The notes beneath the pieces were generated by a model that was not told the origin of the DNA, ran no database searches, and saw only the letters and a program-made list of their open reading frames with translations. From assembly GCF_002205845.1 (NCBI RefSeq), contig NZ_NISI01000003.1:1-64000 (forward strand): a DNA stretch of 64,000 bases. Reading direction: 5' to 3'. The translations under genes were made by a program, and so were the position numbers. This stretch comes from Roseateles puraquae (GTDB lineage Bacteria > Pseudomonadota > Gammaproteobacteria > Burkholderiales > Burkholderiaceae_C). Of this stretch, positions 1-64,000 are shown piece by piece (position 1 is the stretch's first letter; every line of letters starts with the position of its first letter).

Positions 1-79
1 GCTGTTCATCCGTTCTCCTGTTTGGGTTGCGGGAGGTCTCGACAACCCCAGCTTCCCAAATCAGGGACGGATGAACAAC

Positions 80-379
80 CTATCGGAACGTCACATCTAG
101 CAGCCCATTCAGCGGTTGGAGACCGAACAGTTCTTCCAAAAGTCTTTCGGACCGGCTCGGTGCAAGCTGGGATCCCGTGATTGAGGTGCCGGACTCCGCC
201 GATAGCCGGCTGAGGAGCGCTCCCGATGCGCAGACAGTGACATGCTTCCAGCTTTCGTAGCCTGCGCTTCTGGCAGCTACTTCCAGGGAAGCTCTCCACG
301 AGAGCGAAGGGGTGTTCAGCCGCTTGGCGTCGCGCTTGATGCGGTCGACCAACGTGATATTCGTAGGGATGTGGCGCAT
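80..379 (-). CDS. Small hypothetical protein, plasmid/island type
   Basis: This reading frame encodes 99 residues. Its first half (IKRDAKRLNTPSLSWRASLEVAARSAGYESWKHV, split here as IKRDAKRLN and LEVAARSAGYESWKHV) resembles a short helical motif common in unannotated plasmid and island proteins, where 'AREAGF-x-NWHHV' recurs. No catalytic motif, signal peptide or membrane segment is visible. No strong ribosome binding site was seen before the ATG at 379. The gene sits alone at the window edge, upstream of a gene-poor stretch. The function is unknown, and the similarity to the plasmid-type motif is from memory only. Confidence 0.45.
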   Translation of the reverse strand: MRHIPTNITLVDRIKRDAKRLNTPSLSWRASLEVAARSAGYESWKHVTVCASGALLSRLSAESGTSITGSQLAPSRSERLLEELFGLQPLNGLLDVTFR

Positions 380-868
380 GAATTACTTCCATTCAACACG
401 CGAATGAGTCCGGTGTCCTCTGCCGACCTCCGTCGCGGGTGGAAGTTCATACGAAACGTGCAAGCGGTCGTCCCAGCGTACCGGGTGGGCCAAGGAGGAC
501 AGCGGGCGTCGACCAACGCCATCCCGAAAGTCTATGGATTCTGTCGACTGTCGGCAAGGGCGACGGACTCTTACGTCGGATCGGCTGCGCCGGTCGGCAA
601 GGACGGCCAAACTCCACCCGCTAACGTTCCATTACCAGGCAAAATGACCAGATCAAAGCTGTCTAGGCAGTCGCATGCAGTAGTCTGTGACCGAGGCCAT
701 CCCCACAGCCTAAACAGAAGTACTGTCCCGGACGCCGGCGCTGCCATTGCCACGTGCGCTCGCATTCGGCCTATTCACAGCCCGTGCATCGCAATGGTGG
801 AGTCGCGGGACTACGGCGAGCCCGGAGGACCTCCCTTGGGCCGCAACCGCCGGTGTAAGGGACTGAGG
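380..868. other. Gene-poor stretch, no supported gene
   Basis: About 490 bases in which the reading frames overlap on both strands and have arginine/proline-rich, non-protein-like translations. I see no start with a ribosome binding site, no RNA gene and no repeat. It probably is decayed intergenic DNA. Confidence 0.5.
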
Positions 869-1111
869 TCACTTCTCCCAGCCAGGGCATTTGCCGTTGG
901 CGTCACGGGGACCGCCGGGGCCACCTCGCGAGCCGCAGCCCGAGTCGCCGCCACCGTTACCAGCATATCCACCATTGTCGCCGCCGCGCTTGCCACGACT
1001 GCCGCCGCTGCGTCGACCGGCCCGGCCACCCTTGGCATGCGCATCCGCCGCTGCGACCGCCCCGGCCGCAAGCATGCTAAGCACGAAGAATCTGCGTGTC
1101 GTGTCTGCCAC
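869..1111 (-). CDS. Small secreted glycine-rich protein
   Basis: From the GTG at 1111 this encodes about 80 residues. It begins with a plausible Sec signal peptide (two arginines, then FFVLSMLAAGAVAAADAHA), followed by a glycine/arginine/asparagine-rich mature part. It ends with the motif GSRGGPGGPRDANGKCPGWEK (CGSRGGPGG and NGKCPGW are the key parts), which recurs at the C-terminus of small proteobacterial secreted proteins of unknown role. Two other starts are possible, a GTG at 1084 and the ATG at 1075, but they shorten the signal peptide. The start lies exactly where the remnant of a chemotaxis receptor gene breaks off, so the gene may have been placed there by the event that truncated the receptor. 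Confidence 0.5.
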   Translation of the reverse strand: MADTTRRFFVLSMLAAGAVAAADAHAKGGRAGRRSGGSRGKRGGDNGGYAGNGGGDSGCGSRGGPGGPRDANGKCPGWEK

Positions 1112-1564
1112 CGACTGCCACCAGCGCGAAGGTCCAGAGCACCCTTGCATAGGCTGCCTCGGCCGCAGCGGTCGTCTTCGCAGCAAGTCGCTCGTTGTAC
1201 TCCCACCATTTACCAATTGACTCGCGAGCAGGGGTGAAGGCGGCTCGCGCCGGTCCGAACGTCAGTCGCCGAGCTTCCTTGGCCTGGTTCGGATCGGCCA
1301 AAGCCTGAGCTGAAGCAGCAAGCACTTTGTCTTGTGCGGCAAAGTACGCAGCCGCACCTTCTTGAGCCTTGACCAGGAACGACCGATCCGCAGCGTCAGC
1401 GACGAGCGGCTCATACGCCTTAAGTTGGTCGAGTACTCGGCGTAGGCATTGATGGACCTTGCCTGCTGCACGCCAACGATTGCCATCATCAGCAAAAGCA
1501 CGAGGACCAACCCAAAACCAAGCGACAAGCGCATTGCGATCCGCAGGTTGTTGAATGCCGTCAT
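1112..1564 (-). pseudogene. Methyl-accepting chemotaxis protein remnant (N-terminal part only)
   Basis: The ATG at 1564 opens a typical receptor N-terminus: basic residues, then a membrane segment (LRIAMRLSLGFGLVLVLLLM), then the start of a four-helix-bundle sensor. Near 1440 the frame shifts. The sensor continues in the next frame with LDQLKAYEPLVADAADRSFL and a run of alanine-rich helices, reaching the start of the second membrane segment (WTFALVAVGG) before the homology stops near 1112. The HAMP and signalling domains are missing. An intact receptor would be about 500 residues, so only the periplasmic third remains, with at least one frameshift. It cannot signal. Confidence 0.75.
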
Positions 1565-1745
1565 GAGAGCTCCTTGGTCGAGTGATGAGCCTGATCTGCG
1601 CGGTTGACACTCAGTGTCGCCACGTCAATCACTCCTGTGCTCCTGCCGCAAATAGCAGCAGGCTTAGGTTGATGCGTGGGTCAGATTTGGATGGAAATTA
1701 CCTGGCCGGCAGGGTCACTTCGACGCGGAAATCAACATTCGCAAG

Positions 1746-2138
1746 TCAGCCGTGGCGAACTGGCCGCTCGCGCGCTAGCGGCTCAACGCTTTGCCGCAGT
1801 TCTGCTTCAAACGCGTCGCTGATGTGCCGGGCGTGGCTATCAATCAGCTTGACGGTGGCCAATGTGGTCTGATCAGCCCGAGAGCCGCTGACAGCCAAAG
1901 CCGCCATCCGAGTCGCTTTGATCAAGTCACGCGCAGCTGCGAGTTGCTCACTCGCGGGGCGGTCCATCATGATCGTCATGCGAAGGATCTGCACTAAGCC
2001 CTCGAGAGCTTGCACGTGCCCGTGAAGCTGCTGTTGCCAAGTCTGACGCCTAGCGGTGCCGCGCTTCAGCTTGCCGAGAAGCGCTTCCATATCGAAGATC
2101 TCTTCGACAATTCGCGCGGCTATTTCTTGCGGATTCAT
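1746..2138 (-). CDS. Helical hypothetical protein
   Basis: This encodes 130 residues from the ATG at 2138; a TTG at 2162 would add eight. A GGAG lies about 12 bases before the ATG, which favours the shorter form. The sequence is rich in alanine, leucine, glutamate and arginine and is predicted to be almost entirely alpha-helical, without a signal peptide or membrane span. It has no recognised domain. It lies downstream of the pilus/secretion operon on the same strand but is separated from it by about 380 bases, so a shared function is not implied. It looks like a genuine soluble protein by composition. Confidence 0.5.
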   Translation of the reverse strand: MNPQEIAARIVEEIFDMEALLGKLKRGTARRQTWQQQLHGHVQALEGLVQILRMTIMMDRPASEQLAAARDLIKATRMAALAVSGSRADQTTLATVKLIDSHARHISDAFEAELRQSVEPLARERPVRHG

Positions 2139-2517
2139 AGGATGCTGGGGCTCCAGGCGCAAATGTTAGTGCCATCCGCTCACCGGGCCACTGCTGGCCC
2201 ATCTCATGCGGTCCAGCTGCATCTGCCGCTACCATGCGCACAGACAAAAATAGAACGGGCATGAGCAGCCCCAGTCCCAGCCTCACGGGCCACCCTATCT
2301 CCAACTCATGCGCCCCCTGGGAGAGGGGAATACGCGAGCTACGCATCGGAACCCTCGGGGACCGCCAAGGGCGATGACAACGTTTATGCTTGATCCGCAG
2401 ATCCGCCCTTGGCGCCGGAGTTTGGGGATCGACAAGATGTGCCGGGACGACGATCCGCCAAAAATTGCATCGTCGATCTGCCCCTGTCTTAGTCTTGCTT
2501 GCCGTTCGGCAGGGGAA
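2139..2517. other. Intergenic region after the secretion operon
   Basis: No supported gene is visible in these roughly 380 bases. No clear hairpin followed by a T-run was found after the last operon gene, so its transcription end is undefined. Confidence 0.4.
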
Positions 2518-3090
2518 CTAACGCCACACAAGATCCGCGCGCATGCTGACCGGCAATTCGTTGCCGGCTGAATCAGAAACTATGCTCTTCGGGGCTGCAG
2601 AGTCCGTCCTTTCGCCTACCGCCCGCTTCACCGAGCTGGCGGATTGCAACTCCCATCGTGGCACTGTCTCCTGCTCTGCAAGCCTTTCGAGAAAGAGCTT
2701 CAAGGCTTCTGCCGATGAGGCTTCGACAACCGCAGTCCCGCTTCCTTCCAAGGCATTGACGGTCAACGAGGTGACTCTGACGCCCGGCACATCGATTGAC
2801 TCGAGCACCCTGAGCGCAGAATCGAGCGGGAATTGGGAGATGGCCACCATATCAGCGATCGCTTCTAGGTAAGGCTGTGGCAGGAGTTCAGCCTGCTTTC
2901 TAGCCTTGAGCTGACTGACTTTTGCCTCCAGCTCTGCATTCTCACGCGACAGCCGCTCAGTCTCGACTCGCACCTGCCAGCTCGCCCAACCTAGGTAAGC
3001 GGCGGTGATCGTCAACGCGGCACAAGACACCCACATACCCGCAGAGCGCCACGGAAAACGTGGTCGGAAATCGATGTTCAGTGGCTTCAC
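2518..3090 (-). CDS. PilN/GspL-C-like inner-membrane assembly protein
   Basis: The protein has 190 residues and the layout of PilN: a short cytoplasmic start with the PLNIDFRP motif (PilN typically opens with 'NLLP'), one membrane helix at about residues 18-36, a coiled coil at about 37-70 (SRENAELEAKVSQLKARK), then a ferredoxin-like periplasmic domain. In type IV pili, PilN binds PilM through its N-terminus and PilO through its periplasmic part; the equivalents in type II secretion are GspL and GspM. It is the last gene of the operon. Its GTG start overlaps the stop of the PilM-like gene (GTGA), which indicates translational coupling. The family assignment rests on architecture and position. 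Confidence 0.7.
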   Translation of the reverse strand: MKPLNIDFRPRFPWRSAGMWVSCAALTITAAYLGWASWQVRVETERLSRENAELEAKVSQLKARKQAELLPQPYLEAIADMVAISQFPLDSALRVLESIDVPGVRVTSLTVNALEGSGTAVVEASSAEALKLFLERLAEQETVPRWELQSASSVKRAVGERTDSAAPKSIVSDSAGNELPVSMRADLVWR

Positions 3091-3956
3091 GCAACGATCT
3101 CCGTGATTCGCTCCAGGTCGATTGCTTGGACCCTCAACAGAGCTTGCAGGGGCAGCTCAGTCGAGCCTAGGTCGACAGCAGCTTCTGCAACCTGCGGCTG
3201 ACTACCCTGCTCAACTCCAGGCGCACTGAAGCGCATCTGATAGGAGTTCATGGGTTCAACCTCTAGCCCGGACACCACTCGCATGACTGCGTGACTCTGA
3301 CTCGCTGCGTCCAAGCCGCGATCAATCGTCAGTGCTGCGGCGAACCCATCCGTGCTGCCCTCAGTTCGTGTCGCATGCTGCGGTGCGCCTGCGAGTAACG
3401 TTATGGAATCGTCATCCTGCACTAGGAGCAGATCGAGCGGCGACGGTACAGCGCTGACCTCCGACGTTGCAACTTGCAGCGCTAAAGACCAAACCGGTTG
3501 AATCGACGCCAGTCGTATCTTTCTCAATGACCGAATCGCCGCCACGAGGCTAGTCAAGTCCTCCTGAGCCACAGCCGCGCCGAACTGGTGGTTCCTGCCT
3601 CCCTCCGCTCCCCCTGATAACAGCGGCGACAGCCATACCTGCAGGGGCTCCGCGAGACCGGTGCGAGCCTTGGCGGCTGCATCGATCGCAAGACGTTGCT
3701 CCGCTACCCGCAGCGCGGGCAACTCTGGCAGCAGGAACGGGCGGCAGATACCGCCGGTAAGGTAAACGTTGATCTGCGTTCGGCGCCACCACGTACCGCC
3801 AGTGCTGGAACGTAGCCACTCCGTCAGTGACTTCAGCGTCTCGGCACGTGCGAGCCCGCTTTCTGAATGCAAAAGCGCATCGTGTCTACATACTGACCAA
3901 GCAGTCCGGCCCAGCAGCACGTCCAAGGTGCGACCATCAGTACCATCCGACGACAC
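3087..3956 (-). CDS. PilM/GspL-like cytoplasmic assembly protein
   Basis: This encodes 289 residues from a GTG start, overlapping the end of the gspE gene by 20 bases. It has no signal peptide or membrane helix, which fits PilM, the actin-like cytoplasmic partner of PilN, rather than full GspL. Fragments such as INVYLTGG and the short beta-rich stretches fit an actin-like fold, but I cannot point to intact phosphate-binding motifs. The protein is strongly divergent and shorter than typical PilM (about 350). The position directly before the PilN-like gene and after gspE is the main support. It could equally be called a cytoplasmic GspL half. Confidence 0.55.
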   Translation of the reverse strand: MSSDGTDGRTLDVLLGRTAWSVCRHDALLHSESGLARAETLKSLTEWLRSSTGGTWWRRTQINVYLTGGICRPFLLPELPALRVAEQRLAIDAAAKARTGLAEPLQVWLSPLLSGGAEGGRNHQFGAAVAQEDLTSLVAAIRSLRKIRLASIQPVWSLALQVATSEVSAVPSPLDLLLVQDDDSITLLAGAPQHATRTEGSTDGFAAALTIDRGLDAASQSHAVMRVVSGLEVEPMNSYQMRFSAPGVEQGSQPQVAEAAVDLGSTELPLQALLRVQAIDLERITEIVA

Positions 3957-5814
3957 GCTTGATCTCCTCCGTGGTTGTCATCCCCTCCGCAATCAGGCGT
4001 GCGCCCTGCTCGGCAAGGGACAGCACGCCTGCTTGCATGACATGCTCCCTCAACTGCGAGACCGGCGCGTTCAAGGTGACGAGGTCACGCAAACGGTCAT
4101 CGACGCGGTGCACCTCGGCAATCACCAGGCGGCCCCGATACCCTGTCTGCCGACACTCGGAGCAGCCCGCGCTCGTTGGCACCCGCTGCAGTGGCCGCTT
4201 CATCGCAGAGAGCCACTCTGCCTCGCGAGCATTCGGAACACGGGAAGTTGCGCAGTGCGGACACACGCGGCGGACGAGTCTTTGCACGATGACCCCGTTG
4301 AGTGCCGACATGAATCCGAACATATCCAGGCCAAAATGCTTGAACCGCCCGGTGACATCGAACACGCTGTTGGCATGGACGGTCGTGAAGACCTGGTGGC
4401 CTGTGAGTGCGGACTGAACAGCGATCTCAGCCGTCTCCGCATCTCGGATCTCGCCGACCAGGATGCGATCGGGGTCATGCCGCAAGATTGAGCGCAGCCC
4501 GCGCGCAAACGTCAGCCCCTTCTTCTCATTGACGGGAATCTGAAGCACCCCACTCAGCTCGTACTCAACGGGGTCTTCGATGGTGATGATCTTCTCGTCG
4601 CCGGTGTTCACCTCCGACAGGATCCCGTACACCGTCGTCGTCTTGCCGCTGCCTGTGGGCCCGGTGATGAGCATCATGCCGTGCGGCAGTTCCGACAAGT
4701 TGCGAATGGCTTGAACGCTCTGCTCGTCAAAGCCCAGCAAGTCCAACGACACGGCGACGTCAGTCGACCTCAACTGGGCCTTGTCGAGCAATCTCAGGAC
4801 GGCATCCTCACCGAACACGCTCGGCATGATCGACACGCGCAGATCCAGTTCACCGCCGGCGAAGCGAAACCTGAACCGGCCGTCTTGCGGCACTCGCCGC
4901 TCGGTGATGTCCAATTGAGCGAGCACCTTGATTCTGGAGATGACTTCTTCGGCGCGCTGCATGCCTGAGATGGACGAGTGATAGGTCATCACCCCGTCCT
5001 GGCGCAGCTTGACCGTCATTCCCGAACGGCTGTATTCGAAGTGCACATCACTTGCCCCAGCGACAAAGGCGGAGTGAAGCGCCTGGTTTACGAAGGTCAC
5101 AACCTCCGCAGGCTGATGGTCTTCCTCCATGACCACGATACCCTGATCGAAGCCATACCCCTCCATGGCTTCCAGCCGGTCCATCTCGTCATCACCGGGA
5201 GCCGCTCGGATGCCGCGACCAAACGGTAGAGAGGAGGATTCCGAGTCACCTGCGGCGGTGGTTCGCCCAGCTGTTGCACCTGACGCCTCGCGCTCCAGGA
5301 TCCCCAGCCTCGCTGTCGCGGCGTTGACCCAAGGGTGCAGCAGGCGCGCAGGTAGTGCCACAAAAGCACCGGCGGCCTCAGCACGGAGGACCGCTGTGGC
5401 CTGGGCGCTGATATCGGCATCCCATGGGTCGGCTGCGCCGACCCAAAGGGCTTCACTCGCTCCATGTTTCAAAGGCACCATCCCAACCGCGACGAGTTCG
5501 CGCAGCGCGGGGTGGTTCAGCCACAGCTGATAGCCCTCATCGTCGAACGTGGCTTGTACCCCGCTGGCCGCCAGCAACACCGCTGCAAGATCCGCGTGGG
5601 AAGGGCTCTCGACTGGGTCCGCCTCTGCCATGGCCAAGGGCCGGAGCACCCGCAGGAGCCGATCCAATACGGTCTCCCCCGAGCCGCGTTCGCGCCTGGC
5701 TTGCCTGATCGCTCGGCGAACTTCTGAAACAGTGAGCTCGCGCGCTGGAGCGGGCTCCGGCACTGGAGAGCGGTCCTTCACAGCCACAAGATCCACGGTT
5801 TGCTCTTGCATCAT
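3937..5814 (-). CDS. gspE: Type II secretion / type IV pilus assembly ATPase GspE/PilB
   Basis: This 625-residue hexameric ATPase would power pseudopilus extension at the inner membrane. Its Walker A motif GPTGSGKTTT is at about residue 380, the Asp box and Walker B region (ILVGEIRDAETAEIA) at about 440-455, and a His box TTVHANS follows. Near the C-terminus are two CxxC pairs (CPHC and CSEC, about residues 517 and 551) that form the zinc-binding module of GspE/PilB. The first 200 residues are a variable N-terminal domain. The start ATG at 5814 overlaps the stop of gspF (ATGA), so the two are translationally coupled. All catalytic features are intact. Confidence 0.93.
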   Translation of the reverse strand: MMQEQTVDLVAVKDRSPVPEPAPARELTVSEVRRAIRQARRERGSGETVLDRLLRVLRPLAMAEADPVESPSHADLAAVLLAASGVQATFDDEGYQLWLNHPALRELVAVGMVPLKHGASEALWVGAADPWDADISAQATAVLRAEAAGAFVALPARLLHPWVNAATARLGILEREASGATAGRTTAAGDSESSSLPFGRGIRAAPGDDEMDRLEAMEGYGFDQGIVVMEEDHQPAEVVTFVNQALHSAFVAGASDVHFEYSRSGMTVKLRQDGVMTYHSSISGMQRAEEVISRIKVLAQLDITERRVPQDGRFRFRFAGGELDLRVSIMPSVFGEDAVLRLLDKAQLRSTDVAVSLDLLGFDEQSVQAIRNLSELPHGMMLITGPTGSGKTTTVYGILSEVNTGDEKIITIEDPVEYELSGVLQIPVNEKKGLTFARGLRSILRHDPDRILVGEIRDAETAEIAVQSALTGHQVFTTVHANSVFDVTGRFKHFGLDMFGFMSALNGVIVQRLVRRVCPHCATSRVPNAREAEWLSAMKRPLQRVPTSAGCSECRQTGYRGRLVIAEVHRVDDRLRDLVTLNAPVSQLREHVMQAGVLSLAEQGARLIAEGMTTTEEIKRVVGWY

Positions 5815-7037
5815 CGGATCGTGCTCGCAATGTCGAACACAGGCATGTACATCAACAGCACCACAGACCCGACGAGGGCAGAGACCAGGAACAACATCAC
5901 TGGCTCGACAACCCGTGTGGCTCGCTCCACGAACAGGGTGAAGTTGGACGAATGCCGGTTCGCGATCACTTGAAGGATCTGATCGAAGTTGCCGGTCCGT
6001 TCGCCAACGGCGAGCAGCCGCGTCGTCACCTCATCGGTCAGCCCCGCTGCGCGCAATGAGGCCGACACACGGCGCCCATGAACCAGGTCAGTTCGAACGG
6101 CACGCAGCCTGGGCCGCAGCGCAGGATGAATCTGCAGCTCGGCGCACAACTCAACCGTCTCGGCCAACGCGTAGCCACCCCGGGTCATCAAGGCCATGGC
6201 CTGGTACAGCTTGGCCAAGCTCAGTTCGCGCAATTGCGCCTGCAGCAATGGAATTCGATCCGCAGTCCACTGAATGGCTACCGCGACCCAGCCGCGCCGC
6301 CAGGCCCAAAGCCCACCGATTGCCAGTGCCGCGAACATCGCCATTGCCACGGGAAAGTGATCGTGTAGCAGGCTGCTCGACTGCAGCAAGAGCTTGGTTG
6401 CCGGCCCGACTGAACCCGGTCGATTCGCATACACCTGAGCGAACCGCGGGATGACGAACACGAGCAGGAAGAATGTGATCGTCATGCCCAAGCTGAACAC
6501 CAGGGTCGGGTAGATCGCCGCACTGATGACCTTGCGACGCAGGTTGTCCAAGAGCTCGTGATACCGGAGGTAGTCATCCAACGCATCGATCAGGTTGCTG
6601 GTGCGCTCGCTGGCCTTGACGCTCGCCGTGAGCACCGCAGGAAACGCGCGGGTTGACGCCATCGCGTGGGACAGCGACATACCGGACTGCAGGTTGTGCA
6701 CCAGTTGCCGGTGAACCAGCCGGCGAAAGCCCTCGGGAGATTGGGCTCTGAGCGTGTCCAAGGCTTCGACCACGGTCATGCCAGCCGCCAGCAGGGTACG
6801 CAGCTCTCGGCACCACCAGGCCACGTCGAGCCGTTGGTCTTTGGAGGCTCCCGAAACCAGCTGGGCACCCGACGCGTCCGCCCCCCCGCTCTTCGACTGC
6901 CGCAGTGCGCCGAGCGCCAGCACGGTCAGCCCCTCGGACTCGAGCCTGGCACGCGCTTCACGGGCGGAGGTAGCCGTGACCTGTCGCTCCTGAACCTGGC
7001 AGGAGCTCGGATCGAACAGCTTGGCGGTGAAGTCCAC
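5811..7037 (-). CDS. gspF: Type II secretion / type IV pilus inner-membrane platform protein GspF/PilC
   Basis: The product has 408 residues, the normal length for GspF/PilC. Two copies of the T2SSF domain are visible, at about residues 65-190 and 275-395, each beginning with a helical cytoplasmic part (ELRTLLAAGMTVVEALDTL and the later KLYQAMALMTRGGYALAETV). Membrane helices lie at about 165-190, 215-235 and at the end (VMLFLVSALVGSVVLLMYMP). GspF anchors the GspE ATPase and organises pseudopilin insertion. The start is a GTG at 7037, 13 bases after the gspG stop; no strong ribosome binding site was found. Confidence 0.93.
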   Translation of the reverse strand: MDFTAKLFDPSSCQVQERQVTATSAREARARLESEGLTVLALGALRQSKSGGADASGAQLVSGASKDQRLDVAWWCRELRTLLAAGMTVVEALDTLRAQSPEGFRRLVHRQLVHNLQSGMSLSHAMASTRAFPAVLTASVKASERTSNLIDALDDYLRYHELLDNLRRKVISAAIYPTLVFSLGMTITFFLLVFVIPRFAQVYANRPGSVGPATKLLLQSSSLLHDHFPVAMAMFAALAIGGLWAWRRGWVAVAIQWTADRIPLLQAQLRELSLAKLYQAMALMTRGGYALAETVELCAELQIHPALRPRLRAVRTDLVHGRRVSASLRAAGLTDEVTTRLLAVGERTGNFDQILQVIANRHSSNFTLFVERATRVVEPVMLFLVSALVGSVVLLMYMPVFDIASTIR

Positions 7038-7050
7038 GGGCGGCCGAGCT

Positions 7051-7521
7051 TCAGGGACCAGAGTTCAGGAACACGGCGCCGCCACTGCCGTCAGCCGCGC
7101 CTGTCTTGGACGGTCCAGAGCTGAACAGGTCGTAGTCGCGGCCGGGTCGGCCCGGGAACGCGTACTGGTAGGGCTGGCCCCAGGGATCATTCCCGACGGC
7201 ACTTTGCAGATAGGGCCCCGCCCACTGTGGCGCGGACGGTGGGGCCACGGTCAGTGCCGCCAGACCCTCTTGCGTCGTTGGGAAGCGCTTGTTGTCAATC
7301 CGAAAGGCCTGCAATGCCTTGTCGATGGCGGCGAGCTGAGCACGAGCGGCCGTGATTTCGGAGGTCGCCATCTGGCCAAGCAGACGAGGCGCCACGATGC
7401 CGGTCAGCAAGCCAATGATCAGAATGACCACCAGCATCTCGAGCAACGTGAAGCCGCGCGACCTGCTTTGTGGGGCTGGCAGTCCGCGCTGCAGGTGCTG
7501 GTCAAGTTGAAAGCTTCTCAT
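7051..7521 (-). CDS. gspG: Major pseudopilin GspG
   Basis: This encodes 156 residues with a class III signal: a basic 22-residue leader, cleavage after glycine in GFTLLEMLVV, Glu at +5, then a hydrophobic helix. The C-terminal half carries the GspG pattern (TTQEGLAAL, then DPWGQPYQY and DYDLFSSG), which holds the calcium-binding loop in known GspG proteins. GspG builds the pseudopilus shaft and needs a prepilin peptidase (PilD/GspO), which is not encoded in this window. The start overlaps the stop of the preceding pseudopilin gene by four bases. Confidence 0.92.
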   Translation of the reverse strand: MRSFQLDQHLQRGLPAPQSRSRGFTLLEMLVVILIIGLLTGIVAPRLLGQMATSEITAARAQLAAIDKALQAFRIDNKRFPTTQEGLAALTVAPPSAPQWAGPYLQSAVGNDPWGQPYQYAFPGRPGRDYDLFSSGPSKTGAADGSGGAVFLNSGP

Positions 7522-8021
7522 GGCGGGGCTCCTGTGATCGAAAGCGTGAAGTTGGTCAGTTTGGGGTCGGCAAGGAACAACCAGTCCGAGTAGCGCCGGG
7601 CATCGGCGACGGGCGCCAGGGGCGATGCGGGACCCAGCGGCTGGGCGTAGTTGACGCTGAAGACGCCCACGATGCCGCCGTTGCTGTCGAAGGCAAGCCC
7701 CCAGGGCTTGTCCGGCTGCAGGGGGTCCGGGTAGACCTTGCGCATGTGGCGCACCACGCCCGCATAACGGGGATCACGCGCCAGCCAATCCAGGGTCTTG
7801 GGGTAGCGCTTTAGGTTGCCCGGCGCTGAGTCGTAGTAGCGCTGCAATGCGGCCGCATACATCCGCCCGACGATCAGCAGCTCTTGTTCCTTGTCTCGCT
7901 GCACTTGCGCGGTGTAGCGCGAGCTGACCAGAGATAGCCCGGCAGAGGCCAGGGCCACCAGGCCGAGGACGATCAGCATGGTGAAGCCGCTCATGCGGCT
8001 GATCACTTCACCACGACGCAT
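7518..8021 (-). CDS. Minor pseudopilin lacking glutamate at +5
   Basis: About 167 residues from the ATG at 8021; an ATG at 8033 and a GTG a few codons downstream are also possible and none has a strong ribosome binding site. The leader ends in SG, followed by FTMLIVLGLVALASAGLSLV, a type III signal in which position +5 is isoleucine instead of glutamate. In known systems, loss of Glu5 is the hallmark of the tip pseudopilin GspK. The body (about 170 residues) is shorter than GspK (over 300) and resembles GspG/H-type proteins. It is the third of four consecutive pseudopilin genes and its stop overlaps gspG. A tip role is inferred. Confidence 0.75.
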   Translation of the reverse strand: MRRGEVISRMSGFTMLIVLGLVALASAGLSLVSSRYTAQVQRDKEQELLIVGRMYAAALQRYYDSAPGNLKRYPKTLDWLARDPRYAGVVRHMRKVYPDPLQPDKPWGLAFDSNGGIVGVFSVNYAQPLGPASPLAPVADARRYSDWLFLADPKLTNFTLSITGAPP

Positions 8022-8460
8022 AGGGCGTCCCATCAGATCCAAGGCCAGAGGCCGTCGAATGCACATCGCCCACCCCAGTCAGCGCGCTTCCGTCCGGCGC
8101 GGGCACGGTGGGCGGCATCCCGGACTGCCAGCTCACCAAGGCGGCCGTGGGCGGCGAAGTCAACCAGGTCACAGAGCTGCCAGTCATCGGGTCGACGGGG
8201 ATGCTCGACAGGTAGCCCAGAGCCACCAACTCCGGCAGCGTGGATGGGTATCGACCCTTGTCCGCGGCGAACTTGTCGATGGCATCTCGCATGACCTTGA
8301 GGTCCTGCCGCAGCGTGACCTCTCGGCTGCGATCGATGTGCTGGATGTAGCGAGGCGCAGCAACGCTCAGCAGCAGCGCGATAGCCGTCATCACCACCAG
8401 CATCTCGATGACGGTGAACCCGCTGGTATGAATACGTGAGCGTGAGGTGGTCGTCAGCAT
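8008..8460 (-). CDS. Pseudopilin, GspG-like
   Basis: Starting at the ATG at 8460 this encodes 150 residues. The leader (LTTTSRSRIHTSG) is cut before FTVIEMLVVMTAIALLLSV, with Glu at +5. A long amphipathic helix follows (REVTLRQDLKVMRDAIDKF) and then the GRYPSTLPELVALGYL segment typical of GspG-like globular domains with a short calcium-loop-like region (VDPMTG). The ATG overlaps the upstream stop (TGATG), so it is translationally coupled. It differs from the neighbouring GspG in the C-terminal loop, so it is probably a minor subunit. Confidence 0.85.
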   Translation of the reverse strand: MLTTTSRSRIHTSGFTVIEMLVVMTAIALLLSVAAPRYIQHIDRSREVTLRQDLKVMRDAIDKFAADKGRYPSTLPELVALGYLSSIPVDPMTGSSVTWLTSPPTAALVSWQSGMPPTVPAPDGSALTGVGDVHSTASGLGSDGTPYASW

Positions 8461-8966
8461 CACCAGTCCTTGAGCCACGTCCCGTCCAGGGCTTGTTGCT
8501 TGGAAAGCGAATAGACGTCGTAAACATCAGCCCCGGGAAGGGGCTTGGCAGCCTCGGAAAGGTAGCTGCGCAAGCCCCACGTCTGCTCCGCAGGGAGTTG
8601 GGGGGCAGCAAACGGGTCGCGAGGCACCCGTCTCAAGAAGCGGATCATTTGGCCGCCAGAGCTCGGCCGTGGGTCCGGCATGAGCTGCGTCAGTGCGATC
8701 AACGACGGCGGACAAAGGGAAACACCCTCCGGCGCGCCTCCATTGCCCGCAGCGCGAACCACTTGATAGGCGTCGATCGCCGCGCGAATCTCTCTAAGGG
8801 CGACCTTCAACTCTTGCTCGCGCTCCCGTTGCACGGCGATTCGCGCGAGCGGCATGGCCATCGTGGCGAGGACTGCCATCACGGTCAGCACCACCAAGAG
8901 CTCAACGACGGTGAACCCTTGTCGGCGGTGCTTCCATTGTCGGCCGCTCGAGGACGCGCGCATCAC
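8460..8966 (-). CDS. Pseudopilin, GspG/H-like
   Basis: This encodes 168 residues. Start codons GTG (8966) and ATG (8963) are adjacent; the GTG overlaps the gspD stop as GTGA, the pattern used throughout the operon. The basic leader ends in QG, followed by FTVVELLVVLTVMAVLATMA with Glu at +5. The helix continues as REREQELKVALREIRAAIDAY, and the body contains DPFAAPQLPAEQTWGLRSY, a variant of the GspG 'DPWG' loop. It is the first pseudopilin after the secretin. Its role as major or minor subunit cannot be told from sequence alone. Confidence 0.85.
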   Translation of the reverse strand: MMRASSSGRQWKHRRQGFTVVELLVVLTVMAVLATMAMPLARIAVQREREQELKVALREIRAAIDAYQVVRAAGNGGAPEGVSLCPPSLIALTQLMPDPRPSSGGQMIRFLRRVPRDPFAAPQLPAEQTWGLRSYLSEAAKPLPGADVYDVYSLSKQQALDGTWLKDW

Positions 8967-11323
8967 GGTAGTACCTTGACCAACAAAGGGGCCGGCAAAG
9001 GCTGAGCAGGCGCCGGCGCTTCCAGCGTGAGCGGTATGGCGCGCGTCACGCGGATTTCTGCACCGTCGCTTGGGTCCAATGCCTTGAACCGCAATGTGGC
9101 CACCTTGTCTTGACCCTGCGCGCCCGTGGCCTGGATACGGATCACGCCCAAGGTGACACGACCGGAACTGGCGTCGATCGTCTTGGAGAACTTCGTCTCT
9201 GCACCGCCCTGCTTGAAGAAGGGCTCCTCCATCGCATCGACGAAGCCGAACCGCGCGGGGTCAAAGCTCACTTCTGCGGGCAGGCCGCGCATGGGCAGTG
9301 GCGACTCCAGCGCAAGCTGAACATCGAAGGTCTGCCCTGACTTGACCTGGGTAGGCCCCAGCAATTGCAGCTTGAACGAGCCCGCGGTAGTGACGGACTC
9401 AGCCGTTGGCGTGGAGGGCCGGGGCGATCCAGCCTGGCTCGCTTCCGGGCTCTGCTGTGCCTTGGGTTTCGGGGAAGCCTCTTCGGCGGCTGGCGCGACG
9501 CTAACCCCGCCGTAGGGGCGAAGCCGCGGCGACAGCTCTGTGCCCACCCAAGTCTCGGCTTCGTGCGCCAAAGGTTGGCGCACGTTTCGCAGAACGCGTG
9601 GCGTCACAGCGAGCACCAGTTCCGTCTGGTTGTTGACGTCCTGGTGATCCGCAAAGAGCCTGCCGAGAATGGGGATCTCGCTCAGCCCCGGCCAGCCCGT
9701 CTTGCTGGATTCACGATTACGGCTCAATAGGCCAGCCAGCAGCTGGGTTTCTCCATCCTTCAGACGCAACACCGTGGTCGCGTTGCGGGTGCTGATTTGG
9801 TAGGCGGTACTCCCGCCGCTTGATTTGACCGCGGCGCCCAGCGTGCTCACCTCAAGTGCCATCTTGATGGCCACCTCGTCGTTCGGAAAGATCGTGGGCT
9901 CCACGTTGAGCTTGAGGCCGACGTCCTGATAGCTGATGCTCTCCGAGACAAAACCCCCGGTGCCGATCGTTGACGTGACCACCGGGATCTTGTCGCCAAT
10001 CATGACGCTCGCCTTCTCTCGATTGCGAGCCCGCAGCTTCGGGTTGGCCAGCGTCGTGACATCGCCTGACGAACTCTTGGCGTTGACGGTGATGCCGCCG
10101 ACGCTGGCCTGGACATGTCGGCTGTCCACGTTGCGCAACAGGTCGTACAGCGTGATGCCGGTAGCGGTCGATCCCGAAGAGCCGCTGCTCGACTGACCTG
10201 TGGTGATCGGCGTCGTCGGCAGCGGCGTGAGCGAGAAGGTGGTCGGTGGGCTCACACCCAGCTGCAGCAGCCGATTGGTGGTGACTTCGAGCACCTCGAC
10301 GTCGAGCAGCACTTCGGGCTCGTTGGCATCGAAGACTGCGAGCAGCTTTTCGGCCAGCATGATGTTCTCTTTGGAGTCCCTCAATGCCAGGACGTTCGAC
10401 TTCTCATCGACGTAGGGATCCTTCACGCGCAGCATGGCCTTCAAGAAGTTGCTCGCGGCGCGTACGTCAGCGTTGGCCAGATAGAACACCCGGACAACTT
10501 GCTCCTGGTGCTCCTTCTGCTTTTCTGGGGTAGCGGGGTAAATGAGGACCGTCTTGCTGTCGAGCACTTTCTTCGCCAGCTGGTGCGTGTTGACCAGCAG
10601 GTCGAGGGCCTCCTCGACGGGCGTGTTCTTCAGGAAGACGGTGACTCGGATTTCCGGCTTCACCGCAGGGTCGAGCACAAAGTTCAGGCCGCTGCTGCGT
10701 GACACGACGTCCAGCACAGTGCGCAAGTTGGCGTCCCTGAAATCTAGAGAGATCGGGCGCTTCTCCGCCAAAGACGATTGAGAGGAGGCGATCTCCTGCT
10801 CACGCTGCTTGGCGCGCAGCTCACGCTGAGCAGCGAGCAGTCCAGGGTGTGCAGGCGTATCTCGCAAGGCCTGCTCCGCCAGCGCCAGCGCCTGAGCAGA
10901 CTTTCCAGCCGAGGCGAGCGACTCGACTTGGTCCAGCCTGTCCTTCTGAGTGACAGCGAGCGCCAAACTGGCCAGGCGCTCCTGAACTCGGCTGTTGGCC
11001 GGCTCCAAGGTCAGGGCGCGCTGCAGGGTCTCACTGGCCTCTTGAAAGCGACCTGCAGACTCGGCTGCCCGGGCTTTGTCGATGAGCTCACTGACGAGCT
11101 GTGTGCGCAGGGAGAGCTCACCCACTTTCAGCGTGACGCTATCTGGCCGCTGAGATCGCGCGCGTGCCAAGTCGCCCATGCCCTCCTCGAGCCGGCCCTG
11201 GGCGATCGATTCTTCGGCTTGGCGGCGCTGTCGTTGGTCCATGGCGCATCCAGCGACCACCAGTGCGCAGAGGGTGCTCACCATAAGGCGGAGCCACGGC
11301 GCAGTATCAGGGAAGCGACGCAT
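8963..11323 (-). CDS. gspD: Secretin GspD/PilQ-type lipoprotein with TPR and cohesin-like domains
   Basis: From the ATG at 11323 this encodes 786 residues. A lipoprotein signal (LCALVVAGC) is followed by a TPR-like helical region (about residues 30-170: IAQGRLEEGMGDLARARS and further repeats), then N0/N1 domains (SLDFRDANLRTVLDVVSRSS, and the region ending VLLDVEVLEVT), then the secretin barrel (VGLKLNVEPTIFPNDEV, ETQLLAGLLSRN, IPILGRLFADHQDVNNQTEL) to about residue 610. The last 130 residues form a beta-sandwich resembling cohesin (LLGPTQVKSGQTFDVQLAL). Secretins form the outer-membrane channel. The TPR plus cohesin layout is unlike enterobacterial GspD and resembles the secretins of Geobacter/Myxococcus-type type II systems. 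The start lies inside the end of the PilP-like gene. Confidence 0.9.
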   Translation of the reverse strand: MRRFPDTAPWLRLMVSTLCALVVAGCAMDQRQRRQAEESIAQGRLEEGMGDLARARSQRPDSVTLKVGELSLRTQLVSELIDKARAAESAGRFQEASETLQRALTLEPANSRVQERLASLALAVTQKDRLDQVESLASAGKSAQALALAEQALRDTPAHPGLLAAQRELRAKQREQEIASSQSSLAEKRPISLDFRDANLRTVLDVVSRSSGLNFVLDPAVKPEIRVTVFLKNTPVEEALDLLVNTHQLAKKVLDSKTVLIYPATPEKQKEHQEQVVRVFYLANADVRAASNFLKAMLRVKDPYVDEKSNVLALRDSKENIMLAEKLLAVFDANEPEVLLDVEVLEVTTNRLLQLGVSPPTTFSLTPLPTTPITTGQSSSGSSGSTATGITLYDLLRNVDSRHVQASVGGITVNAKSSSGDVTTLANPKLRARNREKASVMIGDKIPVVTSTIGTGGFVSESISYQDVGLKLNVEPTIFPNDEVAIKMALEVSTLGAAVKSSGGSTAYQISTRNATTVLRLKDGETQLLAGLLSRNRESSKTGWPGLSEIPILGRLFADHQDVNNQTELVLAVTPRVLRNVRQPLAHEAETWVGTELSPRLRPYGGVSVAPAAEEASPKPKAQQSPEASQAGSPRPSTPTAESVTTAGSFKLQLLGPTQVKSGQTFDVQLALESPLPMRGLPAEVSFDPARFGFVDAMEEPFFKQGGAETKFSKTIDASSGRVTLGVIRIQATGAQGQDKVATLRFKALDPSDGAEIRVTRAIPLTLEAPAPAQPLPAPLLVKVLP

Positions 11324-11909
11324 CGGCATCGGGAATACGGATTTCAAACGGGGTGCTCGTGGCGATGTGCACGATGGTGATGTGGGTCTTCTGGATGTCG
11401 ACGACGCTGAAGCCATCGTCGAGCAGGCTGCCTCGCGAAACGGTCACATCCTTGTCGCCTTTGCTGATGAGTACCAGCCGCTTGCCATCGGGGTCCGTCA
11501 GTTGTCCCAGGTACCGATAGCTCATCACGGGAACAACGACCGGCGCGACGGTGGGCGTAGGTTGAGTTACTGGTGATGCGGGTACCGCGGCGATGGGCAT
11601 AGTTGATGGCAGCGAGGCTCGAAAGGGATCGCCGATGGCACTGCTCAATACCTGGCGCGCTAGAGAGTCCGGCCACCGTTCGATGGCTGGTGCCTTGGCC
11701 CTCGTTGGGCGAGAGTCGGCTGCGACTGCTGCCGTGGCAATCGATGGCGGCAGGGACTCGCCTAGCCGATCAACCATTGCAACCCGCGCACGCGCCGCAG
11801 GCGGAATGAGCGACTGAGGCTTCTCTGCCTTCGGGCTGTCGGTGAAAACGAGCACGCCAAGAGTGAGCAAAAGCACTCCGCCGAGCAACCAACGTAGACC
11901 GGTTCTCAT
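11307..11909 (-). CDS. PilP/GspC-like periplasmic linker protein
   Basis: The product has 200 residues: a short cytoplasmic start, one membrane helix at about 7-24 (WLLGGVLLLTLGVLVF), a long low-complexity proline/alanine/threonine linker, then a small beta domain (SYRYLGQLTDPDGKRLVLIS, then VSRGSLLDDGFSVVDIQ) typical of the HR domain shared by GspC and PilP. These proteins connect the inner-membrane PilN/PilO complex to the secretin. It overlaps the PilO-like gene upstream and the gspD start downstream. A membrane helix rather than a lipoprotein signal favours GspC, while the neighbours favour PilP, so the call is kept mixed. Confidence 0.75.
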   Translation of the reverse strand: MRTGLRWLLGGVLLLTLGVLVFTDSPKAEKPQSLIPPAARARVAMVDRLGESLPPSIATAAVAADSRPTRAKAPAIERWPDSLARQVLSSAIGDPFRASLPSTMPIAAVPASPVTQPTPTVAPVVVPVMSYRYLGQLTDPDGKRLVLISKGDKDVTVSRGSLLDDGFSVVDIQKTHITIVHIATSTPFEIRIPDADASLP

Positions 11910-12538
11910 GGCGTCGGCGAGGACCGTGCCGGCTGGGTCGGATTAAAGTCGGTGCTCCATGCGTGAAGGCTAATGCTGGCGATGACCGTGGAGCCTTCCG
12001 CCTGCAACTGGAGGCGCCCCAGCCAAAGGTCGGGAGACTCAACAAGAATTTGGGCGAGGAAAGTTTTCAAATCGAGATAGCCACCGCTCAATCTCAAATC
12101 GAAAACGTATTTATGCAAACCAGACCGTGACAGATCTTGAGTAAGTTTAGATTGTTCCGCACGCAGCAAATTTAAGCTATTTGTGACCGCCATTTTTTGG
12201 ATCTTTGTAAGTATTCCACTCACATCGACCGAATGGGGAAGTGCGCTTGCAAGTTTGCCGGAAAAGGGGGCTGCGGGAAATTCGCCTTCTAGACGAACCT
12301 GTAATAGTTCAAGCTGGACTTGAGCAGACCGCACATCGTCACGTCCATGAAGCTGGTCCAAAAGAGTAATGCAAACCAAAACGGTCAACAGCAAACATGC
12401 CGCAAGCAGCCAAGCGGGAGATGCAACCCAAGGCAACGGCTTCCACAGCCCGACATTCACGGGTGCGTCGGGAGTCCGCTTCACTTGCTGCCAAAGCAAT
12501 ACCACCGGACGAGTAAGGGGTGTAAAAAGCTTCGACAT
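11906..12538 (-). CDS. PilO/GspM-like inner-membrane protein
   Basis: This encodes 210 residues: a cytoplasmic start, one membrane helix at about 37-57 (WLLAACLLLTVLVCITLLDQL), a coiled segment, and a ferredoxin-like periplasmic half. That layout matches PilO or GspM, partners of PilN/GspL. It is the first gene of the secretion operon and begins 178 bases after the immunity gene. The start has no obvious ribosome binding site. The central part (about 12050-12250) is visibly more AT-rich than the rest of the operon, and similar to the low-GC immunity gene and toxin tip. This may reflect recent exchange at the operon boundary. Confidence 0.65.
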   Translation of the reverse strand: MSKLFTPLTRPVVLLWQQVKRTPDAPVNVGLWKPLPWVASPAWLLAACLLLTVLVCITLLDQLHGRDDVRSAQVQLELLQVRLEGEFPAAPFSGKLASALPHSVDVSGILTKIQKMAVTNSLNLLRAEQSKLTQDLSRSGLHKYVFDLRLSGGYLDLKTFLAQILVESPDLWLGRLQLQAEGSTVIASISLHAWSTDFNPTQPARSSPTP

Positions 12539-12716
12539 GTTTACGCTTTGAGCCGCCCATTCGCTACAGGGAAGGGAATCTTCACTATGCTATCCCCAAG
12601 TCAAAGACTATCGCTCCAACCTTTGCCATTTAATGTAAGTGGACCATCTGTCACGGCCAACACACCATCAATTCCCCCGGCCGAGCGTCAAATGAATAAC
12701 AACAACGTCCTCCACT

Positions 12717-13583
12717 TTAACTGGAGGCTAGAAATCCAATAATTTCGTCCTCAAGTGTCGGACACACGAGCGAATATAGATATGCGTATGCTGCAAGGAT
12801 AATCCGCAACTGCTCCACCCCATTAATTTGGCTGTACGCCCAGTCAAAGCCATTTACGACCTGTCCGAGTCGCAAAGTGACGAAGGAAGAATCGCGCAGG
12901 GAAAGATCGACGCTTGGCTCGCCCTTAAAACTTTCAGATGCCAGAAAGCAACGAAGCCGCAAGGTGTTCCATCTGGCAATATCTCCAGAGCGCTCCCGCG
13001 GCCAGTTTGCTAAGAGCCGCTTGTTTTCCGCGGACCAGCATACATGCCACGGACCACACAAATGTCTTGATACAACTGGAAAACCTGTCGATGAAAAAGC
13101 AAGATTCGATGAAAATCCAAGCCTTGAAAACTCTTCGGTTAAAAGAGACTCAAAGTATTTGGAAAACAATGTCTCACTTGAACGGATAGCTGGTCCCCAC
13201 CGTGCCTCTTCTTCAATCCTGGTGAGCACGAATCTTTCGGTGCGTCTTGCTTCCAGAACTTTCAGCAACTGGATGCCTTCGGAGTCATCGAACCGAGTAC
13301 CCCATGGCTTCAGTTCGGCCAATCTTCGAGTCTCCGCAGGCTCAATCAATCCAGTAGGGCTAGCGAAGATGTAACTCGACCGTTCTCTGACGTATGCGGG
13401 AAGTCGACCCAGCTCGTCTCCGAAGCAGCACCCAACCTCAAACCGGTTCCACTCATCGAATGATGAGAACCCCAAATCGAATAGTCGCTCTCGAACTGCC
13501 AATCCTGCCACTTTGAGCCACAAGTGCTTTAGTAGAGCCACTTGCGCCGCTGGTGAAATTAGATATGAATCAATGGGCTTCAT
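12717..13583 (-). CDS. Putative immunity protein for the RHS nuclease
   Basis: The ATG at 13583 overlaps the RHS stop codon as ATGA, giving a 288-residue product. It has no signal peptide or membrane helix and is probably cytoplasmic. I recognise no domain; it contains several tryptophans and cysteines and a helical C-terminus (LRIILAAYAYLYSLV). Genes placed directly after a polymorphic toxin tip, overlapping it and of similarly low GC, are usually its immunity gene, and that is the basis for the call. A cytoplasmic product fits a nuclease toxin that acts on DNA or RNA. The alternative is an unrelated orphan. Confidence 0.6.
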   Translation of the reverse strand: MKPIDSYLISPAAQVALLKHLWLKVAGLAVRERLFDLGFSSFDEWNRFEVGCCFGDELGRLPAYVRERSSYIFASPTGLIEPAETRRLAELKPWGTRFDDSEGIQLLKVLEARRTERFVLTRIEEEARWGPAIRSSETLFSKYFESLLTEEFSRLGFSSNLAFSSTGFPVVSRHLCGPWHVCWSAENKRLLANWPRERSGDIARWNTLRLRCFLASESFKGEPSVDLSLRDSSFVTLRLGQVVNGFDWAYSQINGVEQLRIILAAYAYLYSLVCPTLEDEIIGFLASS

Positions 13584-16500
13584 GGAATCGGAATCAGCGG
13601 CGGCATAGGAATCGGCGCAGTTGGCGGAAGTCCGTCCGTTGCAGATTTTCTCTTGAAGAACGACTCCCAAATTTTCTTTAGAGTCGGCGTTTCATCAACG
13701 ATATCGTAGCCAATCAAGCCGGATGAGCGAGTGGGGTTGAAACTGAAGGTAGTCTCCACTCCCATAACCGTTCCATACGCGAGAATGGAAGGGTCTCCAC
13801 GGAAAACTGTAAAACTGTTGCCAACGGTCAGCCGAGGCACACCATCCTCTCCCGCAGAAGAGGTTATGTAGCGGTTCAATTGTTTCTCTGCGTCCAGTTG
13901 GCAAGCGGCGTCAGCCAAACATCGATTTGTCTTAACTTCAAAGGTCTGTCGGTCCTTATTTACAAGATCCGCACGCCCGTCCAACAATATATCCCAGAAA
14001 GATCCACGATTTACCAACCACGTATCTGCCCCGTCCCGGGCGTTCAGCCTATCGGCCAAAGCATAAGTTGCCTCAGTTCCAGCCCAGGCGTGGGCAAGAG
14101 AATTAAATATGTAACCAAACGCCGCGCTATTCGCCCCGTTGGCGAATTTGCCGCCTCCAAGGACAGACACTGTTCCTCCTACGACCATTCTCACCGCAAT
14201 TGATTGGACATTGAATTTATTCAGTGAGGCTGGACCATAGGAGGTAATTGCTTGCGATAAGCCCGCCGCAAGTGCCCCAGGTCCGCATTTGTTTCCTGCG
14301 GCTGAGCTGGTTATGCAGCCCACGACTGCGTGTACCGCCACCGCTTGCCAGCTCCGCTCCCCCCAACCGCCCACACCTCCAAGACCCTCTGTAATGAAAC
14401 TCCCTGCACCATAAAACGCTACTGCCGTAAATGAGCCCTGCAGCGCCCCCTTGAGATTCCCGGAAGAAATTGCGCTGCTGGTGAAGCCCGCCACTGCGGC
14501 GTTTGCCCAGCCACTCTCGAAAAGCGCTACACAAAGGGTTCCTTGACAGGCAGGGCCGAGTATCCATGCTGCGGCTAGCGACGCGGCGATTCGCAAGGTG
14601 CTGTTATTGAATAGTCCCGGAAGAATCTTGTGCCCGAAAAGGCTGAGATAGCCACTTGGATCTGTACAGGTCAAGGGATTGTTATGGCAATATCCGTAGC
14701 GGTTGTAGTTCTGCAGGTTGGAGAGATCCTGGATGAAAGGATCGGCCTGCAGGAAGACACCCAGGTTGGCGTCATAGAGCCGGCCGTTCATGTGCACGAT
14801 GCCGACGTCGTCCAGGTGCTCGTGGCTGGTGAAGCCACGGTCGGTGCCGGCGTTCTGGGTACTGACCCAGTCCACGATGAGCGCACCGAAGGGGTCATAA
14901 GTGCCGCTGGTGTAGCGGCGCTTGCCGAAGGGGTCGTAGGCGTAACGCTGGGTCACCGCGCCGCCGTGATCGGTCGTCGTGATAAGGCTACCCAGGTGGT
15001 CCTTGTGCCAATACTCGACCTTGACGAGCGTCACGCTCGTGAGCGCTGCGGGTGTGGTCTGACTCGCGGCCAGCGTGGGCAGCGCGCCGGTTTTCACCAG
15101 CACGCCAATGACCTGGCCACCAGCGCTCAGGTAGTGGCGGTTGCTCACCGTGCCGCTGGGCGCGACCTCGCTCTCGAAGGCCAGGCCGCCTTGGTTGTCG
15201 GGGTGGTGATACCACGTGGTCCGGGTGCCGGTGCTGTCCTGGCGGGTCTCGCGGATGCGCGCATGGTTCTCGTCGTACTGCCAGCTGTATTTGGGCAGAC
15301 CGTTGACGCCCTGCAATCCCGCGCCGCCGTCAGGCAGATTGAAGCTCGTGTAGCTCAGGCTGCGGTACTTGCCGGTGCTGGCGCTGATGAGGTTGCCGTT
15401 GGCGTCGTAGCCATAGGTGGTGTTGAGCACACCAGCCACGCTTTGCAGCGCGTGAGGCTTGCTGCCCGGGCCGCCGCCCTGGGCGTTGTAGGTGTAGTTG
15501 GCGACGTCGCTCTTGTAGAGCAGCATGCCGAGGGCGTTGTACTGCAGGGTGACGCTGCGGCTGACCGGGATAGCTGGCGCATCGACCCGGTACCCGGTGA
15601 GCCGGTTCAGTTGATCGTCGTAGCTGAAAACCTCGCTCACAGCCCCTGTGTTGCCATCACCGTTGGCGTCGATGCGAGACTGCAAATTGCTAAGACTGTC
15701 CCAGCTGTAGGTCTGGGCAAGTACCGTGTCGTTGACCCCTGCAGTCAGCGATTTGATGCGGCCGGTCGCCGCCTCGAATGCGGCTCTGTTGACGATGCCG
15801 TTGCCGTAGACCTGCTGTTCGACCTTGCCCCAGGCGCCCACGACCTGCGCTTGCCACAGCACCGCACCGGCAGCCAGGCTGGTGCCGGCGGCCGTCTGCC
15901 CACTCGCGTTGGGGAGCGGCGCCACGGTGGCGGGGGTGTTGAGCTGGAGTTTCTCCAGGAAGCCCAATTGCGTCGTGTAGCTGTAGCCGACCTGCACACC
16001 CGTCGGGTAGGTCTGGGTCTGCACACGTCCCCGGCTGTCGTAGCTGACGCTGCTGGCAAAGCTCGGGCCGTTGTTGATGCTCGTGCGACTGCTAGTGGGG
16101 CGGCCCAGGCTGTCGTACACGTACTGCCGACTCACCCCGTTGCTGGTACCGCTCTGGCAGAGCTTGCCCTTGCCCTGGTTGGCATTGGCGTTCATGCACG
16201 AGCTGCCGTCGGCATTGGTGTCGTAGCGCCAGGTGCTGATGTACTCGGGCTCGCCGCGGCTGGTCATGCGACCGAGTACGTCGTAGACCATGGTGGTCTC
16301 TGAGCCTTGGGCCAGTTGGTTCGGGCTTTGTTGCCAGACGAGCTGCCCCAGCGCGTCATAGTCGTAGTTCCAGGTACCGGTGTCAGGGTCCTGGAGCTTG
16401 GTTTTGCGGCCGCGGTAGTCGTAGCTCAGCGTGGTGAGGTTGCCCAGCGCATCCTTGGTCTGCACGAGGTTGCCGAAGGCGTCGCGCTGGTGGAGGAGCG

Positions 16501-17701
16501 TGGCACCACTGGCGTCCGTCACACGCACGAGCTCGCCCAGCGCGTTCTTGTCTTCCTTGCGGGTCTGCCCCTTGTCATTGGTGGTCGTCGTCGCCAGGCC
16601 GACGTAGGTGTAGGTGGTCTGCGCCACGCGACGGCTGCCATAGCTGCCGAAGCTCTGGGTCCCGCCTCCACCATTGGGGTCGGCCACGAAGATGGTGGTG
16701 GGGCGCCCCAGCACGTCCACCACGATCTGGCTCAGGCCGACGTCGTTGCTGCCACTGGTCGTCGAGCTGCCACTGCCTGCAAAGTAGGCCTGGGTCTCAA
16801 TGCTCTTGACGCCATAGGGGCTGTAGACGGTGTCTTTGTAGGCGAGTGCGCCTGACTTGCCCGAGGCCTGGGCCGTGCCGTCGAAAGCTTGCGTGACGCT
16901 GCGCACGTCCCGACCCATGCGGTCTTTGTAGACGCGCACGAAAGGGCCGATCTTGTTGTTGCTCGAATCCCAGGGCTCGGTGTGAACGAACGCCACGGCG
17001 TCGGCCGGGGCGTCGGCACTGCCACTGGGGCAGCTCAGGGGATCGCCGTTGGACACACTGCTGTTGGCAGTCGTGTCGAGACCGAGGCCGCTCAGCGTGC
17101 AGTAGGCCGTGACGGTGCGGGTGCCATCGGCACGGGTCTCCTGCGTCACACGACCGAAATCGTCGACCTTCCAGCTGGTGGGGATCTGGTTCGGGCCTAT
17201 CAGGCTCAGTGGCGCACCGTAACGGGGGTCGTAGGTCTTGGTCTCGGTGTGGTTGAGCGCATTGGCGCTGCTGGAGGGGAACAGGCCTGCAGGCACGGCT
17301 ACGTTGATCGTGCTGCCATTCACGACGATGGCTTGGCTGGCAACGGCTGCAAAGGTGCTGGTGTTTTTGCGTTGGGTGAACTGGGCCCGGCCCGTAGCAC
17401 CGGCGCAATTGGCCGTCTCGGCGCTGATCTTGTTGCCGTACGGGTCGTACGCGTACGTCGTGACCACGCACAACTGCGGGTTGCCCGGCTCAACGATCTC
17501 GCTCTTGAGCAGCCCCGCCCAGGCGCCGTCGCTCACGCCGTAGTACGCAAAGCTGCTCGTGCGGCTGTAGCTATAGATGTTGGCCGGCGATTGCGCCTGC
17601 GCCCCTGTTGGACTCAGCCAGTAGGTGAGCAGGATGCCCAAAGCCAGGAAGCATCGACCCGCACTTTGCCTCCGTGCCGGAACGGCCTTGGTCTTGAACA
17701 T
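13580..17701 (-). CDS. Secreted RHS/YD-repeat protein with C-terminal PD-(D/E)XK nuclease toxin domain
   Basis: The ATG at 17701 is preceded by GAGGGAGGG at a good distance and gives 1373 residues. A Sec signal peptide (FLALGILLTYWLSPTGAQAQ) is followed by many YD repeats (YDPYGNKI, YDYRGRKTKLQDP, YDALGQLVW and others), then the RHS core (KDHLGSLITTTD, YDPFGKRRY, FLQADPFIQ, NRYGYCHNNPL) ending at DPSGY near residue 1014. The remaining 360 residues are the tip: a glycine/alanine-rich segment, then GRADLV, FEVKT and QLNRYI around residues 1240-1280. This is the D, ExK and Q..Y pattern of restriction-endonuclease-fold toxins. RHS cores form a shell around the toxic tip. The tip and the next gene are lower in GC than the repeats. 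Its partner SpvB-like gene is 90 bases upstream. Confidence 0.85.
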   Translation of the reverse strand: MFKTKAVPARRQSAGRCFLALGILLTYWLSPTGAQAQSPANIYSYSRTSSFAYYGVSDGAWAGLLKSEIVEPGNPQLCVVTTYAYDPYGNKISAETANCAGATGRAQFTQRKNTSTFAAVASQAIVVNGSTINVAVPAGLFPSSSANALNHTETKTYDPRYGAPLSLIGPNQIPTSWKVDDFGRVTQETRADGTRTVTAYCTLSGLGLDTTANSSVSNGDPLSCPSGSADAPADAVAFVHTEPWDSSNNKIGPFVRVYKDRMGRDVRSVTQAFDGTAQASGKSGALAYKDTVYSPYGVKSIETQAYFAGSGSSTTSGSNDVGLSQIVVDVLGRPTTIFVADPNGGGGTQSFGSYGSRRVAQTTYTYVGLATTTTNDKGQTRKEDKNALGELVRVTDASGATLLHQRDAFGNLVQTKDALGNLTTLSYDYRGRKTKLQDPDTGTWNYDYDALGQLVWQQSPNQLAQGSETTMVYDVLGRMTSRGEPEYISTWRYDTNADGSSCMNANANQGKGKLCQSGTSNGVSRQYVYDSLGRPTSSRTSINNGPSFASSVSYDSRGRVQTQTYPTGVQVGYSYTTQLGFLEKLQLNTPATVAPLPNASGQTAAGTSLAAGAVLWQAQVVGAWGKVEQQVYGNGIVNRAAFEAATGRIKSLTAGVNDTVLAQTYSWDSLSNLQSRIDANGDGNTGAVSEVFSYDDQLNRLTGYRVDAPAIPVSRSVTLQYNALGMLLYKSDVANYTYNAQGGGPGSKPHALQSVAGVLNTTYGYDANGNLISASTGKYRSLSYTSFNLPDGGAGLQGVNGLPKYSWQYDENHARIRETRQDSTGTRTTWYHHPDNQGGLAFESEVAPSGTVSNRHYLSAGGQVIGVLVKTGALPTLAASQTTPAALTSVTLVKVEYWHKDHLGSLITTTDHGGAVTQRYAYDPFGKRRYTSGTYDPFGALIVDWVSTQNAGTDRGFTSHEHLDDVGIVHMNGRLYDANLGVFLQADPFIQDLSNLQNYNRYGYCHNNPLTCTDPSGYLSLFGHKILPGLFNNSTLRIAASLAAAWILGPACQGTLCVALFESGWANAAVAGFTSSAISSGNLKGALQGSFTAVAFYGAGSFITEGLGGVGGWGERSWQAVAVHAVVGCITSSAAGNKCGPGALAAGLSQAITSYGPASLNKFNVQSIAVRMVVGGTVSVLGGGKFANGANSAAFGYIFNSLAHAWAGTEATYALADRLNARDGADTWLVNRGSFWDILLDGRADLVNKDRQTFEVKTNRCLADAACQLDAEKQLNRYITSSAGEDGVPRLTVGNSFTVFRGDPSILAYGTVMGVETTFSFNPTRSSGLIGYDIVDETPTLKKIWESFFKRKSATDGLPPTAPIPMPPLIPIP

Positions 17702-17791
17702 CGCTAACCCTCCCTCACCGCATCTCTTTGAAACTGGTCCGCGTTGCTTGACGCTCCGGACCTCAAGGCGTTCACACACGCAGGTTGTCCA

Positions 17792-20700
17792 TCACCGGCA
17801 GATACCGTTGGCTGGCGCATACCGATTGAGCGATGAGCCCGTCGTCGAGCCCGCCGACATCGACAACACAGGCGCCACGCTGTAGTTGTTGTCCGTGCAG
17901 TCAGGCGTCGGCGCACTGACGATCACCGTACAGTTACCGCCAGCCGCTACGGACCCATTGACCGCGCAGGTTCCGCCTGTGATCACCGCGCCCATCGGGT
18001 TGCCGATGGCACCGAAGCTCAAACCAAGCGACGTCACCACCTGCGCTGACGCATTGGGGTTGGTGAAGGTCCAGGTGGACCCAGAAGGGCCGGAAGCGGT
18101 GAAGCGCTGTATCACCACGGCAGACACCGTCAGGCTGGCTGACTGCGAAGCCGTCGCCCCAGCGGCATTGCTGCTCGTTACCGTGCAGGTCGCAGTACCG
18201 GCACTGCTGGTGCCAACGGTGATGCTGCCGCTAGTGCTCGAGCCCGTGGCGGTTGCCCCGGCCCCAGAGCAGCTCACAGTGGCCGAACTCGCGTTCGCCG
18301 TCGTCCAGGTGAACGTGCTGCTGCCGCCGACAGCCACAGTGGTCGGACTGAAGGAAGCGCTAGTCACACTCGGCGCAGCGTACGCCGTGTGCGTCGCACT
18401 GCGAGTTGCCTGCGCACCACCAGCGCCGTAGGCAGTGACGGTGCATGTGCCCGTACCGGGGCCGCTAACAGGCAGGTTAAGAGCTCCGTTCACTGGGACC
18501 GTGGCGTTGTACGAAAGGACGCCTGTGCACACGACAGAGGCCGACGTTGCGTTACTAGTTGTCCACGAGAAGTTGGGGACGCTTCCGGTTGCTGTCGACA
18601 CGGCTGGGCTGAAGACCGCAGTGTTCACGGTGGGTGCTGCTGCGACGGTCAGGCTGGCGCTGCCCGTGGCCTGGCTGCCGGCAGCGTTTGTCGCCGTCAA
18701 ATTGCAAGCCTGAACGCCGGTGCCGCTGGGCGTGAACGTCGAACTACCGGACGGTGCATTCACCCCGACGGGCGGCGACCAACTTCCGTTCACACCGGAG
18801 CATGAAATGCCCATGCTGACTGCGTTCGTACTGGACCAACTCAATGTGGACTGCCCGCCGATGGTGATCGTTGAGGGACTCCAGCTTGCACTTGGCACCG
18901 TAGGTGCGGCCACGATATCGAAGGTCTGTGAACTGCTTACCGTGCCGCCTTGAGCATTCGATGCGGTCGCGGTGCAGGTGAGCGTCGCGCCGGCAGTGGA
19001 GCCGGCCACATACATCCCGTTGACCAAAGAAGTCCCGGTGTAGGTGCTGGACTGGTTGCCCGTACCCGTGCAGGACGCGGTCACAGACGTTGCACCGCCA
19101 CCAGCGTTCCAACTGAAGATGCCCTGCTGCGGCACACCTGCCGTCACATACTGCTGATTTCGGCTGGTCGTGAGGGTGGGCACCGGTACTGACGCACTCA
19201 GGCTAGCAGATCCTGTCGAGGTTGCGCCTGCAGCATTGCTGCTCGTGACGGTACACGTGGTTGTCCCGGCGCTGGACGGTGTGACCGTGATGTTGCCGCT
19301 GAGGCTCGAACTCGTGTTGGTAACGCCCGCGCCGGAACAGCTCACTGAGGCTGAGCTGGCGTTGGACGTCGCCCAGCTGAAGGTGCTGCTGCCACCCAAC
19401 GTCACGCTGGTTGGATTGAAGGAAGCGCTGGTAACGCTCGATTCGGCATATGCCGTGTGCGTCGCGGAAGCTGATGCCTGAACGCCACCGTTGGATGCGG
19501 TCACAGTGCATGTACCTGTGCCTGGTCCGCTCACGGGCAGGTTCAAGCTCCCGTTCAAAGCGACCGAATCGTTGTACGAAAGGACACCGGTGCAAACGAC
19601 CTTGGCCGATGTCGCATTGCTCGTGTTCCACGCAAAGTTCGGGACGCTACCTGTGGCTGTCGACACGGCTGGACTAAAGATCAAGCCGCTCACCGTGGGA
19701 GCTCGCACAACGTCAATGTTGAAAGAGCCGGTGGCGTTCCCGCCAGTCCCGACAGCGGTCACCGTGCAAGAGCCCTGGCCAATCGTGGCGCCCGCGGTCA
19801 ACGTGAGGCTGCCGCCGGTAGCGGTCCCCGTGCCCGACCCGCTGACAGCACCACTGCAACTCGCCGAAGACGACGTGGCGTTGCTCACGCTCCACGTGAA
19901 CGTCGACGTGCCGCCGACAGCGACACTGGCAGGGCTGAACGTGCTGGTACCGATCGTCGGCACACCTGAAGCGGCCACCGTCAGGTCTGCGGAACCGATC
20001 GCGGTGGCACCGCCCGAGCCAACAGCGGAGACCGTACAGGTGGCTGTGCCGGCACTGGTCGTGCTCACGGTGATCGTGCCGCTGGTGCCGGATCCGGTGG
20101 CAGTCGCGCCTGCACCCGAGCAGCTCACGGTCGCCGAGGCGGCGTTGGCGGTAGCCCAGCTGAAGCTGCTGCTGCTGCCGGCATTGACGCTGGTGGGGCT
20201 GAAGCTGGCTGAAGTCACACCCACGCTACCGGCGGGCGTTATCGCGAGGTCAGCGCTACCGCTGACCATCGCGCCGCTAGCACCTGTGGCGATCACGGTG
20301 CAACTGGCGGCCGTTGTGGCCACAGTGGTGCCGACCGTGATGTTGCCGGCAGTTCCGGTTGCCGTGCCGGTCACCGTCACACCGGTGCCTGCACAGCTCA
20401 CGCTGGCCGACGTGGCATTGGTGGTACTCCAGTTGAAGTTGCTGCTGGTGCCAGCCACGACGGTCGCAGGACTGAAGCTCGCGGCGCTCACACCCAGCCC
20501 GTTAGGCGCGGTGACGGTCAAGGGCACGGTGGTGCTGGTGGTCGTGGCACCGGCGCTGGACACCGTGAAGTAGCCCGTGTAGGCACCCGCGACAGCCGAT
20601 GTGCGCATCGTGACCGTGCCGCAGTTTGTCGTGTTGGCTGCACAGCTGGCCGGTCCGTTGACGACCAGAGCTGCGGAGCTCGTGGCGTACGTCAGGTTGG

Positions 20701-23700
20701 AGGCATTGGTGGTGCCGCTGTTACCAAGTTGGCACTGGTACGAAGCAGACGCGGGGCTGAGGGTCGGCGTGGTACTGGAGCAGTTGCTGAGCACCAAGTT
20801 CAGCGGGCTGCTGACAGCCGGTCCCGAGCCCGAGGTCGCGGTTGCGAAAGTGCCGGTGCCGGCGCTGCTGGGGATGCTTGCCAAGCTATTCGGAACGGTG
20901 TTCGTAACCGTGGCCTGGTTCAAGCGACCGAGGATCCAGTAGCAGGTTTGGTAGTTGCTGCAGCTGGTGTTGTCCGTGTAGTAGGTGTTGCTCACGGATT
21001 TGGTGAAGGTCTGCGCAACGCCAGCAGTAGTGCCGGTCGTGGTGACACTGATCGTGGCCGGATCACCTGTCCCGTTGAAGACGTTCTGGGTGACCACGGT
21101 CGGCAAGGTCACACCCGCCAGATCCTGGCCTCCCTCGGTGCTCTGGTACAGATACGGCCGCGCTATCTTGCTGGTCAGAGGGCAATTGACGCTCGCGGAG
21201 GCTGCCGCGGTATTGCCCTGATCGCAGTAGGTGTTGCTAGTGCTGCTGAGCAAGGTCGACGCAGAGGTAGCGTTGAGTTTGCTCCGGTATGTCGAGGTCG
21301 TGGCTGCGACGCCGGTGTAGGGATACGTCTGTACGTAGGTCGTGTCCACCGTCAACGGAGTGCCGTCGGCACCGCTACGCTGGCGCAACACTTCGCGAAA
21401 GCCTAGCATGCCGCGGCCTCTGCGGTCGGCCTTCAGGCCTCGATAGCTCATCTCGGTGGTGACAGTGCTGCTGCCCACACCGGTGTCGTCCACCTGTGTG
21501 GCCACGACGTACATGGGCAAACTCAGATCGCTGGCATCGGACAGGGCAAACGCTGGTTTATCCAGGTCGCTCAGATAGCGAAGGCCAAAGCTGCTGTCAC
21601 TCGCCAAGCTGTCAGGAACCGCTCTCGCCACTGTCGAGTTGCTCAGCGGGACGTAATACAGCTTGGATTTCAGCCCGGAGGGGCCAGTGACACTGACCAG
21701 CAGATCGGGCGGTGCCGGGTCGCCCTTGACGTAGAGCCGGTTCGTAGCTGTTCCGCCCACCGTTTGCAGACGCAGCATCTCCATAGAGCCGCGGCCCGTG
21801 AAGTCGCCAAGCAACACGGTCGCCGTGCCATTGCTGTTCTGCAGCTGGACGCCTGCCAAACTGAAGTTGGCAACCGTGGTAAAGCTGCCATCCCCGTTGC
21901 TCAGGTACAGGGCGTTCTGGGCCGGATCATCTTTCCAGCGAAGGATGTCTTGGCGACCATCACCGTTGAAGTCGGCAATGATGGTGCCGGCCGTCTGGGA
22001 AAATGGAAAGTCGCTATTCGTGATCAGCAATTCCTGCCCGGGACCTGTCAGATTGAAACTGGCGGTCGCAGAGGGGTTGAGAGTGCCATCCCCGACAAAG
22101 AGGGTCTGAGCGCTCGGCACCGCCAAGCCGTACAGGCAGTCCCCGCGACCATCACCGTTGAAGTCGATGGCAGTGGCGCAACCGGCCTGAGTGGCATCAG
22201 CCGACGGAGCGATGAAGTCCCCGTTGCCTTGAGACGTCCACAAGCCTGTGCCCACCAAGAGATCGGCGAGTCCATCGCCGTTGACGTCGAGCACATAGGG
22301 CTTGCGGAAATACTCGTAGAAGCCCCGCGAAGGGGCCCCGTAAACGCTGTGGTGCGCAAGGTTGGTCGTCGTCCATTCAGTGAAGACGCCCGACGCGCTG
22401 CCAAGATAAACGCGCGTGCAGATGATGCTCGCGCACTGCGTGGCTTCGCTCGGAATCGTCATCGTCCGGCTGTAACCAGGCAACTGCGTGGTCACGATGT
22501 CCAGGTAGCCATCACCGTTGACATCGATCAGGTGGAAGTTGGCGCCCGGCGTCTGGTCTGTCCCAAGATAGATGTCGCCGGGCTCCGTGCAATTCGGGTT
22601 GTAGGTGGTTGAGGCAGGACTCAAACAGTTGAACTGACGCGTCTTCTTGGCCGTGGTCTGTGTGAAGTCAATGCCGCTAGGCAAGTTGATGCTGGTAAAG
22701 CTGCCATCGTGCTTGCCCAGATACAGGTAATGCGTGAGTGGGGTACCACATGAGACATTGGTGTTGCTGGTCGATGTAGCCCGCATGACCCGCAGCAAGT
22801 CGGTGATGCCGTCTCCGTTGAAGTCAGCCGCAATCGTGTAATAGCAGCCATCGCTCTTGAAGAGGTTGACCGTCTTGATGTTGAAAGATGACGGCGTCCA
22901 AAAGCTGCCGTCTCCGTTGCTCAGGTACAGCTTGTTGTTGGATGGTGTGTCCGACCAGTAGAGGATGTCGGTCTTGCCGTCACCGTCGAAGTCACCGGTC
23001 AAGACACCATATGTCCCGTCGCCGAGCAGATCCTGCGTTGCCAGGCCGCCTGCGGCGAACCCGCCACTGGACTGGTAGCCGTCGCTGGTGCCCGCGGTGT
23101 AGGCCAGGTTGGTGGCTGGCAGGCACCGTGTGCTGGTCGGGCCGCCGGCGCAGTCCTGGATCTTGACGACACGGCTACGCCCGGTTACCGGGCCGTAGTC
23201 ATACGTCAACTGTGTGGTGCGAACTGGTGTGCCGCCATTGGCGCCCAGTGTTGTGGCAGGACTGTTGACATAGGTCGTGATCGACTTGAGGCGGCGTAAG
23301 CTGACGTTCTTGCGGCCCTGCTGATATGCCTCGGACTTGTCGGTGCGCGCATCGTTGCCTTGCGCATCCAGGTCGTAGTTGAAGACCACCTTGTTGCCGC
23401 TGTACTGAATCTCCTGGATGTTCCATTCGTGGCCAAAGGTGGGCAATCCAGATGTCGGCCCACTCCCCCAACGAACATCCCTTTGCTCGTACTTGAAGTC
23501 AACAGCATTACCCAGTGTGTCGCTTATGCGCGCCACGGCCCAGGCCATGGGTGCCTTCCCTGGTGGAGCGATCAACGCCGATGTTGCACTCGGGCTACCC
23601 GACGCATCGCCGTACTCGTAGATCTGCCCCGCCTTGGTCCACACCTTGAAGTAGGCCGGGCCGCTCGCACCCGTGGAATCGCCGTTGGCATTACCGTACG

Positions 23701-24205
23701 CTCGGATCCGCGCGTACATGTCTTTCTCTGTACGGAACTCCCGATAGACATTGGCACCCAAGCCTTGCGCGTCGTTGAGCTGCGTAGTGACAGGCACGCC
23801 CACCGCGTTGTTGCCGCCGCTGGGCGCGGCGTTCCCGGATTCATCGGTCTGGATCAGTCGCTGCCCGTCCAGGCACAGTTTGTCACTTGCCACATAGGCA
23901 ACGCCGACAGTCTTGCCGTCTTGCGCGAGCGTCGCCCCGCACCGAGTGATCACGGACAAGCCCTGGACACTCCAACCATGCCCAACGGGACCGTTCACGC
24001 CGCCACCCGCGTAAAGCAGGCTTAGCTTTGGCGCCATGCCTCCAACGCCGGGCGGCACCGCTATGGCTTGGCTGTAGCTCGGCGTTCCGCCGTCTCCAAC
24101 TGCAACCTGCGCAATGGCGCTTGGCCAGAAAACAAAACCGCTCAACAAGGCGGCAGAACACACCAGTCCATGGCGCACGAATCGCACCAGGCATCGCTTG
24201 GGCAT
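17792..24205 (-). CDS. Giant secreted SpvB-like protein with FG-GAP repeats and nine Ig-like domains
   Basis: The ATG at 24205 follows a GGGAG and opens 2137 residues with a Sec signal peptide (VCSAALLSGFVFWPSAIAQ). An SpvB/TcaC N-terminal domain follows (GTPSYSQAIAVPPGVGGMAP), then seven FG-GAP-type motifs (DFDGDGKTDIL, DFNGDGITDLL, DVNGDGYLDIV, DVNGDGLADLL, DFNGDGRGDCL, DFNGDGRQDIL and a degenerate DFTGRGSMEML), then a TcB-middle-like part (SVTGPSGLKSKLYYVPLSN, RGRGMLGFREVL). From about residue 1210 to 2035 there are nine Ig-like domains of about 85-95 residues (SFSPTSV..G..S.FSW....A.S.SCSG). A short C-terminal domain has paired cysteines. In Tc toxins the SpvB/FG-GAP part is fused to RHS repeats; here the RHS part is the next gene, so the TcB/TcC shell seems to be split. 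Confidence 0.85.
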   Translation of the reverse strand: MPKRCLVRFVRHGLVCSAALLSGFVFWPSAIAQVAVGDGGTPSYSQAIAVPPGVGGMAPKLSLLYAGGGVNGPVGHGWSVQGLSVITRCGATLAQDGKTVGVAYVASDKLCLDGQRLIQTDESGNAAPSGGNNAVGVPVTTQLNDAQGLGANVYREFRTEKDMYARIRAYGNANGDSTGASGPAYFKVWTKAGQIYEYGDASGSPSATSALIAPPGKAPMAWAVARISDTLGNAVDFKYEQRDVRWGSGPTSGLPTFGHEWNIQEIQYSGNKVVFNYDLDAQGNDARTDKSEAYQQGRKNVSLRRLKSITTYVNSPATTLGANGGTPVRTTQLTYDYGPVTGRSRVVKIQDCAGGPTSTRCLPATNLAYTAGTSDGYQSSGGFAAGGLATQDLLGDGTYGVLTGDFDGDGKTDILYWSDTPSNNKLYLSNGDGSFWTPSSFNIKTVNLFKSDGCYYTIAADFNGDGITDLLRVMRATSTSNTNVSCGTPLTHYLYLGKHDGSFTSINLPSGIDFTQTTAKKTRQFNCLSPASTTYNPNCTEPGDIYLGTDQTPGANFHLIDVNGDGYLDIVTTQLPGYSRTMTIPSEATQCASIICTRVYLGSASGVFTEWTTTNLAHHSVYGAPSRGFYEYFRKPYVLDVNGDGLADLLVGTGLWTSQGNGDFIAPSADATQAGCATAIDFNGDGRGDCLYGLAVPSAQTLFVGDGTLNPSATASFNLTGPGQELLITNSDFPFSQTAGTIIADFNGDGRQDILRWKDDPAQNALYLSNGDGSFTTVANFSLAGVQLQNSNGTATVLLGDFTGRGSMEMLRLQTVGGTATNRLYVKGDPAPPDLLVSVTGPSGLKSKLYYVPLSNSTVARAVPDSLASDSSFGLRYLSDLDKPAFALSDASDLSLPMYVVATQVDDTGVGSSTVTTEMSYRGLKADRRGRGMLGFREVLRQRSGADGTPLTVDTTYVQTYPYTGVAATTSTYRSKLNATSASTLLSSTSNTYCDQGNTAAASASVNCPLTSKIARPYLYQSTEGGQDLAGVTLPTVVTQNVFNGTGDPATISVTTTGTTAGVAQTFTKSVSNTYYTDNTSCSNYQTCYWILGRLNQATVTNTVPNSLASIPSSAGTGTFATATSGSGPAVSSPLNLVLSNCSSTTPTLSPASASYQCQLGNSGTTNASNLTYATSSAALVVNGPASCAANTTNCGTVTMRTSAVAGAYTGYFTVSSAGATTTSTTVPLTVTAPNGLGVSAASFSPATVVAGTSSNFNWSTTNATSASVSCAGTGVTVTGTATGTAGNITVGTTVATTAASCTVIATGASGAMVSGSADLAITPAGSVGVTSASFSPTSVNAGSSSSFSWATANAASATVSCSGAGATATGSGTSGTITVSTTSAGTATCTVSAVGSGGATAIGSADLTVAASGVPTIGTSTFSPASVAVGGTSTFTWSVSNATSSSASCSGAVSGSGTGTATGGSLTLTAGATIGQGSCTVTAVGTGGNATGSFNIDVVRAPTVSGLIFSPAVSTATGSVPNFAWNTSNATSAKVVCTGVLSYNDSVALNGSLNLPVSGPGTGTCTVTASNGGVQASASATHTAYAESSVTSASFNPTSVTLGGSSTFSWATSNASSASVSCSGAGVTNTSSSLSGNITVTPSSAGTTTCTVTSSNAAGATSTGSASLSASVPVPTLTTSRNQQYVTAGVPQQGIFSWNAGGGATSVTASCTGTGNQSSTYTGTSLVNGMYVAGSTAGATLTCTATASNAQGGTVSSSQTFDIVAAPTVPSASWSPSTITIGGQSTLSWSSTNAVSMGISCSGVNGSWSPPVGVNAPSGSSTFTPSGTGVQACNLTATNAAGSQATGSASLTVAAAPTVNTAVFSPAVSTATGSVPNFSWTTSNATSASVVCTGVLSYNATVPVNGALNLPVSGPGTGTCTVTAYGAGGAQATRSATHTAYAAPSVTSASFSPTTVAVGGSSTFTWTTANASSATVSCSGAGATATGSSTSGSITVGTSSAGTATCTVTSSNAAGATASQSASLTVSAVVIQRFTASGPSGSTWTFTNPNASAQVVTSLGLSFGAIGNPMGAVITGGTCAVNGSVAAGGNCTVIVSAPTPDCTDNNYSVAPVLSMSAGSTTGSSLNRYAPANGICR
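18120..20577 (-). repeat. Array of nine Ig-like domain repeats, with an internal two-domain duplication
   Basis: Inside the SpvB-like gene, nine units of roughly 255-280 bases encode Ig-like domains. Units 4-5 (about 19190-19700) and 8-9 (about 18120-18640) form the same ordered pair: both start with FSPAVSTATGSVPNF, share LNLPVSGPGTGTCTVTA and HTAYA, and then pass into a SVTSASF domain. Their DNA is also alike, with shared stretches such as gctgtcgacacggctgg. This indicates a duplication of a two-domain block. Confidence 0.8.
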
Positions 24206-24491
24206 CTCAACTCCCTCGGCTTCGCGCATGGCCAAGGTGTTAACCCACCGCCTATGCGTCGACTTTGTTGCTATCGATGCTAACGAGCTTTTGTGTGAAC
24301 AGCATGTACTCCCCACATGGGAGATTTCACCTATCCCATCAGGGAAACCCTAACGCTCCAGCTTAAGGCGTCGGGGGAGCAAGGCACCGGTAGCGCCGAG
24401 GCAAAGTCAGCAGCATCATGTGATCGCAGACCCTGTTGCGGCTTTCACGGCCGCGCGTGAACATCTCCCGAGACCAAAAGGAGGAGAAGTG

Positions 24492-24884
24492 ATGGGAGAA
24501 GCCGATACGAATCCCCGCAGCAAGCGAGGGCTTTGGGAGTTCATCAAGTCGCCCGCTTGTGCGGCGATCCTCGGCCTAGCCGGCCTGCTAAGCGGATTGC
24601 TGCTCGGTGTCTACGGCTTGGTCGCTGAGCGTCAGGGGCAGCTAAAGGTCTCCCTGGTCTCGATATCCAGCGTGTTCGACGTGCATCAGCCCGTAGGCGG
24701 GCTGGATGTCTCGTATGAAGGCAGAAGTTTGCGGTCTGCGAAGAAGGCGCTCTGGTCGCTGTCCCTGGTTGTGCCCAACAGCGGCAATGCGGGCATTCGG
24801 CGCAACGACTTCGATGTGCGATCTCCTGGCGGCGATGCTGCTTTGGATTCACTGCACGAGCGCGTCTTCGTGCATCGCGCGTAG
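24492..24884 (+). pseudogene. Truncated single-pass membrane protein running into a methyltransferase remnant
   Basis: The ATG at 24492 has an excellent ribosome binding site (AAGGAGGAG). The product starts with a short cytoplasmic part and a membrane helix at about residues 22-45 (ILGLAGLLSGLLLGVYGLV), followed by a beta-rich extracytoplasmic domain (LKVSLVSISSVFDVHQPV, then SLSLVVPNSGNAGIRRNDFD). This layout recurs in a family of unknown function where the C-terminal domain is longer. Here it stops at about residue 110 and the frame continues into sequence that belongs to a methyltransferase N-terminus before an in-frame TAG at 24882. It is probably a deletion fusion. The expressed product, if any, is a 130-residue chimera. 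Confidence 0.6.
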
Positions 24885-25480
24885 CTGTATCGGCAGCATG
24901 GCGACGAGTTGATCTACGGCCCTGGATCGGGCCTGCAGCAGACGGCTCGGCTGCGCGCCGGCCTGCCCCTCTTTCTGGCGCAGCTAGGCGTGCGCACGCT
25001 GCTGGACGCCCCGTGCGGAGACTTCCACTGGATGCGCACGGTGGACCTCGGGATCGAGGACTACATCGGCGTGGGCATCCTCGACGAGGTGATCGCCGCC
25101 CACCAATGGCGCCATGCCGGCCGCGGACGCCTCTTCCTGCGCCTGGACCTGATCCAGGACGAGCTACCGAGGGCCGACGCGATCCTGTGCCGCGACCTGC
25201 TGCCGCACCTGACCTATGCCGAAGTCTGGGCGGTGCTGAGGAACTTCCGCTCGACTGTTGCCGAATGTCTTATGACGACGACCTTCACCGGCCCGAGGAC
25301 CAACCACGAAACCGCCACGAGGGGGATTGGCGCAATCCCAACCTGCAGGCCGCACCGTTCGACTTTCCTTCGCCGTTGTTCATGCCCGACGAGAAATGCA
25401 CCGAGGCCGGTGGCGCATTTGCCGACGAGTGTCTCGCCGTGTGGCATCTCGACAAGCTGCCCCTGCACGAGTCGACTTAG
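24840..25480 (+). pseudogene. Class I SAM-dependent methyltransferase, broken by a stop and a frameshift
   Basis: The reading frame crosses an amber codon at 24882, continues as DELIYGPGSGLQQTARLRAG, and contains the SAM-binding motif LLDAPCGDFHWM and the later RADAILCRDLLPHL, typical of a small family of class I methyltransferases. At the five-G run at 25321-25325 the frame breaks; one extra G would restore it, giving GDWRNPNLQAAPF, FMPDEKC and the end HLDKLPLHEST. The upstream end is fused to a truncated membrane protein gene. A homopolymer sequencing error could explain the frameshift but not the stop and the fusion, so I treat it as a pseudogene. Confidence 0.75.
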
Positions 25481-25917
25481 CGAGCCGACTCCGCTGCTGG
25501 ACAGATAACTTTGCCGGCTGCGCAGAAGCGCCCGCATAACTCTGCTCACAGTGGGCCTCCGGTAGCCTGATACCGTTTCCTCGGGGCAGACATATGGCTC
25601 TGAGGCGCAACGCAGCCCCGGGCGGCCCGCCACGCTTCGCAGCGAGAGGCGTTATGCCGCCGCCGCTCAAGCAAGGTTATGGACCGAAGCGCAACTTACG
25701 GCGCTCGGTTGGGCGCCGTTTGCTTTTGGTCTTCAGGCTTGGGGACGCTATGGGGAATGGACCGTCCTGGCTGGGTAGGCGGCCTCCCCAGGGCAACACC
25801 GGCCCTGACCCTGGGGCCGTGGTGCCACTCGATCCGCTGGCCCAGTACCTACCCCTGAACCATCGGGCGAACGCGGCCCAGGCGCGTTACTCTTGCGCAG
25901 CAAAAGGGGGTTAGCGG
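25481..25917. other. Gene-poor stretch before the protease gene
   Basis: About 440 bases without a convincing gene. Around 25600-25660 there is a GCGCAAC...GGCGTTATGCC arrangement that faintly resembles an integron attC site, but its inner arms do not pair well. No RNA gene or terminator was seen. Confidence 0.4.
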
Positions 25918-26820
25918 ATGGGCAGCAGCAATAGCGGGCAGATGATCTACGGCGAAGTCGCCCCCGATCCAACCGCCACACCGCAAGTCGGAGATACGGT
26001 TCGCTTTCAGCCTGTCACGATCAAGCTGCTAGACGACGACCGAACAGTCTTCATGGAGGACGCAGGGGCGTTTGACGGCGTTCTCCTTTCGCTCCATTTT
26101 GCGGACGACGACGAACATCTTGTGCACGGCTCCGCTGTGCTTGTGGGCCCTGGCATCGCACTGACAGCAAAGCACGTAATCGAACCGTATCTCGAAGTGC
26201 TGGCAGCGGGCCACAAGCACTCAATGTGCATTGGCATTGCCCAGAACGGGATGCAGCTATGGACTGTGCGGAAGGCGACGCTCTTGCATGGCCAAGACCT
26301 CGCCATCCTGGGTCTTGAACTGAACTCTGCAATGCCGCATGACCGCACCTTCCGGCAGGCAATCATCTCAACGCGCCTACCGAGAATCGGCGATAGGGTG
26401 CAGATCGTTGGCTACCGTGCGACGTCAGCAAGCCGCACGCTGGAAGGCAAACCGGGCTACAGCGTTGAGGGCAGCACGCTGGTATCGGCTGGCGTCGTGA
26501 GAGAGCGGTACCCTACGGCGTCGGGCCGCGATAGCGTCATGCTTCCGTTCCCCGTGATTGAGGTGGAGTGCGCGTCCTGGGGCGGGATGAGCGGCGGCCC
26601 TGTGTTCGACGAGAAGGGCGACCTCGTCGGCCTGCTCTGCTCGTCCTTCACTGTTGATCAAGGACAAGGAGTTTCGTACGTCTCCCTGCTCTGGCCCGTA
26701 CTCACCACGGAGTTCGAGGGGGGATGGCCTTCCGCAGCGTTCCCAGGTGCGTATTCCGGTCTGACTGACCACCTGTGCCGGTGTCAGCTGACCACACAAG
26801 CATGTCCCCGCTTGTGTTGA
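25918..26820 (+). CDS. Trypsin-like serine protease (S1/S46 fold), cytoplasmic
   Basis: This encodes 300 residues with the chymotrypsin-fold triad in order: His in GIALTAKHVIEPY (about residue 87), Asp in HGQDLAILGLEL (about 124) and Ser in GGMSGGPVFDEKGDLVGLL (about 225). No signal peptide is visible at the N-terminus, so it probably acts in the cytoplasm, as do protease effectors and standalone proteases found in defence islands. The last 25 residues (SGLTDHLCRCQLTTQACPRLC) do not look like the fold and are encoded by a palindromic sequence, so the natural C-terminus was probably replaced. No partner gene is recognisable next to it. The substrate is unknown. Confidence 0.75.
   Translation: MGSSNSGQMIYGEVAPDPTATPQVGDTVRFQPVTIKLLDDDRTVFMEDAGAFDGVLLSLHFADDDEHLVHGSAVLVGPGIALTAKHVIEPYLEVLAAGHKHSMCIGIAQNGMQLWTVRKATLLHGQDLAILGLELNSAMPHDRTFRQAIISTRLPRIGDRVQIVGYRATSASRTLEGKPGYSVEGSTLVSAGVVRERYPTASGRDSVMLPFPVIEVECASWGGMSGGPVFDEKGDLVGLLCSSFTVDQGQGVSYVSLLWPVLTTEFEGGWPSAAFPGAYSGLTDHLCRCQLTTQACPRLC
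26794..26817. repeat. Perfect 8-bp inverted repeat at the end of the protease gene
   Basis: ACACAAGC (26794-26801) and GCTTGTGT (26810-26817) pair perfectly around an 8-base loop. It lies in the final codons of the protease frame and is flanked by GACC on both sides. There is no following T-run, so it is not a standard terminator; it may be a mobile-element end or recombination scar. Confidence 0.6.
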
Positions 26821-27331
26821 CCGGTCCCAGGGCTGGAGGCGGCTAAGACTGCTGGTTGATCTGTACTTTCCTGTGGACAACCAAGCCGAGGGTCGCTGAT
26901 TTGAGTATTGGTGGTCGATTTCGCTTGGATCAGCCGCTACTCTTAATGAAAGCATCTTTCCACGGCCGAGCCGGCAGAATGAATCGGTCTGAGTTGCCAC
27001 CGGTAATCCAATGCAGCACTCTGGGACCAAAGCCGCTCCCACAAGTCACGCCGAAGGCCTGTTCCGGACGCTAGTGCTGGCGGGGTCGCGGGGCTACGCC
27101 GAGTACGAAAAACCTCCCTTCGGTCCAGTTTGTCTTGGGCGCAGACTGCGGCTCGCGGTGGTTCGAGCGCGACACCGAGGGCGGGACGCAGGTGGGGCGT
27201 GCCGACCGAAGCTGAACGATTTGCATAGGCTCAAGCCTGCACAGCTCTTCCATCAAGTGAAGCCGCCATTTGATCCAATCTAATGGTGGCTGCTCAGCAG
27301 CCCTGATGCAGTTCAAGACCGCTGCCGCAAT
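26821..27331. other. Gene-poor stretch
   Basis: Roughly 510 bases between the protease gene and the Ymh-family gene. A minus-strand frame at 27071-27316 (with LDWIKWRLHLMEELCR) looks slightly protein-like but matches nothing I recognise and has no ribosome binding site. It is likely debris of an older insertion. Confidence 0.4.
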
Positions 27332-28132
27332 TCAGACCTTGCTTGCGAGGTCAAGCTTTCGATGCACGTAGGAGATCAGCGCGAAGATGTCGAGGGCGTC
27401 TTGCTCCGGCATGGGCCACACCACCTTCGGCGCATGGGCCGTCGGGTTGCGGATTGCCCCGAAGACGCCGACGAGCAGATTCGCGAACCCCTTCTGTTCG
27501 CTGAGCTCCGTCTCGGTCTTCAGGCCGTTGATGGCAATGATCGGCGCTTTCGTCGATAGCGCCTGGTTGACAAGTTCCGCACCGTCGTTCGTCAGTCCGG
27601 ACATCTGGCGAAGCCGCTCGGCGACCCCCTTCACTGCCTCAAGCACTGCGTGAAAGTAGTTCTCCGCCAGTAGCTCCGCCGTGCAGTAAACAAAGACCTG
27701 CGGGTGCGTGCCGCGGGCGTGTAGTGTGTCTGCGAGGTGCTTGGCTCGGGCGAGCGCGCCAGAAACTGTCGTCTCCCTGGTCGTATGAACAACCTGGCCT
27801 TGCTCGTTGACCGCGTAGCCGGCGAGTGACATGGCAACGTTGAGCCCATCTCGCATGCGTCGGAACTTCTCAGGCTGCTGCACGAATCGGGCGGGCTTCA
27901 TGGCTCGATTGACGAACATGACAAGGTGGTTGCCCACTTGATGCTTGTTCTGCTGGTGCGCCAGCGCGTTGAAGAGGCGCTTCCACTTGGTCAATCCGGG
28001 CGATGGATCTTCAACCTGCATGTCCGCAAGGATGCTTCCGATCTCAGGCCCCGTGAGGCCTTCGCTGGTGTCGCCAAGGACACGGCATACCGCCTCTACC
28101 AGTGAGACGTCAAAACAAGGCAAGCGATTCAT
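27332..28132 (-). CDS. TIGR02391 (Ymh) family protein
   Basis: The product has 266 residues. The C-terminal domain (from about residue 140) shows the family signature: RAKHLADTLHARG near its start, then INGLKTETELSEQKGFANLLVGVFGAIRNPTAHAP (key parts GFANLLVGVFGAIRNP and AHAPK), and the ending DALDIFALISYVHRKLD. The N-terminal 130 residues are a separate helical domain. TIGR02391/Hypoth_Ymh proteins are found in plasmids, phages and restriction or defence loci; the RNPxxH-like motif resembles HEPN-type RNase motifs, though activity is unproven. It stands alone here and is divergent from the metal resistance genes. Confidence 0.8.
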   Translation of the reverse strand: MNRLPCFDVSLVEAVCRVLGDTSEGLTGPEIGSILADMQVEDPSPGLTKWKRLFNALAHQQNKHQVGNHLVMFVNRAMKPARFVQQPEKFRRMRDGLNVAMSLAGYAVNEQGQVVHTTRETTVSGALARAKHLADTLHARGTHPQVFVYCTAELLAENYFHAVLEAVKGVAERLRQMSGLTNDGAELVNQALSTKAPIIAINGLKTETELSEQKGFANLLVGVFGAIRNPTAHAPKVVWPMPEQDALDIFALISYVHRKLDLASKV

Positions 28133-28378
28133 CGTCGTTCAGCGCCAGCTGCTTGTGCTTTGCACATACGCCTCTGAGCTCGTTCGAATTTGGACTCGTC
28201 CATTCTCTTGTTGCTTCGCGTGCAGCGACAGCCTTTCGCGCCAGCTGCATCCGTCATGAGGACGGATGTTCGGGCTGTGACGGATATCTCGCTACTGCGA
28301 ACAACTCTCGGCGGTGGAGCCGTCATTTAGCCGTCTTGGCAGATGTCGGGTGCAGGTCCACCCGGGTAAACTTCTGCC

Positions 28379-28747
28379 GTGCGCCGTAGCTTGACCACCC
28401 TCATCCTGATGCTCTGCATGTGCTGGCAAGCGCTGGCCCATGCTGGCATTGCCGTGGTGATGGCGGACGCTCGCGAGCACCAGCACGCGGTGATGCACTT
28501 CGAAGGCGAAGCTCACCATCACGATAGCCACGATGATGACGACGACGACGGTGTGCATAAAGACCGTTCCGTCGCGTCGGCCCAGCACCTGGCCAGTGAC
28601 GCCAGTTCCTGTGCACCGGCGCTGATTGGGGTTGTCAATCTGACGCTGCCGCAGCTGCCTCCAGAGATGCCTGCTCAGGCGACGGCGACTGCTTTGCCCC
28701 CTCCGTTCCTGGCCGGTCCCGAGCGACCGCCCAAATCCAAGTCCTGA
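28379..28747 (+). CDS. CzcI-like periplasmic histidine/aspartate-rich protein
   Basis: A GTG at 28379 starts 122 residues with a Sec signal peptide (LTTLILMLCMCWQALAHA). The mature part has a metal-binding-like cluster, HHHDSHDDDDDDGVHKD, at about residues 46-62, and a proline-rich end. Small proteins of this kind (CzcI type) precede czcCBA operons and are thought to modulate metal efflux in the periplasm. It starts the metal resistance cluster, with 118 bases to the outer-membrane gene. The exact family is not certain because such proteins are short and variable. Confidence 0.65.
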   Translation: MRRSLTTLILMLCMCWQALAHAGIAVVMADAREHQHAVMHFEGEAHHHDSHDDDDDDGVHKDRSVASAQHLASDASSCAPALIGVVNLTLPQLPPEMPAQATATALPPPFLAGPERPPKSKS

Positions 28748-28865
28748 ACTCCGCTGCTGCCCGCGCTTGAAGCGCGGCTGTCGTTCGCTCTGGCGGTGAC
28801 TGCGTTCGCCCCTCGGCTTCGTGCCGATGCGTCGCGCGTTGCTGTCCTCATGCATCAGGACTCTC

Positions 28866-30122
28866 GTGAAAACTCATCCATGGCTCGTCCCATGGCTCGT
28901 TGGCGGCACCCTTGCCGCCAGCGCGCTCGCCTGCGCCGCACAGGCCCAGCCTGTTCTACCCGCGGTATCTCCCGCTGCAACACGGCCTAGCCTCGCTCAG
29001 GCCATCGCTGCCGCTTGGCAACGCTCCATCGAGGCCACCCAGTCGCAAGGTCAGCAGCGCCAGGCGCAGGCTGACCAGACGGTCGCCAGCAGTTGGCTCG
29101 CAGCGCCACCGGCGCTTCAAGCCTCTCAGCGCCAAGGCCGGGGCAGCGCCGCCGAAGGGCAACGAGAGACTGAACTGGGGGTTGCTCTTCCTGTTTGGCG
29201 CATCGGCGCTCGAGCAACAGCCGGCCAGGCGGCGCAGGCTGAACTCGAATGGGCGCAGGCGGCGGAATCAGCTGCCCGGCTGCGCCTTGCCGGCCAAGTT
29301 CGCGAAACGCAGGGCCAGCTGGCCGGACTCGAATCAGAGCACCGTCTGGCCGCGCTTCAGAACCAGCTTCTCCAGCGTCTCGCCGAGGACGTGGACCGTC
29401 GCGTCAAGGCCGGCGACCTCGCGCCGGCAGACGCCATGGCCACGCGCGCCGAGTGGCTCGCCAGCCAGGCGCAGGAAGCGGAAGTCCAGCAAAAGCTGCG
29501 TGCCCAGCAAGCCCAATGGCAATGGCTGACCGGGCTGGCCATTCCTGCTGAGCCGGAGCCGCCCCGCGCGGCATCCGGCTTCGATCTCGACGAGGCCCAT
29601 CCGGAGCTTCAGCTGGCTGCACGCGCCGTCGAACGCGCCCAGCGCAAGCTCTCGCTGGCCCAGGTCCAGCGCGGGGACAACCCCGAGCTGGGCGTGCATC
29701 TGCGCCAGGAACGCCCCGGCCAAGGCATGCCCACCCAGAGCAGCGTCGGTGTCTCGTTGCGCCTGCCTTTCGGCACGGACACGCACGCACAACCGCGCAT
29801 CGCTGCAGCACTCACCGAGGTGGATCTCGCGCTGACCCAGCAACAGCGCATCCGCGACCGGCTGGCCGCTGAACTGCAGCTGGCACGCACGCAGTTGCAA
29901 GCGGCTGAATCCCAAGCGCAACTCGAAGCCCAGCGCGCCATGCTGCTGCGCGAGCGCGCCGGCCACATCGAAAAGGCCTTCAAGGCCGGCGAATCCCCAC
30001 TGCCCGAACTGCTTCGGGCACTGGGCGCCGCTGCTCAAGCTGAGGCTGCCAGCGAACGCCAGCAAGCCCATCTGCGCCTCGCCCAGGCGCGACTCCAACA
30101 AGCCCAAGGATTGCTCCCATGA
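28866..30122 (+). CDS. czcC: Outer-membrane efflux protein of the CzcC/TolC family
   Basis: I chose the GTG at 28866 because AGGA lies five bases before it; a GTG at 28821 and ATG at 28827 would add about 15 residues. The 418-residue product has a signal peptide (LVGGTLAASALACAAQAQ) and two halves of long amphipathic helices typical of the outer-membrane efflux family (ELEWAQAAESAARLRLAGQV, then QLQAAESQAQLEAQRAML), each with a beta strand segment. It would form the exit duct for the CzcBA pump. The stop overlaps the next gene by four bases. The metal specificity cannot be read from this subunit. Confidence 0.85.
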   Translation: MKTHPWLVPWLVGGTLAASALACAAQAQPVLPAVSPAATRPSLAQAIAAAWQRSIEATQSQGQQRQAQADQTVASSWLAAPPALQASQRQGRGSAAEGQRETELGVALPVWRIGARATAGQAAQAELEWAQAAESAARLRLAGQVRETQGQLAGLESEHRLAALQNQLLQRLAEDVDRRVKAGDLAPADAMATRAEWLASQAQEAEVQQKLRAQQAQWQWLTGLAIPAEPEPPRAASGFDLDEAHPELQLAARAVERAQRKLSLAQVQRGDNPELGVHLRQERPGQGMPTQSSVGVSLRLPFGTDTHAQPRIAAALTEVDLALTQQQRIRDRLAAELQLARTQLQAAESQAQLEAQRAMLLRERAGHIEKAFKAGESPLPELLRALGAAAQAEAASERQQAHLRLAQARLQQAQGLLP

Positions 30123-30757
30123 CCCGCACCCTTCTGCTGCGCACGCTAGCTTCCGCCGTGCTAGCGACCAGCTTTTGCCTGAGCGCCATCGCCGGCCCTG
30201 GCGCGCACGGCCCCAACGGCGAACACCTCGACGCCCCCGCCACTGCGGCGGCGCCGGGCAACAGCCGGCCGCGCCTCGAAGCCAAGACCGAGCAGTTCGA
30301 GCTGGTTGCGACGCTGGGCGGCGGCGAGTTTTCGATGCTGATCGACCGCTTCGCCACCAACGAACCGGTGCTCAATGCACAAGTTGAAGTTGAAAGTGGC
30401 GGCCTGAAGGCCAAGGCCCCTTTCCACGATGACATTGGTGACTACGCAGTGGCTGACGAAGCCATGCTGAAGCTGCTGGCCACGCCCGGCGAGCACGCCA
30501 TCGTCATCACGGTCATCCACGGGAACGAGTCGGACCTGCTGGACGGCACGCTCAAGGTCAGCGCGGCACAAGCCCAGGAAGCTGCCGAGGCCCCGCACAG
30601 CCACGACCATGCCGGCGGCGACGACCACGGCCACGAGCACACCACCGGCTCGCGCAAGCTATGGACGGGGGTGGGCGTCATCGCCGCTATGTTGATCGCC
30701 GTCGCCGCGTGGCGCCGCCGCGCCGGTGCCAAGACTTGGAACGGAGGCCAGGCATGA
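30119..30757 (+). CDS. Periplasmic/membrane-anchored accessory protein of the HME-RND operon
   Basis: The 212-residue product has a Sec signal peptide, then [13 protein letters not shown] directly after the cleavage site, a beta-rich periplasmic domain (QFELVATLGGGEFSMLIDRF), a histidine-rich stretch (HSHDHAGGDDHGHEH) and a single C-terminal membrane helix (GVGVIAAMLIAVAAWRRR). It overlaps czcC and czcB by ATGA-type junctions, so it is part of the transcript. The same [13 protein letters not shown] motif opens mature CzcB. A role in delivering metal to the adaptor is plausible but inferred. The beta domain looks like a diverged adaptor fragment. Confidence 0.75.
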   Translation: MTRTLLLRTLASAVLATSFCLSAIAGPGAHGPNGEHLDAPATAAAPGNSRPRLEAKTEQFELVATLGGGEFSMLIDRFATNEPVLNAQVEVESGGLKAKAPFHDDIGDYAVADEAMLKLLATPGEHAIVITVIHGNESDLLDGTLKVSAAQAQEAAEAPHSHDHAGGDDHGHEHTTGSRKLWTGVGVIAAMLIAVAAWRRRAGAKTWNGGQA

Positions 30758-31863
30758 AGCACCCACTGCTCACCCTCGGCCTGCTGGTGGCCGCTATCAC
30801 CGCCTTCGCTGGGCCCGGCGCCCACGGCCCCAATGGCGAACACCTCGACCAGGCGGGGCCGACGAATGCATCCGGCCTCGCGCGCCTGCCCGACGGCAGC
30901 GTCAACGTGCCCAAGGTGGCTCAGCGACGCATGGGTTTGCGCACACTGATCGCGCCCGAGACCGAAGCCGCGGCCACGCTGGAGCTGCCGGGCCGCGTCG
31001 TTCAGGACCCCAACGCCAGCGGCCGCGTGCAGGCGAGCCACGGCGGCCGCATCGAGCCGGGGCCCAAGGGTCTGCCGGTCCCAGGCCAGGCCGTTCAGAA
31101 GGGCGACATCCTCGCCTGGCTGCATCACCATGCCGATCCCTTTTCCCAGGCCAACCAGGAGGCTCAGCGCGCCGAGCTCCGCGCGGGTCGCCAACTCGCG
31201 GAGCAGCGGCTCAAGCGGCTGGAAGGGCTGGAGGGCACGGTGCCGCGCAAGGAGATTGAGGCCGCACGCCTGGAAGCCGAATCCCTCGCTGCCCGCGAGC
31301 GCAGCATCGCCGCGAGCCTGGAGGCGCGCGAACCGCTGCGGGCCCCGGTGTCCGGCGTCATCGCCCGCTCCGAGCTGGCGGCAGGCCAGGTCATCGACGC
31401 CCGAGACGTGCTCGTGGAGATCGTGGACCCCGCGCGCCTGATGGTCGAGGCGCAAACGCCCGACGTCACGCTGGGCCAGCGCATCGCTGGCGCCCAGTTG
31501 GCGGGCGTGAGCGGCGTCAAGTTGCAGCTGGCCGGTGTGCCCCGGTCGCTGCGCGACGGCACGCTGCCCTTAAGCTTCCGCGCTCAAGGCGACAAGTCGG
31601 TCCCGCTGGCTGTCGGCCAGACGGTGAGCGTCATCGTGGCGCTGAAGGACAGCGCCAAGGGTGTCGTGCTGCCAGCTGAGGCCGTAGTCCGCAGCCCGGT
31701 CAACGAGCCCGTCGTCTGGATCAAGACCGGCGCGGAGCGCTACACGCCCCAGCCGGTGCAGGTGAAGCCGCTTGGCGCCAAGACCGTGCTGGTCACCCGC
31801 GGCCTCGCAGCAGACAACCGCGTCGTGGTGCAAGGCGCACCACTGATCGCGCAGATCCGCTGA
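30754..31863 (+). CDS. czcB: Periplasmic adaptor CzcB (HlyD/RND membrane fusion protein)
   Basis: The ATG at 30754 overlaps the preceding stop. The 369-residue protein has a signal peptide, the [13 protein letters not shown] motif, a first lipoyl half ([26 protein letters not shown]; key part GQAVQKGD), a coiled-coil hairpin (about residues 130-190), a second lipoyl half ([20 protein letters not shown]) and beta-barrel and membrane-proximal domains ([26 protein letters not shown]). This is a complete RND adaptor that links the pump to the outer-membrane duct. The neighbours on both sides are its partners. Confidence 0.9.
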
Positions 31864-31873
31864 GGAGACGGCC

Positions 31874-34800
31874 ATGTTCAATTGGATCGTCCTCACCAGC
31901 CTGCGCAACCGGCTCTTCGTGCTGGCCATTGCCGCGCTGCTGATGGCCTACGGCGGCTACACGGCCTGGCGCACGCCGGTCGATGTCTTCCCCGACCTGA
32001 ACAAGCCGCTGGTCACCGTGCTGACCGAGGCAGGGGGCATGGCGCCCGAGGAGGTGGAGCAACTCGTCAGCTTCCCGATCGAGACGGCGCTCAACGGCAT
32101 GCCCGGCATCACCCGGGTGCGGTCGACCTCGGGCATCGGCCTGTCCATCGTCTACGCCGAGTTCGACTGGGGCACCGACGTCTACCGCAACCGCCAGCAG
32201 GTGTCCGAGCGGCTGGCGCAGCTGCGCGGCCAGTTGCCCGCCGAAGTGACGCCCGTCATGGGGCCGGTCTCGTCCATCATGGGCGAGGTGATGCTGATCG
32301 CGCTGCCGCTCAGCGCGGGGCAAGCGACGCCGATGCAAGCCCGCGAGTACGCCGACTTCGTGCTGCGGCCACGCCTGCTGGCCATCCACGGGGTGGCGCA
32401 GGTCATCCCGATCGGAGGCGAGGTGCGCACGCTGCGCGTCGAGCCCGACACGGCCCGCATGGCGCAGCTGGGTGTGTCGCTGACCCAGGTGGAGCAGGCA
32501 CTGCGCGGCTTTGCCGGCAATGCGGGCGGCGGCTTCATCGACCTGAACAGCCGCGAGTACCTGATCCGGCATCTGGGCCGCACCAACCGCATCGAAGACC
32601 TGCAAGGCATCGCCGTCGCCTGGAAGGACGGACGCGCCATCCTGCTGGAGCAGGTCGCCAGCGTGCGCTTCGCGGCAGGCCTCAAGCGCGGCGATGCGGG
32701 CTACAAGGGTGCGCCGGCCGTCATCGTCAGCGTGCAAAAGCAGCCGGCCGCCGACACCGTGAAGCTGACTCACCAGATCGAGACGGCCCTGGAAGAACTC
32801 AAGCCCGGCCTGCCCAAGGGCTTGAGCGCGCCCAAGGTCCTGTTCCGCCAAGCGGACTTCATCGAGGCCTCGATCTCCAACGTGACCGGTGCGCTTCGCG
32901 ACGGCGCCATCATGGTGGCCATCGTGCTGTTTGCCTTCCTGCTGTCAGCCCGCACGACGTTGATCTCGCTGGTCGCAATTCCGCTGTCGCTGGCGGTCAC
33001 GGCGCTGGTGTTCCGCCTGCTGGACCAGTCGATCAATGTGATGACGCTGGGCGGCCTGGCCATCGCCATCGGCGAGTTGGTGGACGACGCGGTGGTGGAT
33101 GTCGAGAACATCCAGCGCCGGCTGCGCGAGAACCGTTCGCTGCCTGTGCCGCGTCCGGTGCTAGAGGTGGTGCGCGCCGCCAGCGTGGAGGTGCGCACTG
33201 GCATCGTCTACGCAACCCTGATCGTCGTCCTCGTCTTCGTGCCGTTGTTCGCGCTGCCGGGCATCGAGGGTCGGTTGTTCACGCCACTGGGCATCGCTTA
33301 CATCGTGTCCATCCTGGCGTCGATGGGGGTGTCCATGACCGTCACGCCGGTGCTGAGCGCCTTCCTGCTGCCGCGCATGAAGCGGCTGGACCATGGCGAC
33401 AGCCCGTTGGTCGCACGGCTCAAGCACTGGGACGGGCGGCTGCTGGCCTGGTCCTTCCCGCGCGCCCGGCTGCTGATGGCTGCGGCTGTGCTGGCCGTCG
33501 CGGCCGCGGCGGCCAGCGTGCCGTTCTTCCCGCGCGCCTTCCTGCCGGCCTTCAACGAGGGCTCGCTGGTGCTGTCGCTGATGTTCAACCCGGGGACTTC
33601 GCTGGCCGAGGCCAACCGCATGGGCGCGCTCGCGGAGACGCTGATCGCCCAGGTGCCCGAGGTCACGCAGGTGGGGCGCCGCACCGGCCGCGCCGAGCTG
33701 GACGAACACGCCGAGGGCGTGCACTCGGCCGAGATCGACGTGGACCTGCGCCGCGACGGCAAGCCGGTGGACCGCGAGGCGGTGATGGCCAGCATCCGCG
33801 CCCAGCTTGCCTCTCTGCCGGCGCAGGTGGCGATCGGCCAGCCGATCTCGCACCGGTTGGACCACCTGCTCTCCGGTGTGCGCGCCCAGATCGCCGTCAA
33901 GATCTACGGCGACGACACTGACACGCTGCGCGGCCTGGCCGAGCAGATGCGCGCCGGGCTCACCGGCGTACCCGGCCTGGTGGACCTGACCGTTGAAAAG
34001 CAGGTGCTCATCCCGCAAATTGCCGTGCGGCTGGACCAGCGCAAGGTGGCCCAGGCAGGGTTGTCGCCCGGTGAGGCAGTGCGCGTGCTGCAAGCGTTGA
34101 CGGACGGCGCTCACGGCGCGCAAATCGTCGACGGCCAGCGCCGCTACGACCTGGTGCTGCGCCTGCCCGACGACCAGCGCAGCCCTCAGGACCTGGCCCG
34201 CACCTTGATCGACACGCCAGCCGGGCGGCTACCGCTGTCCAGCATCGCCACGGTCGAGGAGTCCGACGGACCCAACCAGATCGGCCGCGAGAACGGTCGG
34301 CGGCGCATCGTCGTCTACGCCAACACCGATGGTCGCGACATGGGCCGCGTCATCGGCGATATCCGGCAGGTCATTGCCAAGACGACCCTGCCCACGGGGG
34401 CTTTCATCAGCCTGGAGGGGCAGTTCCAGGCGCAGGAACAGGCCACCCAGCTCATCGTGGTGCTGTCGGGTGTGTCGCTGGCGATGATGTTCCTGGTGCT
34501 TTACACGCGCTACCGCTCGGCCGTGCTGGCGGGAGTCATCATGGCCAACATCCCGCTGGCGCTGATCGGCGCCGTCGTGGCGATGTGGCTGGCCGGCGTC
34601 ACGCTGTCGGTGGCCACGATGGTCGGTTTCATCACCCTGGCCGGCATTGCCACCCGCAACGGCATCCTGAAGGTCAGCCACTACATCAACCTGTGTCGCT
34701 TCGAGGGCGAACGCTTCGGCCAGCCCATGATCGTGCGCGGCTCGCTGGAGCGGCTCACGCCGGTGTTGATGACGGCATTGGTCGCGGCCTTCGCGCTGAC

Positions 34801-35005
34801 GCCGCTGCTGCTGGCAGGTGACGAGCCCGGCAAGGAGATCCTTCATCCGGTGGCGGTCGTCATCTTCGGTGGCTTGGTCAGTTCTACCCTGCTGGACACG
34901 ATCCTCACACCCGTGATCTTCTGGCTGGTGGGCGAGAGACCCCTGCAACGCCTGCTGACTCCGGAAGAGAACGCCTCCCCTGGGCAAGCCCAGGAAGCGT
35001 TTTGA
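31874..35005 (+). CDS. czcA: Heavy-metal efflux RND pump (CzcA/CusA family, HME)
   Basis: The 1043-residue inner-membrane proton/metal antiporter starts at the ATG 31874 behind GAGGAGA. Twelve membrane helices and two large periplasmic loops follow the RND plan ([18 protein letters not shown] at the start; [20 protein letters not shown] in the second half). Typical HME segments are [19 protein letters not shown] and [18 protein letters not shown]. The TM4 motif reads [17 protein letters not shown] (about residues 399-416), different from CzcA (VDGAV) and CusA (VDAAI) and closer to the HME5 group with unassigned substrate. The metal is therefore uncertain. Genes for the duct, adaptor and small accessory proteins flank it. 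Confidence 0.92.
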
Positions 35006-35067
35006 ACCTCATGGCCCTGCGGCGCCGCCTGTGCAAGAGCGCCGCGCAAACATTGGAGATGAACATC

Positions 35068-35448
35068 ATGAAGACCAAGCAACTGCTGATTGCCGCCCTG
35101 CTGGCATCGAGCGCCCTGGCCATGAACCCAGCGATGGCTCACGGATCGGCGGCACCCCGTCACGGCGGCATCGTGCAGGTCGCCAATGACGTGAACTTCG
35201 AGTTGGTGGTGGAGGCCGACGGTGCCACCATCTACCTCGTGGATCACGACGAGGACATGCCCTCCAAGGGCATCTCGGGCAAGCTGACGGTGCTGAATGG
35301 CGCGCAGAAGACCGAGGTCGATGTGAAGGCCACCGAAGGCAACAAGCTGCGCGCCACCGGCGTGAAGATCGCCCCCGGCGCCAAGGTGGTCGCGGTGCTG
35401 AACAACGTCGAAGGCAAGACCGCTACCGTGCGGTTCACCGTCAAGTGA
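35068..35448 (+). CDS. Small periplasmic protein of the metal efflux cluster
   Basis: The ATG at 35068 has GGAG nine bases upstream, which beats the ATG at 35059. The 126-residue product has a Sec signal peptide (LLIAALLASSALAMNPAMA) followed by HGSAAPRHGGIVQVANDVNFELV, the start of a small beta-sandwich common next to HME-RND operons. The domain probably binds metal or stabilises the pump periplasmically, but no activity is established. It is the first gene after czcA and overlaps the following gene. Confidence 0.75.
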   Translation: MKTKQLLIAALLASSALAMNPAMAHGSAAPRHGGIVQVANDVNFELVVEADGATIYLVDHDEDMPSKGISGKLTVLNGAQKTEVDVKATEGNKLRATGVKIAPGAKVVAVLNNVEGKTATVRFTVK

Positions 35449-35963
35449 AGATCGCCATGAGCATCCTGATCCGCTCGATGTCTGCAGCCCTGCTGCTCAC
35501 TGTTGGCGCCACAGGCTGGGCGTCAGACGCACCGCGCGACAACGCGACGCTGGCCGCCAGGTCCGAGGCCGTGTTCGGGAAGCAGCCGGGCCAGAGCTTC
35601 GACGCCCAGGCGGTCAAGCCGGCGGCTGCCGGGCCCCGCACCGAGACCGTGACGGTGACGCTCAAACCCGGCAAGGGCGCCGAGGTGCAAGCCGAACTCG
35701 ACGCGGGTCAGGGCCTGGTGTTTCAGTGGACGGCCAGCGCTGATGTGGCTGTGGACCTGCATGGCGAGCGAACCGGCTCGCAGTCGGAGTACACCAGCTA
35801 CGACATCGAAGGCGCTCAGCGCGAAGGCGCCGGCACCTTTGTCGCGCCGTTTGCCGGCACCCATGGCTGGTTCTGGAAGAACAAGGGCCAGCAGCCTGTC
35901 ACCGTGACCGTCACCATCACCGGCTTCCACAAACGCCTGGTGCGGCACGGAGGGCAGCCCTGA
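35445..35963 (+). CDS. Periplasmic beta-domain protein, 'anchor protein' type, of the metal cluster
   Basis: A GTG at 35445 overlaps the previous stop and starts 172 residues with a signal peptide (AALLLTVGATGWAS). The body contains TVTVTLKPGKGAEVQAEL, FQWTASADVAVDLHGE and HGWFWKNKGQQPVTVTVTI, a pattern seen in proteins annotated as transmembrane anchors beside HME-RND pumps. Here a cleavable signal replaces the N-terminal anchor. The W-rich beta fold may contact the pump. Function is not established. It continues the operon with a 14-base gap to the transporter gene. Confidence 0.75.
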   Translation: MKIAMSILIRSMSAALLLTVGATGWASDAPRDNATLAARSEAVFGKQPGQSFDAQAVKPAAAGPRTETVTVTLKPGKGAEVQAELDAGQGLVFQWTASADVAVDLHGERTGSQSEYTSYDIEGAQREGAGTFVAPFAGTHGWFWKNKGQQPVTVTVTITGFHKRLVRHGGQP

Positions 35964-35977
35964 GGGCTGTACCGACC

Positions 35978-37030
35978 ATGTCTGTTCATTGGAACCTCCC
36001 AGCACTTCGAGGCGGCCTGCTTGCGCTGCTGGCGGCGGCGCTGTTTGGTGTCAGCACGCCGATGGTGCAGAAGCTCGGGCTGGGCCTCGGTCCCTTCACC
36101 ACGGCTGCCTTGCTGTACTTGGGGGCGGCCGTCATCGGGGCTCTGCTTCGCCAGCACGTCAGCAAGGAAGCTCGGGTGCTGCGTGGCGATGTGCCGCGGT
36201 TGCTGTTGGTCGCCCTGTTCGGCGCCGTGTTGGGGCCCGTGGCGCTGGCATGGGGTCTGCAGCGGACCAGCGGCACTGGGGCATCGCTGATGCTGACGCT
36301 GGAAGCTCTGTTCACGGCCGTCCTAGCGTGGCGCCTGTATGGCGAAACGATGGATAGGCGTGTTTGGGTCGCCATGCTGTTGCTGCTTGCCGGCGGGGTG
36401 CTGTTGATCTTGGACCAGGGCTTGGCGTCCAGCGGGCAGTGGCTGGGGTTGCTGGCTGTGCTGGCTGCCACCGCTGCCTGGGGCATGGACAACACCCTGT
36501 CTCGGGCCCTCGCCGAGCGCGACCCCGCCCAGGTGGTACTGGCGAAAGCCGCACTGGGTGCGACCGCCACCGTGGTGCTGGCGCTGGCCACGGGCGAGCC
36601 GATGCCAGGTTGGGCCGCCGCCGCGGGGCTGATGGCCGTGGGCGCTACCGGGTACGGCCTGAGCCTGCGCTTCTACCTTTTGGCTCAGCGGGAGTTCGGC
36701 GCCGCACGCACGGGCTCGGTCTTCGCCTTCGCGCCGTTCATAGGCGCTGCGCTGGCCTTCGCGCTAGGTGACCGTTCAGCGGGCTGGGGCATGGCGCTGG
36801 GCGGCCTGTTGATGTTGGCTGGCGTGGCCCTGCATCTGGCTGAGTCGCACGATCACGAACACGAGCATGAGGCGTTGGAGCACGAGCATGCCCATCGCCA
36901 TGATGACGGCCACCACGATCACCATCATGACGTGATGCCCGCTGGTGCACACAGCCACGCCCACCGACACGAGCCGATGCGGCACAGCCATGCACATGTG
37001 CCGGACGTGCATCACGGGCACAACCACTGA
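35978..37030 (+). CDS. DMT/EamA-family transporter with histidine-rich C-terminus
   Basis: The 350-residue protein has ten hydrophobic helices in two EamA repeats (about residues 10-135 and 150-282), with characteristic starts (GLLALLAAALFGVSTPMVQ and WLGLLAVLAATAAWGMDN). After the last helix comes a 65-residue tail extremely rich in histidine, aspartate and glutamate (HDHEHEHEALEHEHAHRHDD and further HH/HSHAH clusters). DMT proteins export or import small solutes. The tail and the location at the end of a metal efflux cluster suggest a metal-related function, but the substrate is unknown. Confidence 0.85.
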   Translation: MSVHWNLPALRGGLLALLAAALFGVSTPMVQKLGLGLGPFTTAALLYLGAAVIGALLRQHVSKEARVLRGDVPRLLLVALFGAVLGPVALAWGLQRTSGTGASLMLTLEALFTAVLAWRLYGETMDRRVWVAMLLLLAGGVLLILDQGLASSGQWLGLLAVLAATAAWGMDNTLSRALAERDPAQVVLAKAALGATATVVLALATGEPMPGWAAAAGLMAVGATGYGLSLRFYLLAQREFGAARTGSVFAFAPFIGAALAFALGDRSAGWGMALGGLLMLAGVALHLAESHDHEHEHEALEHEHAHRHDDGHHDHHHDVMPAGAHSHAHRHEPMRHSHAHVPDVHHGHNH

Positions 37031-37040
37031 GGACGCGGCC

Positions 37041-37583
37041 GTGCGACAACAGCAGCGCTCCAGTTTGATTCTCATCTCCGTCGTGGTCGCCTTGGGTGGC
37101 TGCGCGGCGGCATCGACGCGCTCCGTTCAGCCTGACGGCGTCTATTGCTATCGCATCGGCAAGTCCTACAGGCCGCAGCTGACTTGCACGAACAGCGCCG
37201 TGCCGTCTGATGCCTTGGAGGCCGAGGCTAAGCGCTTCGCCGCTGACCCTGGCGTTGCAACGCTCTATCTGGTGCGCAATCGCTGGGCGGATACCAGAAA
37301 CGTCCTGCCCGTCCAGATAGGCCAGGACGGACGCGTCGACACGATCCCGAGATCACTGGCCCGTATCCGGCTGCCGCCTGGATCGCACCGGCTGAGTTTC
37401 GATTGGCAGGGTCAAGGGCAGGTCCAGACGGTCGAGCTTCGCGCTGGCGAAGTGCGATTCTTGGAGATCGACGGTTCGCTTTGGGCCTGGGGCAGCAGCT
37501 ATGGATGGGCAGATGGCGACACCGAGGGCGCGCGGTCCCGCGCCCTGAAGTCAAAGCTGATCGCCGATTTGCGGCTTCATTGA
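37041..37583 (+). CDS. Lipoprotein, DUF2846-like
   Basis: A GTG at 37041, with GAGGA at a suitable distance, starts 180 residues with a lipoprotein signal (LILISVVVALGGC). The mature part has a short cysteine pair (YCYRIG, LTC), then a beta-rich domain (ATLYLVRNRWADTRNVLPV, LPPGSHRLSFDW, EVRFLEIDGSLWAWGSSYGW). This pattern resembles DUF2846-type outer-membrane-associated lipoproteins. It follows the transporter by ten bases and probably belongs to the same transcript. Its function is unknown. Confidence 0.65.
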   Translation: MRQQQRSSLILISVVVALGGCAAASTRSVQPDGVYCYRIGKSYRPQLTCTNSAVPSDALEAEAKRFAADPGVATLYLVRNRWADTRNVLPVQIGQDGRVDTIPRSLARIRLPPGSHRLSFDWQGQGQVQTVELRAGEVRFLEIDGSLWAWGSSYGWADGDTEGARSRALKSKLIADLRLH

Positions 37584-37600
37584 GAGCCGACTGGTTCGCG

Positions 37601-38617
37601 CTAGAGGCCGAGCCTTGCTTTCAGCGCGGCTACCACCGGCTGTATGGCTGAGGGCGGGAAAGGCGACACGCTGCTGACGTTGATCTCGCAGAGCACGAAA
37701 CTGCCGGGCCGTTCGCCCGACATGAAGTCGCAATCCCACAGCAGGGGAAGCTGTTCGCGGGCCAGGCCTACACGGGTGCGAAGCAGCTCAATCCATCCCG
37801 ACTCAAGTTGCATGCGCAGCGCTTGGAACGGTGGATGTTCCGCAGGGTAGTACAAGCGCGGCCCCGGTGCCGGTGCAGGTTGGTCTCCACTCGCCGGATA
37901 CAACGCATTGACCGCCTGGTGCCCGAAGCCAGCGACGCGATCTCCGACGAGATAGGCCCTCACCATGCCATCCACGAGCCGAGGCTGCCAAGCCTGGTCC
38001 ACCATGTGACCACCGTTTTCGGGCTCAAAGTACGGTGCAAGTGTTCGTAGCAGCTCAGCCATGCTGAGTTGACCTTCTTCGGCATCACGCTGGGCGTGCC
38101 GCACCTTCATCAGCGGTGAGCCCTCGACTGACTCGACGCGCCATACGCCATTGCCGCTTTGGCCCCGGTACTGCTTCAACACGCGCGCACCGCGTTGCAG
38201 CCGTTGCGGCAGCTCGATCGCCAACTGGGCCAAGCTGTCGACGCGCAAAGCGTCGCTGCCAAAGGGCAGGTCACGCACCTCCACCAGGACGTCCTTGGTG
38301 CCCAGCTTGAGGATCGCGTCCGGGTGCGCGCTGACAAGCACGCCGGACTCAGCAGCATCGCGCAGCAGCGCATCCAGCCGGTCGCGCCGGCGTCCGCCCT
38401 CGATGGGGTTGCACCAGACGAGCACGGCCTGAACGCCACGCAATTGGGAAGCGACCTCGTCGGCGCAGTCATCGTTGTAGATGACCGGCTCAGTTGGAAC
38501 GCCTGCGGCTGTGAAGGCAGCGTAGAGCGCGGCGAAGCGGCTCTCCGCCGGGTCGTTGCGGTCGCGTGCGGCTCGGTCGCCCGGGTAGAGCAATGCGATG
38601 TTGGGCTCGCCTCGCAT
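37601..38617 (-). CDS. Cj0069-family protein (ATP-grasp-like)
   Basis: The product has 338 residues. It contains IALLYPGDRAARD at the start, LSAHPDAILKLGTKDVL, VLKQYRGQSGNGVWRV, and the C-terminal CDFMSGERPGSFVLCEINVSSVSPFP, which agree with the Cj0069 family; the KQYRG..GNGVWRV and CEINVSS stretches resemble ATP-grasp ligase segments. The biochemical role is not known. It lies just downstream of the chromate cluster on the same strand, six bases after chrC, so it may be cotranscribed with the chromate genes. Confidence 0.8.
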   Translation of the reverse strand: MRGEPNIALLYPGDRAARDRNDPAESRFAALYAAFTAAGVPTEPVIYNDDCADEVASQLRGVQAVLVWCNPIEGGRRRDRLDALLRDAAESGVLVSAHPDAILKLGTKDVLVEVRDLPFGSDALRVDSLAQLAIELPQRLQRGARVLKQYRGQSGNGVWRVESVEGSPLMKVRHAQRDAEEGQLSMAELLRTLAPYFEPENGGHMVDQAWQPRLVDGMVRAYLVGDRVAGFGHQAVNALYPASGDQPAPAPGPRLYYPAEHPPFQALRMQLESGWIELLRTRVGLAREQLPLLWDCDFMSGERPGSFVLCEINVSSVSPFPPSAIQPVVAALKARLGL

Positions 38618-38623
38618 TTTGGC

Positions 38624-39535
38624 TCACCCAGCAAGCTTGCCCACCACAGGCCGGCCGGAGGCGGTCCAGCCGTCGATGCCGCCAGTCAAGAAGCGCGCAT
38701 TGCGCCCCGCGGCCCGGAGCCTCATTGCCGTTGATCGTCCGACCTCATGCCCATAGACGCAGTAGACAACCACAGGCTTGTCGGAAGGCAGGTCGGTGGC
38801 CCAGGTGCCCACCGCAGCCGGATCGCACCATCGAGCGCCTGGGATCATGGACTCGGCCTGCGCGAAAACGCCGTGACGCCTGACGTCGAGCACCAGGGCA
38901 TCCGCCAAGGCACCGGCATCGGTCCCTAGCGTCTCGCTCGCAGCATGGACCGCAGCCTGGTAACGCTCGTAGGCCGCGGTCCAGTTGATATTGCTCATGA
39001 ACGCGTCGACATATGCCCCGGCGGCCGCGCCGTAGTCCAAGTGATAGGCGTGCTCGTACATGTCCAGGGCGAGGATGGGCACGCCGCCGGCAACGGCATG
39101 GGTGTGGTCAGCCGCCCACTGGTTCACCAATGTTCCTTCGCGGGGCTGGAACACCAGAAGCATCCAACCCGAGCCACCGCCCAGGGCTTTGGCGCAGGCG
39201 ACGAACTCCTCGCGCCAGCGCTCGACGCTGCCGAAGTTGGCATCGAGTGCAAGCGCCATGGCCGGCGCCATGGTGACGCCATCCCCGCCCAGGCCGGCGA
39301 AGTACAGCTCATGCAGCAGCACGGAGTTCGTGGCAATCAGCTCCTCGCGCTTCAGGCCGTTGAGCTGAAAGCCCGGCGCCTGGCCGAAGTCCAGATCGCT
39401 CAACTGCCTGCGAATCGCGTTCAGACGCTTGGCCGCGCCGGCGTAGTTGTTCTGGTGATGGCTGAGGAGGAGCTTGTCTGACAGGCCGTGCAGGCCCATG
39501 GTGTCAAAGGGCAGTTCGGCGATCTGCAGGTCCAT
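38624..39535 (-). CDS. chrC: Fe/Mn superoxide dismutase fused to a rhodanese domain (ChrC-type)
   Basis: From the ATG at 39535 (AGGAG five bases upstream) the product has 303 residues. Residues 1-200 are a Fe/Mn superoxide dismutase with likely metal ligands in LSHHQNNY, LLHELYFAGL and the final D-xxx-H of LDMYEHAYHLDY. Residues 205-303 form a rhodanese domain with the catalytic cysteine in VVYCVYGHEVGRS and the start ALVLDVRRHGVF. ChrC superoxide dismutases accompany chrBA in Cupriavidus and Ochrobactrum chromate determinants and detoxify superoxide made during chromate reduction. The rhodanese fusion adds a sulfur-transfer or thiol function. It follows chrA by 14 bases. Confidence 0.9.
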   Translation of the reverse strand: MDLQIAELPFDTMGLHGLSDKLLLSHHQNNYAGAAKRLNAIRRQLSDLDFGQAPGFQLNGLKREELIATNSVLLHELYFAGLGGDGVTMAPAMALALDANFGSVERWREEFVACAKALGGGSGWMLLVFQPREGTLVNQWAADHTHAVAGGVPILALDMYEHAYHLDYGAAAGAYVDAFMSNINWTAAYERYQAAVHAASETLGTDAGALADALVLDVRRHGVFAQAESMIPGARWCDPAAVGTWATDLPSDKPVVVYCVYGHEVGRSTAMRLRAAGRNARFLTGGIDGWTASGRPVVGKLAG

Positions 39536-39549
39536 GGGAGCTCCTGTCT

Positions 39550-40725
39550 TCAAGCGTGGGATAAGGGGTAAAGCACCAGCCCGGCGATCGCCGCGACTGC
39601 GACGACAACTGGCTCAGGCAGCTTTTTGAAGCGCCAGAGCACGGCAACGGTGATCAGGGCTAACGCGGCCGTCGCCACGTCGCTGATGGAGCGCTGACCG
39701 ATGACGACGACAGCCCCCGTGATCGCACCGATGGCGGCTGCCGTCACGCCATCGACAAAGGCCACGATCCCGGGGCGCTTGCCGTGCTTCTTGAAGTACG
39801 GCGCCGGCAAGATGGTGAAGAGGTAGCAAGGGATGAACGTCGCTGCTGCCGCGACCGTGGCGCCCCAGAAGCCTGAGACCAGATAGCCAATGAACCCCGT
39901 CGTGATGACCACGGGGCCGGGCGTGATCATGGCGACAGCCACGGCGTCAACGAACTGCCGGTCGTTGAGCCAGTGGTACTCCTGCACCACGCCGCCGTAC
40001 AGGAACGGCACGATGGCAAGGCCGCTGCCGAACACAAAGCTCCCGGCATAGGCGAAGTAGGCGCCAAGCTGGCCGAGCTTGTGCCAGTCCAGGTTGTCAA
40101 TCGCGAAGAACGCTGCCAGCGGCGCCGCAATGCTGTTGGCCTGCCCGCGCGCGAGCCACTTCGGTGGCGCTCGTAGCAGCCACACCAGCACGCCGGCACC
40201 CAGGAAGATCCAGATCACCTCGGACTTGGTCACCACCGTGACCGCAGCGCTGACGGCGAAGATGGCCCACAGCAGCTTGTCCTTGCCGATGTTCTTGGTC
40301 GTGAGCTTGTAGGCGCTCATCGCGATGATGCCGATGACCGAGGCGCCCACGCCGTAGAACACGGCCTGCATCCAGCCAATGCCGCCGAAAGCCGCATAGG
40401 CTGCGCCAATGGCCACGACCATCAGAAAGGATGGCAGCACGAAGGCGATGCCCACCAACGTCGCGCCGAGCACGCGGTAATGCACGTAGCCAAGGTAGAT
40501 GGCGAGCTGGGCGGCCAGCGGGCCCGGCATCAACTGCGCCAGGGCCATGCCCTCCTTGTAGTCGCCTTCCGTGATCCAGCCGCGCTTCTCGACAAGGTCG
40601 CGGTACATGTAGCCCACCAGCGCGACAGGACCGCCGAAGCCCCAGGTGCCCAGCGCCAGCATGTAGCGCACGATCTGCCACAGCGAGTAGCGCGGCAGCG
40701 CGGGCGTGTTCTCGGGCGTGTTCAT
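39550..40725 (-). CDS. chrA: Chromate efflux transporter ChrA
   Basis: The ATG at 40725 overlaps the chrB stop (ATGA) and opens 391 residues, the normal length for long-chain ChrA. Two homologous chromate transport domains are visible: GTWGFGGPVALVGYMYRDL and AQLMPGPLAAQLAIYLGY in the first half, and FGSGLAIVPFLYGG and ITPGPVVITTGFIGYLVSG in the second. About ten membrane helices are predicted. ChrA exports chromate from the cytoplasm using the proton gradient. The gene is between chrB and chrC. Confidence 0.92.
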   Translation of the reverse strand: MNTPENTPALPRYSLWQIVRYMLALGTWGFGGPVALVGYMYRDLVEKRGWITEGDYKEGMALAQLMPGPLAAQLAIYLGYVHYRVLGATLVGIAFVLPSFLMVVAIGAAYAAFGGIGWMQAVFYGVGASVIGIIAMSAYKLTTKNIGKDKLLWAIFAVSAAVTVVTKSEVIWIFLGAGVLVWLLRAPPKWLARGQANSIAAPLAAFFAIDNLDWHKLGQLGAYFAYAGSFVFGSGLAIVPFLYGGVVQEYHWLNDRQFVDAVAVAMITPGPVVITTGFIGYLVSGFWGATVAAAATFIPCYLFTILPAPYFKKHGKRPGIVAFVDGVTAAAIGAITGAVVVIGQRSISDVATAALALITVAVLWRFKKLPEPVVVAVAAIAGLVLYPLSHA

Positions 40726-41708
40726 CGTGCGGCTGCCTTGTGTTGGGAGGCTGCGGTCTCGCGCAGGAAGTGGGCGTAGAGCGAATCCAGCACTGTGCTC
40801 ATCTCGGCCAGGAGAGCGTCGTCGTCTGTCAGACGCTCCCGAGCACCGGACATCACGGCCTCGAAGCCTTTGGCTTCCGGCACAGGCTCGCCGCCGACGT
40901 CGAGCACGTGGACGACCTTGGCAAGGCGCATCAATGCACCGTCGGATTCCAGGCCGAAACTCGCCATCAGCGTCTCGAAGGTCACGCGATCGCCTGCGTG
41001 GCTGAAGGCTGCGCCGTCGAAATCGAAGCCCAGGGCGCCCTCGGGGCAGTCCGAGGGCTTGGCCAGCCAGAGGAAGCTCGCTTCCTTGTCGATAAAGCGA
41101 CCAATCAGCCAGGCGCTTGCGGCCCGGTCCACCCACAGCCGCCTGCGCGTCGCCCAAAGCCGCCCTTGGTAGTCGGTGATCTTCAGCCGCGGGATACGTC
41201 CCTCGGTCTGCTGCGGTTCGCCCGGTGACAGCAAGCTCTCGATGCGTTTGTTCAAGTCCGCCCACGCCGCTTCGGCCTCTGCGGCGGCCTCCCCGGGGAA
41301 GAAGTCGATGGCCCGCAGAGCGTCGAACTCGCGCAGCTGCTTGCGCTGCAGCCGGGCCAGCTCTGCTGGGCTCAAGGATGCGAGACCAGCGTTTGCCTCC
41401 TGCCAGGCCTTGCGCAATTCCGCGTACTCCGACTGGCGGTCAAAGAGGTGGCGATAGGCCTCGTTCTCGTCCGCGGTGCGGGGCTCGACGGCCATCAGCC
41501 ACGCGCTGCCCCCCTCGCGCTGGCACTCATCAGCCAGGGCCTGCAGGGCCTGCTCGCGTTCTGCGCTGGCAGGCAAAAGGTAAGCACCGTCGCGGATCGC
41601 AGCACAGCCGAGCGCCTTGAATCCGCGCCAGATGCGCATTCGGGCGGTCGCACTCGAGGTCGGCAATGAAACAACGAGCAGCACCCATGGGGTGATTGTC
41701 TGTGGCAT
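40722..41708 (-). CDS. chrB: Chromate resistance regulator/accessory protein ChrB
   Basis: From the ATG at 41708 the product has 328 residues. The N-terminal 160 residues are the DNA-binding/regulatory half (WVLLVVSLPTSSATARMRIWRGFKALGCAAI; key parts LPTSSATARMRIWR and GCAAI), and the C-terminal half is the chromate resistance exported-protein B domain (GRLWATRRRLWVDRAASAWLIGRF, FDFDGAAFSH). ChrB senses chromate and regulates chrA expression; homologues bind a dyad in their own promoter. Such a dyad lies immediately upstream here. Earlier in-frame codons extend the frame to 41771 but would cover that operator. Confidence 0.92.
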   Translation of the reverse strand: MPQTITPWVLLVVSLPTSSATARMRIWRGFKALGCAAIRDGAYLLPASAEREQALQALADECQREGGSAWLMAVEPRTADENEAYRHLFDRQSEYAELRKAWQEANAGLASLSPAELARLQRKQLREFDALRAIDFFPGEAAAEAEAAWADLNKRIESLLSPGEPQQTEGRIPRLKITDYQGRLWATRRRLWVDRAASAWLIGRFIDKEASFLWLAKPSDCPEGALGFDFDGAAFSHAGDRVTFETLMASFGLESDGALMRLAKVVHVLDVGGEPVPEAKGFEAVMSGARERLTDDDALLAEMSTVLDSLYAHFLRETAASQHKAAAR

Positions 41709-41733
41709 GTAGGAAATTCTACAGCAATGTAGG
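41709..41733. promoter_or_regulatory. Overlapping inverted repeats before chrB, likely operator
   Basis: The sequence tgtaggaaattctacagcaatgtagg holds three TGTAG/CTACA half-sites. CTACA (41719-41723) and TGTAG (41728-41732) form a perfect dyad with a 4-base spacer, and GTAG (41709-41712) with CTAC (41719-41722) forms a second one. The position, ending one base before the chrB start codon, fits a repressor site of chrB. Confidence 0.65.
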
Positions 41734-41879
41734 TATCGCTTCAACTCTCTGAAGGAGGCGCTCGCCTGCACTCCTAGCTACGCCATTGCGCTCCCCTTTC
41801 ACTGGCGCCTCAGGCCGAGCAGGAGTGGCGTTGACTTGGCATAATCGAACTTAACGAACTTGCCAAACGAAAGGATCGC

Positions 41880-42182
41880 ATGATCGTCCTGAAGGCTCCC
41901 CTGGAGCAGGTGCTTGATGCACTTCAAGTGGTTGCTGGCAACTGTGGTCGGCGGCACCAACTCCCCGTACTCGCCGAAGTGATGATCAGCAGGCGTGGAT
42001 CGGGAGCCAACTACTTTGACTACATGCGCCGCGTGTTTCAGCAGACGCCGGCGCAGACTGTCGTCGTGCATCCCTGTGGCGAACCTGCCCGCCCGGTGAT
42101 AAAGCTCAAGCGGGCTCACGCGCAAGCGTTGTCGCGCGGTTTCTTCGGCGCGACGAAGGTCAATGCGCGCAATGCCCCTTGA
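41880..42182 (+). pseudogene. Chimeric fragment beginning with the N-terminus of DNA polymerase beta clamp (DnaN)
   Basis: The first 42 residues read MIVLKAPLEQVLDALQVVAG, then RRHQLPVLAEVMISRRGSG. This closely follows the start of Burkholderiales DnaN (MIVLKA...ALQ.V.GI.ERRHTLPILANVLIRK). After about residue 42 the similarity ends and the next 58 residues are unrelated. AAGG precedes the ATG. The normal clamp is about 370 residues, so this cannot work as a clamp. It could be a small remnant carried by an element that recombined with dnaN, or a captured start used as a fused leader. It lies just before the Xre/RES pair. Confidence 0.65.
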
Positions 42183-42202
42183 ATCGGTCGATCGAAGTTG
42201 CC

Positions 42203-42673
42203 ATGAAGTCCACCTCCAGCACTTACCCATCCGCACAAAGCTCAGCAAGCGCGCCCCGCGCCACACAGCGACCGTCGCCCTATGTCTCTGCCACTCAAAC
42301 TCGCGCACTACTGGCCGGCAGCCTCGCTGCCCGCACTGAGCGCTTGCAGGCTGGCGACATGGTGACCACGGAGCAGGCTGCCGAGCTCGCCAGCACCACC
42401 CGCGTGACCATCAACGCATGGATCGCCAAGGGACGAGCCATCGGCTTGACCCAAACCCGTCGCGGCTTTCGACTGCCGAAATGGCAGTTTGAGCCCGCGT
42501 TGTGGGATGTGATTCCCGAGCTTGCCCAGGCCTTGGGGACCAGCGAAGGCTGGGCTCTGTTGTCGTTTCTAGAGACGCCTCTTGGCAGTCTCAACGGACG
42601 GACACCTCGCCAGGCGATCGAACAAGGCGATACGGCGCGCGTCCTCGCACTGGCATTGGCGGAGGGCACTTGA
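42203..42673 (+). CDS. Antitoxin of the Xre/MbcA/ParS (RES partner) family
   Basis: From the ATG at 42203 the product has 156 residues. After a variable serine-rich start comes a helix-turn-helix (MVTTEQAAELASTTRVTINAWIAKGRAIGL; key part TRVTINAWIAKGR), then the DUF2384-type antitoxin domain (ETPLGSLNGRTPRQAIEQGDT). The antitoxin normally binds the RES toxin and represses the operon. A TTG at 42179 would add eight residues. The toxin gene follows after nine bases. Confidence 0.88.
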   Translation: MKSTSSTYPSAQSSASAPRATQRPSPYVSATQTRALLAGSLAARTERLQAGDMVTTEQAAELASTTRVTINAWIAKGRAIGLTQTRRGFRLPKWQFEPALWDVIPELAQALGTSEGWALLSFLETPLGSLNGRTPRQAIEQGDTARVLALALAEGT

Positions 42674-42682
42674 TCGACCCGC

Positions 42683-43264
42683 ATGAAGCTTGCCGACCTC
42701 GAATTTGTACCCAGTTTTGAGCTACCCGCTCCCACCGTCCTCTATCGCGTTCAACGTATCCGCGCCCGCCGTGGCACCGTGCGGATCGGGCGTCTCCTAC
42801 TGCCGCCCTCGGGCCTGCTGAGCGGGCGCTTTGATGTCGCCGGTGTGTCGGTAGGCTACTTTGCCGAAGCGCCCGAGACCGCGGTCTATGAATCTTTGTG
42901 CCGACGTGAAGTCATCAGCGTATCCATGCAGGCAGCGGCACAGAGAGCACTGCTGTGCTTGCAGACTGCGGCGCCGTTGAAGCTGCTGGATCTGCGCATG
43001 CACGCCAGCAGCTGGCCGGTGCTCCAGTCACTTCGTCTGCACCATACGCAAGAGCTTGCTATGCAGGCACTCGGCCAGGGATTCGCCGGTATCGCTTACT
43101 GCTCGGCGCAGCAGCACGGCATGGACTGCTACGCCATCTTCGGTGATGGATTGCGGTCGCTCCGAGCCCTCTGGGCCGAGAGTCTCACCGAGCCCGGCAC
43201 CGGGAATCTCCACGGCATGCTTGCTGCAGCACTGAAAGGCTCCCAGGTGCCGCTCACACCTTGA
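42683..43264 (+). CDS. RES-domain toxin (NAD-degrading family)
   Basis: The 193-residue product carries the RES domain: LYRVQRIRARRG with the conserved Arg at the start, SGRFDVAGVSVGYFAEAPETAVYESLCR with the Tyr/Phe and Glu, and YCSAQQHGMDCYAIF with the conserved Ser. RES toxins hydrolyse NAD and stop growth when the antitoxin is degraded. The genes are arranged antitoxin then toxin on one transcript. The length is normal and all the expected residues are present, so it is likely functional. Confidence 0.88.
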   Translation: MKLADLEFVPSFELPAPTVLYRVQRIRARRGTVRIGRLLLPPSGLLSGRFDVAGVSVGYFAEAPETAVYESLCRREVISVSMQAAAQRALLCLQTAAPLKLLDLRMHASSWPVLQSLRLHHTQELAMQALGQGFAGIAYCSAQQHGMDCYAIFGDGLRSLRALWAESLTEPGTGNLHGMLAAALKGSQVPLTP

Positions 43265-43482
43265 GATAGCCTGGCTACGGCTGTGCTGCCGATCGCGCGC
43301 ATTGAGGCAGATGGCTTCCGGACACTGCCAAAGTCGGTGTGGCGCTGCCGATGGTCGAGCCACGTTTGCCCCCCATTGACTGGAAATGCAGTCATCAGCC
43401 ACCACCCAGTGGCGCGGGCAATGTCCTAGCATCATCATCCGCATGAGTCGGACGCCAGAGATCCGGCTGCAGGGAGGAAACC

Positions 43483-46400
43483 ATGGCAGTCAAAGCCATC
43501 TTCGTCGGCATCAACAAACAGCTCGACCCGAACATCGACGAGCTGACCGGCGCTGTGCGCGATGCCAAGGCGCTGAACGCGCTGTTCATGGACTCGGTAC
43601 CGGACTTGAGCGCCCAGTTGCTCATCGATGAGCACGCCACCAAGGAGGCTGTCTCCAAGGCCATTTTCGGGACCCTGACCAGCGCGACAGCCGATGATGT
43701 GCTCGTCATCAGCTTTGCTGGTCACGGATCGCCGGATGGTGGATTGGCGCTCTACGACACTACGACGGCCGACCTGCCGGGCTCAACGCTGTCCATGGCG
43801 GATCTCGCGGACGCATTCAAGGCAACGCAAGCGAGAGTGGTCCTCTGCATCCTGGATTGCTGCTTCAGCGGCCACGCGCCTGGCCGGGTGCTCCAGGTTG
43901 CTGCGCAGCCGCGCAGTGTTTTCGCTGTTGAGCGGATCGCTGGCGAAGGCCGCATCCTGCTGTCTGCATGCACCGCGCGTGAAGTCGCCTGGGAGCAGCC
44001 GGGCACCGGCCACGGGCTGCTGACCTTCGCGGTGATCCAGGCCATGACTGGCGTTAACGACGATCACGTCAGCTTCCCGGCCGTAGCCGACCAGATCATC
44101 CAGATCGCACGCGTCGAGGCGCAGCGCCTCGGCGTTTCCCAGACACCGGTGTTCCTCGGCGCGGTCCAAGGTGGCTTGGTCTTCCCGCGTCTCAAGCGAG
44201 GAGACAACTACCAGGCCGCCTTTCCCTGGACAGCGGTTGAGCGGATCACGGGGCAGTTCGACGAATTGCTGGCTCACGGCTTCCCTAATGCGGTTGTCGA
44301 CCAGTGGAAGGCTCGCTTCCAAGGCGGTCTCAATCCGTTGCAGCTGCGCGCCGTCAACGAGTTCGGTGTCCTGGCCGGCAAATCGCTGCTGACGGTCGCA
44401 CCAACGAGTTCGGGCAAGACCATGGTGGGCGAGCTGGCCGCCGTGCAGTCCGTCGTGGCTGGGAAGAAGGCGGCATTCCTGCTGCCGTATCGGGCGATCG
44501 TGAACGAGAAGCTCGAAGAGTTCAGCGAGCGATACGGCGCCGCGGGCATGCGGGTGATCCGCTGCACTGGCGACGCCACGGACAGCGTGGGGGATGTGCT
44601 CGGCGGCCGCTATGACCTTGGCTTTTTCACCTACGAGACCTTTCTGAACTTGGCCCTCGGTGCACCTCATGTACTCAGCCGTCTGGGCCTCGTCGTGGTC
44701 GACGAGGGTCAGTTCATTACCGACCCGCGACGCGGCATCATCGTTGAGCTGATCCTGGCGCTTCTGCTACGAGCACGAACACGAGGCATCGAGCCGCAGC
44801 TGATCGTGCTTTCGGCCGTGCTTGGCAGGCTCAATGGCTTTGAGAACTGGCTCGACATGCCGGTGCTGCTGTCCCAGGATCGGCCGGTGCCGCTGATCGA
44901 GGGCGTCATGGATCGTTCAGGCACTTTCCAATTTCGGGATGTCGACGGGTCGACCAAGGTAGAGGCGCTGCTGGCGCGACATGAGATCCGCCAGCGCAAG
45001 GCAAAGCCCGAGACACAGGACATGCTGGTGCCACTGGTCCAGAAGCTGGTTGCCAACGGAGAAAAGGTCATCATCTTCCGCAACCAGCGAGGTTCCGCAC
45101 AAGGCTGCGCGCGCTACTTGGCTGCGGAGATCGGCAAAGGCCCGGCGACGTCGGCCCTGGAGGCGCTGCCGGACCAGGACCTCACGGCCGCGTCGCAGGA
45201 CCTGCGCACCTGCCTGGAAGGCGGCACCGCCTTTCACAGCACCAACCTACTGCGCGCCGAGCGCGAGGCAGTGGAGCGCGGGTTTCGCGACTTGAACGGG
45301 GGTATCCATGTGCTGGCGTCGACCACCACGCTGGCCGCAGGCATCAACACGCCGGCGTCCACGGTGATCCTGGCTGAACAGGAGTTCCTAGGCGAGGACG
45401 GACGCCCCTTCACCATCGCAGAGTACAAGAACATGGCCGGTCGCGCGGGCCGCCTTGGCTTCAATGAGACTGGCAAGGCCATCCTGCTGGCGGACACCTC
45501 CATGGAGCGCGCGAGGCTCTTTCAGCGCTACGTGATGGGCGCCCCCGAGGACGTGAGGTCATCGTTTTCTGACGCCGCGATGGCGACGTGGGTGCTGCGG
45601 CTGCTTAGCCAAGTGCGAGCGGTCCGGGAAGACGAGATTCCCGGGCTGCTGGTCAACACCTTCGGCGGCTATGCCGCCTCGCGGGCTCACCCTGGCTGGG
45701 TCCCGGCGATCTCGCAACGAATTGCGGAGTTCGTGGCGCGGCTGCTTCAAGCTGGCCTGGCCGAGAAGGAAGGCGACGTTGTCCACCTGACCATGCTCGG
45801 CCAGGCGGTCGGGGCCTCTTCGCTGTCGTTCGAGTCGGGACTGCGCATGGTCGAGCTGATGCGCGGCCTCGACCTCGCAGCGACGCCACCGATCAATGTG
45901 CTCGGGCTTGTTCAGGTGCTGGCGGAAATGTCGGACATCTACACCCCGATCTACACGCGCAACCGCAGCGAGGCGGCACGCGTCTCGGACGTCATTCAGA
46001 AATACGGCGATGGCGTCTCCCGCACCCTCCAGCGCTATGGCGCCGACGAACACGAGCTGTGGCGGCGCAGCAAGCGCGCCAGCATCCTGTTCGATTGGGT
46101 CGAGGGCGTGCCCGTGGACGTGCTGGAGCGGACCTATACGGCCAACCCCTATCAGGGCGCGATCCGGTACGGCGACATCATGAGCATCGCCGAGGGCACG
46201 CGGTTCCATCTGCGCTCTGCACACCGCATTCTGGCCGCGCTGTTTCCCGACCAGCCTGATTTCCTCACGGCCCTAGACGTGCTGTTAACCCGGCTGGAAT
46301 TCGGGCTTCCGGAGGCCGCCCTGCCGCTGGCGGGCATCCGACCGCGCTTGTCGCGTGGACAGTGCCTGGCCTTGATTCAGATCGGCGTCGTAACGCTGGA

Positions 46401-46500
46401 CCAACTCAGCGCGCTCGACGATGCCCGACTGCAGGCTTGCGTAGGCGCGGCGATGTTTCGGCTGATGAGGCCCAAGACCGCATCAGGGACACCGTCATGA
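43483..46500 (+). CDS. Caspase-like protease fused to a Ski2/Hel308-type helicase
   Basis: The ATG at 43483 is preceded by GGGAGGAAACC. The 1005-residue protein starts with a caspase/metacaspase (C14) domain: His81 in SFAGHGSPDGG and Cys127 in LDCCFSGHA, residues 1-235. Next, at about 280-760, comes a superfamily-2 helicase: Walker A APTSSGKT (residues 306-313), motif II VVDEGQF (406-411), motif III-like LSAVLGR, motif V TTTLAAGINTPA, motif VI NMAGRAGR (650-657), as in Hel308/Ski2 proteins. A winged-helix and ratchet-like region fills the C-terminus. Motif II has Q instead of H. The architecture suggests that nucleic-acid remodelling activates a suicide protease. It is translationally coupled to the Abi-C gene. 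HamB of Hachiman is also a Ski2-like helicase, but its partner is different. Confidence 0.9.
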   Translation: MAVKAIFVGINKQLDPNIDELTGAVRDAKALNALFMDSVPDLSAQLLIDEHATKEAVSKAIFGTLTSATADDVLVISFAGHGSPDGGLALYDTTTADLPGSTLSMADLADAFKATQARVVLCILDCCFSGHAPGRVLQVAAQPRSVFAVERIAGEGRILLSACTAREVAWEQPGTGHGLLTFAVIQAMTGVNDDHVSFPAVADQIIQIARVEAQRLGVSQTPVFLGAVQGGLVFPRLKRGDNYQAAFPWTAVERITGQFDELLAHGFPNAVVDQWKARFQGGLNPLQLRAVNEFGVLAGKSLLTVAPTSSGKTMVGELAAVQSVVAGKKAAFLLPYRAIVNEKLEEFSERYGAAGMRVIRCTGDATDSVGDVLGGRYDLGFFTYETFLNLALGAPHVLSRLGLVVVDEGQFITDPRRGIIVELILALLLRARTRGIEPQLIVLSAVLGRLNGFENWLDMPVLLSQDRPVPLIEGVMDRSGTFQFRDVDGSTKVEALLARHEIRQRKAKPETQDMLVPLVQKLVANGEKVIIFRNQRGSAQGCARYLAAEIGKGPATSALEALPDQDLTAASQDLRTCLEGGTAFHSTNLLRAEREAVERGFRDLNGGIHVLASTTTLAAGINTPASTVILAEQEFLGEDGRPFTIAEYKNMAGRAGRLGFNETGKAILLADTSMERARLFQRYVMGAPEDVRSSFSDAAMATWVLRLLSQVRAVREDEIPGLLVNTFGGYAASRAHPGWVPAISQRIAEFVARLLQAGLAEKEGDVVHLTMLGQAVGASSLSFESGLRMVELMRGLDLAATPPINVLGLVQVLAEMSDIYTPIYTRNRSEAARVSDVIQKYGDGVSRTLQRYGADEHELWRRSKRASILFDWVEGVPVDVLERTYTANPYQGAIRYGDIMSIAEGTRFHLRSAHRILAALFPDQPDFLTALDVLLTRLEFGLPEAALPLAGIRPRLSRGQCLALIQIGVVTLDQLSALDDARLQACVGAAMFRLMRPKTASGTPS

Positions 46501-47906
46501 ACTCCGCGGATCTGGCTGGTGGGCAGCCAACACCCCTGCAGGGCGAGCTGCTCGGACAACTCCTTGGAGAGATGCTGGAACGCCGCGGCGGCGTGCCTTA
46601 CTACAAGTTCCGCTCGATGCACGTGCCGCATTGGGCAGAACTCGACGGCATGGAGGCCAAGGGCTGGCTCAAGCGAGACAACGACCACTACTACGTCCAG
46701 TCCACTGCCGTCCCGCTGATCGACACGCCGGCGGCGCGGGAACGGCTTGCGAACATTGAGCGGATCTATGCAGCGCTGCGGGCGCAGTACCTGCAGACGC
46801 AGCTGCGGCCCTACAAGGTCAATGAATTGGCCGAGGCCATTGAGCTGACACCCGAGGTCGTGCTGGAGGTGTTGCGGCACATGATGGATACCGTGGCCTG
46901 GCACATGGGCTCGTCGCTGAACGTGGCGCTGGAGGAGGCCTCTGTAAGCCCGGGCGAAAAAATTCTTCAGTTCAGCACCTTCACGGAGCTGGCCGCGGAC
47001 GTCCGCAGTTGGCAGCGCGGCCCCACTTATTTCCCGGGCACGCTGGCGGATGACCGGCCGCAGGAAGACACACGTGCGGAATCCGTACCGACACATTCGC
47101 CTACTGCCTTGACCAGCGCCTGGCCGCCGGCGCGGACCTGCCTGCAAGGCTTTAAGTTCGACGAGATCAAGGACATCGCCGGGCTTGCCGGCTTTGACGT
47201 GACCGCGGCAGCTGATCTCGTTCAGGGCAGCGGCTCCAATGTCACCAAAGGCCAGCTCCTCGCGGCCATCGACCGCCAGTTGCGGGACATGGATGCCCAG
47301 CACACGGCCCGGTTTCTCGCCATTCTCATAGAGGAGATACTGAGCCGCGAGCCCGAAGCGGAGGAGAAGCTTTCCGGCCACCTGAGCCGGCTGGGTTGGT
47401 CGTTTATCGATGGCAAGTTGCTTCCCGTGGCGCTGTTCGATTCCGGCGCGTTGGAAGATATGCCCGCCGATGCCCATCCGGACCTGCTGAAGGCTGCCCA
47501 GCGTCTTCGTGACGGCGATCTTGGGGGCGCCATCTCCGCCGCTGCCGGCGCTGTAGACGCCGCCGTAGCAAAGGTCTATCGCGAAGCCAATCTAGGCGAT
47601 CCCACAAGGGCGACGTTCCAGGAAGGCTGCAAACGCGCCATGGCCGCGCGTGGCATCCTGGTGGATTTGGAAGGCCGCCTAGCCGAACTGCAATGGCAGC
47701 CCGCTGACGCAGGGCTCTTTGCGCGCAACCTGGAGGGGGCGCTCGTCAGGGGTGCCTACGTCATGCAGACGCTCCGCTCCCACATGGGCGACGTCCACGG
47801 CAGCAAGCCCATCTTGCGCGCTCTGGTCTTCGACAGCCTCCGGTGGGCCGAACTGCTGGTCGGGGCGCTGCTGGTGGTCAAGACCGATCCGGCGCCCAAG
47901 GGCTAG
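46497..47906 (+). CDS. Abi-C (HEPN-like) domain partner of the caspase-helicase
   Basis: The ATG at 46497 overlaps the helicase stop (ATGA); the product has 469 residues. The N-terminal part (residues 1-190) looks like winged-helix/linker sequence (RFSTFTELAADVRSW), the middle has a helical region (KDIAGLAGFDVTAAADLV), and the C-terminal 90 residues match the abortive infection C-terminal domain: VDAAVAKVYREA, then GALVRGAYVMQTL, RSHMGDVHG and RALVFDSLRWAELLVGALLVV. The R-x6-H pair (R427, H434) is the HEPN RNase-type motif. It may be an RNase effector or the sensor that the caspase-helicase acts on. Function is inferred. Confidence 0.8.
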   Translation: MNSADLAGGQPTPLQGELLGQLLGEMLERRGGVPYYKFRSMHVPHWAELDGMEAKGWLKRDNDHYYVQSTAVPLIDTPAARERLANIERIYAALRAQYLQTQLRPYKVNELAEAIELTPEVVLEVLRHMMDTVAWHMGSSLNVALEEASVSPGEKILQFSTFTELAADVRSWQRGPTYFPGTLADDRPQEDTRAESVPTHSPTALTSAWPPARTCLQGFKFDEIKDIAGLAGFDVTAAADLVQGSGSNVTKGQLLAAIDRQLRDMDAQHTARFLAILIEEILSREPEAEEKLSGHLSRLGWSFIDGKLLPVALFDSGALEDMPADAHPDLLKAAQRLRDGDLGGAISAAAGAVDAAVAKVYREANLGDPTRATFQEGCKRAMAARGILVDLEGRLAELQWQPADAGLFARNLEGALVRGAYVMQTLRSHMGDVHGSKPILRALVFDSLRWAELLVGALLVVKTDPAPKG

Positions 47907-47995
47907 GGCGACCCTACTTGCCAAGGTTGTAACTCGGCCGGCGTCACCAGAAACAGGGCGCTAGCGGCTGGCCGAGCACACCTAGAATTTAGAGT

Positions 47996-48157
47996 GTGAT
48001 AAATCCAGAGGGGCAGCGCTTGGCACAACGTCCGTCCATTCCGCCTTTAGGCAACCGCCCGCAGACGTTCTCGCCTAAGCCCAACGGAGGCGTGACGTCG
48101 CCGGCGATCATTCCGCGCTCGCCCCCGCCACCGGCCCCCGCACCAGCGCCAAAGTGA
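47996..48157 (+). CDS. Proline-rich peptide of 53 residues
   Basis: The GTG at 47996 opens a 53-codon frame (VINPEGQRLAQRPSIPPLGN, then a tail IIPRSPPPPAPAPAPK). Its stop overlaps the GTG start of the next gene (AGTGA), which is typical coupling. The tail resembles that of the next protein (IVPSAPIRPAPPPPSAPAP). No ribosome binding site is visible, so a leaderless or read-through origin is possible. No known domain. The coupling and the tail similarity are the reasons to call it. Confidence 0.5.
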   Translation: MINPEGQRLAQRPSIPPLGNRPQTFSPKPNGGVTSPAIIPRSPPPPAPAPAPK

Positions 48158-48852
48158 GCGTGGGTCATCTGGATTCGGCGCGGCAGCGTCTGAAGTTCAC
48201 TCGCGAGCGGATCAAGCCGTCCACTATGCCAGCGACGGCACCTGTCCCGGCTGTCGATACGGCAGAGTGTGGCAAGGCCCCCTTTGTTCCGAGCGACCAG
48301 AGCGAGAAACTGTTGGCCGACTTCACGGCAGAGGTGCGCAAACGCCAGGTTTCCGCCTCCGAGAACTTCGACAAGTCGGTCCTCACCCTGTCCACGAGCG
48401 GCCTGGCCGTCTCGCTGGCATTCTTGAAGGATTTCATCCCTATCGGGCAGGCGTTGAGCGCGTGGATGCTCTATGCCTCGTGGGGGCTCCTGACGGCCGC
48501 CACGGTGATCACCATGTTGTCCTTTCTCGCCAGCATGCGGGCGCAGGAGTTCCAACAGGCTATTGCCGAGGGCCACTACCGGCGCGGAGAGGCTCACGAC
48601 AAACCCAATCCTTGGGACCAGTTTGTGATCTGGATGAACCGTGCCTCCGGCGCCAGCTTCATCGCCGGCGTCTCGTTGACCACCTTGTTTGTCGCGATCA
48701 ACCTGCAAAGGGCCCACGAAGTGAAGAATCTTCCGCAACCTTCCAACACTGTTCCCGACCGCCGCGGCCTACCGTCGCCCGGCATCGTGCCCAGCGCCCC
48801 AATTCGGCCCGCACCGCCGCCGCCATCGGCGCCAGCTCCTCAGACCAAGTAG
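48154..48852 (+). CDS. Small membrane protein with proline-rich C-terminus
   Basis: The 232-residue product has an N-terminal soluble part with a coiled segment (FTAEVRKRQVSASENFDKS), then three hydrophobic helices (about residues 76-98, 104-125 and 165-182: LTLSTSGLAVSLAFLKDFI, WGLLTAATVITMLSFLA, FIAGVSLTTLFVAI). The C-terminal 45 residues are proline-rich and similar to the peptide encoded upstream. This layout, in which helices span ENFDKSVLTLS..L, recurs in uncharacterised membrane proteins; some SLATT-type effectors have similar helices. Its role is unknown, though its place next to the caspase-helicase operon makes an effector role possible. Confidence 0.6.
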   Translation: MSVGHLDSARQRLKFTRERIKPSTMPATAPVPAVDTAECGKAPFVPSDQSEKLLADFTAEVRKRQVSASENFDKSVLTLSTSGLAVSLAFLKDFIPIGQALSAWMLYASWGLLTAATVITMLSFLASMRAQEFQQAIAEGHYRRGEAHDKPNPWDQFVIWMNRASGASFIAGVSLTTLFVAINLQRAHEVKNLPQPSNTVPDRRGLPSPGIVPSAPIRPAPPPPSAPAPQTK

Positions 48853-49091
48853 CCAGGCATCTCATCTACTGCGAGCTCAGCGTCCAGCATCCGGTTCCGA
48901 CACAGCGCCTCGTACTCACGGCGGAAAACCGCTAGGGTTGGTAGTCGCGAGACGGACGGCGCGTCTAAACGTCACGGCACGCCACCCGACACTCGGTAGC
49001 TGGTCCCCGCCAAGGCGACCGGTTTGATGGCGTTTTCCCATATTTAGACATCTCTCTGATCCTGCACGGCTGCATAGGCAACCGCTGCTGG

Positions 49092-49385
49092 ATGAGAAGC
49101 CCGCTTCACAACGAGAAATACGCTTTCCTGCTGGAAGAGCTCCAGGAACTGAGGAAGCGCAAAGGCTGGAATCAGCGCGCGTTGGCGGCCGAACTCGGCA
49201 TTGGCCAGGACCTAGTCAGCCGCGCCGAGTCGGGGAAGCGGCGCCTGGATGTGTTCGAACTGGCGCTGTGGTGCCAAGCCTGCGGCACGACCCTAGAGAA
49301 ATTCGTGAAGCGCCTGGACAAGCGCATCCGTAGCAACCAGCTTCCAGGTCTGTTGCGGCCTGACGACGCCGACGACAGCCATTGA
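49092..49385 (+). CDS. XRE-family helix-turn-helix regulator
   Basis: This encodes 97 residues. The helix-turn-helix is plain: LLEELQELRKRKGWNQRALAAELGIGQDLVSRAESGKRRLDVFELALWCQACG (key parts GWNQRALAAELGIGQDLVSR and ESGKRRLD). The rest is a short helical tail. It faces the convergent BPSL0761-type gene. It probably regulates a nearby gene, but no operator is evident. Confidence 0.85.
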   Translation: MRSPLHNEKYAFLLEELQELRKRKGWNQRALAAELGIGQDLVSRAESGKRRLDVFELALWCQACGTTLEKFVKRLDKRIRSNQLPGLLRPDDADDSH

Positions 49386-49403
49386 CTGGACGGCGGTGCC
49401 CAC

Positions 49404-49703
49404 TCAAGCGAAGTGCCTGAGCACGACGGTCAGGCTATACCTGCGCTGCTCGGTACTGGACGCGTGGCTGCGCACGCGCATGAAGAACCATCTGGCCTCC
49501 GACAGGACTTTGACGAACTCGGCTTGTAGAGCTAAAAGGTCGTCAGCATCAGCCTGCTGCAGGCGGGCCAACGGCGGGTAGTCATTGAGCAGGCTCGTGG
49601 CCTCGCTTCGCCAGGCAAGGGGCAATGCATCATCGTGCGCGAGCTCGGTCAGTGTTTCGCGCCCCCAGACCAAATTGCGCTGGCGCTCTTCCGGTGTCGT
49701 CAT
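49404..49703 (-). CDS. BPSL0761-family protein
   Basis: The ATG at 49703 gives 99 residues (MTTPEERQRNLVWGRETLTEL and the later LLNDYPPLARLQQADADD). The start MTTPEER..VWGRE.L.EL...DALP is the signature of a small Burkholderiales family named after Burkholderia BPSL0761, of unknown function. It follows the minus-strand XRE regulator by eight bases and is probably cotranscribed. It occurs mostly in mobile or island contexts. Confidence 0.8.
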   Translation of the reverse strand: MTTPEERQRNLVWGRETLTELAHDDALPLAWRSEATSLLNDYPPLARLQQADADDLLALQAEFVKVLSEARWFFMRVRSHASSTEQRRYSLTVVLRHFA

Positions 49704-49710
49704 CTCGGGG

Positions 49711-50088
49711 TCAGCCCTTGTGGCCCTTGCGCATGCGTGCCGGCACGGCGGTAGCCTTCTCCCTCGGAATGGATTGAAGGAGCTGCTGCAAGGCGCCTCG
49801 GGAATGCCGCTCACGCGGCTTGATGCGCAGGCGCAGCTTCTCCAGCTCCCGAAGCTCGGCATCGAGTTCCCTGACGAAACGAAGGAACTTGTAGTCCAGC
49901 GCGTCAAGCCACTGGCGGAGTTCGATGATGTCGAGGGTGGTCTCGCCGCATTCGACGTAGCTCACCCATCCCTGGCTGCGGCCCAGCAGCTTGCCGAGGT
50001 CGGCCTGACGAAGCTGGCGGGATTCCCGCAGCTGACGTAGCTTGTCCAGGTAGATCTTGTTGTGGCGGCTATGCAGACTTTTGAACAT
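49711..50088 (-). CDS. XRE-family helix-turn-helix regulator with basic helical tail
   Basis: The 125-residue product has an N-terminal helix-turn-helix (LRQLRESRQLRQADLGKLLGRSQGWVSYVE; key part LRQADLGKLLGRSQGWVSYVE) followed by a long coiled coil (FVRELDAELRELEKLRLRIK) and a basic end. It is divergent from the unknown gene at 50225, separated by about 140 bases, and upstream of the BPSL0761-type gene on its own strand. It probably controls this divergent region. Confidence 0.85.
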   Translation of the reverse strand: MFKSLHSRHNKIYLDKLRQLRESRQLRQADLGKLLGRSQGWVSYVECGETTLDIIELRQWLDALDYKFLRFVRELDAELRELEKLRLRIKPRERHSRGALQQLLQSIPREKATAVPARMRKGHKG

Positions 50089-50224
50089 GGGGATCTCTCA
50101 GCTTCGCACCGTAGCTGACCCTTCGCCATATCAAGAATTTGGATATGGCCAAGCTGTCGGAACAATTCGCTGGAGTTCAACAATCGAGTCCGTGAGCCCA
50201 TCAGTGTTCACGGCAACAACGACA

Positions 50225-50734
50225 ATGTTCGTTTCCCAGCCAGAATTCGAGTTTTCATTTCCTCCCGAACTGGCCCATCCAGGCAGCCAGCACTGGCGCG
50301 TCGTCGAACTGACCCTGCACGCACCCTGGTTTCTCGTGTCGGTGGAGATCGTCGACGCCGAACACCCGGACTGCAGCATGACTCGCACGCTGTGCATTGC
50401 CTGGGATACCGACCTGGCCGAACTGCTCAGCACTATGGAGCCACACCAGGTGAAAGGCATCGTTTGCATGATGCCGGCCTGGCAGTCGGTGACGGGCCAA
50501 TGGACCTCGCGCGAGATCCGCGAGGTGTGGCGCTGCAGGTCGGCCGTGGGCCACAGCATCGTGCTTGTGGACACGGTCGGCGAGAAGTTCGACTGCGGCA
50601 TGGTGCCGGACCATGAACAGCCGATCGAGCAAGACCTCATCCTGCGCATCGAGCCGACAGAACCACGTCAGCGCCATCGCACCATACCCAGCCGGCGTCC
50701 GCGGCGCGCCAAAACCCGGAAGGTCAGCGCGTGA
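50225..50734 (+). CDS. Hypothetical protein
   Basis: From the ATG at 50225 the product has 169 residues. It has a beta-rich first half (FEFSFPPELAHPGSQHWRVV, FLVSVEIVDAEHP) with several tryptophans and cysteines and a basic C-terminus (RTIPSRRPRRAKTRKVSA). No recognised domain or signal. A frame open from 50057 would add 56 residues that look less protein-like. It overlaps the next gene by GTGA and so begins a three-gene unit with unknown function. Confidence 0.55.
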   Translation: MFVSQPEFEFSFPPELAHPGSQHWRVVELTLHAPWFLVSVEIVDAEHPDCSMTRTLCIAWDTDLAELLSTMEPHQVKGIVCMMPAWQSVTGQWTSREIREVWRCRSAVGHSIVLVDTVGEKFDCGMVPDHEQPIEQDLILRIEPTEPRQRHRTIPSRRPRRAKTRKVSA

Positions 50735-51135
50735 ACGGGGCAGATCCGGGCAGCACAGGCATCACTTTCGTCAACGTTCGAGACGCGCCGGCGGCGCAGG
50801 ACGAGCCGAACATGGAGGTCCAATCCTGGCGCCTGATCAAGGCACCGTCCGGCGAGCTTCACCTCGGCACGCTCAGAGCCCCCCAGCCCGGTCGTGCCGT
50901 CGTGCGCCTGACGTCGGCCCTCGCTGCGTTCGACATGGCTGCTAGTGCGGTCACGACGGCATCGGGCCGCCGCTATGTGCTCATGGGACCTCCCGAAAGC
51001 CGCTCCCTAGAGTGCATGGCGATTCGCAACGGCGCGGCCCAGCTTGGTTTGGCAGCTGGCATCGACATCAGCGCACAGTTCTGGGCGCAGATGCACGAAG
51101 CCAGCGGAGGCTGCGACTGCAACAGCCGAGGTTGA
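50731..51135 (+). CDS. Hypothetical protein
   Basis: A GTG at 50731 overlaps the upstream stop and starts 134 residues. The central part (MEVQSWRLIKAPSGELHLGTL, ASGRRYVLMGPPE) looks like a small beta-sheet domain, followed by a helical C-terminus. No motif is recognised. It is the middle gene of a three-gene unit that precedes the IS21 element and has unknown function. Confidence 0.5.
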   Translation: MNGADPGSTGITFVNVRDAPAAQDEPNMEVQSWRLIKAPSGELHLGTLRAPQPGRAVVRLTSALAAFDMAASAVTTASGRRYVLMGPPESRSLECMAIRNGAAQLGLAAGIDISAQFWAQMHEASGGCDCNSRG

Positions 51136-51140
51136 GCACG

Positions 51141-51524
51141 ATGAAGGACCTGGACATTCGCTTGTGGGGCAGAAGCTGGACCGCAGAGGAGATGCCGCGA
51201 CATGACGGCCCGCCAGGGTGCATTGAGATGTCAGAAGGCAAACTCTGTCTTGATGAGGAGCAACGCTTGGCGCTGCTGGGTGCGCTGCTCGAACACGTCG
51301 GAACCGCGTACGCGGTCCGGCTGGGGCCCATCGGGGCCTGGGCCGATGCGGTCGAGCAGCGCCTGGAGGACATGGCGTGGGACGGGATGCCCGCGGTTGG
51401 CAATGAGCAGTTTTGGCGCCCGGCTACCCAGCGCCTATCGTTTCGCCAGCAACTGGAGCTGAGGGCAGATGTGAAGCAGCTTTACGAGCGTTCACGCCAA
51501 CGCCGCCTGCGGCGGCGTCGCTGA
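51141..51524 (+). CDS. Hypothetical protein
   Basis: The ATG at 51141 follows the previous gene by five bases; GAGCACG lies upstream as a weak binding site. The 127-residue product is mostly helical (LDEEQRLALLGALLEHVG, AVEQRLEDMAWDG) and has an arginine-rich end (YERSRQRRLRRRR). No known domain. It is the last gene of the unit and ends 83 bases from istB. Confidence 0.5.
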   Translation: MKDLDIRLWGRSWTAEEMPRHDGPPGCIEMSEGKLCLDEEQRLALLGALLEHVGTAYAVRLGPIGAWADAVEQRLEDMAWDGMPAVGNEQFWRPATQRLSFRQQLELRADVKQLYERSRQRRLRRRR

Positions 51525-51606
51525 GCTGCCACGTTCAACATCAAGGCAGTGAGACGATTGCCCTCGCGCGCACGTGGACGACGAGGGCTCAACGGCAATG
51601 CCTACC

Positions 51607-52335
51607 CTAACGTTTGGACTGCTTGCGCATGGATTCGCCCTTCAGCTCAATCTGATGGGCCGCATGAAGAACTCGGTCCAGCACTGCATCCGCGATCGTC
51701 GGATCCCCGATGTAGTCGTGCCACTTCTCGGTGGGCAATTGAGAGGTCAGCACCAATGAGCTGTTGCCGTGGCAGTCGTCGACGAGATCGAACAGGTCTT
51801 GCCGCTGGCGTGTGCCTAGGGCTGTCAGGCCCCAGTCGTCGATGATCAGCATCCGCGCCTTTGCCAACTGCGCCCTGAGCTTTGGCAGGCTTCCATCGGC
51901 GCGACAGACTTCAAACTCCTCAAGCAGCTTGCTGAAGCGTCGGTACAGCACCGGCATGCCTTTGCGAATTGCCTGATGCCCAAGAGCACAGGTCAACCAA
52001 GTCTTGCCCACACCCGTAGGGCCTGTCACGACGAGATGCTGCTTACCGATCCAGTCACAGTTGAGCAGAGTGCTGAACTTCCTCTTGTCCAGCCCACGCT
52101 CTGCTCGGAAGTCGACATCCTCTGGAGTGGCCGACACCTTGAGCCGCGCCGACTTGAGCAGCCGGGCCATGCGCCCGCTCTCGCGCCGAGAGATTTCGGC
52201 ATCGACCAGCATGGAAAACCTGTCCTCGAAGGACAGATCCTGAAGACTGCTGGACGCGCGCTGACGTTCGAACGCTTCTGCCATGCCATGAAGACGGAGC
52301 GTAGCCAACGATTCCATTGTGTTTTTGATCAGCAT
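51607..52335 (-). CDS. istB: IS21-family ATPase IstB
   Basis: The 242-residue product has a DnaC-like AAA+ fold: Walker A VVTGPTGVGKTWLTCALGHQA (key part GPTGVGKTW), Walker B RMLIIDDWGL and sensor TSQLPTEKWHDYIGDPTIADAVLDRVLH. IstB helps IstA choose and hold the target. It overlaps the istA stop. Size and motifs are normal, so it is likely active. Confidence 0.93.
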   Translation of the reverse strand: MLIKNTMESLATLRLHGMAEAFERQRASSSLQDLSFEDRFSMLVDAEISRRESGRMARLLKSARLKVSATPEDVDFRAERGLDKRKFSTLLNCDWIGKQHLVVTGPTGVGKTWLTCALGHQAIRKGMPVLYRRFSKLLEEFEVCRADGSLPKLRAQLAKARMLIIDDWGLTALGTRQRQDLFDLVDDCHGNSSLVLTSQLPTEKWHDYIGDPTIADAVLDRVLHAAHQIELKGESMRKQSKR

Positions 52336-53861
52336 GACGTGCCACCCTTGTTTGCGTAGTACCCGGCGCCGCGAACGTTGTGATGCAGCGGCAAGCCAAC
52401 TTGCCGAGGCTCGTCAGGATGTGCGTCGCGATACCGGCCGGTGCTCAGGAGAGAGCGAACCGTCTTGAGCGTTGGCGACTTGATCTGCAGCGCCCGCTCA
52501 CATGCCTGTTCGAGTCGGTCATCGCCATACTGGCGGCTCAGCTTCTTCAGTGACTCGCATGCTGGGAGACCGAGCGCTGGCACGGGCCGGTCGAACTGAT
52601 GCTCGACCACCGCCAGGGTGCTCGCCCCGACAGAGCGAGCCCACTCCAGAAGCCGATCGGGCGTGCGCTCTGCATACGCTCGATGCTGCGGCGGCATGTG
52701 GGCTGGATCCGTCCGGGGCTTCCCCTCGGCTTGGCGCTCGTGAGTGGCAACTCTTGAGCCGCGATGAAAGATCTCGATAGTCTTCAGCGCCGCTCGCGCC
52801 TCAACGGTCTCGCCGACCAGATGGAAGGGGACGGAGTACCAAGCACGCTCGACGTTCACGTGGTAGTCGGGACCCACGGTAAGTGATGCGGTCCAGTTGG
52901 CCCACTCGAACCGATCTGATGGCAGTGGGAGAAGTTTCGGGTGCTCTTCCTGTTCGAGACGGTCTTTGCGGCAGCCGGGCATTTTCTTGAAAGGCCGCAC
53001 ATTGAGCTCGTCGCAAAGCCTGCGCACTTCAGCGTTGAGATCTCCAAGTGAAAAAAACTGCATCGCGCGTAGCCTGGCCAATATCCACCGTTGCGCGATT
53101 AGCACAGACACCTCGACTTTCGCCTTGTCTTGAGGGCGGCGGCTCCGGGTTGGCAAAATCACCGTCCCGTAATGATTGGCGAGCTCGGAGTAGATCCGAT
53201 TGAGCTTGAAATGTGAGCCAGGTTTTATGACTGCCGCTTTCAGGTTGTCGGGGACGATAATTCTCGGAACACCGCCAAAGTAGTTCAGCATCTGAACGTT
53301 GGCCTCAACCCAATCCGGCGAGCTCTGGCTTTCGACTGCGAGCGCAAATGTGAAGTTTGAGAACCCCAGCACACCGACAAATAACTCGACGAAAACTTTC
53401 TCACCTGTTTCCTGATTCACGTAGAAGGGGCGCTTGCCGCTGAAATCCACAAACGCCTTCTCGCCAGGCAGGTGAACTTGGCGCATACTCAGTTTCAAGT
53501 GACCCTTGAACTGTCGGTAGTGGTGCGTAAATTGCGAGTACGACAGTGCATCCTCTGGTGAAGGAAGTCGATACTCTTCCCAGAGAAGCTGAAGCGTGAC
53601 CATCGGAAGAGCAAGTTGCTCATGAATGTGAGCAAAATCAGGCATGCGTTTGGTAGTGAGACTGCCGACTCTCTTGTTGATGAGGTCATCAAGCTCATGC
53701 GCGGTCAAATTACTGATATGTGGCCACTGCAGGCCGCTATTGCCTGATAAAACCCTGTAGCGCCTAACCGTGTTTTTGGCCACAGCTACGGCTTGACCAA
53801 TCTCACGGTCGGAAAGTGCCGTAGTCAGAACCAGCCGCAGGATGTCGCGGATTTTGTTCAT
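52329..53861 (-). CDS. istA: IS21-family transposase IstA
   Basis: The 510-residue transposase has an N-terminal helix-turn-helix (LRLVLTTALSDREIGQAVAVAKNTVRRY; key part LSDREIGQAVAVAKNTVRR), then the DDE core (EKAFVDFSGKRPFYVNQETG, PDNLKAAVIKPGSHFKLN, TRSRRPQDKAKVEVSVLIAQRWIL) and the C-terminal beta domain. It catalyses cut and join of the IS21-type element. The three catalytic residues appear to be present. Located between the island's unknown gene unit and the small gene at 54127. Confidence 0.93.
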   Translation of the reverse strand: MNKIRDILRLVLTTALSDREIGQAVAVAKNTVRRYRVLSGNSGLQWPHISNLTAHELDDLINKRVGSLTTKRMPDFAHIHEQLALPMVTLQLLWEEYRLPSPEDALSYSQFTHHYRQFKGHLKLSMRQVHLPGEKAFVDFSGKRPFYVNQETGEKVFVELFVGVLGFSNFTFALAVESQSSPDWVEANVQMLNYFGGVPRIIVPDNLKAAVIKPGSHFKLNRIYSELANHYGTVILPTRSRRPQDKAKVEVSVLIAQRWILARLRAMQFFSLGDLNAEVRRLCDELNVRPFKKMPGCRKDRLEQEEHPKLLPLPSDRFEWANWTASLTVGPDYHVNVERAWYSVPFHLVGETVEARAALKTIEIFHRGSRVATHERQAEGKPRTDPAHMPPQHRAYAERTPDRLLEWARSVGASTLAVVEHQFDRPVPALGLPACESLKKLSRQYGDDRLEQACERALQIKSPTLKTVRSLLSTGRYRDAHPDEPRQVGLPLHHNVRGAGYYANKGGTSC

Positions 53862-53997
53862 TCAGTCTCCAAGCTCGCGGAGGGTGGCGAGCAAAGTTCC
53901 AGATGGAGTCTGGCCGTCAACGCCTGCGGCGCTGCTTGACACGCGAGCTTGGAAGGAAGAGACTGATGGCGGATCTAGCGATAGTCCACCTCCACCA

Positions 53998-54033
53998 GGG
54001 GTCCCACGAGCTGCAACTCTTGGGACCCCTTTT
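53998..54033 (+). terminator. Rho-independent terminator-like hairpin
   Basis: GGGGTCCCA (53998-54006) pairs perfectly with TGGGACCCC (54021-54029) around a 14-base loop and is followed by TTTT on the plus strand. It lies between istA and the small gene at 54127, so it may insulate the element from outside transcription. Confidence 0.65.
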
Positions 54034-54126
54034 CCTTTCTGTCGCGACCAGACACATGTGATGTCGGAGCGCGTGAAGGTTTACTGCATGGGGAGGCTCC
54101 TTCTGTGAGTCGTGCGCTGGCGAGTA

Positions 54127-54366
54127 CTAGGCAGGCACGATTGCAGTTCTGCGGCGCTCGTACAGCCAACGAGCAACCTCTTGCGTAAGCGCGAAGCGTC
54201 CGCGACGGTTCGGGACAGTGAAAGTTGGCACGGGTACGGTGCCTCGCAATGTCGCCTGTCGAAAGGCGCCCGCTGTAGAAAAGCCGAGCACCTTCCTGAG
54301 TTCGCCGCCGCCGAGCACCGGCCCATATCTCTCGAGGAGTTGGGCTCGCAATTCATGCTCCGTCAT
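54127..54366 (-). CDS. Small DNA-binding-like protein
   Basis: The ATG at 54366 opens 79 residues (MTEHELRAQLLERYGPVLGG, FSTAGAFRQATLRGTVPVPTF, NRRGRFALTQEVARWLYERR). The pattern 'LLERYGPVLGG..L...LGFST..AFRQA..RGTVPVP.F..PNRRGRFALT..V..WL' recurs in small island or plasmid proteins that may be excisionase-like winged helices. It is divergent from the gene at 54510. Function is inferred from shape only. Confidence 0.6.
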   Translation of the reverse strand: MTEHELRAQLLERYGPVLGGGELRKVLGFSTAGAFRQATLRGTVPVPTFTVPNRRGRFALTQEVARWLYERRRTAIVPA

Positions 54367-54509
54367 GGTGGCGTCGGGTGCGCCGCAGTCCACTTGCGTC
54401 ACGTCGTCCTCGCGTCAGTTGCGCTCGGTGACGATGCTAGGACTGGAAAGGCAGGCCGTCGAGGAGTCACAATCGCCACGAACTTTACCCCTCTGGTGCT
54501 CGCGGAAAA

Positions 54510-55577
54510 ATGCGCCAAACCGTTGGTACAGAACGCTTTTCCCTCGTTGAGTTCTTGGCCCACACCGGTTTTAACGCCAGTGCGGAAATCGATGTCACCG
54601 TGCGGCGCGATGTTGTCGATGCCCTGGCGACAGTCGCATGGCTCAGATGCCTCCGGACGCGCTCAAAGAGCGCGTCGCCCTACGCAGTCGGCCAGGTCAT
54701 TGAGCCAGAGGGCTATTGGAAAACAGACGAGCGGCTCCGCTTTCACCGCAACAAATGGTCCAAGTATGAGCGCGGCAAACATCGGCCCAGTGCTTCGCTG
54801 GTCGACATCGCAGACAAGGCATATCCTGGTAGCTCCAGAGAACTCAATTCGGTTTTGTGGCGCTTCTTGCGAAGGGTTCCTTCCTCTGTGAAGGTCCTTG
54901 CCGAGCTTGAAGAGCAACTGGACCCCGAAGTGCGCCTGCTGATCAATCGATGGCGGCCCGCAATTCAAAGCAGAAAAACCGGTTCCATCAAGAAGTTAGC
55001 CTCAGCCCTCGAGTTATTCGGAACGGCTGATGCGCTAGCGGCGATGCTATTGCTTTGTCAGTCTTCCAAGGTGCAGGGGCGAACATCAGAGGCGCATGAG
55101 TGGTCGTTGTACATTTACCGCTGCATGCTGATTTTAGGGGTTTTCTGGACTCAACGGGGCGTAGCGAAGCCACTACTCGAACTCATTGAGCACAGGTTTC
55201 TCAATCACGTTTCGCACCTTGGCGCGCGTTATGTTTTTCCTTCAAATTTGTATAGCGAAGCCATAGGTAGATTGGAGGAGGTCCTGTGGCATATAGAGCC
55301 AGGGCCTGAGAAGGTCACCGGCGAGACTTGCCGGAGTGAATACGCGCAACGCGTTTTGAATGGCAAATATGGGTGGGACCTAAAGTTTGCCTTCAACCCT
55401 TATGAAACACTAACTTCGGCGGATGAAGCGAGCGACGCCCAGACCGATATCTGCTTACGAAAGCTGCGGCTTTTCATTTGGGCGTGGAATATGCTGCATA
55501 GCGAAAAGCCGCATCCTGGCGTTCCGCCGAAGCAGGTATTCGACGGAACAGATTTGCACGCTCGTTGGATCGATTGA
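54510..55577 (+). CDS. Hypothetical protein, low-GC, island type
   Basis: The 355-residue product has a basic N-terminal third with a 'KWSKYERGKHRPS' segment, followed by DKAYPGSSRELNSVLWRFLR, which resembles the 'W..Y..G...P.....ve...PGT.....LW' pattern of some unannotated proteins often near recombinases. The remainder is helical (LLLCQSSKVQGRTSEAHEWSLYIYRCMLILG). The GC content is visibly lower than its neighbours, suggesting recent acquisition. No catalytic motif is recognised. Confidence 0.6.
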   Translation: MRQTVGTERFSLVEFLAHTGFNASAEIDVTVRRDVVDALATVAWLRCLRTRSKSASPYAVGQVIEPEGYWKTDERLRFHRNKWSKYERGKHRPSASLVDIADKAYPGSSRELNSVLWRFLRRVPSSVKVLAELEEQLDPEVRLLINRWRPAIQSRKTGSIKKLASALELFGTADALAAMLLLCQSSKVQGRTSEAHEWSLYIYRCMLILGVFWTQRGVAKPLLELIEHRFLNHVSHLGARYVFPSNLYSEAIGRLEEVLWHIEPGPEKVTGETCRSEYAQRVLNGKYGWDLKFAFNPYETLTSADEASDAQTDICLRKLRLFIWAWNMLHSEKPHPGVPPKQVFDGTDLHARWID

Positions 55578-55895
55578 ACTGCCAGAACAGAGCCCGCACT
55601 GACTCACAAGTACTTGCAGCAGGGCCGTTGCTCAAGGTCAGCTGGGTGGTCAACACCAGCGGGATGGTCAACGACAGCGACCGTGGCAAGTCAAGCAAGA
55701 CGGGTCAGGATCGGCGCCGTAGGTCAGCGCAAACAGGCATGGCGGTCATAGGCCACCAGCGCCAGCACCCAGGCAAGCGGACGCTGCTTGCGCTCGCACC
55801 CAAGATTTGCCCGATCGAACACCCAGAAGCGGTGCGATCAGTCACCGACCCAGCAACAGGCTCGACGGTTACGGTCTACGAGCCGTGGGAGTGAA
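55578..55895. other. Gene-poor stretch
   Basis: About 320 bases. A plus-strand frame opening with TTG at 55565 ends in ICPIEHPEAVRSVTDPATGS, a coding-like tail, but has no ribosome binding site and no domain; I do not call it a gene. Confidence 0.4.
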
Positions 55896-56300
55896 CTAAC
55901 CCCCAGCCGCAGCCAGCGCATCCCGCGCCGCCTGGGCAACCTCTGGGGGCAGCGAGCCGCTACCGACAACCGAGCGCAGGGCCGCAATCAACACCGGGGC
56001 GGCGGCGACCTGGGCGGCCAGCGTGGCGAGGATGGCGCGGGCTGCATCGCATTCACCGTCCGGGTGGGTCGCGGAGCCCTTCGCGGTAGTACATCGCCGC
56101 ACCGTCCACGGCCCAGGCCAGAACTTCCTCACGGCCAGCGGCAGAGGTGATTCCATGGGGCGCGCCTCCGTGACGGCAGCGTAGATTTGGCCCATCGTGT
56201 CCAGCAGCTCCTCGATGCTGCTTCAGAAGAGCCGCCGCCCATCGACTGAAGCGCGCTTGCGCCGCAGCCTTTTCGTATTCGTCCAGCCGCTGTCTGCCAG
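55896..56300 (-). pseudogene. Decayed phage/island-type small gene
   Basis: The parts are in different frames: QRLDEYEKAAAQARFSRWAAAL, then GAPHGITSAAGREEVLAWAVDGAAMYYREG, then SATHPDGECDAARAILATLAAQVAAAPVLIAALRSVVG (key parts EEVLAWAVDGAAMYYREG and CDAARAILATL). They join into one plausible protein of about 130 residues, broken by at least two frameshifts. The VLAWAVDGAAMYYREG region is like small hypothetical proteins in phage and islands. No start is reliable. It is non-functional as read. Confidence 0.6.
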
Positions 56301-56507
56301 GCCATGTGGACTGCGTTGGCGCTGCAGGTGCGATGCTTTCTCGCCCTTATGGTGGGCTGGGCGCTAGCAAAAGGCGAGCGGACGCTGCGAGTCCTTCGTC
56401 GGAGCCTTGAGCGCCTGATTTCCGTCATGGTGGGACGGCCAGACGCTCTTTGGCCGGCAGGGGCGCCAGCCCATTACGTGCATCAAGGACCGCGGCCCGC
56501 CGTCTAC

Positions 56508-56810
56508 TTACTTGGCGGCGTCGATGAACGCCTTCAGCATGGCGTCCGTCGCCTTTAGCAGGTCCAGCAGTGCTCCGTCCGACTTCTTGAGCTCGAGCTT
56601 TTGCGGTGCGCCCTTGGACTTCAGCTTGTCCCGCAGTTCGACCAAGGCGGTGAACAGTTTGACCGCCGCGGCCGCGGTCAACAGTACCGTGGCCACGGTC
56701 AGTTCTCTGTAGCTTTCGACTTCGACCTCGGAGAGGTTGACTTCGCGAAGCGCCGCTTGCACCGCCGCGGCGTCCTCCGTAATAACCAATTCAATAGAGT
56801 GATTACTCAT
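56508..56810 (-). CDS. EACC1-like companion of the CHAT protease
   Basis: The ATG at 56810 has GGAGGG at the ideal distance, and the gene begins ten bases after the CHAT gene ends. The product has 100 residues: a short beta part (MSNHSIELVITEDAAAVQAAL), then a hydrophobic helix (ELTVATVLLTAAAAVKLFTALV) and a basic coiled end (ELRDKLKSKGAPQKLELKK). This size and layout resemble 'effector-associated constant component 1' proteins, which accompany effectors in counter-invader systems. The assignment is tentative. Confidence 0.55.
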   Translation of the reverse strand: MSNHSIELVITEDAAAVQAALREVNLSEVEVESYRELTVATVLLTAAAAVKLFTALVELRDKLKSKGAPQKLELKKSDGALLDLLKATDAMLKAFIDAAK

Positions 56811-56820
56811 CTTGCCCTCC

Positions 56821-59349
56821 TCAGATGCCGACAAAACTGAAGGATGCCCAGTTCTCCAGCTTTTCGGAGGACGAGGCTGCCCTGCACACTTCGTCAAACG
56901 CAACGACGGGATCGACCTGATGCTGCGCGATTCGAGTGTAGAGCTCCCCCATAAATCGACCGGCGAACGCGTCGCTGACTGGCCACCGACTGCCGACGAC
57001 CGCTCTTGCACCGCTGCGGAGCAGACTGCCAGTCAACCCGAACAGGTCGTTGGTGGATTGGAAAGATCCCAAGTTCGATGAGCAAGCGGACAAAGTTACG
57101 AGCGACGCGCCTTGAAGGCCTACCTCGCGCAATTCCTTCGCCGTGACGCGCTTCGCATCGCTCTCATGATCTGCGCTCAGCAAAAGCGCAGAACGCTCAG
57201 GAAAGAGGTGATCGAAGGTCCCGTGACAGCAAAAGTGAATGTACTCATAGCCTTTCGCCAATTCCGCCAGAACGTCGACCTTGGTGAGTCTTCGATCGGG
57301 CACCACAACAGCGTTCTCGCGGAAAGCATCGCGCAGCGTCTGCACTTCGTCGGCGACCCGCGGTAGATCGTCGCCTTCGTACCCGACGATCAGCAATCGG
57401 CCGTTCCGATTTCTTTGGCGCAGGCAAATGTCGTGGGCCACGGCCAAACTGGGAAGCTGACGCACGCGGTGACGGCTCCGCGCCGGTTGCTGCGCGGTCG
57501 CAGAGCCTGCCGCCACGTCGAACGGCAATCCGTTGAGGAGGCCGGGGGTGACAAGCAGGACATCGTTGACGCCCTCCTCTTGCAGCAGTTTGCGCATCGG
57601 CTCGAACACGATGGGGTCCAACTCGCGAAAGAATTCCGTGAGAGCCCGGTTGCGGTTGATGCCAGGCTTGGACATGTCCTGCCGGTAGTCGGTCAGCTTG
57701 TCGAGAACCTTGCGCGCGCCAGGACTGTCAAACCGCCAAGTGCGATGGGCGATCTTCCGGCCGGACCAAAACTTCTTGGGTTTTAGCGGGTCCAGAAACA
57801 AGTTCGCCACGCCGGCGTGGACATCTAGTGAGACAAGAGCCGCGCCCGGCACCGTCGTGCCGAGCGTCGCGAGCATGGGCTCGATGTCGGGAAGCCGCAG
57901 CTGCTTGGTGTGGGGAGTGTCCCTGCTCACGCCCAGCATCTGCTCGAACTGTGCCTTCAACACCCTTTCGACTTGGCGTCGCCGTTCCTCTTCGGACATG
58001 GTGTGCAAGCGAATGGTCGCACCTCGTAGCGCTTCCGTGGCCGCCAGCGCTTTCAAAGGTTCATCCCGACGCGCATACGCGGCAGCGAGCGCAGAAAAGA
58101 TCGGAAGGTATTCGTGGACGCGTCCGTAGAGGTTATGTTCCTCGAGCGCACGATCTATGTCGGACTGCGCCAATGCCGCCGCAAGTTCCCATTCGCGGAT
58201 CGCCTCGTCGAGCCGGCCGTGCCGCAGCAGGTAGGAGGCAAGATAGTGGTGCGGCTCGTGCTGTTGCGGCCAAATCCGACCGACCTCCGGGGTGCGTAGC
58301 ATGTACTCCAGATCCTTCGCCGCCTGGTCAGACGCTGCGCCCTCCGGCCACCCTTGCTTGGCCAACGCATTGACTCGCGACACGGCGATGTTGATGCTGA
58401 GCGTTCCATTGCCGCCGGCGAACTGCAGCGCTTGTGCATAGTGGCGATTGGCTTCGTCGAAGTCGCAGAGCTTCGGGTCACCTACTGCATGGAGGTCACC
58501 CAGAAGGTGATGGGTGCGGGCCAGCTCACGGTCGCGCGTTGAAAACTCCTCCCCGGCGTACCCGGCCAGGGCACGGTGCGCCGCAGCCAGCCCAGCGGCA
58601 CGCACGTCAAAACCGGCCAGTGTCTTGACCAGTTGCTCAGACTTTAGCTTGGCCAACGCGCTGTAGGCTGCCATGGCGTAGTTGTGTTCGATCGCAGCCC
58701 GCGAGAATGCATGGTCGCTCAATGCTGCCGCTTCCTCGAACCGGCTCAGGGACTTCAACGCTGCCGGCACCACGAAGGTTCTCCGGAAATAGTCACGGTA
58801 GAGGTTGCCCTCAATGTTCAGCAGGATGCAGCGCGCGGCCGGGTCTGCCGCATAGCTCACTTTGCGCAGCCTGCCGACGAACCGCAGCATCAACAGCATG
58901 GCCGTCTGAAAGTCGGGATGCGCATTTTGATGTTGCAGCTCTTCGAGCAGCCGGTTCGCATCCGCGGACACGTCGTTGCCGTACTCGTATCCGTCGAGCA
59001 CGTCGAAGAAATGGGTGGGGAATGGCGGATCAATGCCTTTCTCGTCCAAGGTCGTTCGCCCCGATCGGCATTGCGGGCATGCGATCAGACCGGGGTCTGA
59101 CGTCCGAACTTGCGCGACGTGGCCGTTGTCCAGGCACTTGAGGCTCACCCGTCGAGAGTGGACCACCGGTTGACAAGCTTCGGGTGCGCCGCATGCCGCG
59201 CACCGGGTAGGGGCGTCGAACTCCGGCGGACAGCGCATCTCTTCACCGCATTTGACGCAACGCGTGTAGATCTGGCCGTCGATGCTCAACAGCTTCGCAC
59301 GGTCCGAGTCGATGTAACTGGGGAGATCGGCAGGAAACTCGAAGAGCAT
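56821..59349 (-). CDS. CHAT-domain protease with zinc ribbons and TPR-like repeats
   Basis: The 842-residue protein opens with two zinc ribbons (CVKCGEEMRCPPEFDAPTRCAACG, with pairs CVKC and CAAC at about 34-57, and CLDNGHV...CPQCRSG at about 72-97). A TPR-like helical middle (about residues 110-470) follows, then the CHAT caspase-like domain (about 520-842) with catalytic His in YIHFCCHGTFDHL (about 707) and Cys in VTLSACSSNLG (about 754), and the typical NDLFGLTGSLLRSGARAVVGSRWPVSD. CHAT proteases are effectors in bacterial immune modules. It is followed by the EACC1-like gene. The N-terminal ribbons may bind nucleic acid or partner protein. Substrate unknown. Confidence 0.9.
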   Translation of the reverse strand: MLFEFPADLPSYIDSDRAKLLSIDGQIYTRCVKCGEEMRCPPEFDAPTRCAACGAPEACQPVVHSRRVSLKCLDNGHVAQVRTSDPGLIACPQCRSGRTTLDEKGIDPPFPTHFFDVLDGYEYGNDVSADANRLLEELQHQNAHPDFQTAMLLMLRFVGRLRKVSYAADPAARCILLNIEGNLYRDYFRRTFVVPAALKSLSRFEEAAALSDHAFSRAAIEHNYAMAAYSALAKLKSEQLVKTLAGFDVRAAGLAAAHRALAGYAGEEFSTRDRELARTHHLLGDLHAVGDPKLCDFDEANRHYAQALQFAGGNGTLSINIAVSRVNALAKQGWPEGAASDQAAKDLEYMLRTPEVGRIWPQQHEPHHYLASYLLRHGRLDEAIREWELAAALAQSDIDRALEEHNLYGRVHEYLPIFSALAAAYARRDEPLKALAATEALRGATIRLHTMSEEERRRQVERVLKAQFEQMLGVSRDTPHTKQLRLPDIEPMLATLGTTVPGAALVSLDVHAGVANLFLDPLKPKKFWSGRKIAHRTWRFDSPGARKVLDKLTDYRQDMSKPGINRNRALTEFFRELDPIVFEPMRKLLQEEGVNDVLLVTPGLLNGLPFDVAAGSATAQQPARSRHRVRQLPSLAVAHDICLRQRNRNGRLLIVGYEGDDLPRVADEVQTLRDAFRENAVVVPDRRLTKVDVLAELAKGYEYIHFCCHGTFDHLFPERSALLLSADHESDAKRVTAKELREVGLQGASLVTLSACSSNLGSFQSTNDLFGLTGSLLRSGARAVVGSRWPVSDAFAGRFMGELYTRIAQHQVDPVVAFDEVCRAASSSEKLENWASFSFVGI

Positions 59350-59599
59350 GGCCGTCCTTCTCTGCTCGGTGTGACGGCCGCTAGCGTAGCGTCGGGCTTA
59401 CCTCATGCGTAACGCAGCGGGGCGCAAATCTACTTAGAAGTTATGAGAAGTCCTGTCGATCGCTGATCTGACCGCTTGCCTCATGGGACGTCTTCGCTTC
59501 TCCTTGACGCGCGGGCCTGTTCGGTCCGCCTCTACGTCCTTCGCATGCCGCGCATTGGGCGCTTGCGTCGGCGGGTGTATTCGCTTCGAGTAAAGATGC

Positions 59600-60145
59600 A
59601 AGTTCGAGCCGGCTGCTGTGTACCGCATTCGCCGACCCGCTGGGCCAGCGTCGAGCGGGCGATCAGGTGGCCGGCGCGGGCGAAGACCGCCCAGCAGGTG
59701 GGCCAGCAGGCCGACCGTGGGGATGCCCTTGTCGATAACGTGGGCCGGCCCCGGTGCCTGCACGATGCGCTCGCAGCACTTGCAGACCCACTTGCCACGG
59801 ACATGGCGCTCGACGGTGAACACGCCCGGCTGGTAGTCGAACTTATCGGACACGTCCTCGCCGATGCGCTGTATGGCCTTGCCGCAACCGCAGGTAGTGT
59901 CGGCCGGTTCGTGAGGCACGTAGCGACGCGGCAGGTGGGGGGGGCAGTTGGGCGCGCTTGGGCACCTTCTTCTCGTCCTCGCCCCTCTTGTCGGCCTTCT
60001 TGCGATGGCGCTGCAGCTCGCCGTCGAGCTCATAGATGTCGGTGTCCAGCGTCTCTTCCAGCAGGCTGCGTTGCTCGGGCAAGAGGGTGCTGGCGCAGCG
60101 CTCGCTGGTGCGGCGAAACTTCATCCGCGCGTCGACGTTGTCCAA
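59600..60145 (-). pseudogene. IS66-family transposase fragment (frameshifted)
   Basis: From 60145 the translation gives an N-terminal coiled-coil part (MDNVDARMKFRRTSERCAST, then LLEETLDTDIYELDGELQRH), which after a frameshift at the G-run near 59937 continues as the zinc-binding domain RYVPHEPADTTCGCGKAIQRIG, FTVERHVRGKWVCKCCERIV and PTVGLLAHLL. Another shift then gives AGHLIARSTLAQRVGECG. These are IS66 TnpC domains in order. The catalytic core is absent, so it is a remnant. Confidence 0.85.
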
Positions 60146-60319
60146 GTCGGCCGCTCGTTGTGCTGGTGGAGGGGAAGCACTGCATGATCGCTCGGGAAAC
60201 TCCGTTTGGCCTCGACGAGCTCACTTCGTCGGCAGCACGTCCGCATAGCCCATCAACGCCACCGAGTACTGCGGGCAATCGCCCCATCGGTTCTCGACAT
60301 AGTCGTTCGCCTTCTTGGT

Positions 60320-60424
60320 TCATCTCCACGGGCCGAACACGCCATCGGCGCGGATACTGTTCCAGCGTTCCCATATCGTGGTAGCGCCAACGCGAATCTC
60401 GAAGTCCCAGGAGGGGTAGTTGTC
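60320..60424 (-). pseudogene. Short fragment resembling an alpha-L-rhamnosidase
   Basis: The frame encodes DNYPSWDFEIRVGATTIWERWNSIRADG; the GATTIWERW.S...DG segment is characteristic of the C-terminal catalytic region of GH78-type alpha-L-rhamnosidases. Only about 30 residues remain, and the surrounding frames are broken. It suggests that the region before the sugar transporter once held a rhamnosidase gene. Confidence 0.5.
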
Positions 60425-60702
60425 GGTGACGGCCACGGTGCGTGGGCGACACGACGGATAACCTTGCCGCGCGACCGACGGCGCGCCATAACTTTGCCGA
60501 CGAGGGTGTCCCAAGCGATGTCGACGCAAATGCTCGGCATATATATGCGTCAGAAACCGCCTGCCGAGGACGGCCTGAACTGCATTGCCATAGTGGCGCA
60601 TTTATGCGCCAGACGCGCACGCAATGTTATGGATCAATGCGCATCTGGGGCCGTTTTCATTGCAGCGGGCCGCCGCGCGCTTGACGCCACGGCCGCCAAC
60701 GC

Positions 60703-62049
60703 TCAGACGCCGATGACGTCCTCGTGCCGCGGCACCAGCAGCTTCATCAGCACCCAGGCGGCGAGATAGGCCAGCGCGCACAGCGAGAACATGATCAGGT
60801 AGCCGGTTGCCGCCTGGCCGCGCGAGCCGTAGGCATCGAAGATCCAGCCGCCGAGCTTGGACACCGCCACACCGCCGAGCCCACCCGCCATGCCGCCGAT
60901 GCCCACGACCGAGGCCACGGCCCGCTTGGGGAACATGTCCGAAACGGTGGTGAACAGGTTCGCCGACCAGGCCTGGTGCGCCGACGCCCCGACGCCCACC
61001 AGCAGCACCGGCAGCCAGTAGCTGATGCCCCCCAAGGGCTGGGCCAGCAGCACCACCAAGGGGAAGAAGGCGATCAGCAGCATGGCCCGCATGCGGCCGT
61101 CGTACGGGGCGTGACCACGGCGCAGGAACCAGGTCGGCAGCCAGCCGCCGCCGATGCTGCCCACCATCGTCATGCTGTAGAGCACGGCCAGCGGTAGCGC
61201 GATGTCAGTGGTGCTCATGCCGTACTGGCCCGAGAGGTACTTGGGCAGCCAGAACAGGTAGAACCACCAGACCCCATCGGTCATGAACTTGCCCAGCGCA
61301 AACGCCCAGGTCTGCCGATAGGCCAGCAGGCGCAACCATGGCGCGCCGCCGGCGTCAGCTGGCGCTGCCGGTGCAGTCTCGCGGTCATGCTGGATGTAGG
61401 CCAACTCCGCCGCACCGAGGCGCGTTTGCTGTTCCGGTGTGTCGTAGAAGACCATCCACGTCGCGATCCACAGAAAGCCGACCGCCCCGATGGCCACGAA
61501 GGCCATCTGCCAGCCCCAGGTCACGGCAATCCAGGGCACGGTCAGGGGCGCGAGGATGGCGCCGACATTGGCGCCCGAATTGAAGATCCCCGTGGCGAAG
61601 GCACGTTCCGACTTCGGAAAGTACTCCGCAGTCGCCTTGATGGCCGCTGGGAAGTTGCCAGCCTCACCGAGGGCCAGCACGGCACGGGCCACCATGAAGC
61701 CCAGGACCGATGCCGGCAACCCCACACCCAACGCAACGAGCACCGCACCGAGCGGCACCGCCAGCGCATGCAGCATGGCGCCGACCGACCACACCGCCAC
61801 CGCGATGAAGAAGGCCCGCTTGGTGCCGATCGCGTCGATGAAGCGCCCGGCGAACAACATCGACACCGCATAGCCGAACTGGAAGACGGCCGTGATGTTG
61901 GCGTAGTCGGTGTTGGTCCAGCCGAATTCCCTGGACAGGCTCGGTGCCAGCAGGCTGAGCACCTGCCGGTCCAGGTAGTTCACGGTGGTCGCGAAGAACA
62001 GCAGCGCGCAGATGGTCCATCGGTAGCGGCCGGTGCGGGAGGCGGTCAT
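60703..62049 (-). CDS. MFS transporter, ExuT/hexuronate family
   Basis: From the ATG at 62049 (GGAG ten bases upstream) the product has 448 residues with 12 predicted helices. Family motifs are visible: TVNYLDRQVLSLLAPSLSREF in the first loop, GEAGNFPAAIKATAEYFPKSERAFATGIFNSGANVGAI (key parts LGEAGNFPAAIKATAEYFP and GIFNSGANVGAI), GVWWFYLFWLPKYL, and the later SDMFPKRAVASVVGIGGM. ExuT-type anion/proton symporters import hexuronates or related sugar acids. It lies downstream of a rhamnosidase fragment, consistent with a former sugar catabolism locus. Confidence 0.9.
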   Translation of the reverse strand: MTASRTGRYRWTICALLFFATTVNYLDRQVLSLLAPSLSREFGWTNTDYANITAVFQFGYAVSMLFAGRFIDAIGTKRAFFIAVAVWSVGAMLHALAVPLGAVLVALGVGLPASVLGFMVARAVLALGEAGNFPAAIKATAEYFPKSERAFATGIFNSGANVGAILAPLTVPWIAVTWGWQMAFVAIGAVGFLWIATWMVFYDTPEQQTRLGAAELAYIQHDRETAPAAPADAGGAPWLRLLAYRQTWAFALGKFMTDGVWWFYLFWLPKYLSGQYGMSTTDIALPLAVLYSMTMVGSIGGGWLPTWFLRRGHAPYDGRMRAMLLIAFFPLVVLLAQPLGGISYWLPVLLVGVGASAHQAWSANLFTTVSDMFPKRAVASVVGIGGMAGGLGGVAVSKLGGWIFDAYGSRGQAATGYLIMFSLCALAYLAAWVLMKLLVPRHEDVIGV

Positions 62050-62325
62050 CGTTGTCTCTCTCCATGAGGTGGCAGCCGGCGAGGCTGCCGCGCCATTGCT
62101 TGGACGGCGCTGTCCTGCCACTGTAGGGCTTCAAGGAACCTCGCCCGCTCAGGCTTCGCTTCGCATTCCGCGTAGGGGTGGCACGCCTGGCGCGGCCTCT
62201 TGTCTGACGCGGCTGACACCCAGCGACCGACATCCGCCCGATCGGCTCGTTCCTAAGCTGCCCGTCGTGGCATCCCCCTCGCCCGCCGGGCCGAGGACAC
62301 CACCCCAACTGCCTAGGAGACCTCG

Positions 62326-62874
62326 ATGAACACGACTTTTCGCCCCTCTCGCGTCCTGTGTGCCCTGCTGCTGACCGGCCTGGCCGGTGCCGCCTCGGCC
62401 ACGCTCACCAAGCCCGTCTACAACACCGCCAAGGATGAAGTGAAGGCCATGTACAAGGCGGAGCGCGACAAGTGCGATTCGCTGTCCGGCAATGCCAAGG
62501 ACGTCTGCGTCGAACGCGCCAAGGGCCAGGAAAAGGTCGCGCTGGCCAACCTCGAATGGCAATACACCGGCAAGGCCAAGGACCACAACGACTATCTCGA
62601 AGCCCGCTACGAGGCCCGCTACAACGTGGCCAAGGAAATGTGCGACGACAAGGCCGGCAACGCCAAGGATGTTTGCGTCGCCCAGGCCAAGGCCGAGCAT
62701 GACAAGGCCAAGGCCGACCTGAAGGCCAACAAGAAGATGGTCGCCGCTGAGAACGACGCCATCGAGGCCAAGCTCAAGGCCGACTACAAGGTGGCCAGCG
62801 AGCGCTGCGATGCGCTGTCGGGCGACGCCAAGGACAGCTGCCAGGCCTCGGCGAAGGCGCGCTACTTCCAGTAA
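62326..62874 (+). CDS. Periplasmic protein with three cysteine-pair repeats
   Basis: The 182-residue product has a Sec signal peptide (VLCALLLTGLAGAASA) and three repeats: KCDSLSGNAKDVCVERAK, MCDDKAGNAKDVCVAQAK and RCDALSGDAKDSCQASAK, each preceded by a lysine/alanine-rich helix. The paired cysteines, 11 residues apart in each repeat, probably form disulfides in the periplasm. Proteins like this are common in Burkholderiales and lack an assigned function. A rho-independent terminator follows. Confidence 0.75.
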   Translation: MNTTFRPSRVLCALLLTGLAGAASATLTKPVYNTAKDEVKAMYKAERDKCDSLSGNAKDVCVERAKGQEKVALANLEWQYTGKAKDHNDYLEARYEARYNVAKEMCDDKAGNAKDVCVAQAKAEHDKAKADLKANKKMVAAENDAIEAKLKADYKVASERCDALSGDAKDSCQASAKARYFQ

Positions 62875-62956
62875 GTCATCAGCGGTGCCGCCTGCTCAGG
62901 CCGAGCGGGCGGCCACCGTGAGGCATGGCCCTCGCGGAATATCTGAAACAAGTGAA

Positions 62957-62980
62957 GGGCGGGTTGTCACCCGCCCTTTT
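62957..62980 (+). terminator. Rho-independent terminator
   Basis: GGGCGGGT (62957-62964) pairs with ACCCGCCC (62969-62976) around a TGTC loop and is followed by TTTT. It lies 82 bases after the cysteine-repeat gene. Confidence 0.9.
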
Positions 62981-63077
62981 GTCTTTTCAACGTCGCAGCA
63001 GCGCTACCGAACCCATCAGGAGCGCCAAGCCTGTCTCTGCGCGTGGCAGACCTGAGCCTGCCCCCTGGGCTCCGGGC

Positions 63078-63686
63078 TCAACGCGGCGCCGGCTCCACCA
63101 CGGCCACCACCTTGCCCGGCTGCGGCAGCGCCAACCGGTTGTCGACGCCCTTCACGCCGCGGGGCGCGCTGGCGAGCACGGTGGCGCGCTCCTTGGACAC
63201 CGCATCGGGGGCCGGGCCTTCCAGGCGCACGATGCCGCCGGTTGTCGTGACGTCGATGCGTGCGGCGCTCAACGCCGGGTCGGCCGCCAGCGCCGTCTTC
63301 ACCTTGAGGCTGATGGCGCTGTCGTCCAGTGCGGTGCTCACGCCTTGCAGCGCATCGCGCGAGGCCTCGGTCGCCGCCGCCTGTGACTGCACGACGGTTT
63401 CCTGCACCTCGTTGCCGACGCCGCGCGCCTGGCGGATGGCGTCGTCCAGCTGCGTGCCGAGGCTGCGCGGGTCCTGCAGGTTGGCAATGGCCACAGCGGT
63501 GATCGCGGCCCCCAGGCCCAGCGCCAGCAGCCAGGTACCCAGCCGTGAACGTCGCGCAGGCGGCGCCGCGGGCACCGGCGCGGGTACGGCAGTCACATCC
63601 TCTGTGACTGGCTGGCCGTAAGGCCGGAGTTGCTGGCGCCAGTCGTCATCCGGTTGCCGATCCGTTCGTCGCACGGGGAATTTCAT
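63078..63686 (-). CDS. BON-domain membrane protein
   Basis: The ATG at 63686 has GAGGAG upstream and gives 202 residues. A basic, proline-rich cytoplasmic start is followed by one membrane helix at about 48-68 (WLLALGLGAAITAVAIANL), a helical linker, and a C-terminal BON domain (ISLKVKTALAADPALSAARIDVTTTGGIVRLEG, key parts LKVKTALAADPALS and VTTTGGIVRLEG). BON domains bind lipid or membrane components and are common in stress proteins. The gene is convergent with the cysteine-repeat gene. Confidence 0.85.
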   Translation of the reverse strand: MKFPVRRTDRQPDDDWRQQLRPYGQPVTEDVTAVPAPVPAAPPARRSRLGTWLLALGLGAAITAVAIANLQDPRSLGTQLDDAIRQARGVGNEVQETVVQSQAAATEASRDALQGVSTALDDSAISLKVKTALAADPALSAARIDVTTTGGIVRLEGPAPDAVSKERATVLASAPRGVKGVDNRLALPQPGKVVAVVEPAPR

Positions 63687-63903
63687 GGCGATCTCCTCGA
63701 AGAAGCGTCGCCATGAGTCTGGCCAGCGCGCTATGCGCCTCGCATCAGCCAGCACAGCACGCGGCTGTAGGACCTCGCGCCACGGCATGACGCCGGGCCG
63801 ATGCGCTGGGGCTTGTCCGATAACTGCAGCCGGACGGCGCCGACACCGTGCGATGGCAGGGCCGGCCAACATGAATTCATCCCATCTTGAAGTCCACATC
63901 GCC

Positions 63904-64000
63904 ATGAAGCCGCTCCAGATCTTGTCGCTTCTCGGCCTCTTCGCCGCCTGCGGCGCCAGCGCGCAAAGCCAGAGTGCATCGCCCGCGGCGCCTGCGTTGG
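63904..64000 (+). CDS. Secreted protein, N-terminal part only
   Basis: The ATG at 63904 starts a Sec signal peptide (MKPLQILSLLGLFAACGASA, then QSQSASPAAPAL) that runs past the end of the window. The alanine in GASA-QS looks like the cleavage site. Nothing can be said about the function. Confidence 0.65.
   Translation, partial: MKPLQILSLLGLFAACGASAQSQSASPAAPAL

What the first reader, a model, noticed from the sequence alone, without database searches (positions are those of the whole stretch)
43483..47906. Caspase-helicase fusion plus Abi-C gene: candidate undescribed defence system
A single gene joins an intact caspase domain (His81, Cys127) to a Ski2/Hel308-type helicase with clear motifs, and an overlapping gene (ATGA) encodes a C-terminal Abi-C/HEPN-like domain with R427/H434. 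Known Ski2-like defence helicases such as HamB of Hachiman act on nucleic acids; here the helicase carries a suicide-protease domain, so DNA or RNA sensing could trigger self-proteolysis or host proteolysis, with the Abi-C protein as target, RNase or regulator. The surrounding island supports a defence role. The mechanism is inferred.
Basis: partly seen in the sequence, partly recalled or inferred. Interest (0 to 1): 0.92.

Follow-up and report, generated by a model that had tools for sequence, protein, structure and literature searches.

The report
Single-gene caspase–helicase in bacterial defence islands
One bacterial gene joins a caspase-like protein-cutting enzyme to a DNA-unwinding motor; relatives occur in unrelated bacteria, often among known antiviral genes, so it probably senses abnormal DNA and triggers a cell-suicide style defence, though I know of no test of this.

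Summary
Window 43483-46500 encodes one 1005-aa protein: a metacaspase-type caspase domain (His81/Cys127), then a nearly complete Hel308/Pol-theta-type helicase. It is a real family. In 28 aligned fusions (five phyla, two known only from MAGs) His81, Cys127, Lys312 and DE407-408 are invariant; copies cross phyla. In 7 of 11 chosen pairs DNA similarity stops near the gene edges. On plasmids, 6 of 8 neighbourhoods hold recognisable defence genes against 0 of 8 control stretches (categories fixed after looking). Best reading: a stand-alone, mobile, DNA-sensing caspase, probably abortive-infection defence; trigger and substrate unknown. Caspase-helicase proteins were listed in surveys from 2010 (PMC2853523, PMC3501461); my searches showed no study of them as defence genes. 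Arg144, invariant in a disordered loop after Cys127, may be a self-processing site.

The parts
43483..46500 (+). caspase-Hel308-type helicase fusion gene, 1005 aa (stop included)
   Evidence: full-length relatives
43473..43477 (+). GGAGG ribosome-binding site, 5 bases before the ATG
   Evidence: sequence
43483..44187 (+). metacaspase-type caspase domain, about residues 1-235
   Evidence: Pfam C14 residues 4-192, 1.8e-9; model of residues 1-256 pLDDT 82.6, pTM 0.86; Foldseek GSU0716, MALT1, metacaspases
43723..43725 (+). predicted catalytic His81, invariant in 28 of 28
43861..43863 (+). predicted catalytic Cys127, invariant in 28 of 28
43912..43914 (+). Arg144: invariant in 28 of 28, only invariant basic residue of the caspase domain (25-row alignment), in a low-confidence loop; candidate self-processing site (inferred)
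44281..46452 (+). Hel308/HelQ/Pol-theta-type superfamily-2 helicase, residues 267-990
44416..44418 (+). Walker A Lys312, invariant in 28 of 28
44701..44706 (+). motif II Asp407-Glu408, invariant in 28 of 28
46497..47906 (+). 469-aa protein in an ATGA overlap; local neighbour, not a conserved partner
47091..47903 (+). its C-terminal half, remotely Abi_C-like (R427...H434-G435)

Best explanation
It is a stand-alone, horizontally mobile defence gene: a single polypeptide in which a Hel308/Pol-theta-type DNA motor gates a metacaspase-type protease. Shown: domain architecture, invariant predicted active sites of both enzymes, wide patchy spread, frequent placement among known defence genes, no family-wide partner found. 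Inferred: the motor loads on exposed 3'-tailed or forked single-stranded DNA made by replicating phages or plasmids; DNA engagement plus ATP hydrolysis rearranges or clusters the protein; the caspase is released from inhibition, perhaps by cleaving itself after Arg144; and the active protease, predicted to cut after Arg/Lys, destroys essential host (or phage) proteins, stopping growth before phage release. The overlapping Abi-C-like gene is at most a local add-on.
For: Domain identity by HMM and fold: top Foldseek hits are Hel308, Hjm and Pol theta, 2va8 E 1.4e-35, HamB rank 28; profile against PDB 9.6e-90 for 2zj2, 1.6e-27 for HamB; caspase model closest to GSU0716, MALT1 and metacaspases, sequence profile 7.1e-6 to metacaspase-4. 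Predicted active sites of both enzymes invariant in 28 of 28. Spread: 17 loci from one genome scan, one of them the window region itself; 12 of 19 matching plasmid records cover at least 80% of the query; 1 of 3 viral-collection relatives is full length. A Nitrospirota plasmid copy (MAG) nests with Alphaproteobacteria at 100/99. At E<=1e-100, 0 of 398 other sampled same-order genomes carry it: patchy. In 7 of 11 chosen pairs DNA similarity around the fusion ends within about 165 bases of the gene. Neighbours: Lamassu LmuA-C-B ending 8 bases upstream in L010, AbiE, type I restriction, Septu PtuA, Hachiman HamB at 1387 bits, XamI restriction, ThiF/multiubiquitin, ABC-3C, Piwi, TIR and caspase genes; controls 0 of 8.
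Against: No functional data and no known substrate. Defence categories were fixed after looking, from incomplete plasmid gene tables; the chromosomal neighbour scan has no control, and some PADLOC models may catch housekeeping relatives. In 2 of the first 8 plasmid regions (L023, L029) I saw no clear defence gene; counting two later Hymenobacter regions strictly it is 6 of 10. In 4 of 11 pairs similarity runs into a neighbour: an exonuclease-BRCT gene in three Hymenobacter, a PDC-S54-like gene in Bosea and Rhodopseudomonas; a relative of the latter also adjoins L007, and a relative of the window's 48154-48852 protein adjoins L005, so clade-specific partners are possible. Similarity stopping at gene edges could also reflect faster divergence of non-coding DNA. 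The full model is moderate (pLDDT 78, pTM 0.67) and below pLDDT 50 at parts of the Walker A loop and later motifs. DNA rather than RNA as ligand is inferred from the fold alone.
Confidence: 0.58

Rival explanations
1. Two-gene system: the caspase-helicase activates or cleaves the translationally coupled Abi-C-like protein, which is the toxic RNase or regulator.
For: ATGA overlap suggests co-translation in this strain; C-terminal half remotely Abi_C-like.
Against: Not found in the other fusion loci searched; parts of it occur on 8 plasmid records, none a fusion record, and the 6 opened show no annotated fusion nearby; 0 of 199 other same-order genomes carry it at E<=1e-5.
Confidence: 0.08
2. 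Competition between mobile elements: it guards a plasmid or island against incoming plasmids or transposons, or stabilises its carrier, rather than resisting phages.
For: 12 plasmid records hold it; 3 of the 10 opened are typed conjugative (L023, L027, L028) and 2 mobilizable (L025, L029); recombinases, integrases or transposases lie near it in several; a DNA sensor would also see conjugating single-stranded DNA.
Against: Also lies on genome contigs beside Lamassu, AbiE and type I restriction genes; no antitoxin-like partner recurs in more than 3 of 21 loci.
Confidence: 0.2
3. A DNA repair or damage-response helicase whose caspase domain tunes repair proteins or cell fate after replication stress, not immunity.
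For: Archaeal Hel308 and human Pol theta are repair factors (established knowledge); the helicase is closest to them.
Against: Not in 398 other sampled same-order genomes, jumps phyla, sits on plasmids and among defence genes, and is interrupted by an IS3-like element (identified by eye) in an otherwise 99.98-100% identical contig: a dispensable accessory gene.
Confidence: 0.1

Closest known systems
Hachiman (HamA-HamB), including protease-HamA + HamM versions (PMC12799240; passages read)
   Same: SF2 Ski2-like motor as DNA/ATP-controlled sensor; in HamMAB a protease output is gated by a DNA helicase
   Different: Here a Hel308-type not HamB-type helicase, a caspase not a trypsin-like protease, both in one chain; no HamA or MBL-fold pro-nuclease match among the window neighbours scanned
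Canu (caspase-nuclease, CanABC; PMC12799240; passages read)
   Same: Caspase-family protease in a defence locus; MALT1-like fold
   Different: Canu has separate CanB and a pro-nuclease CanC and Ig-like or TPR domains; no such Pfam match here
EACC1-associated caspases (NF047832; PMC7159879; passages read)
   Same: Best caspase model in NCBIfam, 85.7 bits
   Different: Below its cut-off of 140; the upstream gene is a RES-domain protein, not EACC1; the C-terminal region is a helicase
Metacaspase-helicase entries of older surveys (PMC2853523: Acaryochloris marina gene 641257535; PMC3501461: 12 of 671 sequences with helicase activity; PMC8283722: 3 with DEAD; passages read)
   Same: Caspase plus helicase domains in one protein
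   Different: In the passages seen, listed as domain combinations; no Hel308 assignment or defence role; I could not check that they are the same family
Archaeal Hel308/Hjm and human Pol theta helicase
   Same: Nearly the whole helicase length (positions 8-694 of 739 of PRK02362)
   Different: No caspase in the solved chains; housekeeping repair genes (established knowledge)

Membership tests
Metacaspase/orthocaspase (peptidase C14) | caspase fold with His-Cys dyad | tested here: met
   dyad invariant 28 of 28
Metacaspase/orthocaspase (peptidase C14) | acidic S1 pocket for Arg/Lys (two Asp; recalled) | tested here: inconclusive
   D27 aligns with the Asp of the metacaspase 'GCxND' stretch; D125 lies two before Cys127; both 28 of 28; specificity not assayed
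Hel308 helicases | Hel308-type helicase over nearly full length | tested here: met
   PRK02362 residues 267-990, positions 8-694 of 739; Foldseek and PDB profile
Hel308 helicases | equivalog cut-off of the NCBI model | tested here: not met
   306 bits against 887: homologous motor, not called an orthologue
Hachiman | HamB-type helicase | tested here: not met
   97 bits to HamB, 306 to a Hel308-type model; a HamB on plasmid L022 scores 1387
Hachiman | adjacent HamA nuclease | tested here: not met
   no PADLOC match at E<=0.01 for the proteins at 42179-42673, 42683-43264, 46497-47906, 48154-48852
Canu | caspase-linked MBL-fold pro-nuclease | tested here: not met
   no such Pfam match in the same four neighbours; no family beside the fusion in more than 3 of 21 loci
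EACC1-caspase | EACC1 membrane gene 5' of the caspase gene | tested here: not met
   upstream gene is RES domain, 3.3e-15
Abi_C (PF14355), for the 46497-47906 protein | match above the family cut-off | tested here: not met
   no match at E<=1, none in own genome; remote profile similarity only
Anti-phage defence system | protects against phage | not testable with these tools
   only genomic association

The most novel reading that the evidence does not exclude
A complete DNA-sensing cell-death device in one protein: a Hel308/Pol-theta motor that directly switches on its own metacaspase by self-cleavage at Arg144 and kills by proteolysis of host proteins, with no separate effector; a minimal bacterial counterpart of a nucleic-acid inflammasome.
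Probability: 0.35. Interest if true: 0.86.

Novelty: new variant of a known kind. Interest (0 to 1): 0.68.

Why it matters
The bacterial defence caspases I know of work with separate sensors, adaptors or pro-nucleases. This family would put a DNA sensor and a caspase in one polypeptide that is often inherited alone, occurs across phyla and has two clean point-mutation tests. It would link repair-type helicases (Hel308, Pol theta) to immunity, as HamB did, and would let one ask directly what a bacterial caspase cuts to stop an infection.

Tried and rejected
Abi-C partnership: rejected as a family feature. The own genome's other caspase and helicase matches on contig 38 were followed as a possible split version; the two ORFs lie about 1.4 kb apart in L030 and by eye carry other domains (deacetylase/TPR-like; Suv3-like), so I judged them unrelated (not HMM-checked). 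The 232-aa protein at 48154-48852 was tested as a partner: a 44% relative lies upstream of the Caballeronia copy, and plasmids gave one weak match; unresolved, not general. Hachiman membership: rejected. A first comparison of the Abi-C-like half held only a Hypoth_Ymh protein and gave nothing, because my motif filter had missed the Abi_C rows; three of four were then added (L057 dropped, ORF not identified). A single-sequence caspase search of PDB gave four weak antibody-type matches; the profile worked. Phage records gave two matches, helicase part only. Whether the Acaryochloris gene of PMC2853523 is the same family is open; no Acaryochloris plasmid matched at E<=1e-30. One library search (bacterial caspase, defense island, helicase) gave 0 papers.

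Limits: the genome scan needs exact short peptides, so its 17 loci are a lower bound; the 399- and 398-genome samples overlap; few candidates per genome were scored. The 11 pairs were my choice. Two of 12 plasmid records (H3, H5; near H2 and H4 in identity) and the broken L009 copy were left out of the tree. Neighbour ORFs were picked mechanically, and PADLOC tallies show only 25 of 61 and 25 of 242 families.

Papers: PMC12799240, PMC3501461, PMC7159879, PMC8195603, PMC8283722, PMC2853523 and PMC7475262 were seen as passages around search terms; PMC12458937 had no passage for the terms; all others only as search listings. The ten library searches (listings capped) showed no defence study of a caspase-helicase fusion; most subscription papers are not held.
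Full report
What is there. The gene at 43483-46500 encodes 1005 residues. Residues 4-192 match Pfam Peptidase_C14 (1.8e-9), 285-447 DEAD (2.5e-18) and 584-659 Helicase_C (1.2e-7). The NCBIfam Hel308-type model PRK02362 covers residues 267-990 at 306 bits (cut-off 887), and the best caspase model there is the EACC1-associated type at 85.7 bits (cut-off 140). The best HamB model reaches 97 bits. The next gene overlaps by ATGA at 46497 and encodes 469 residues with no PADLOC or NCBIfam match and no meaningful Pfam match.

Is the fusion real? One scan of the species-genome collection gave 39 pattern matches, of which 17 encode a relative. One (L009, a Burkholderiales MAG) is the window region itself at 100% and 99.98% identity, with the fusion gene interrupted by an element that looks IS3-like by eye. 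One (L008) begins at a contig edge. The other 15 are uninterrupted fusions in Proteobacteria, Hymenobacter, Niastella, a Scytonema and a Nomurabacteria MAG. Among the plasmids, 19 records match at E<=1e-20 and 12 hold at least 80% of the query. In viral contigs 3 of 49 pattern matches are relatives: one full length at 37%, two over the caspase part only. The full-length one (L032) has a serine recombinase nearby and no phage genes that I recognised by eye, so I do not call it viral. In the phage records two match, helicase part only.

Conservation. The first alignment has 25 fusions, the 24 others 36-74% identical to the window protein; adding L032, L050 and L051 gives 28: the window, 16 genome loci, 10 plasmid loci and one viral-collection contig. 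Of 36 positions I checked, in 28 of 28 the residues D27, H81, G82, D92, D125, C127, F128, S129, G130, R144, G311, K312, T313, D407, E408, A445, V446, T614, T616, A618, G620, N622, G653, R654, A655, G656, R657, R862 and K864 are unchanged; S444, T615, L617, A619, I621, R865 and W872 vary. Both enzymes thus look maintained by selection. R144 is the only invariant basic residue of the caspase domain in the 25-row alignment. It lies in a loop with pLDDT under 50 (129-149 in the domain model; 138-150 in the full model) whose other positions vary (mean identity 48% for 137-153 without it). By analogy with the loop that caspases and metacaspases cut in themselves (recalled), I propose it as a self-processing site; a structural role is not excluded. 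Three helicase-free caspases aligned beside it do not clearly keep it (by eye).

Fold. The full-length model (17 sequences) has pLDDT 78.1 and pTM 0.67. Its best PDB matches are Hel308, Hjm and Pol theta helicase; HamB ranks 28th. A profile of the 25 fusions gives 9.6e-90 for Hjm 2zj2 and 1.6e-27 for HamB. The caspase-domain model (pLDDT 82.6, pTM 0.86) is closest to GSU0716, MALT1 and yeast, Candida, trypanosome and plant metacaspases; the sequence profile finds metacaspases first (7.1e-6). Metacaspases and MALT1 cut after Arg or Lys (established knowledge), and D27 and D125 sit where metacaspases carry their S1 aspartates (D27 by alignment; D125 by spacing, recalled), so Arg/Lys specificity is predicted.

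Spread. Of 399 same-order genomes only the window's own has the fusion at E<=1e-100. Of 398 phylum-wide genomes only the own has it full length; three others match the caspase part alone at E<=1e-25. The tree of 28, rooted at its midpoint, splits 4 from 24; the Nitrospirota plasmid copy groups with four alphaproteobacterial copies at 100/99, within an 11-row group otherwise of Proteobacteria. The Neorhizobium (L010) and Hyphomicrobiales (L016) copies are 95.8% identical, and both have AbiE-like DNA upstream at 90% identity; between it and the fusion L010 has a complete Lamassu set, L016 a single ATPase-like gene whose best PADLOC match is Ppl, 9.9e-26. In 7 of 11 pairs that I chose, DNA similarity around the fusion stops within about 165 bases of the gene; in the four Hymenobacter pairs among these it starts one or two bases before the start codon. 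In the other 4 it runs into a neighbour. Apart from the fusion, no protein family recurs in more than 3 of the 21 loci compared.

Neighbours. Of 155 neighbour proteins of at least 180 aa from 15 genome loci, PADLOC models at E<=1e-10 include Lamassu, AbiE, PD-T4-6, Hhe, MkoA, PDC-S37 and PDC-S54 in the first 75, and Septu PtuA, type I and II restriction-modification, AbiE and PDC-M68B in the other 80 (lists capped; no control). Lamassu LmuA-LmuC-LmuB ends 8 bases before the fusion in L010. On plasmids, 6 of the first 8 regions inspected (L022, L024-L028) hold XamI restriction with a Hachiman HamB (1387 bits), multiubiquitin/ThiF, ABC-3C, Piwi, or TIR and caspase genes, with Upx at 8.5e-77 in L027; L023 and L029 do not. 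Two more Hymenobacter regions show another caspase gene (L051) and a phospholipase D-like plus Fic/VbhA pair (L050), not counted. Eight control stretches of 21 kb in the same eight plasmids show none of these categories; a BrnT/BrnA pair, Fic genes and a DUF6088 gene occur there. The categories were fixed after seeing the focal regions, and the gene tables are incomplete, so this is descriptive. PDC-S54-like proteins adjoin the fusion in L007, L027 and L028.

The Abi-C-like gene. It was found in L001 (window) and L009 only among L001-L021, in 1 of 200 same-order genomes (own), and in no viral contig. Eight plasmid records match parts of it, none of them a fusion record. Of six opened, four carry its C-terminal part as a separate gene of about 260 codons on conjugative plasmids (L035-L038), one a 295-codon gene matching less of it (L040), and one Polaromonas protein shares its N-terminal part joined to a Hypoth_Ymh domain (L039). 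It is thus probably a modular protein of mobile elements that happens to follow the fusion here. Its C-terminal half is probably a divergent Abi_C relative.

Mechanism. Shown: architecture, active-site conservation, mobility, association. Inferred: a Hel308-type motor recognises forked or gapped DNA with a free 3' single strand (established for Hel308 and Pol theta) and converts this plus ATP hydrolysis into caspase activation. The HamMAB work shows that such coupling exists: DNA and ATP hydrolysis trigger a protease held by a helicase complex (PMC12799240, passages). With no conserved effector gene found, the substrate should be ubiquitous: the protein itself, host proteins or phage proteins. 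Rivals are competition between mobile elements, damage response, and the two-gene model.

Known or new. Survey tables of 2010 and 2012 already list caspase-helicase proteins (PMC2853523; PMC3501461), and a 2021 survey three cyanobacterial ones (PMC8283722), so the architecture is not new. I found no paper that treats it as a defence gene, assigns it to Hel308, or notes its solitary mobility. I file it as a new variant of a known kind: a nucleic-acid-gated protease in defence islands.

Noticed in passing
L009:8001-12335: A MAG contig otherwise 99.98-100% identical to the window has an element, IS3-like by eye, inside the fusion gene, which suggests that the gene is dispensable.
   Followed up: partly
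window 42179-43264: RES-domain protein preceded by a small protein with weak HTH/Xre-MbcA-ParS antitoxin-like matches: a probable RES-Xre toxin-antitoxin pair just upstream.
   Followed up: no
L010:28-11021 and L016:3272-11021: Two 95.8% identical fusions both have AbiE-like genes upstream but different defence genes between (Lamassu versus an ATPase-like gene): apparent cassette exchange inside a defence island.
   Followed up: partly
L020:11149-12063, L025:12148-13062, L050:6829-7743: A DnaQ-type exonuclease with a BRCT domain (91-92% identical) follows the fusion in three Hymenobacter loci: possible clade-specific accessory.
   Followed up: partly
L007:3316-4581, L027:8388-8993, L028:8390-8995: PDC-S54-like (PADLOC phage-defence candidate) proteins directly beside the fusion in two distant clades.
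   Followed up: partly
window 48154-48852: 232-aa protein with two hydrophobic stretches by eye; a 44% relative lies directly upstream of the Caballeronia fusion (L005:7130-7786).
   Followed up: partly
window 56821-59349: 842-aa CHAT-domain (caspase-like) protein on the other strand, weak BovA similarity in PADLOC (4.4e-6).
   Followed up: no
window 13580-24316: Adjacent RHS-repeat protein and a 2174-aa protein with FG-GAP, SpvB and TcdB-mid matches, resembling Tc-type B and C components; described only.
   Followed up: no
window 51607-53861 and 59434-60033: IS21-type transposase genes, and a protein with an IS66 zinc-finger match.
   Followed up: no
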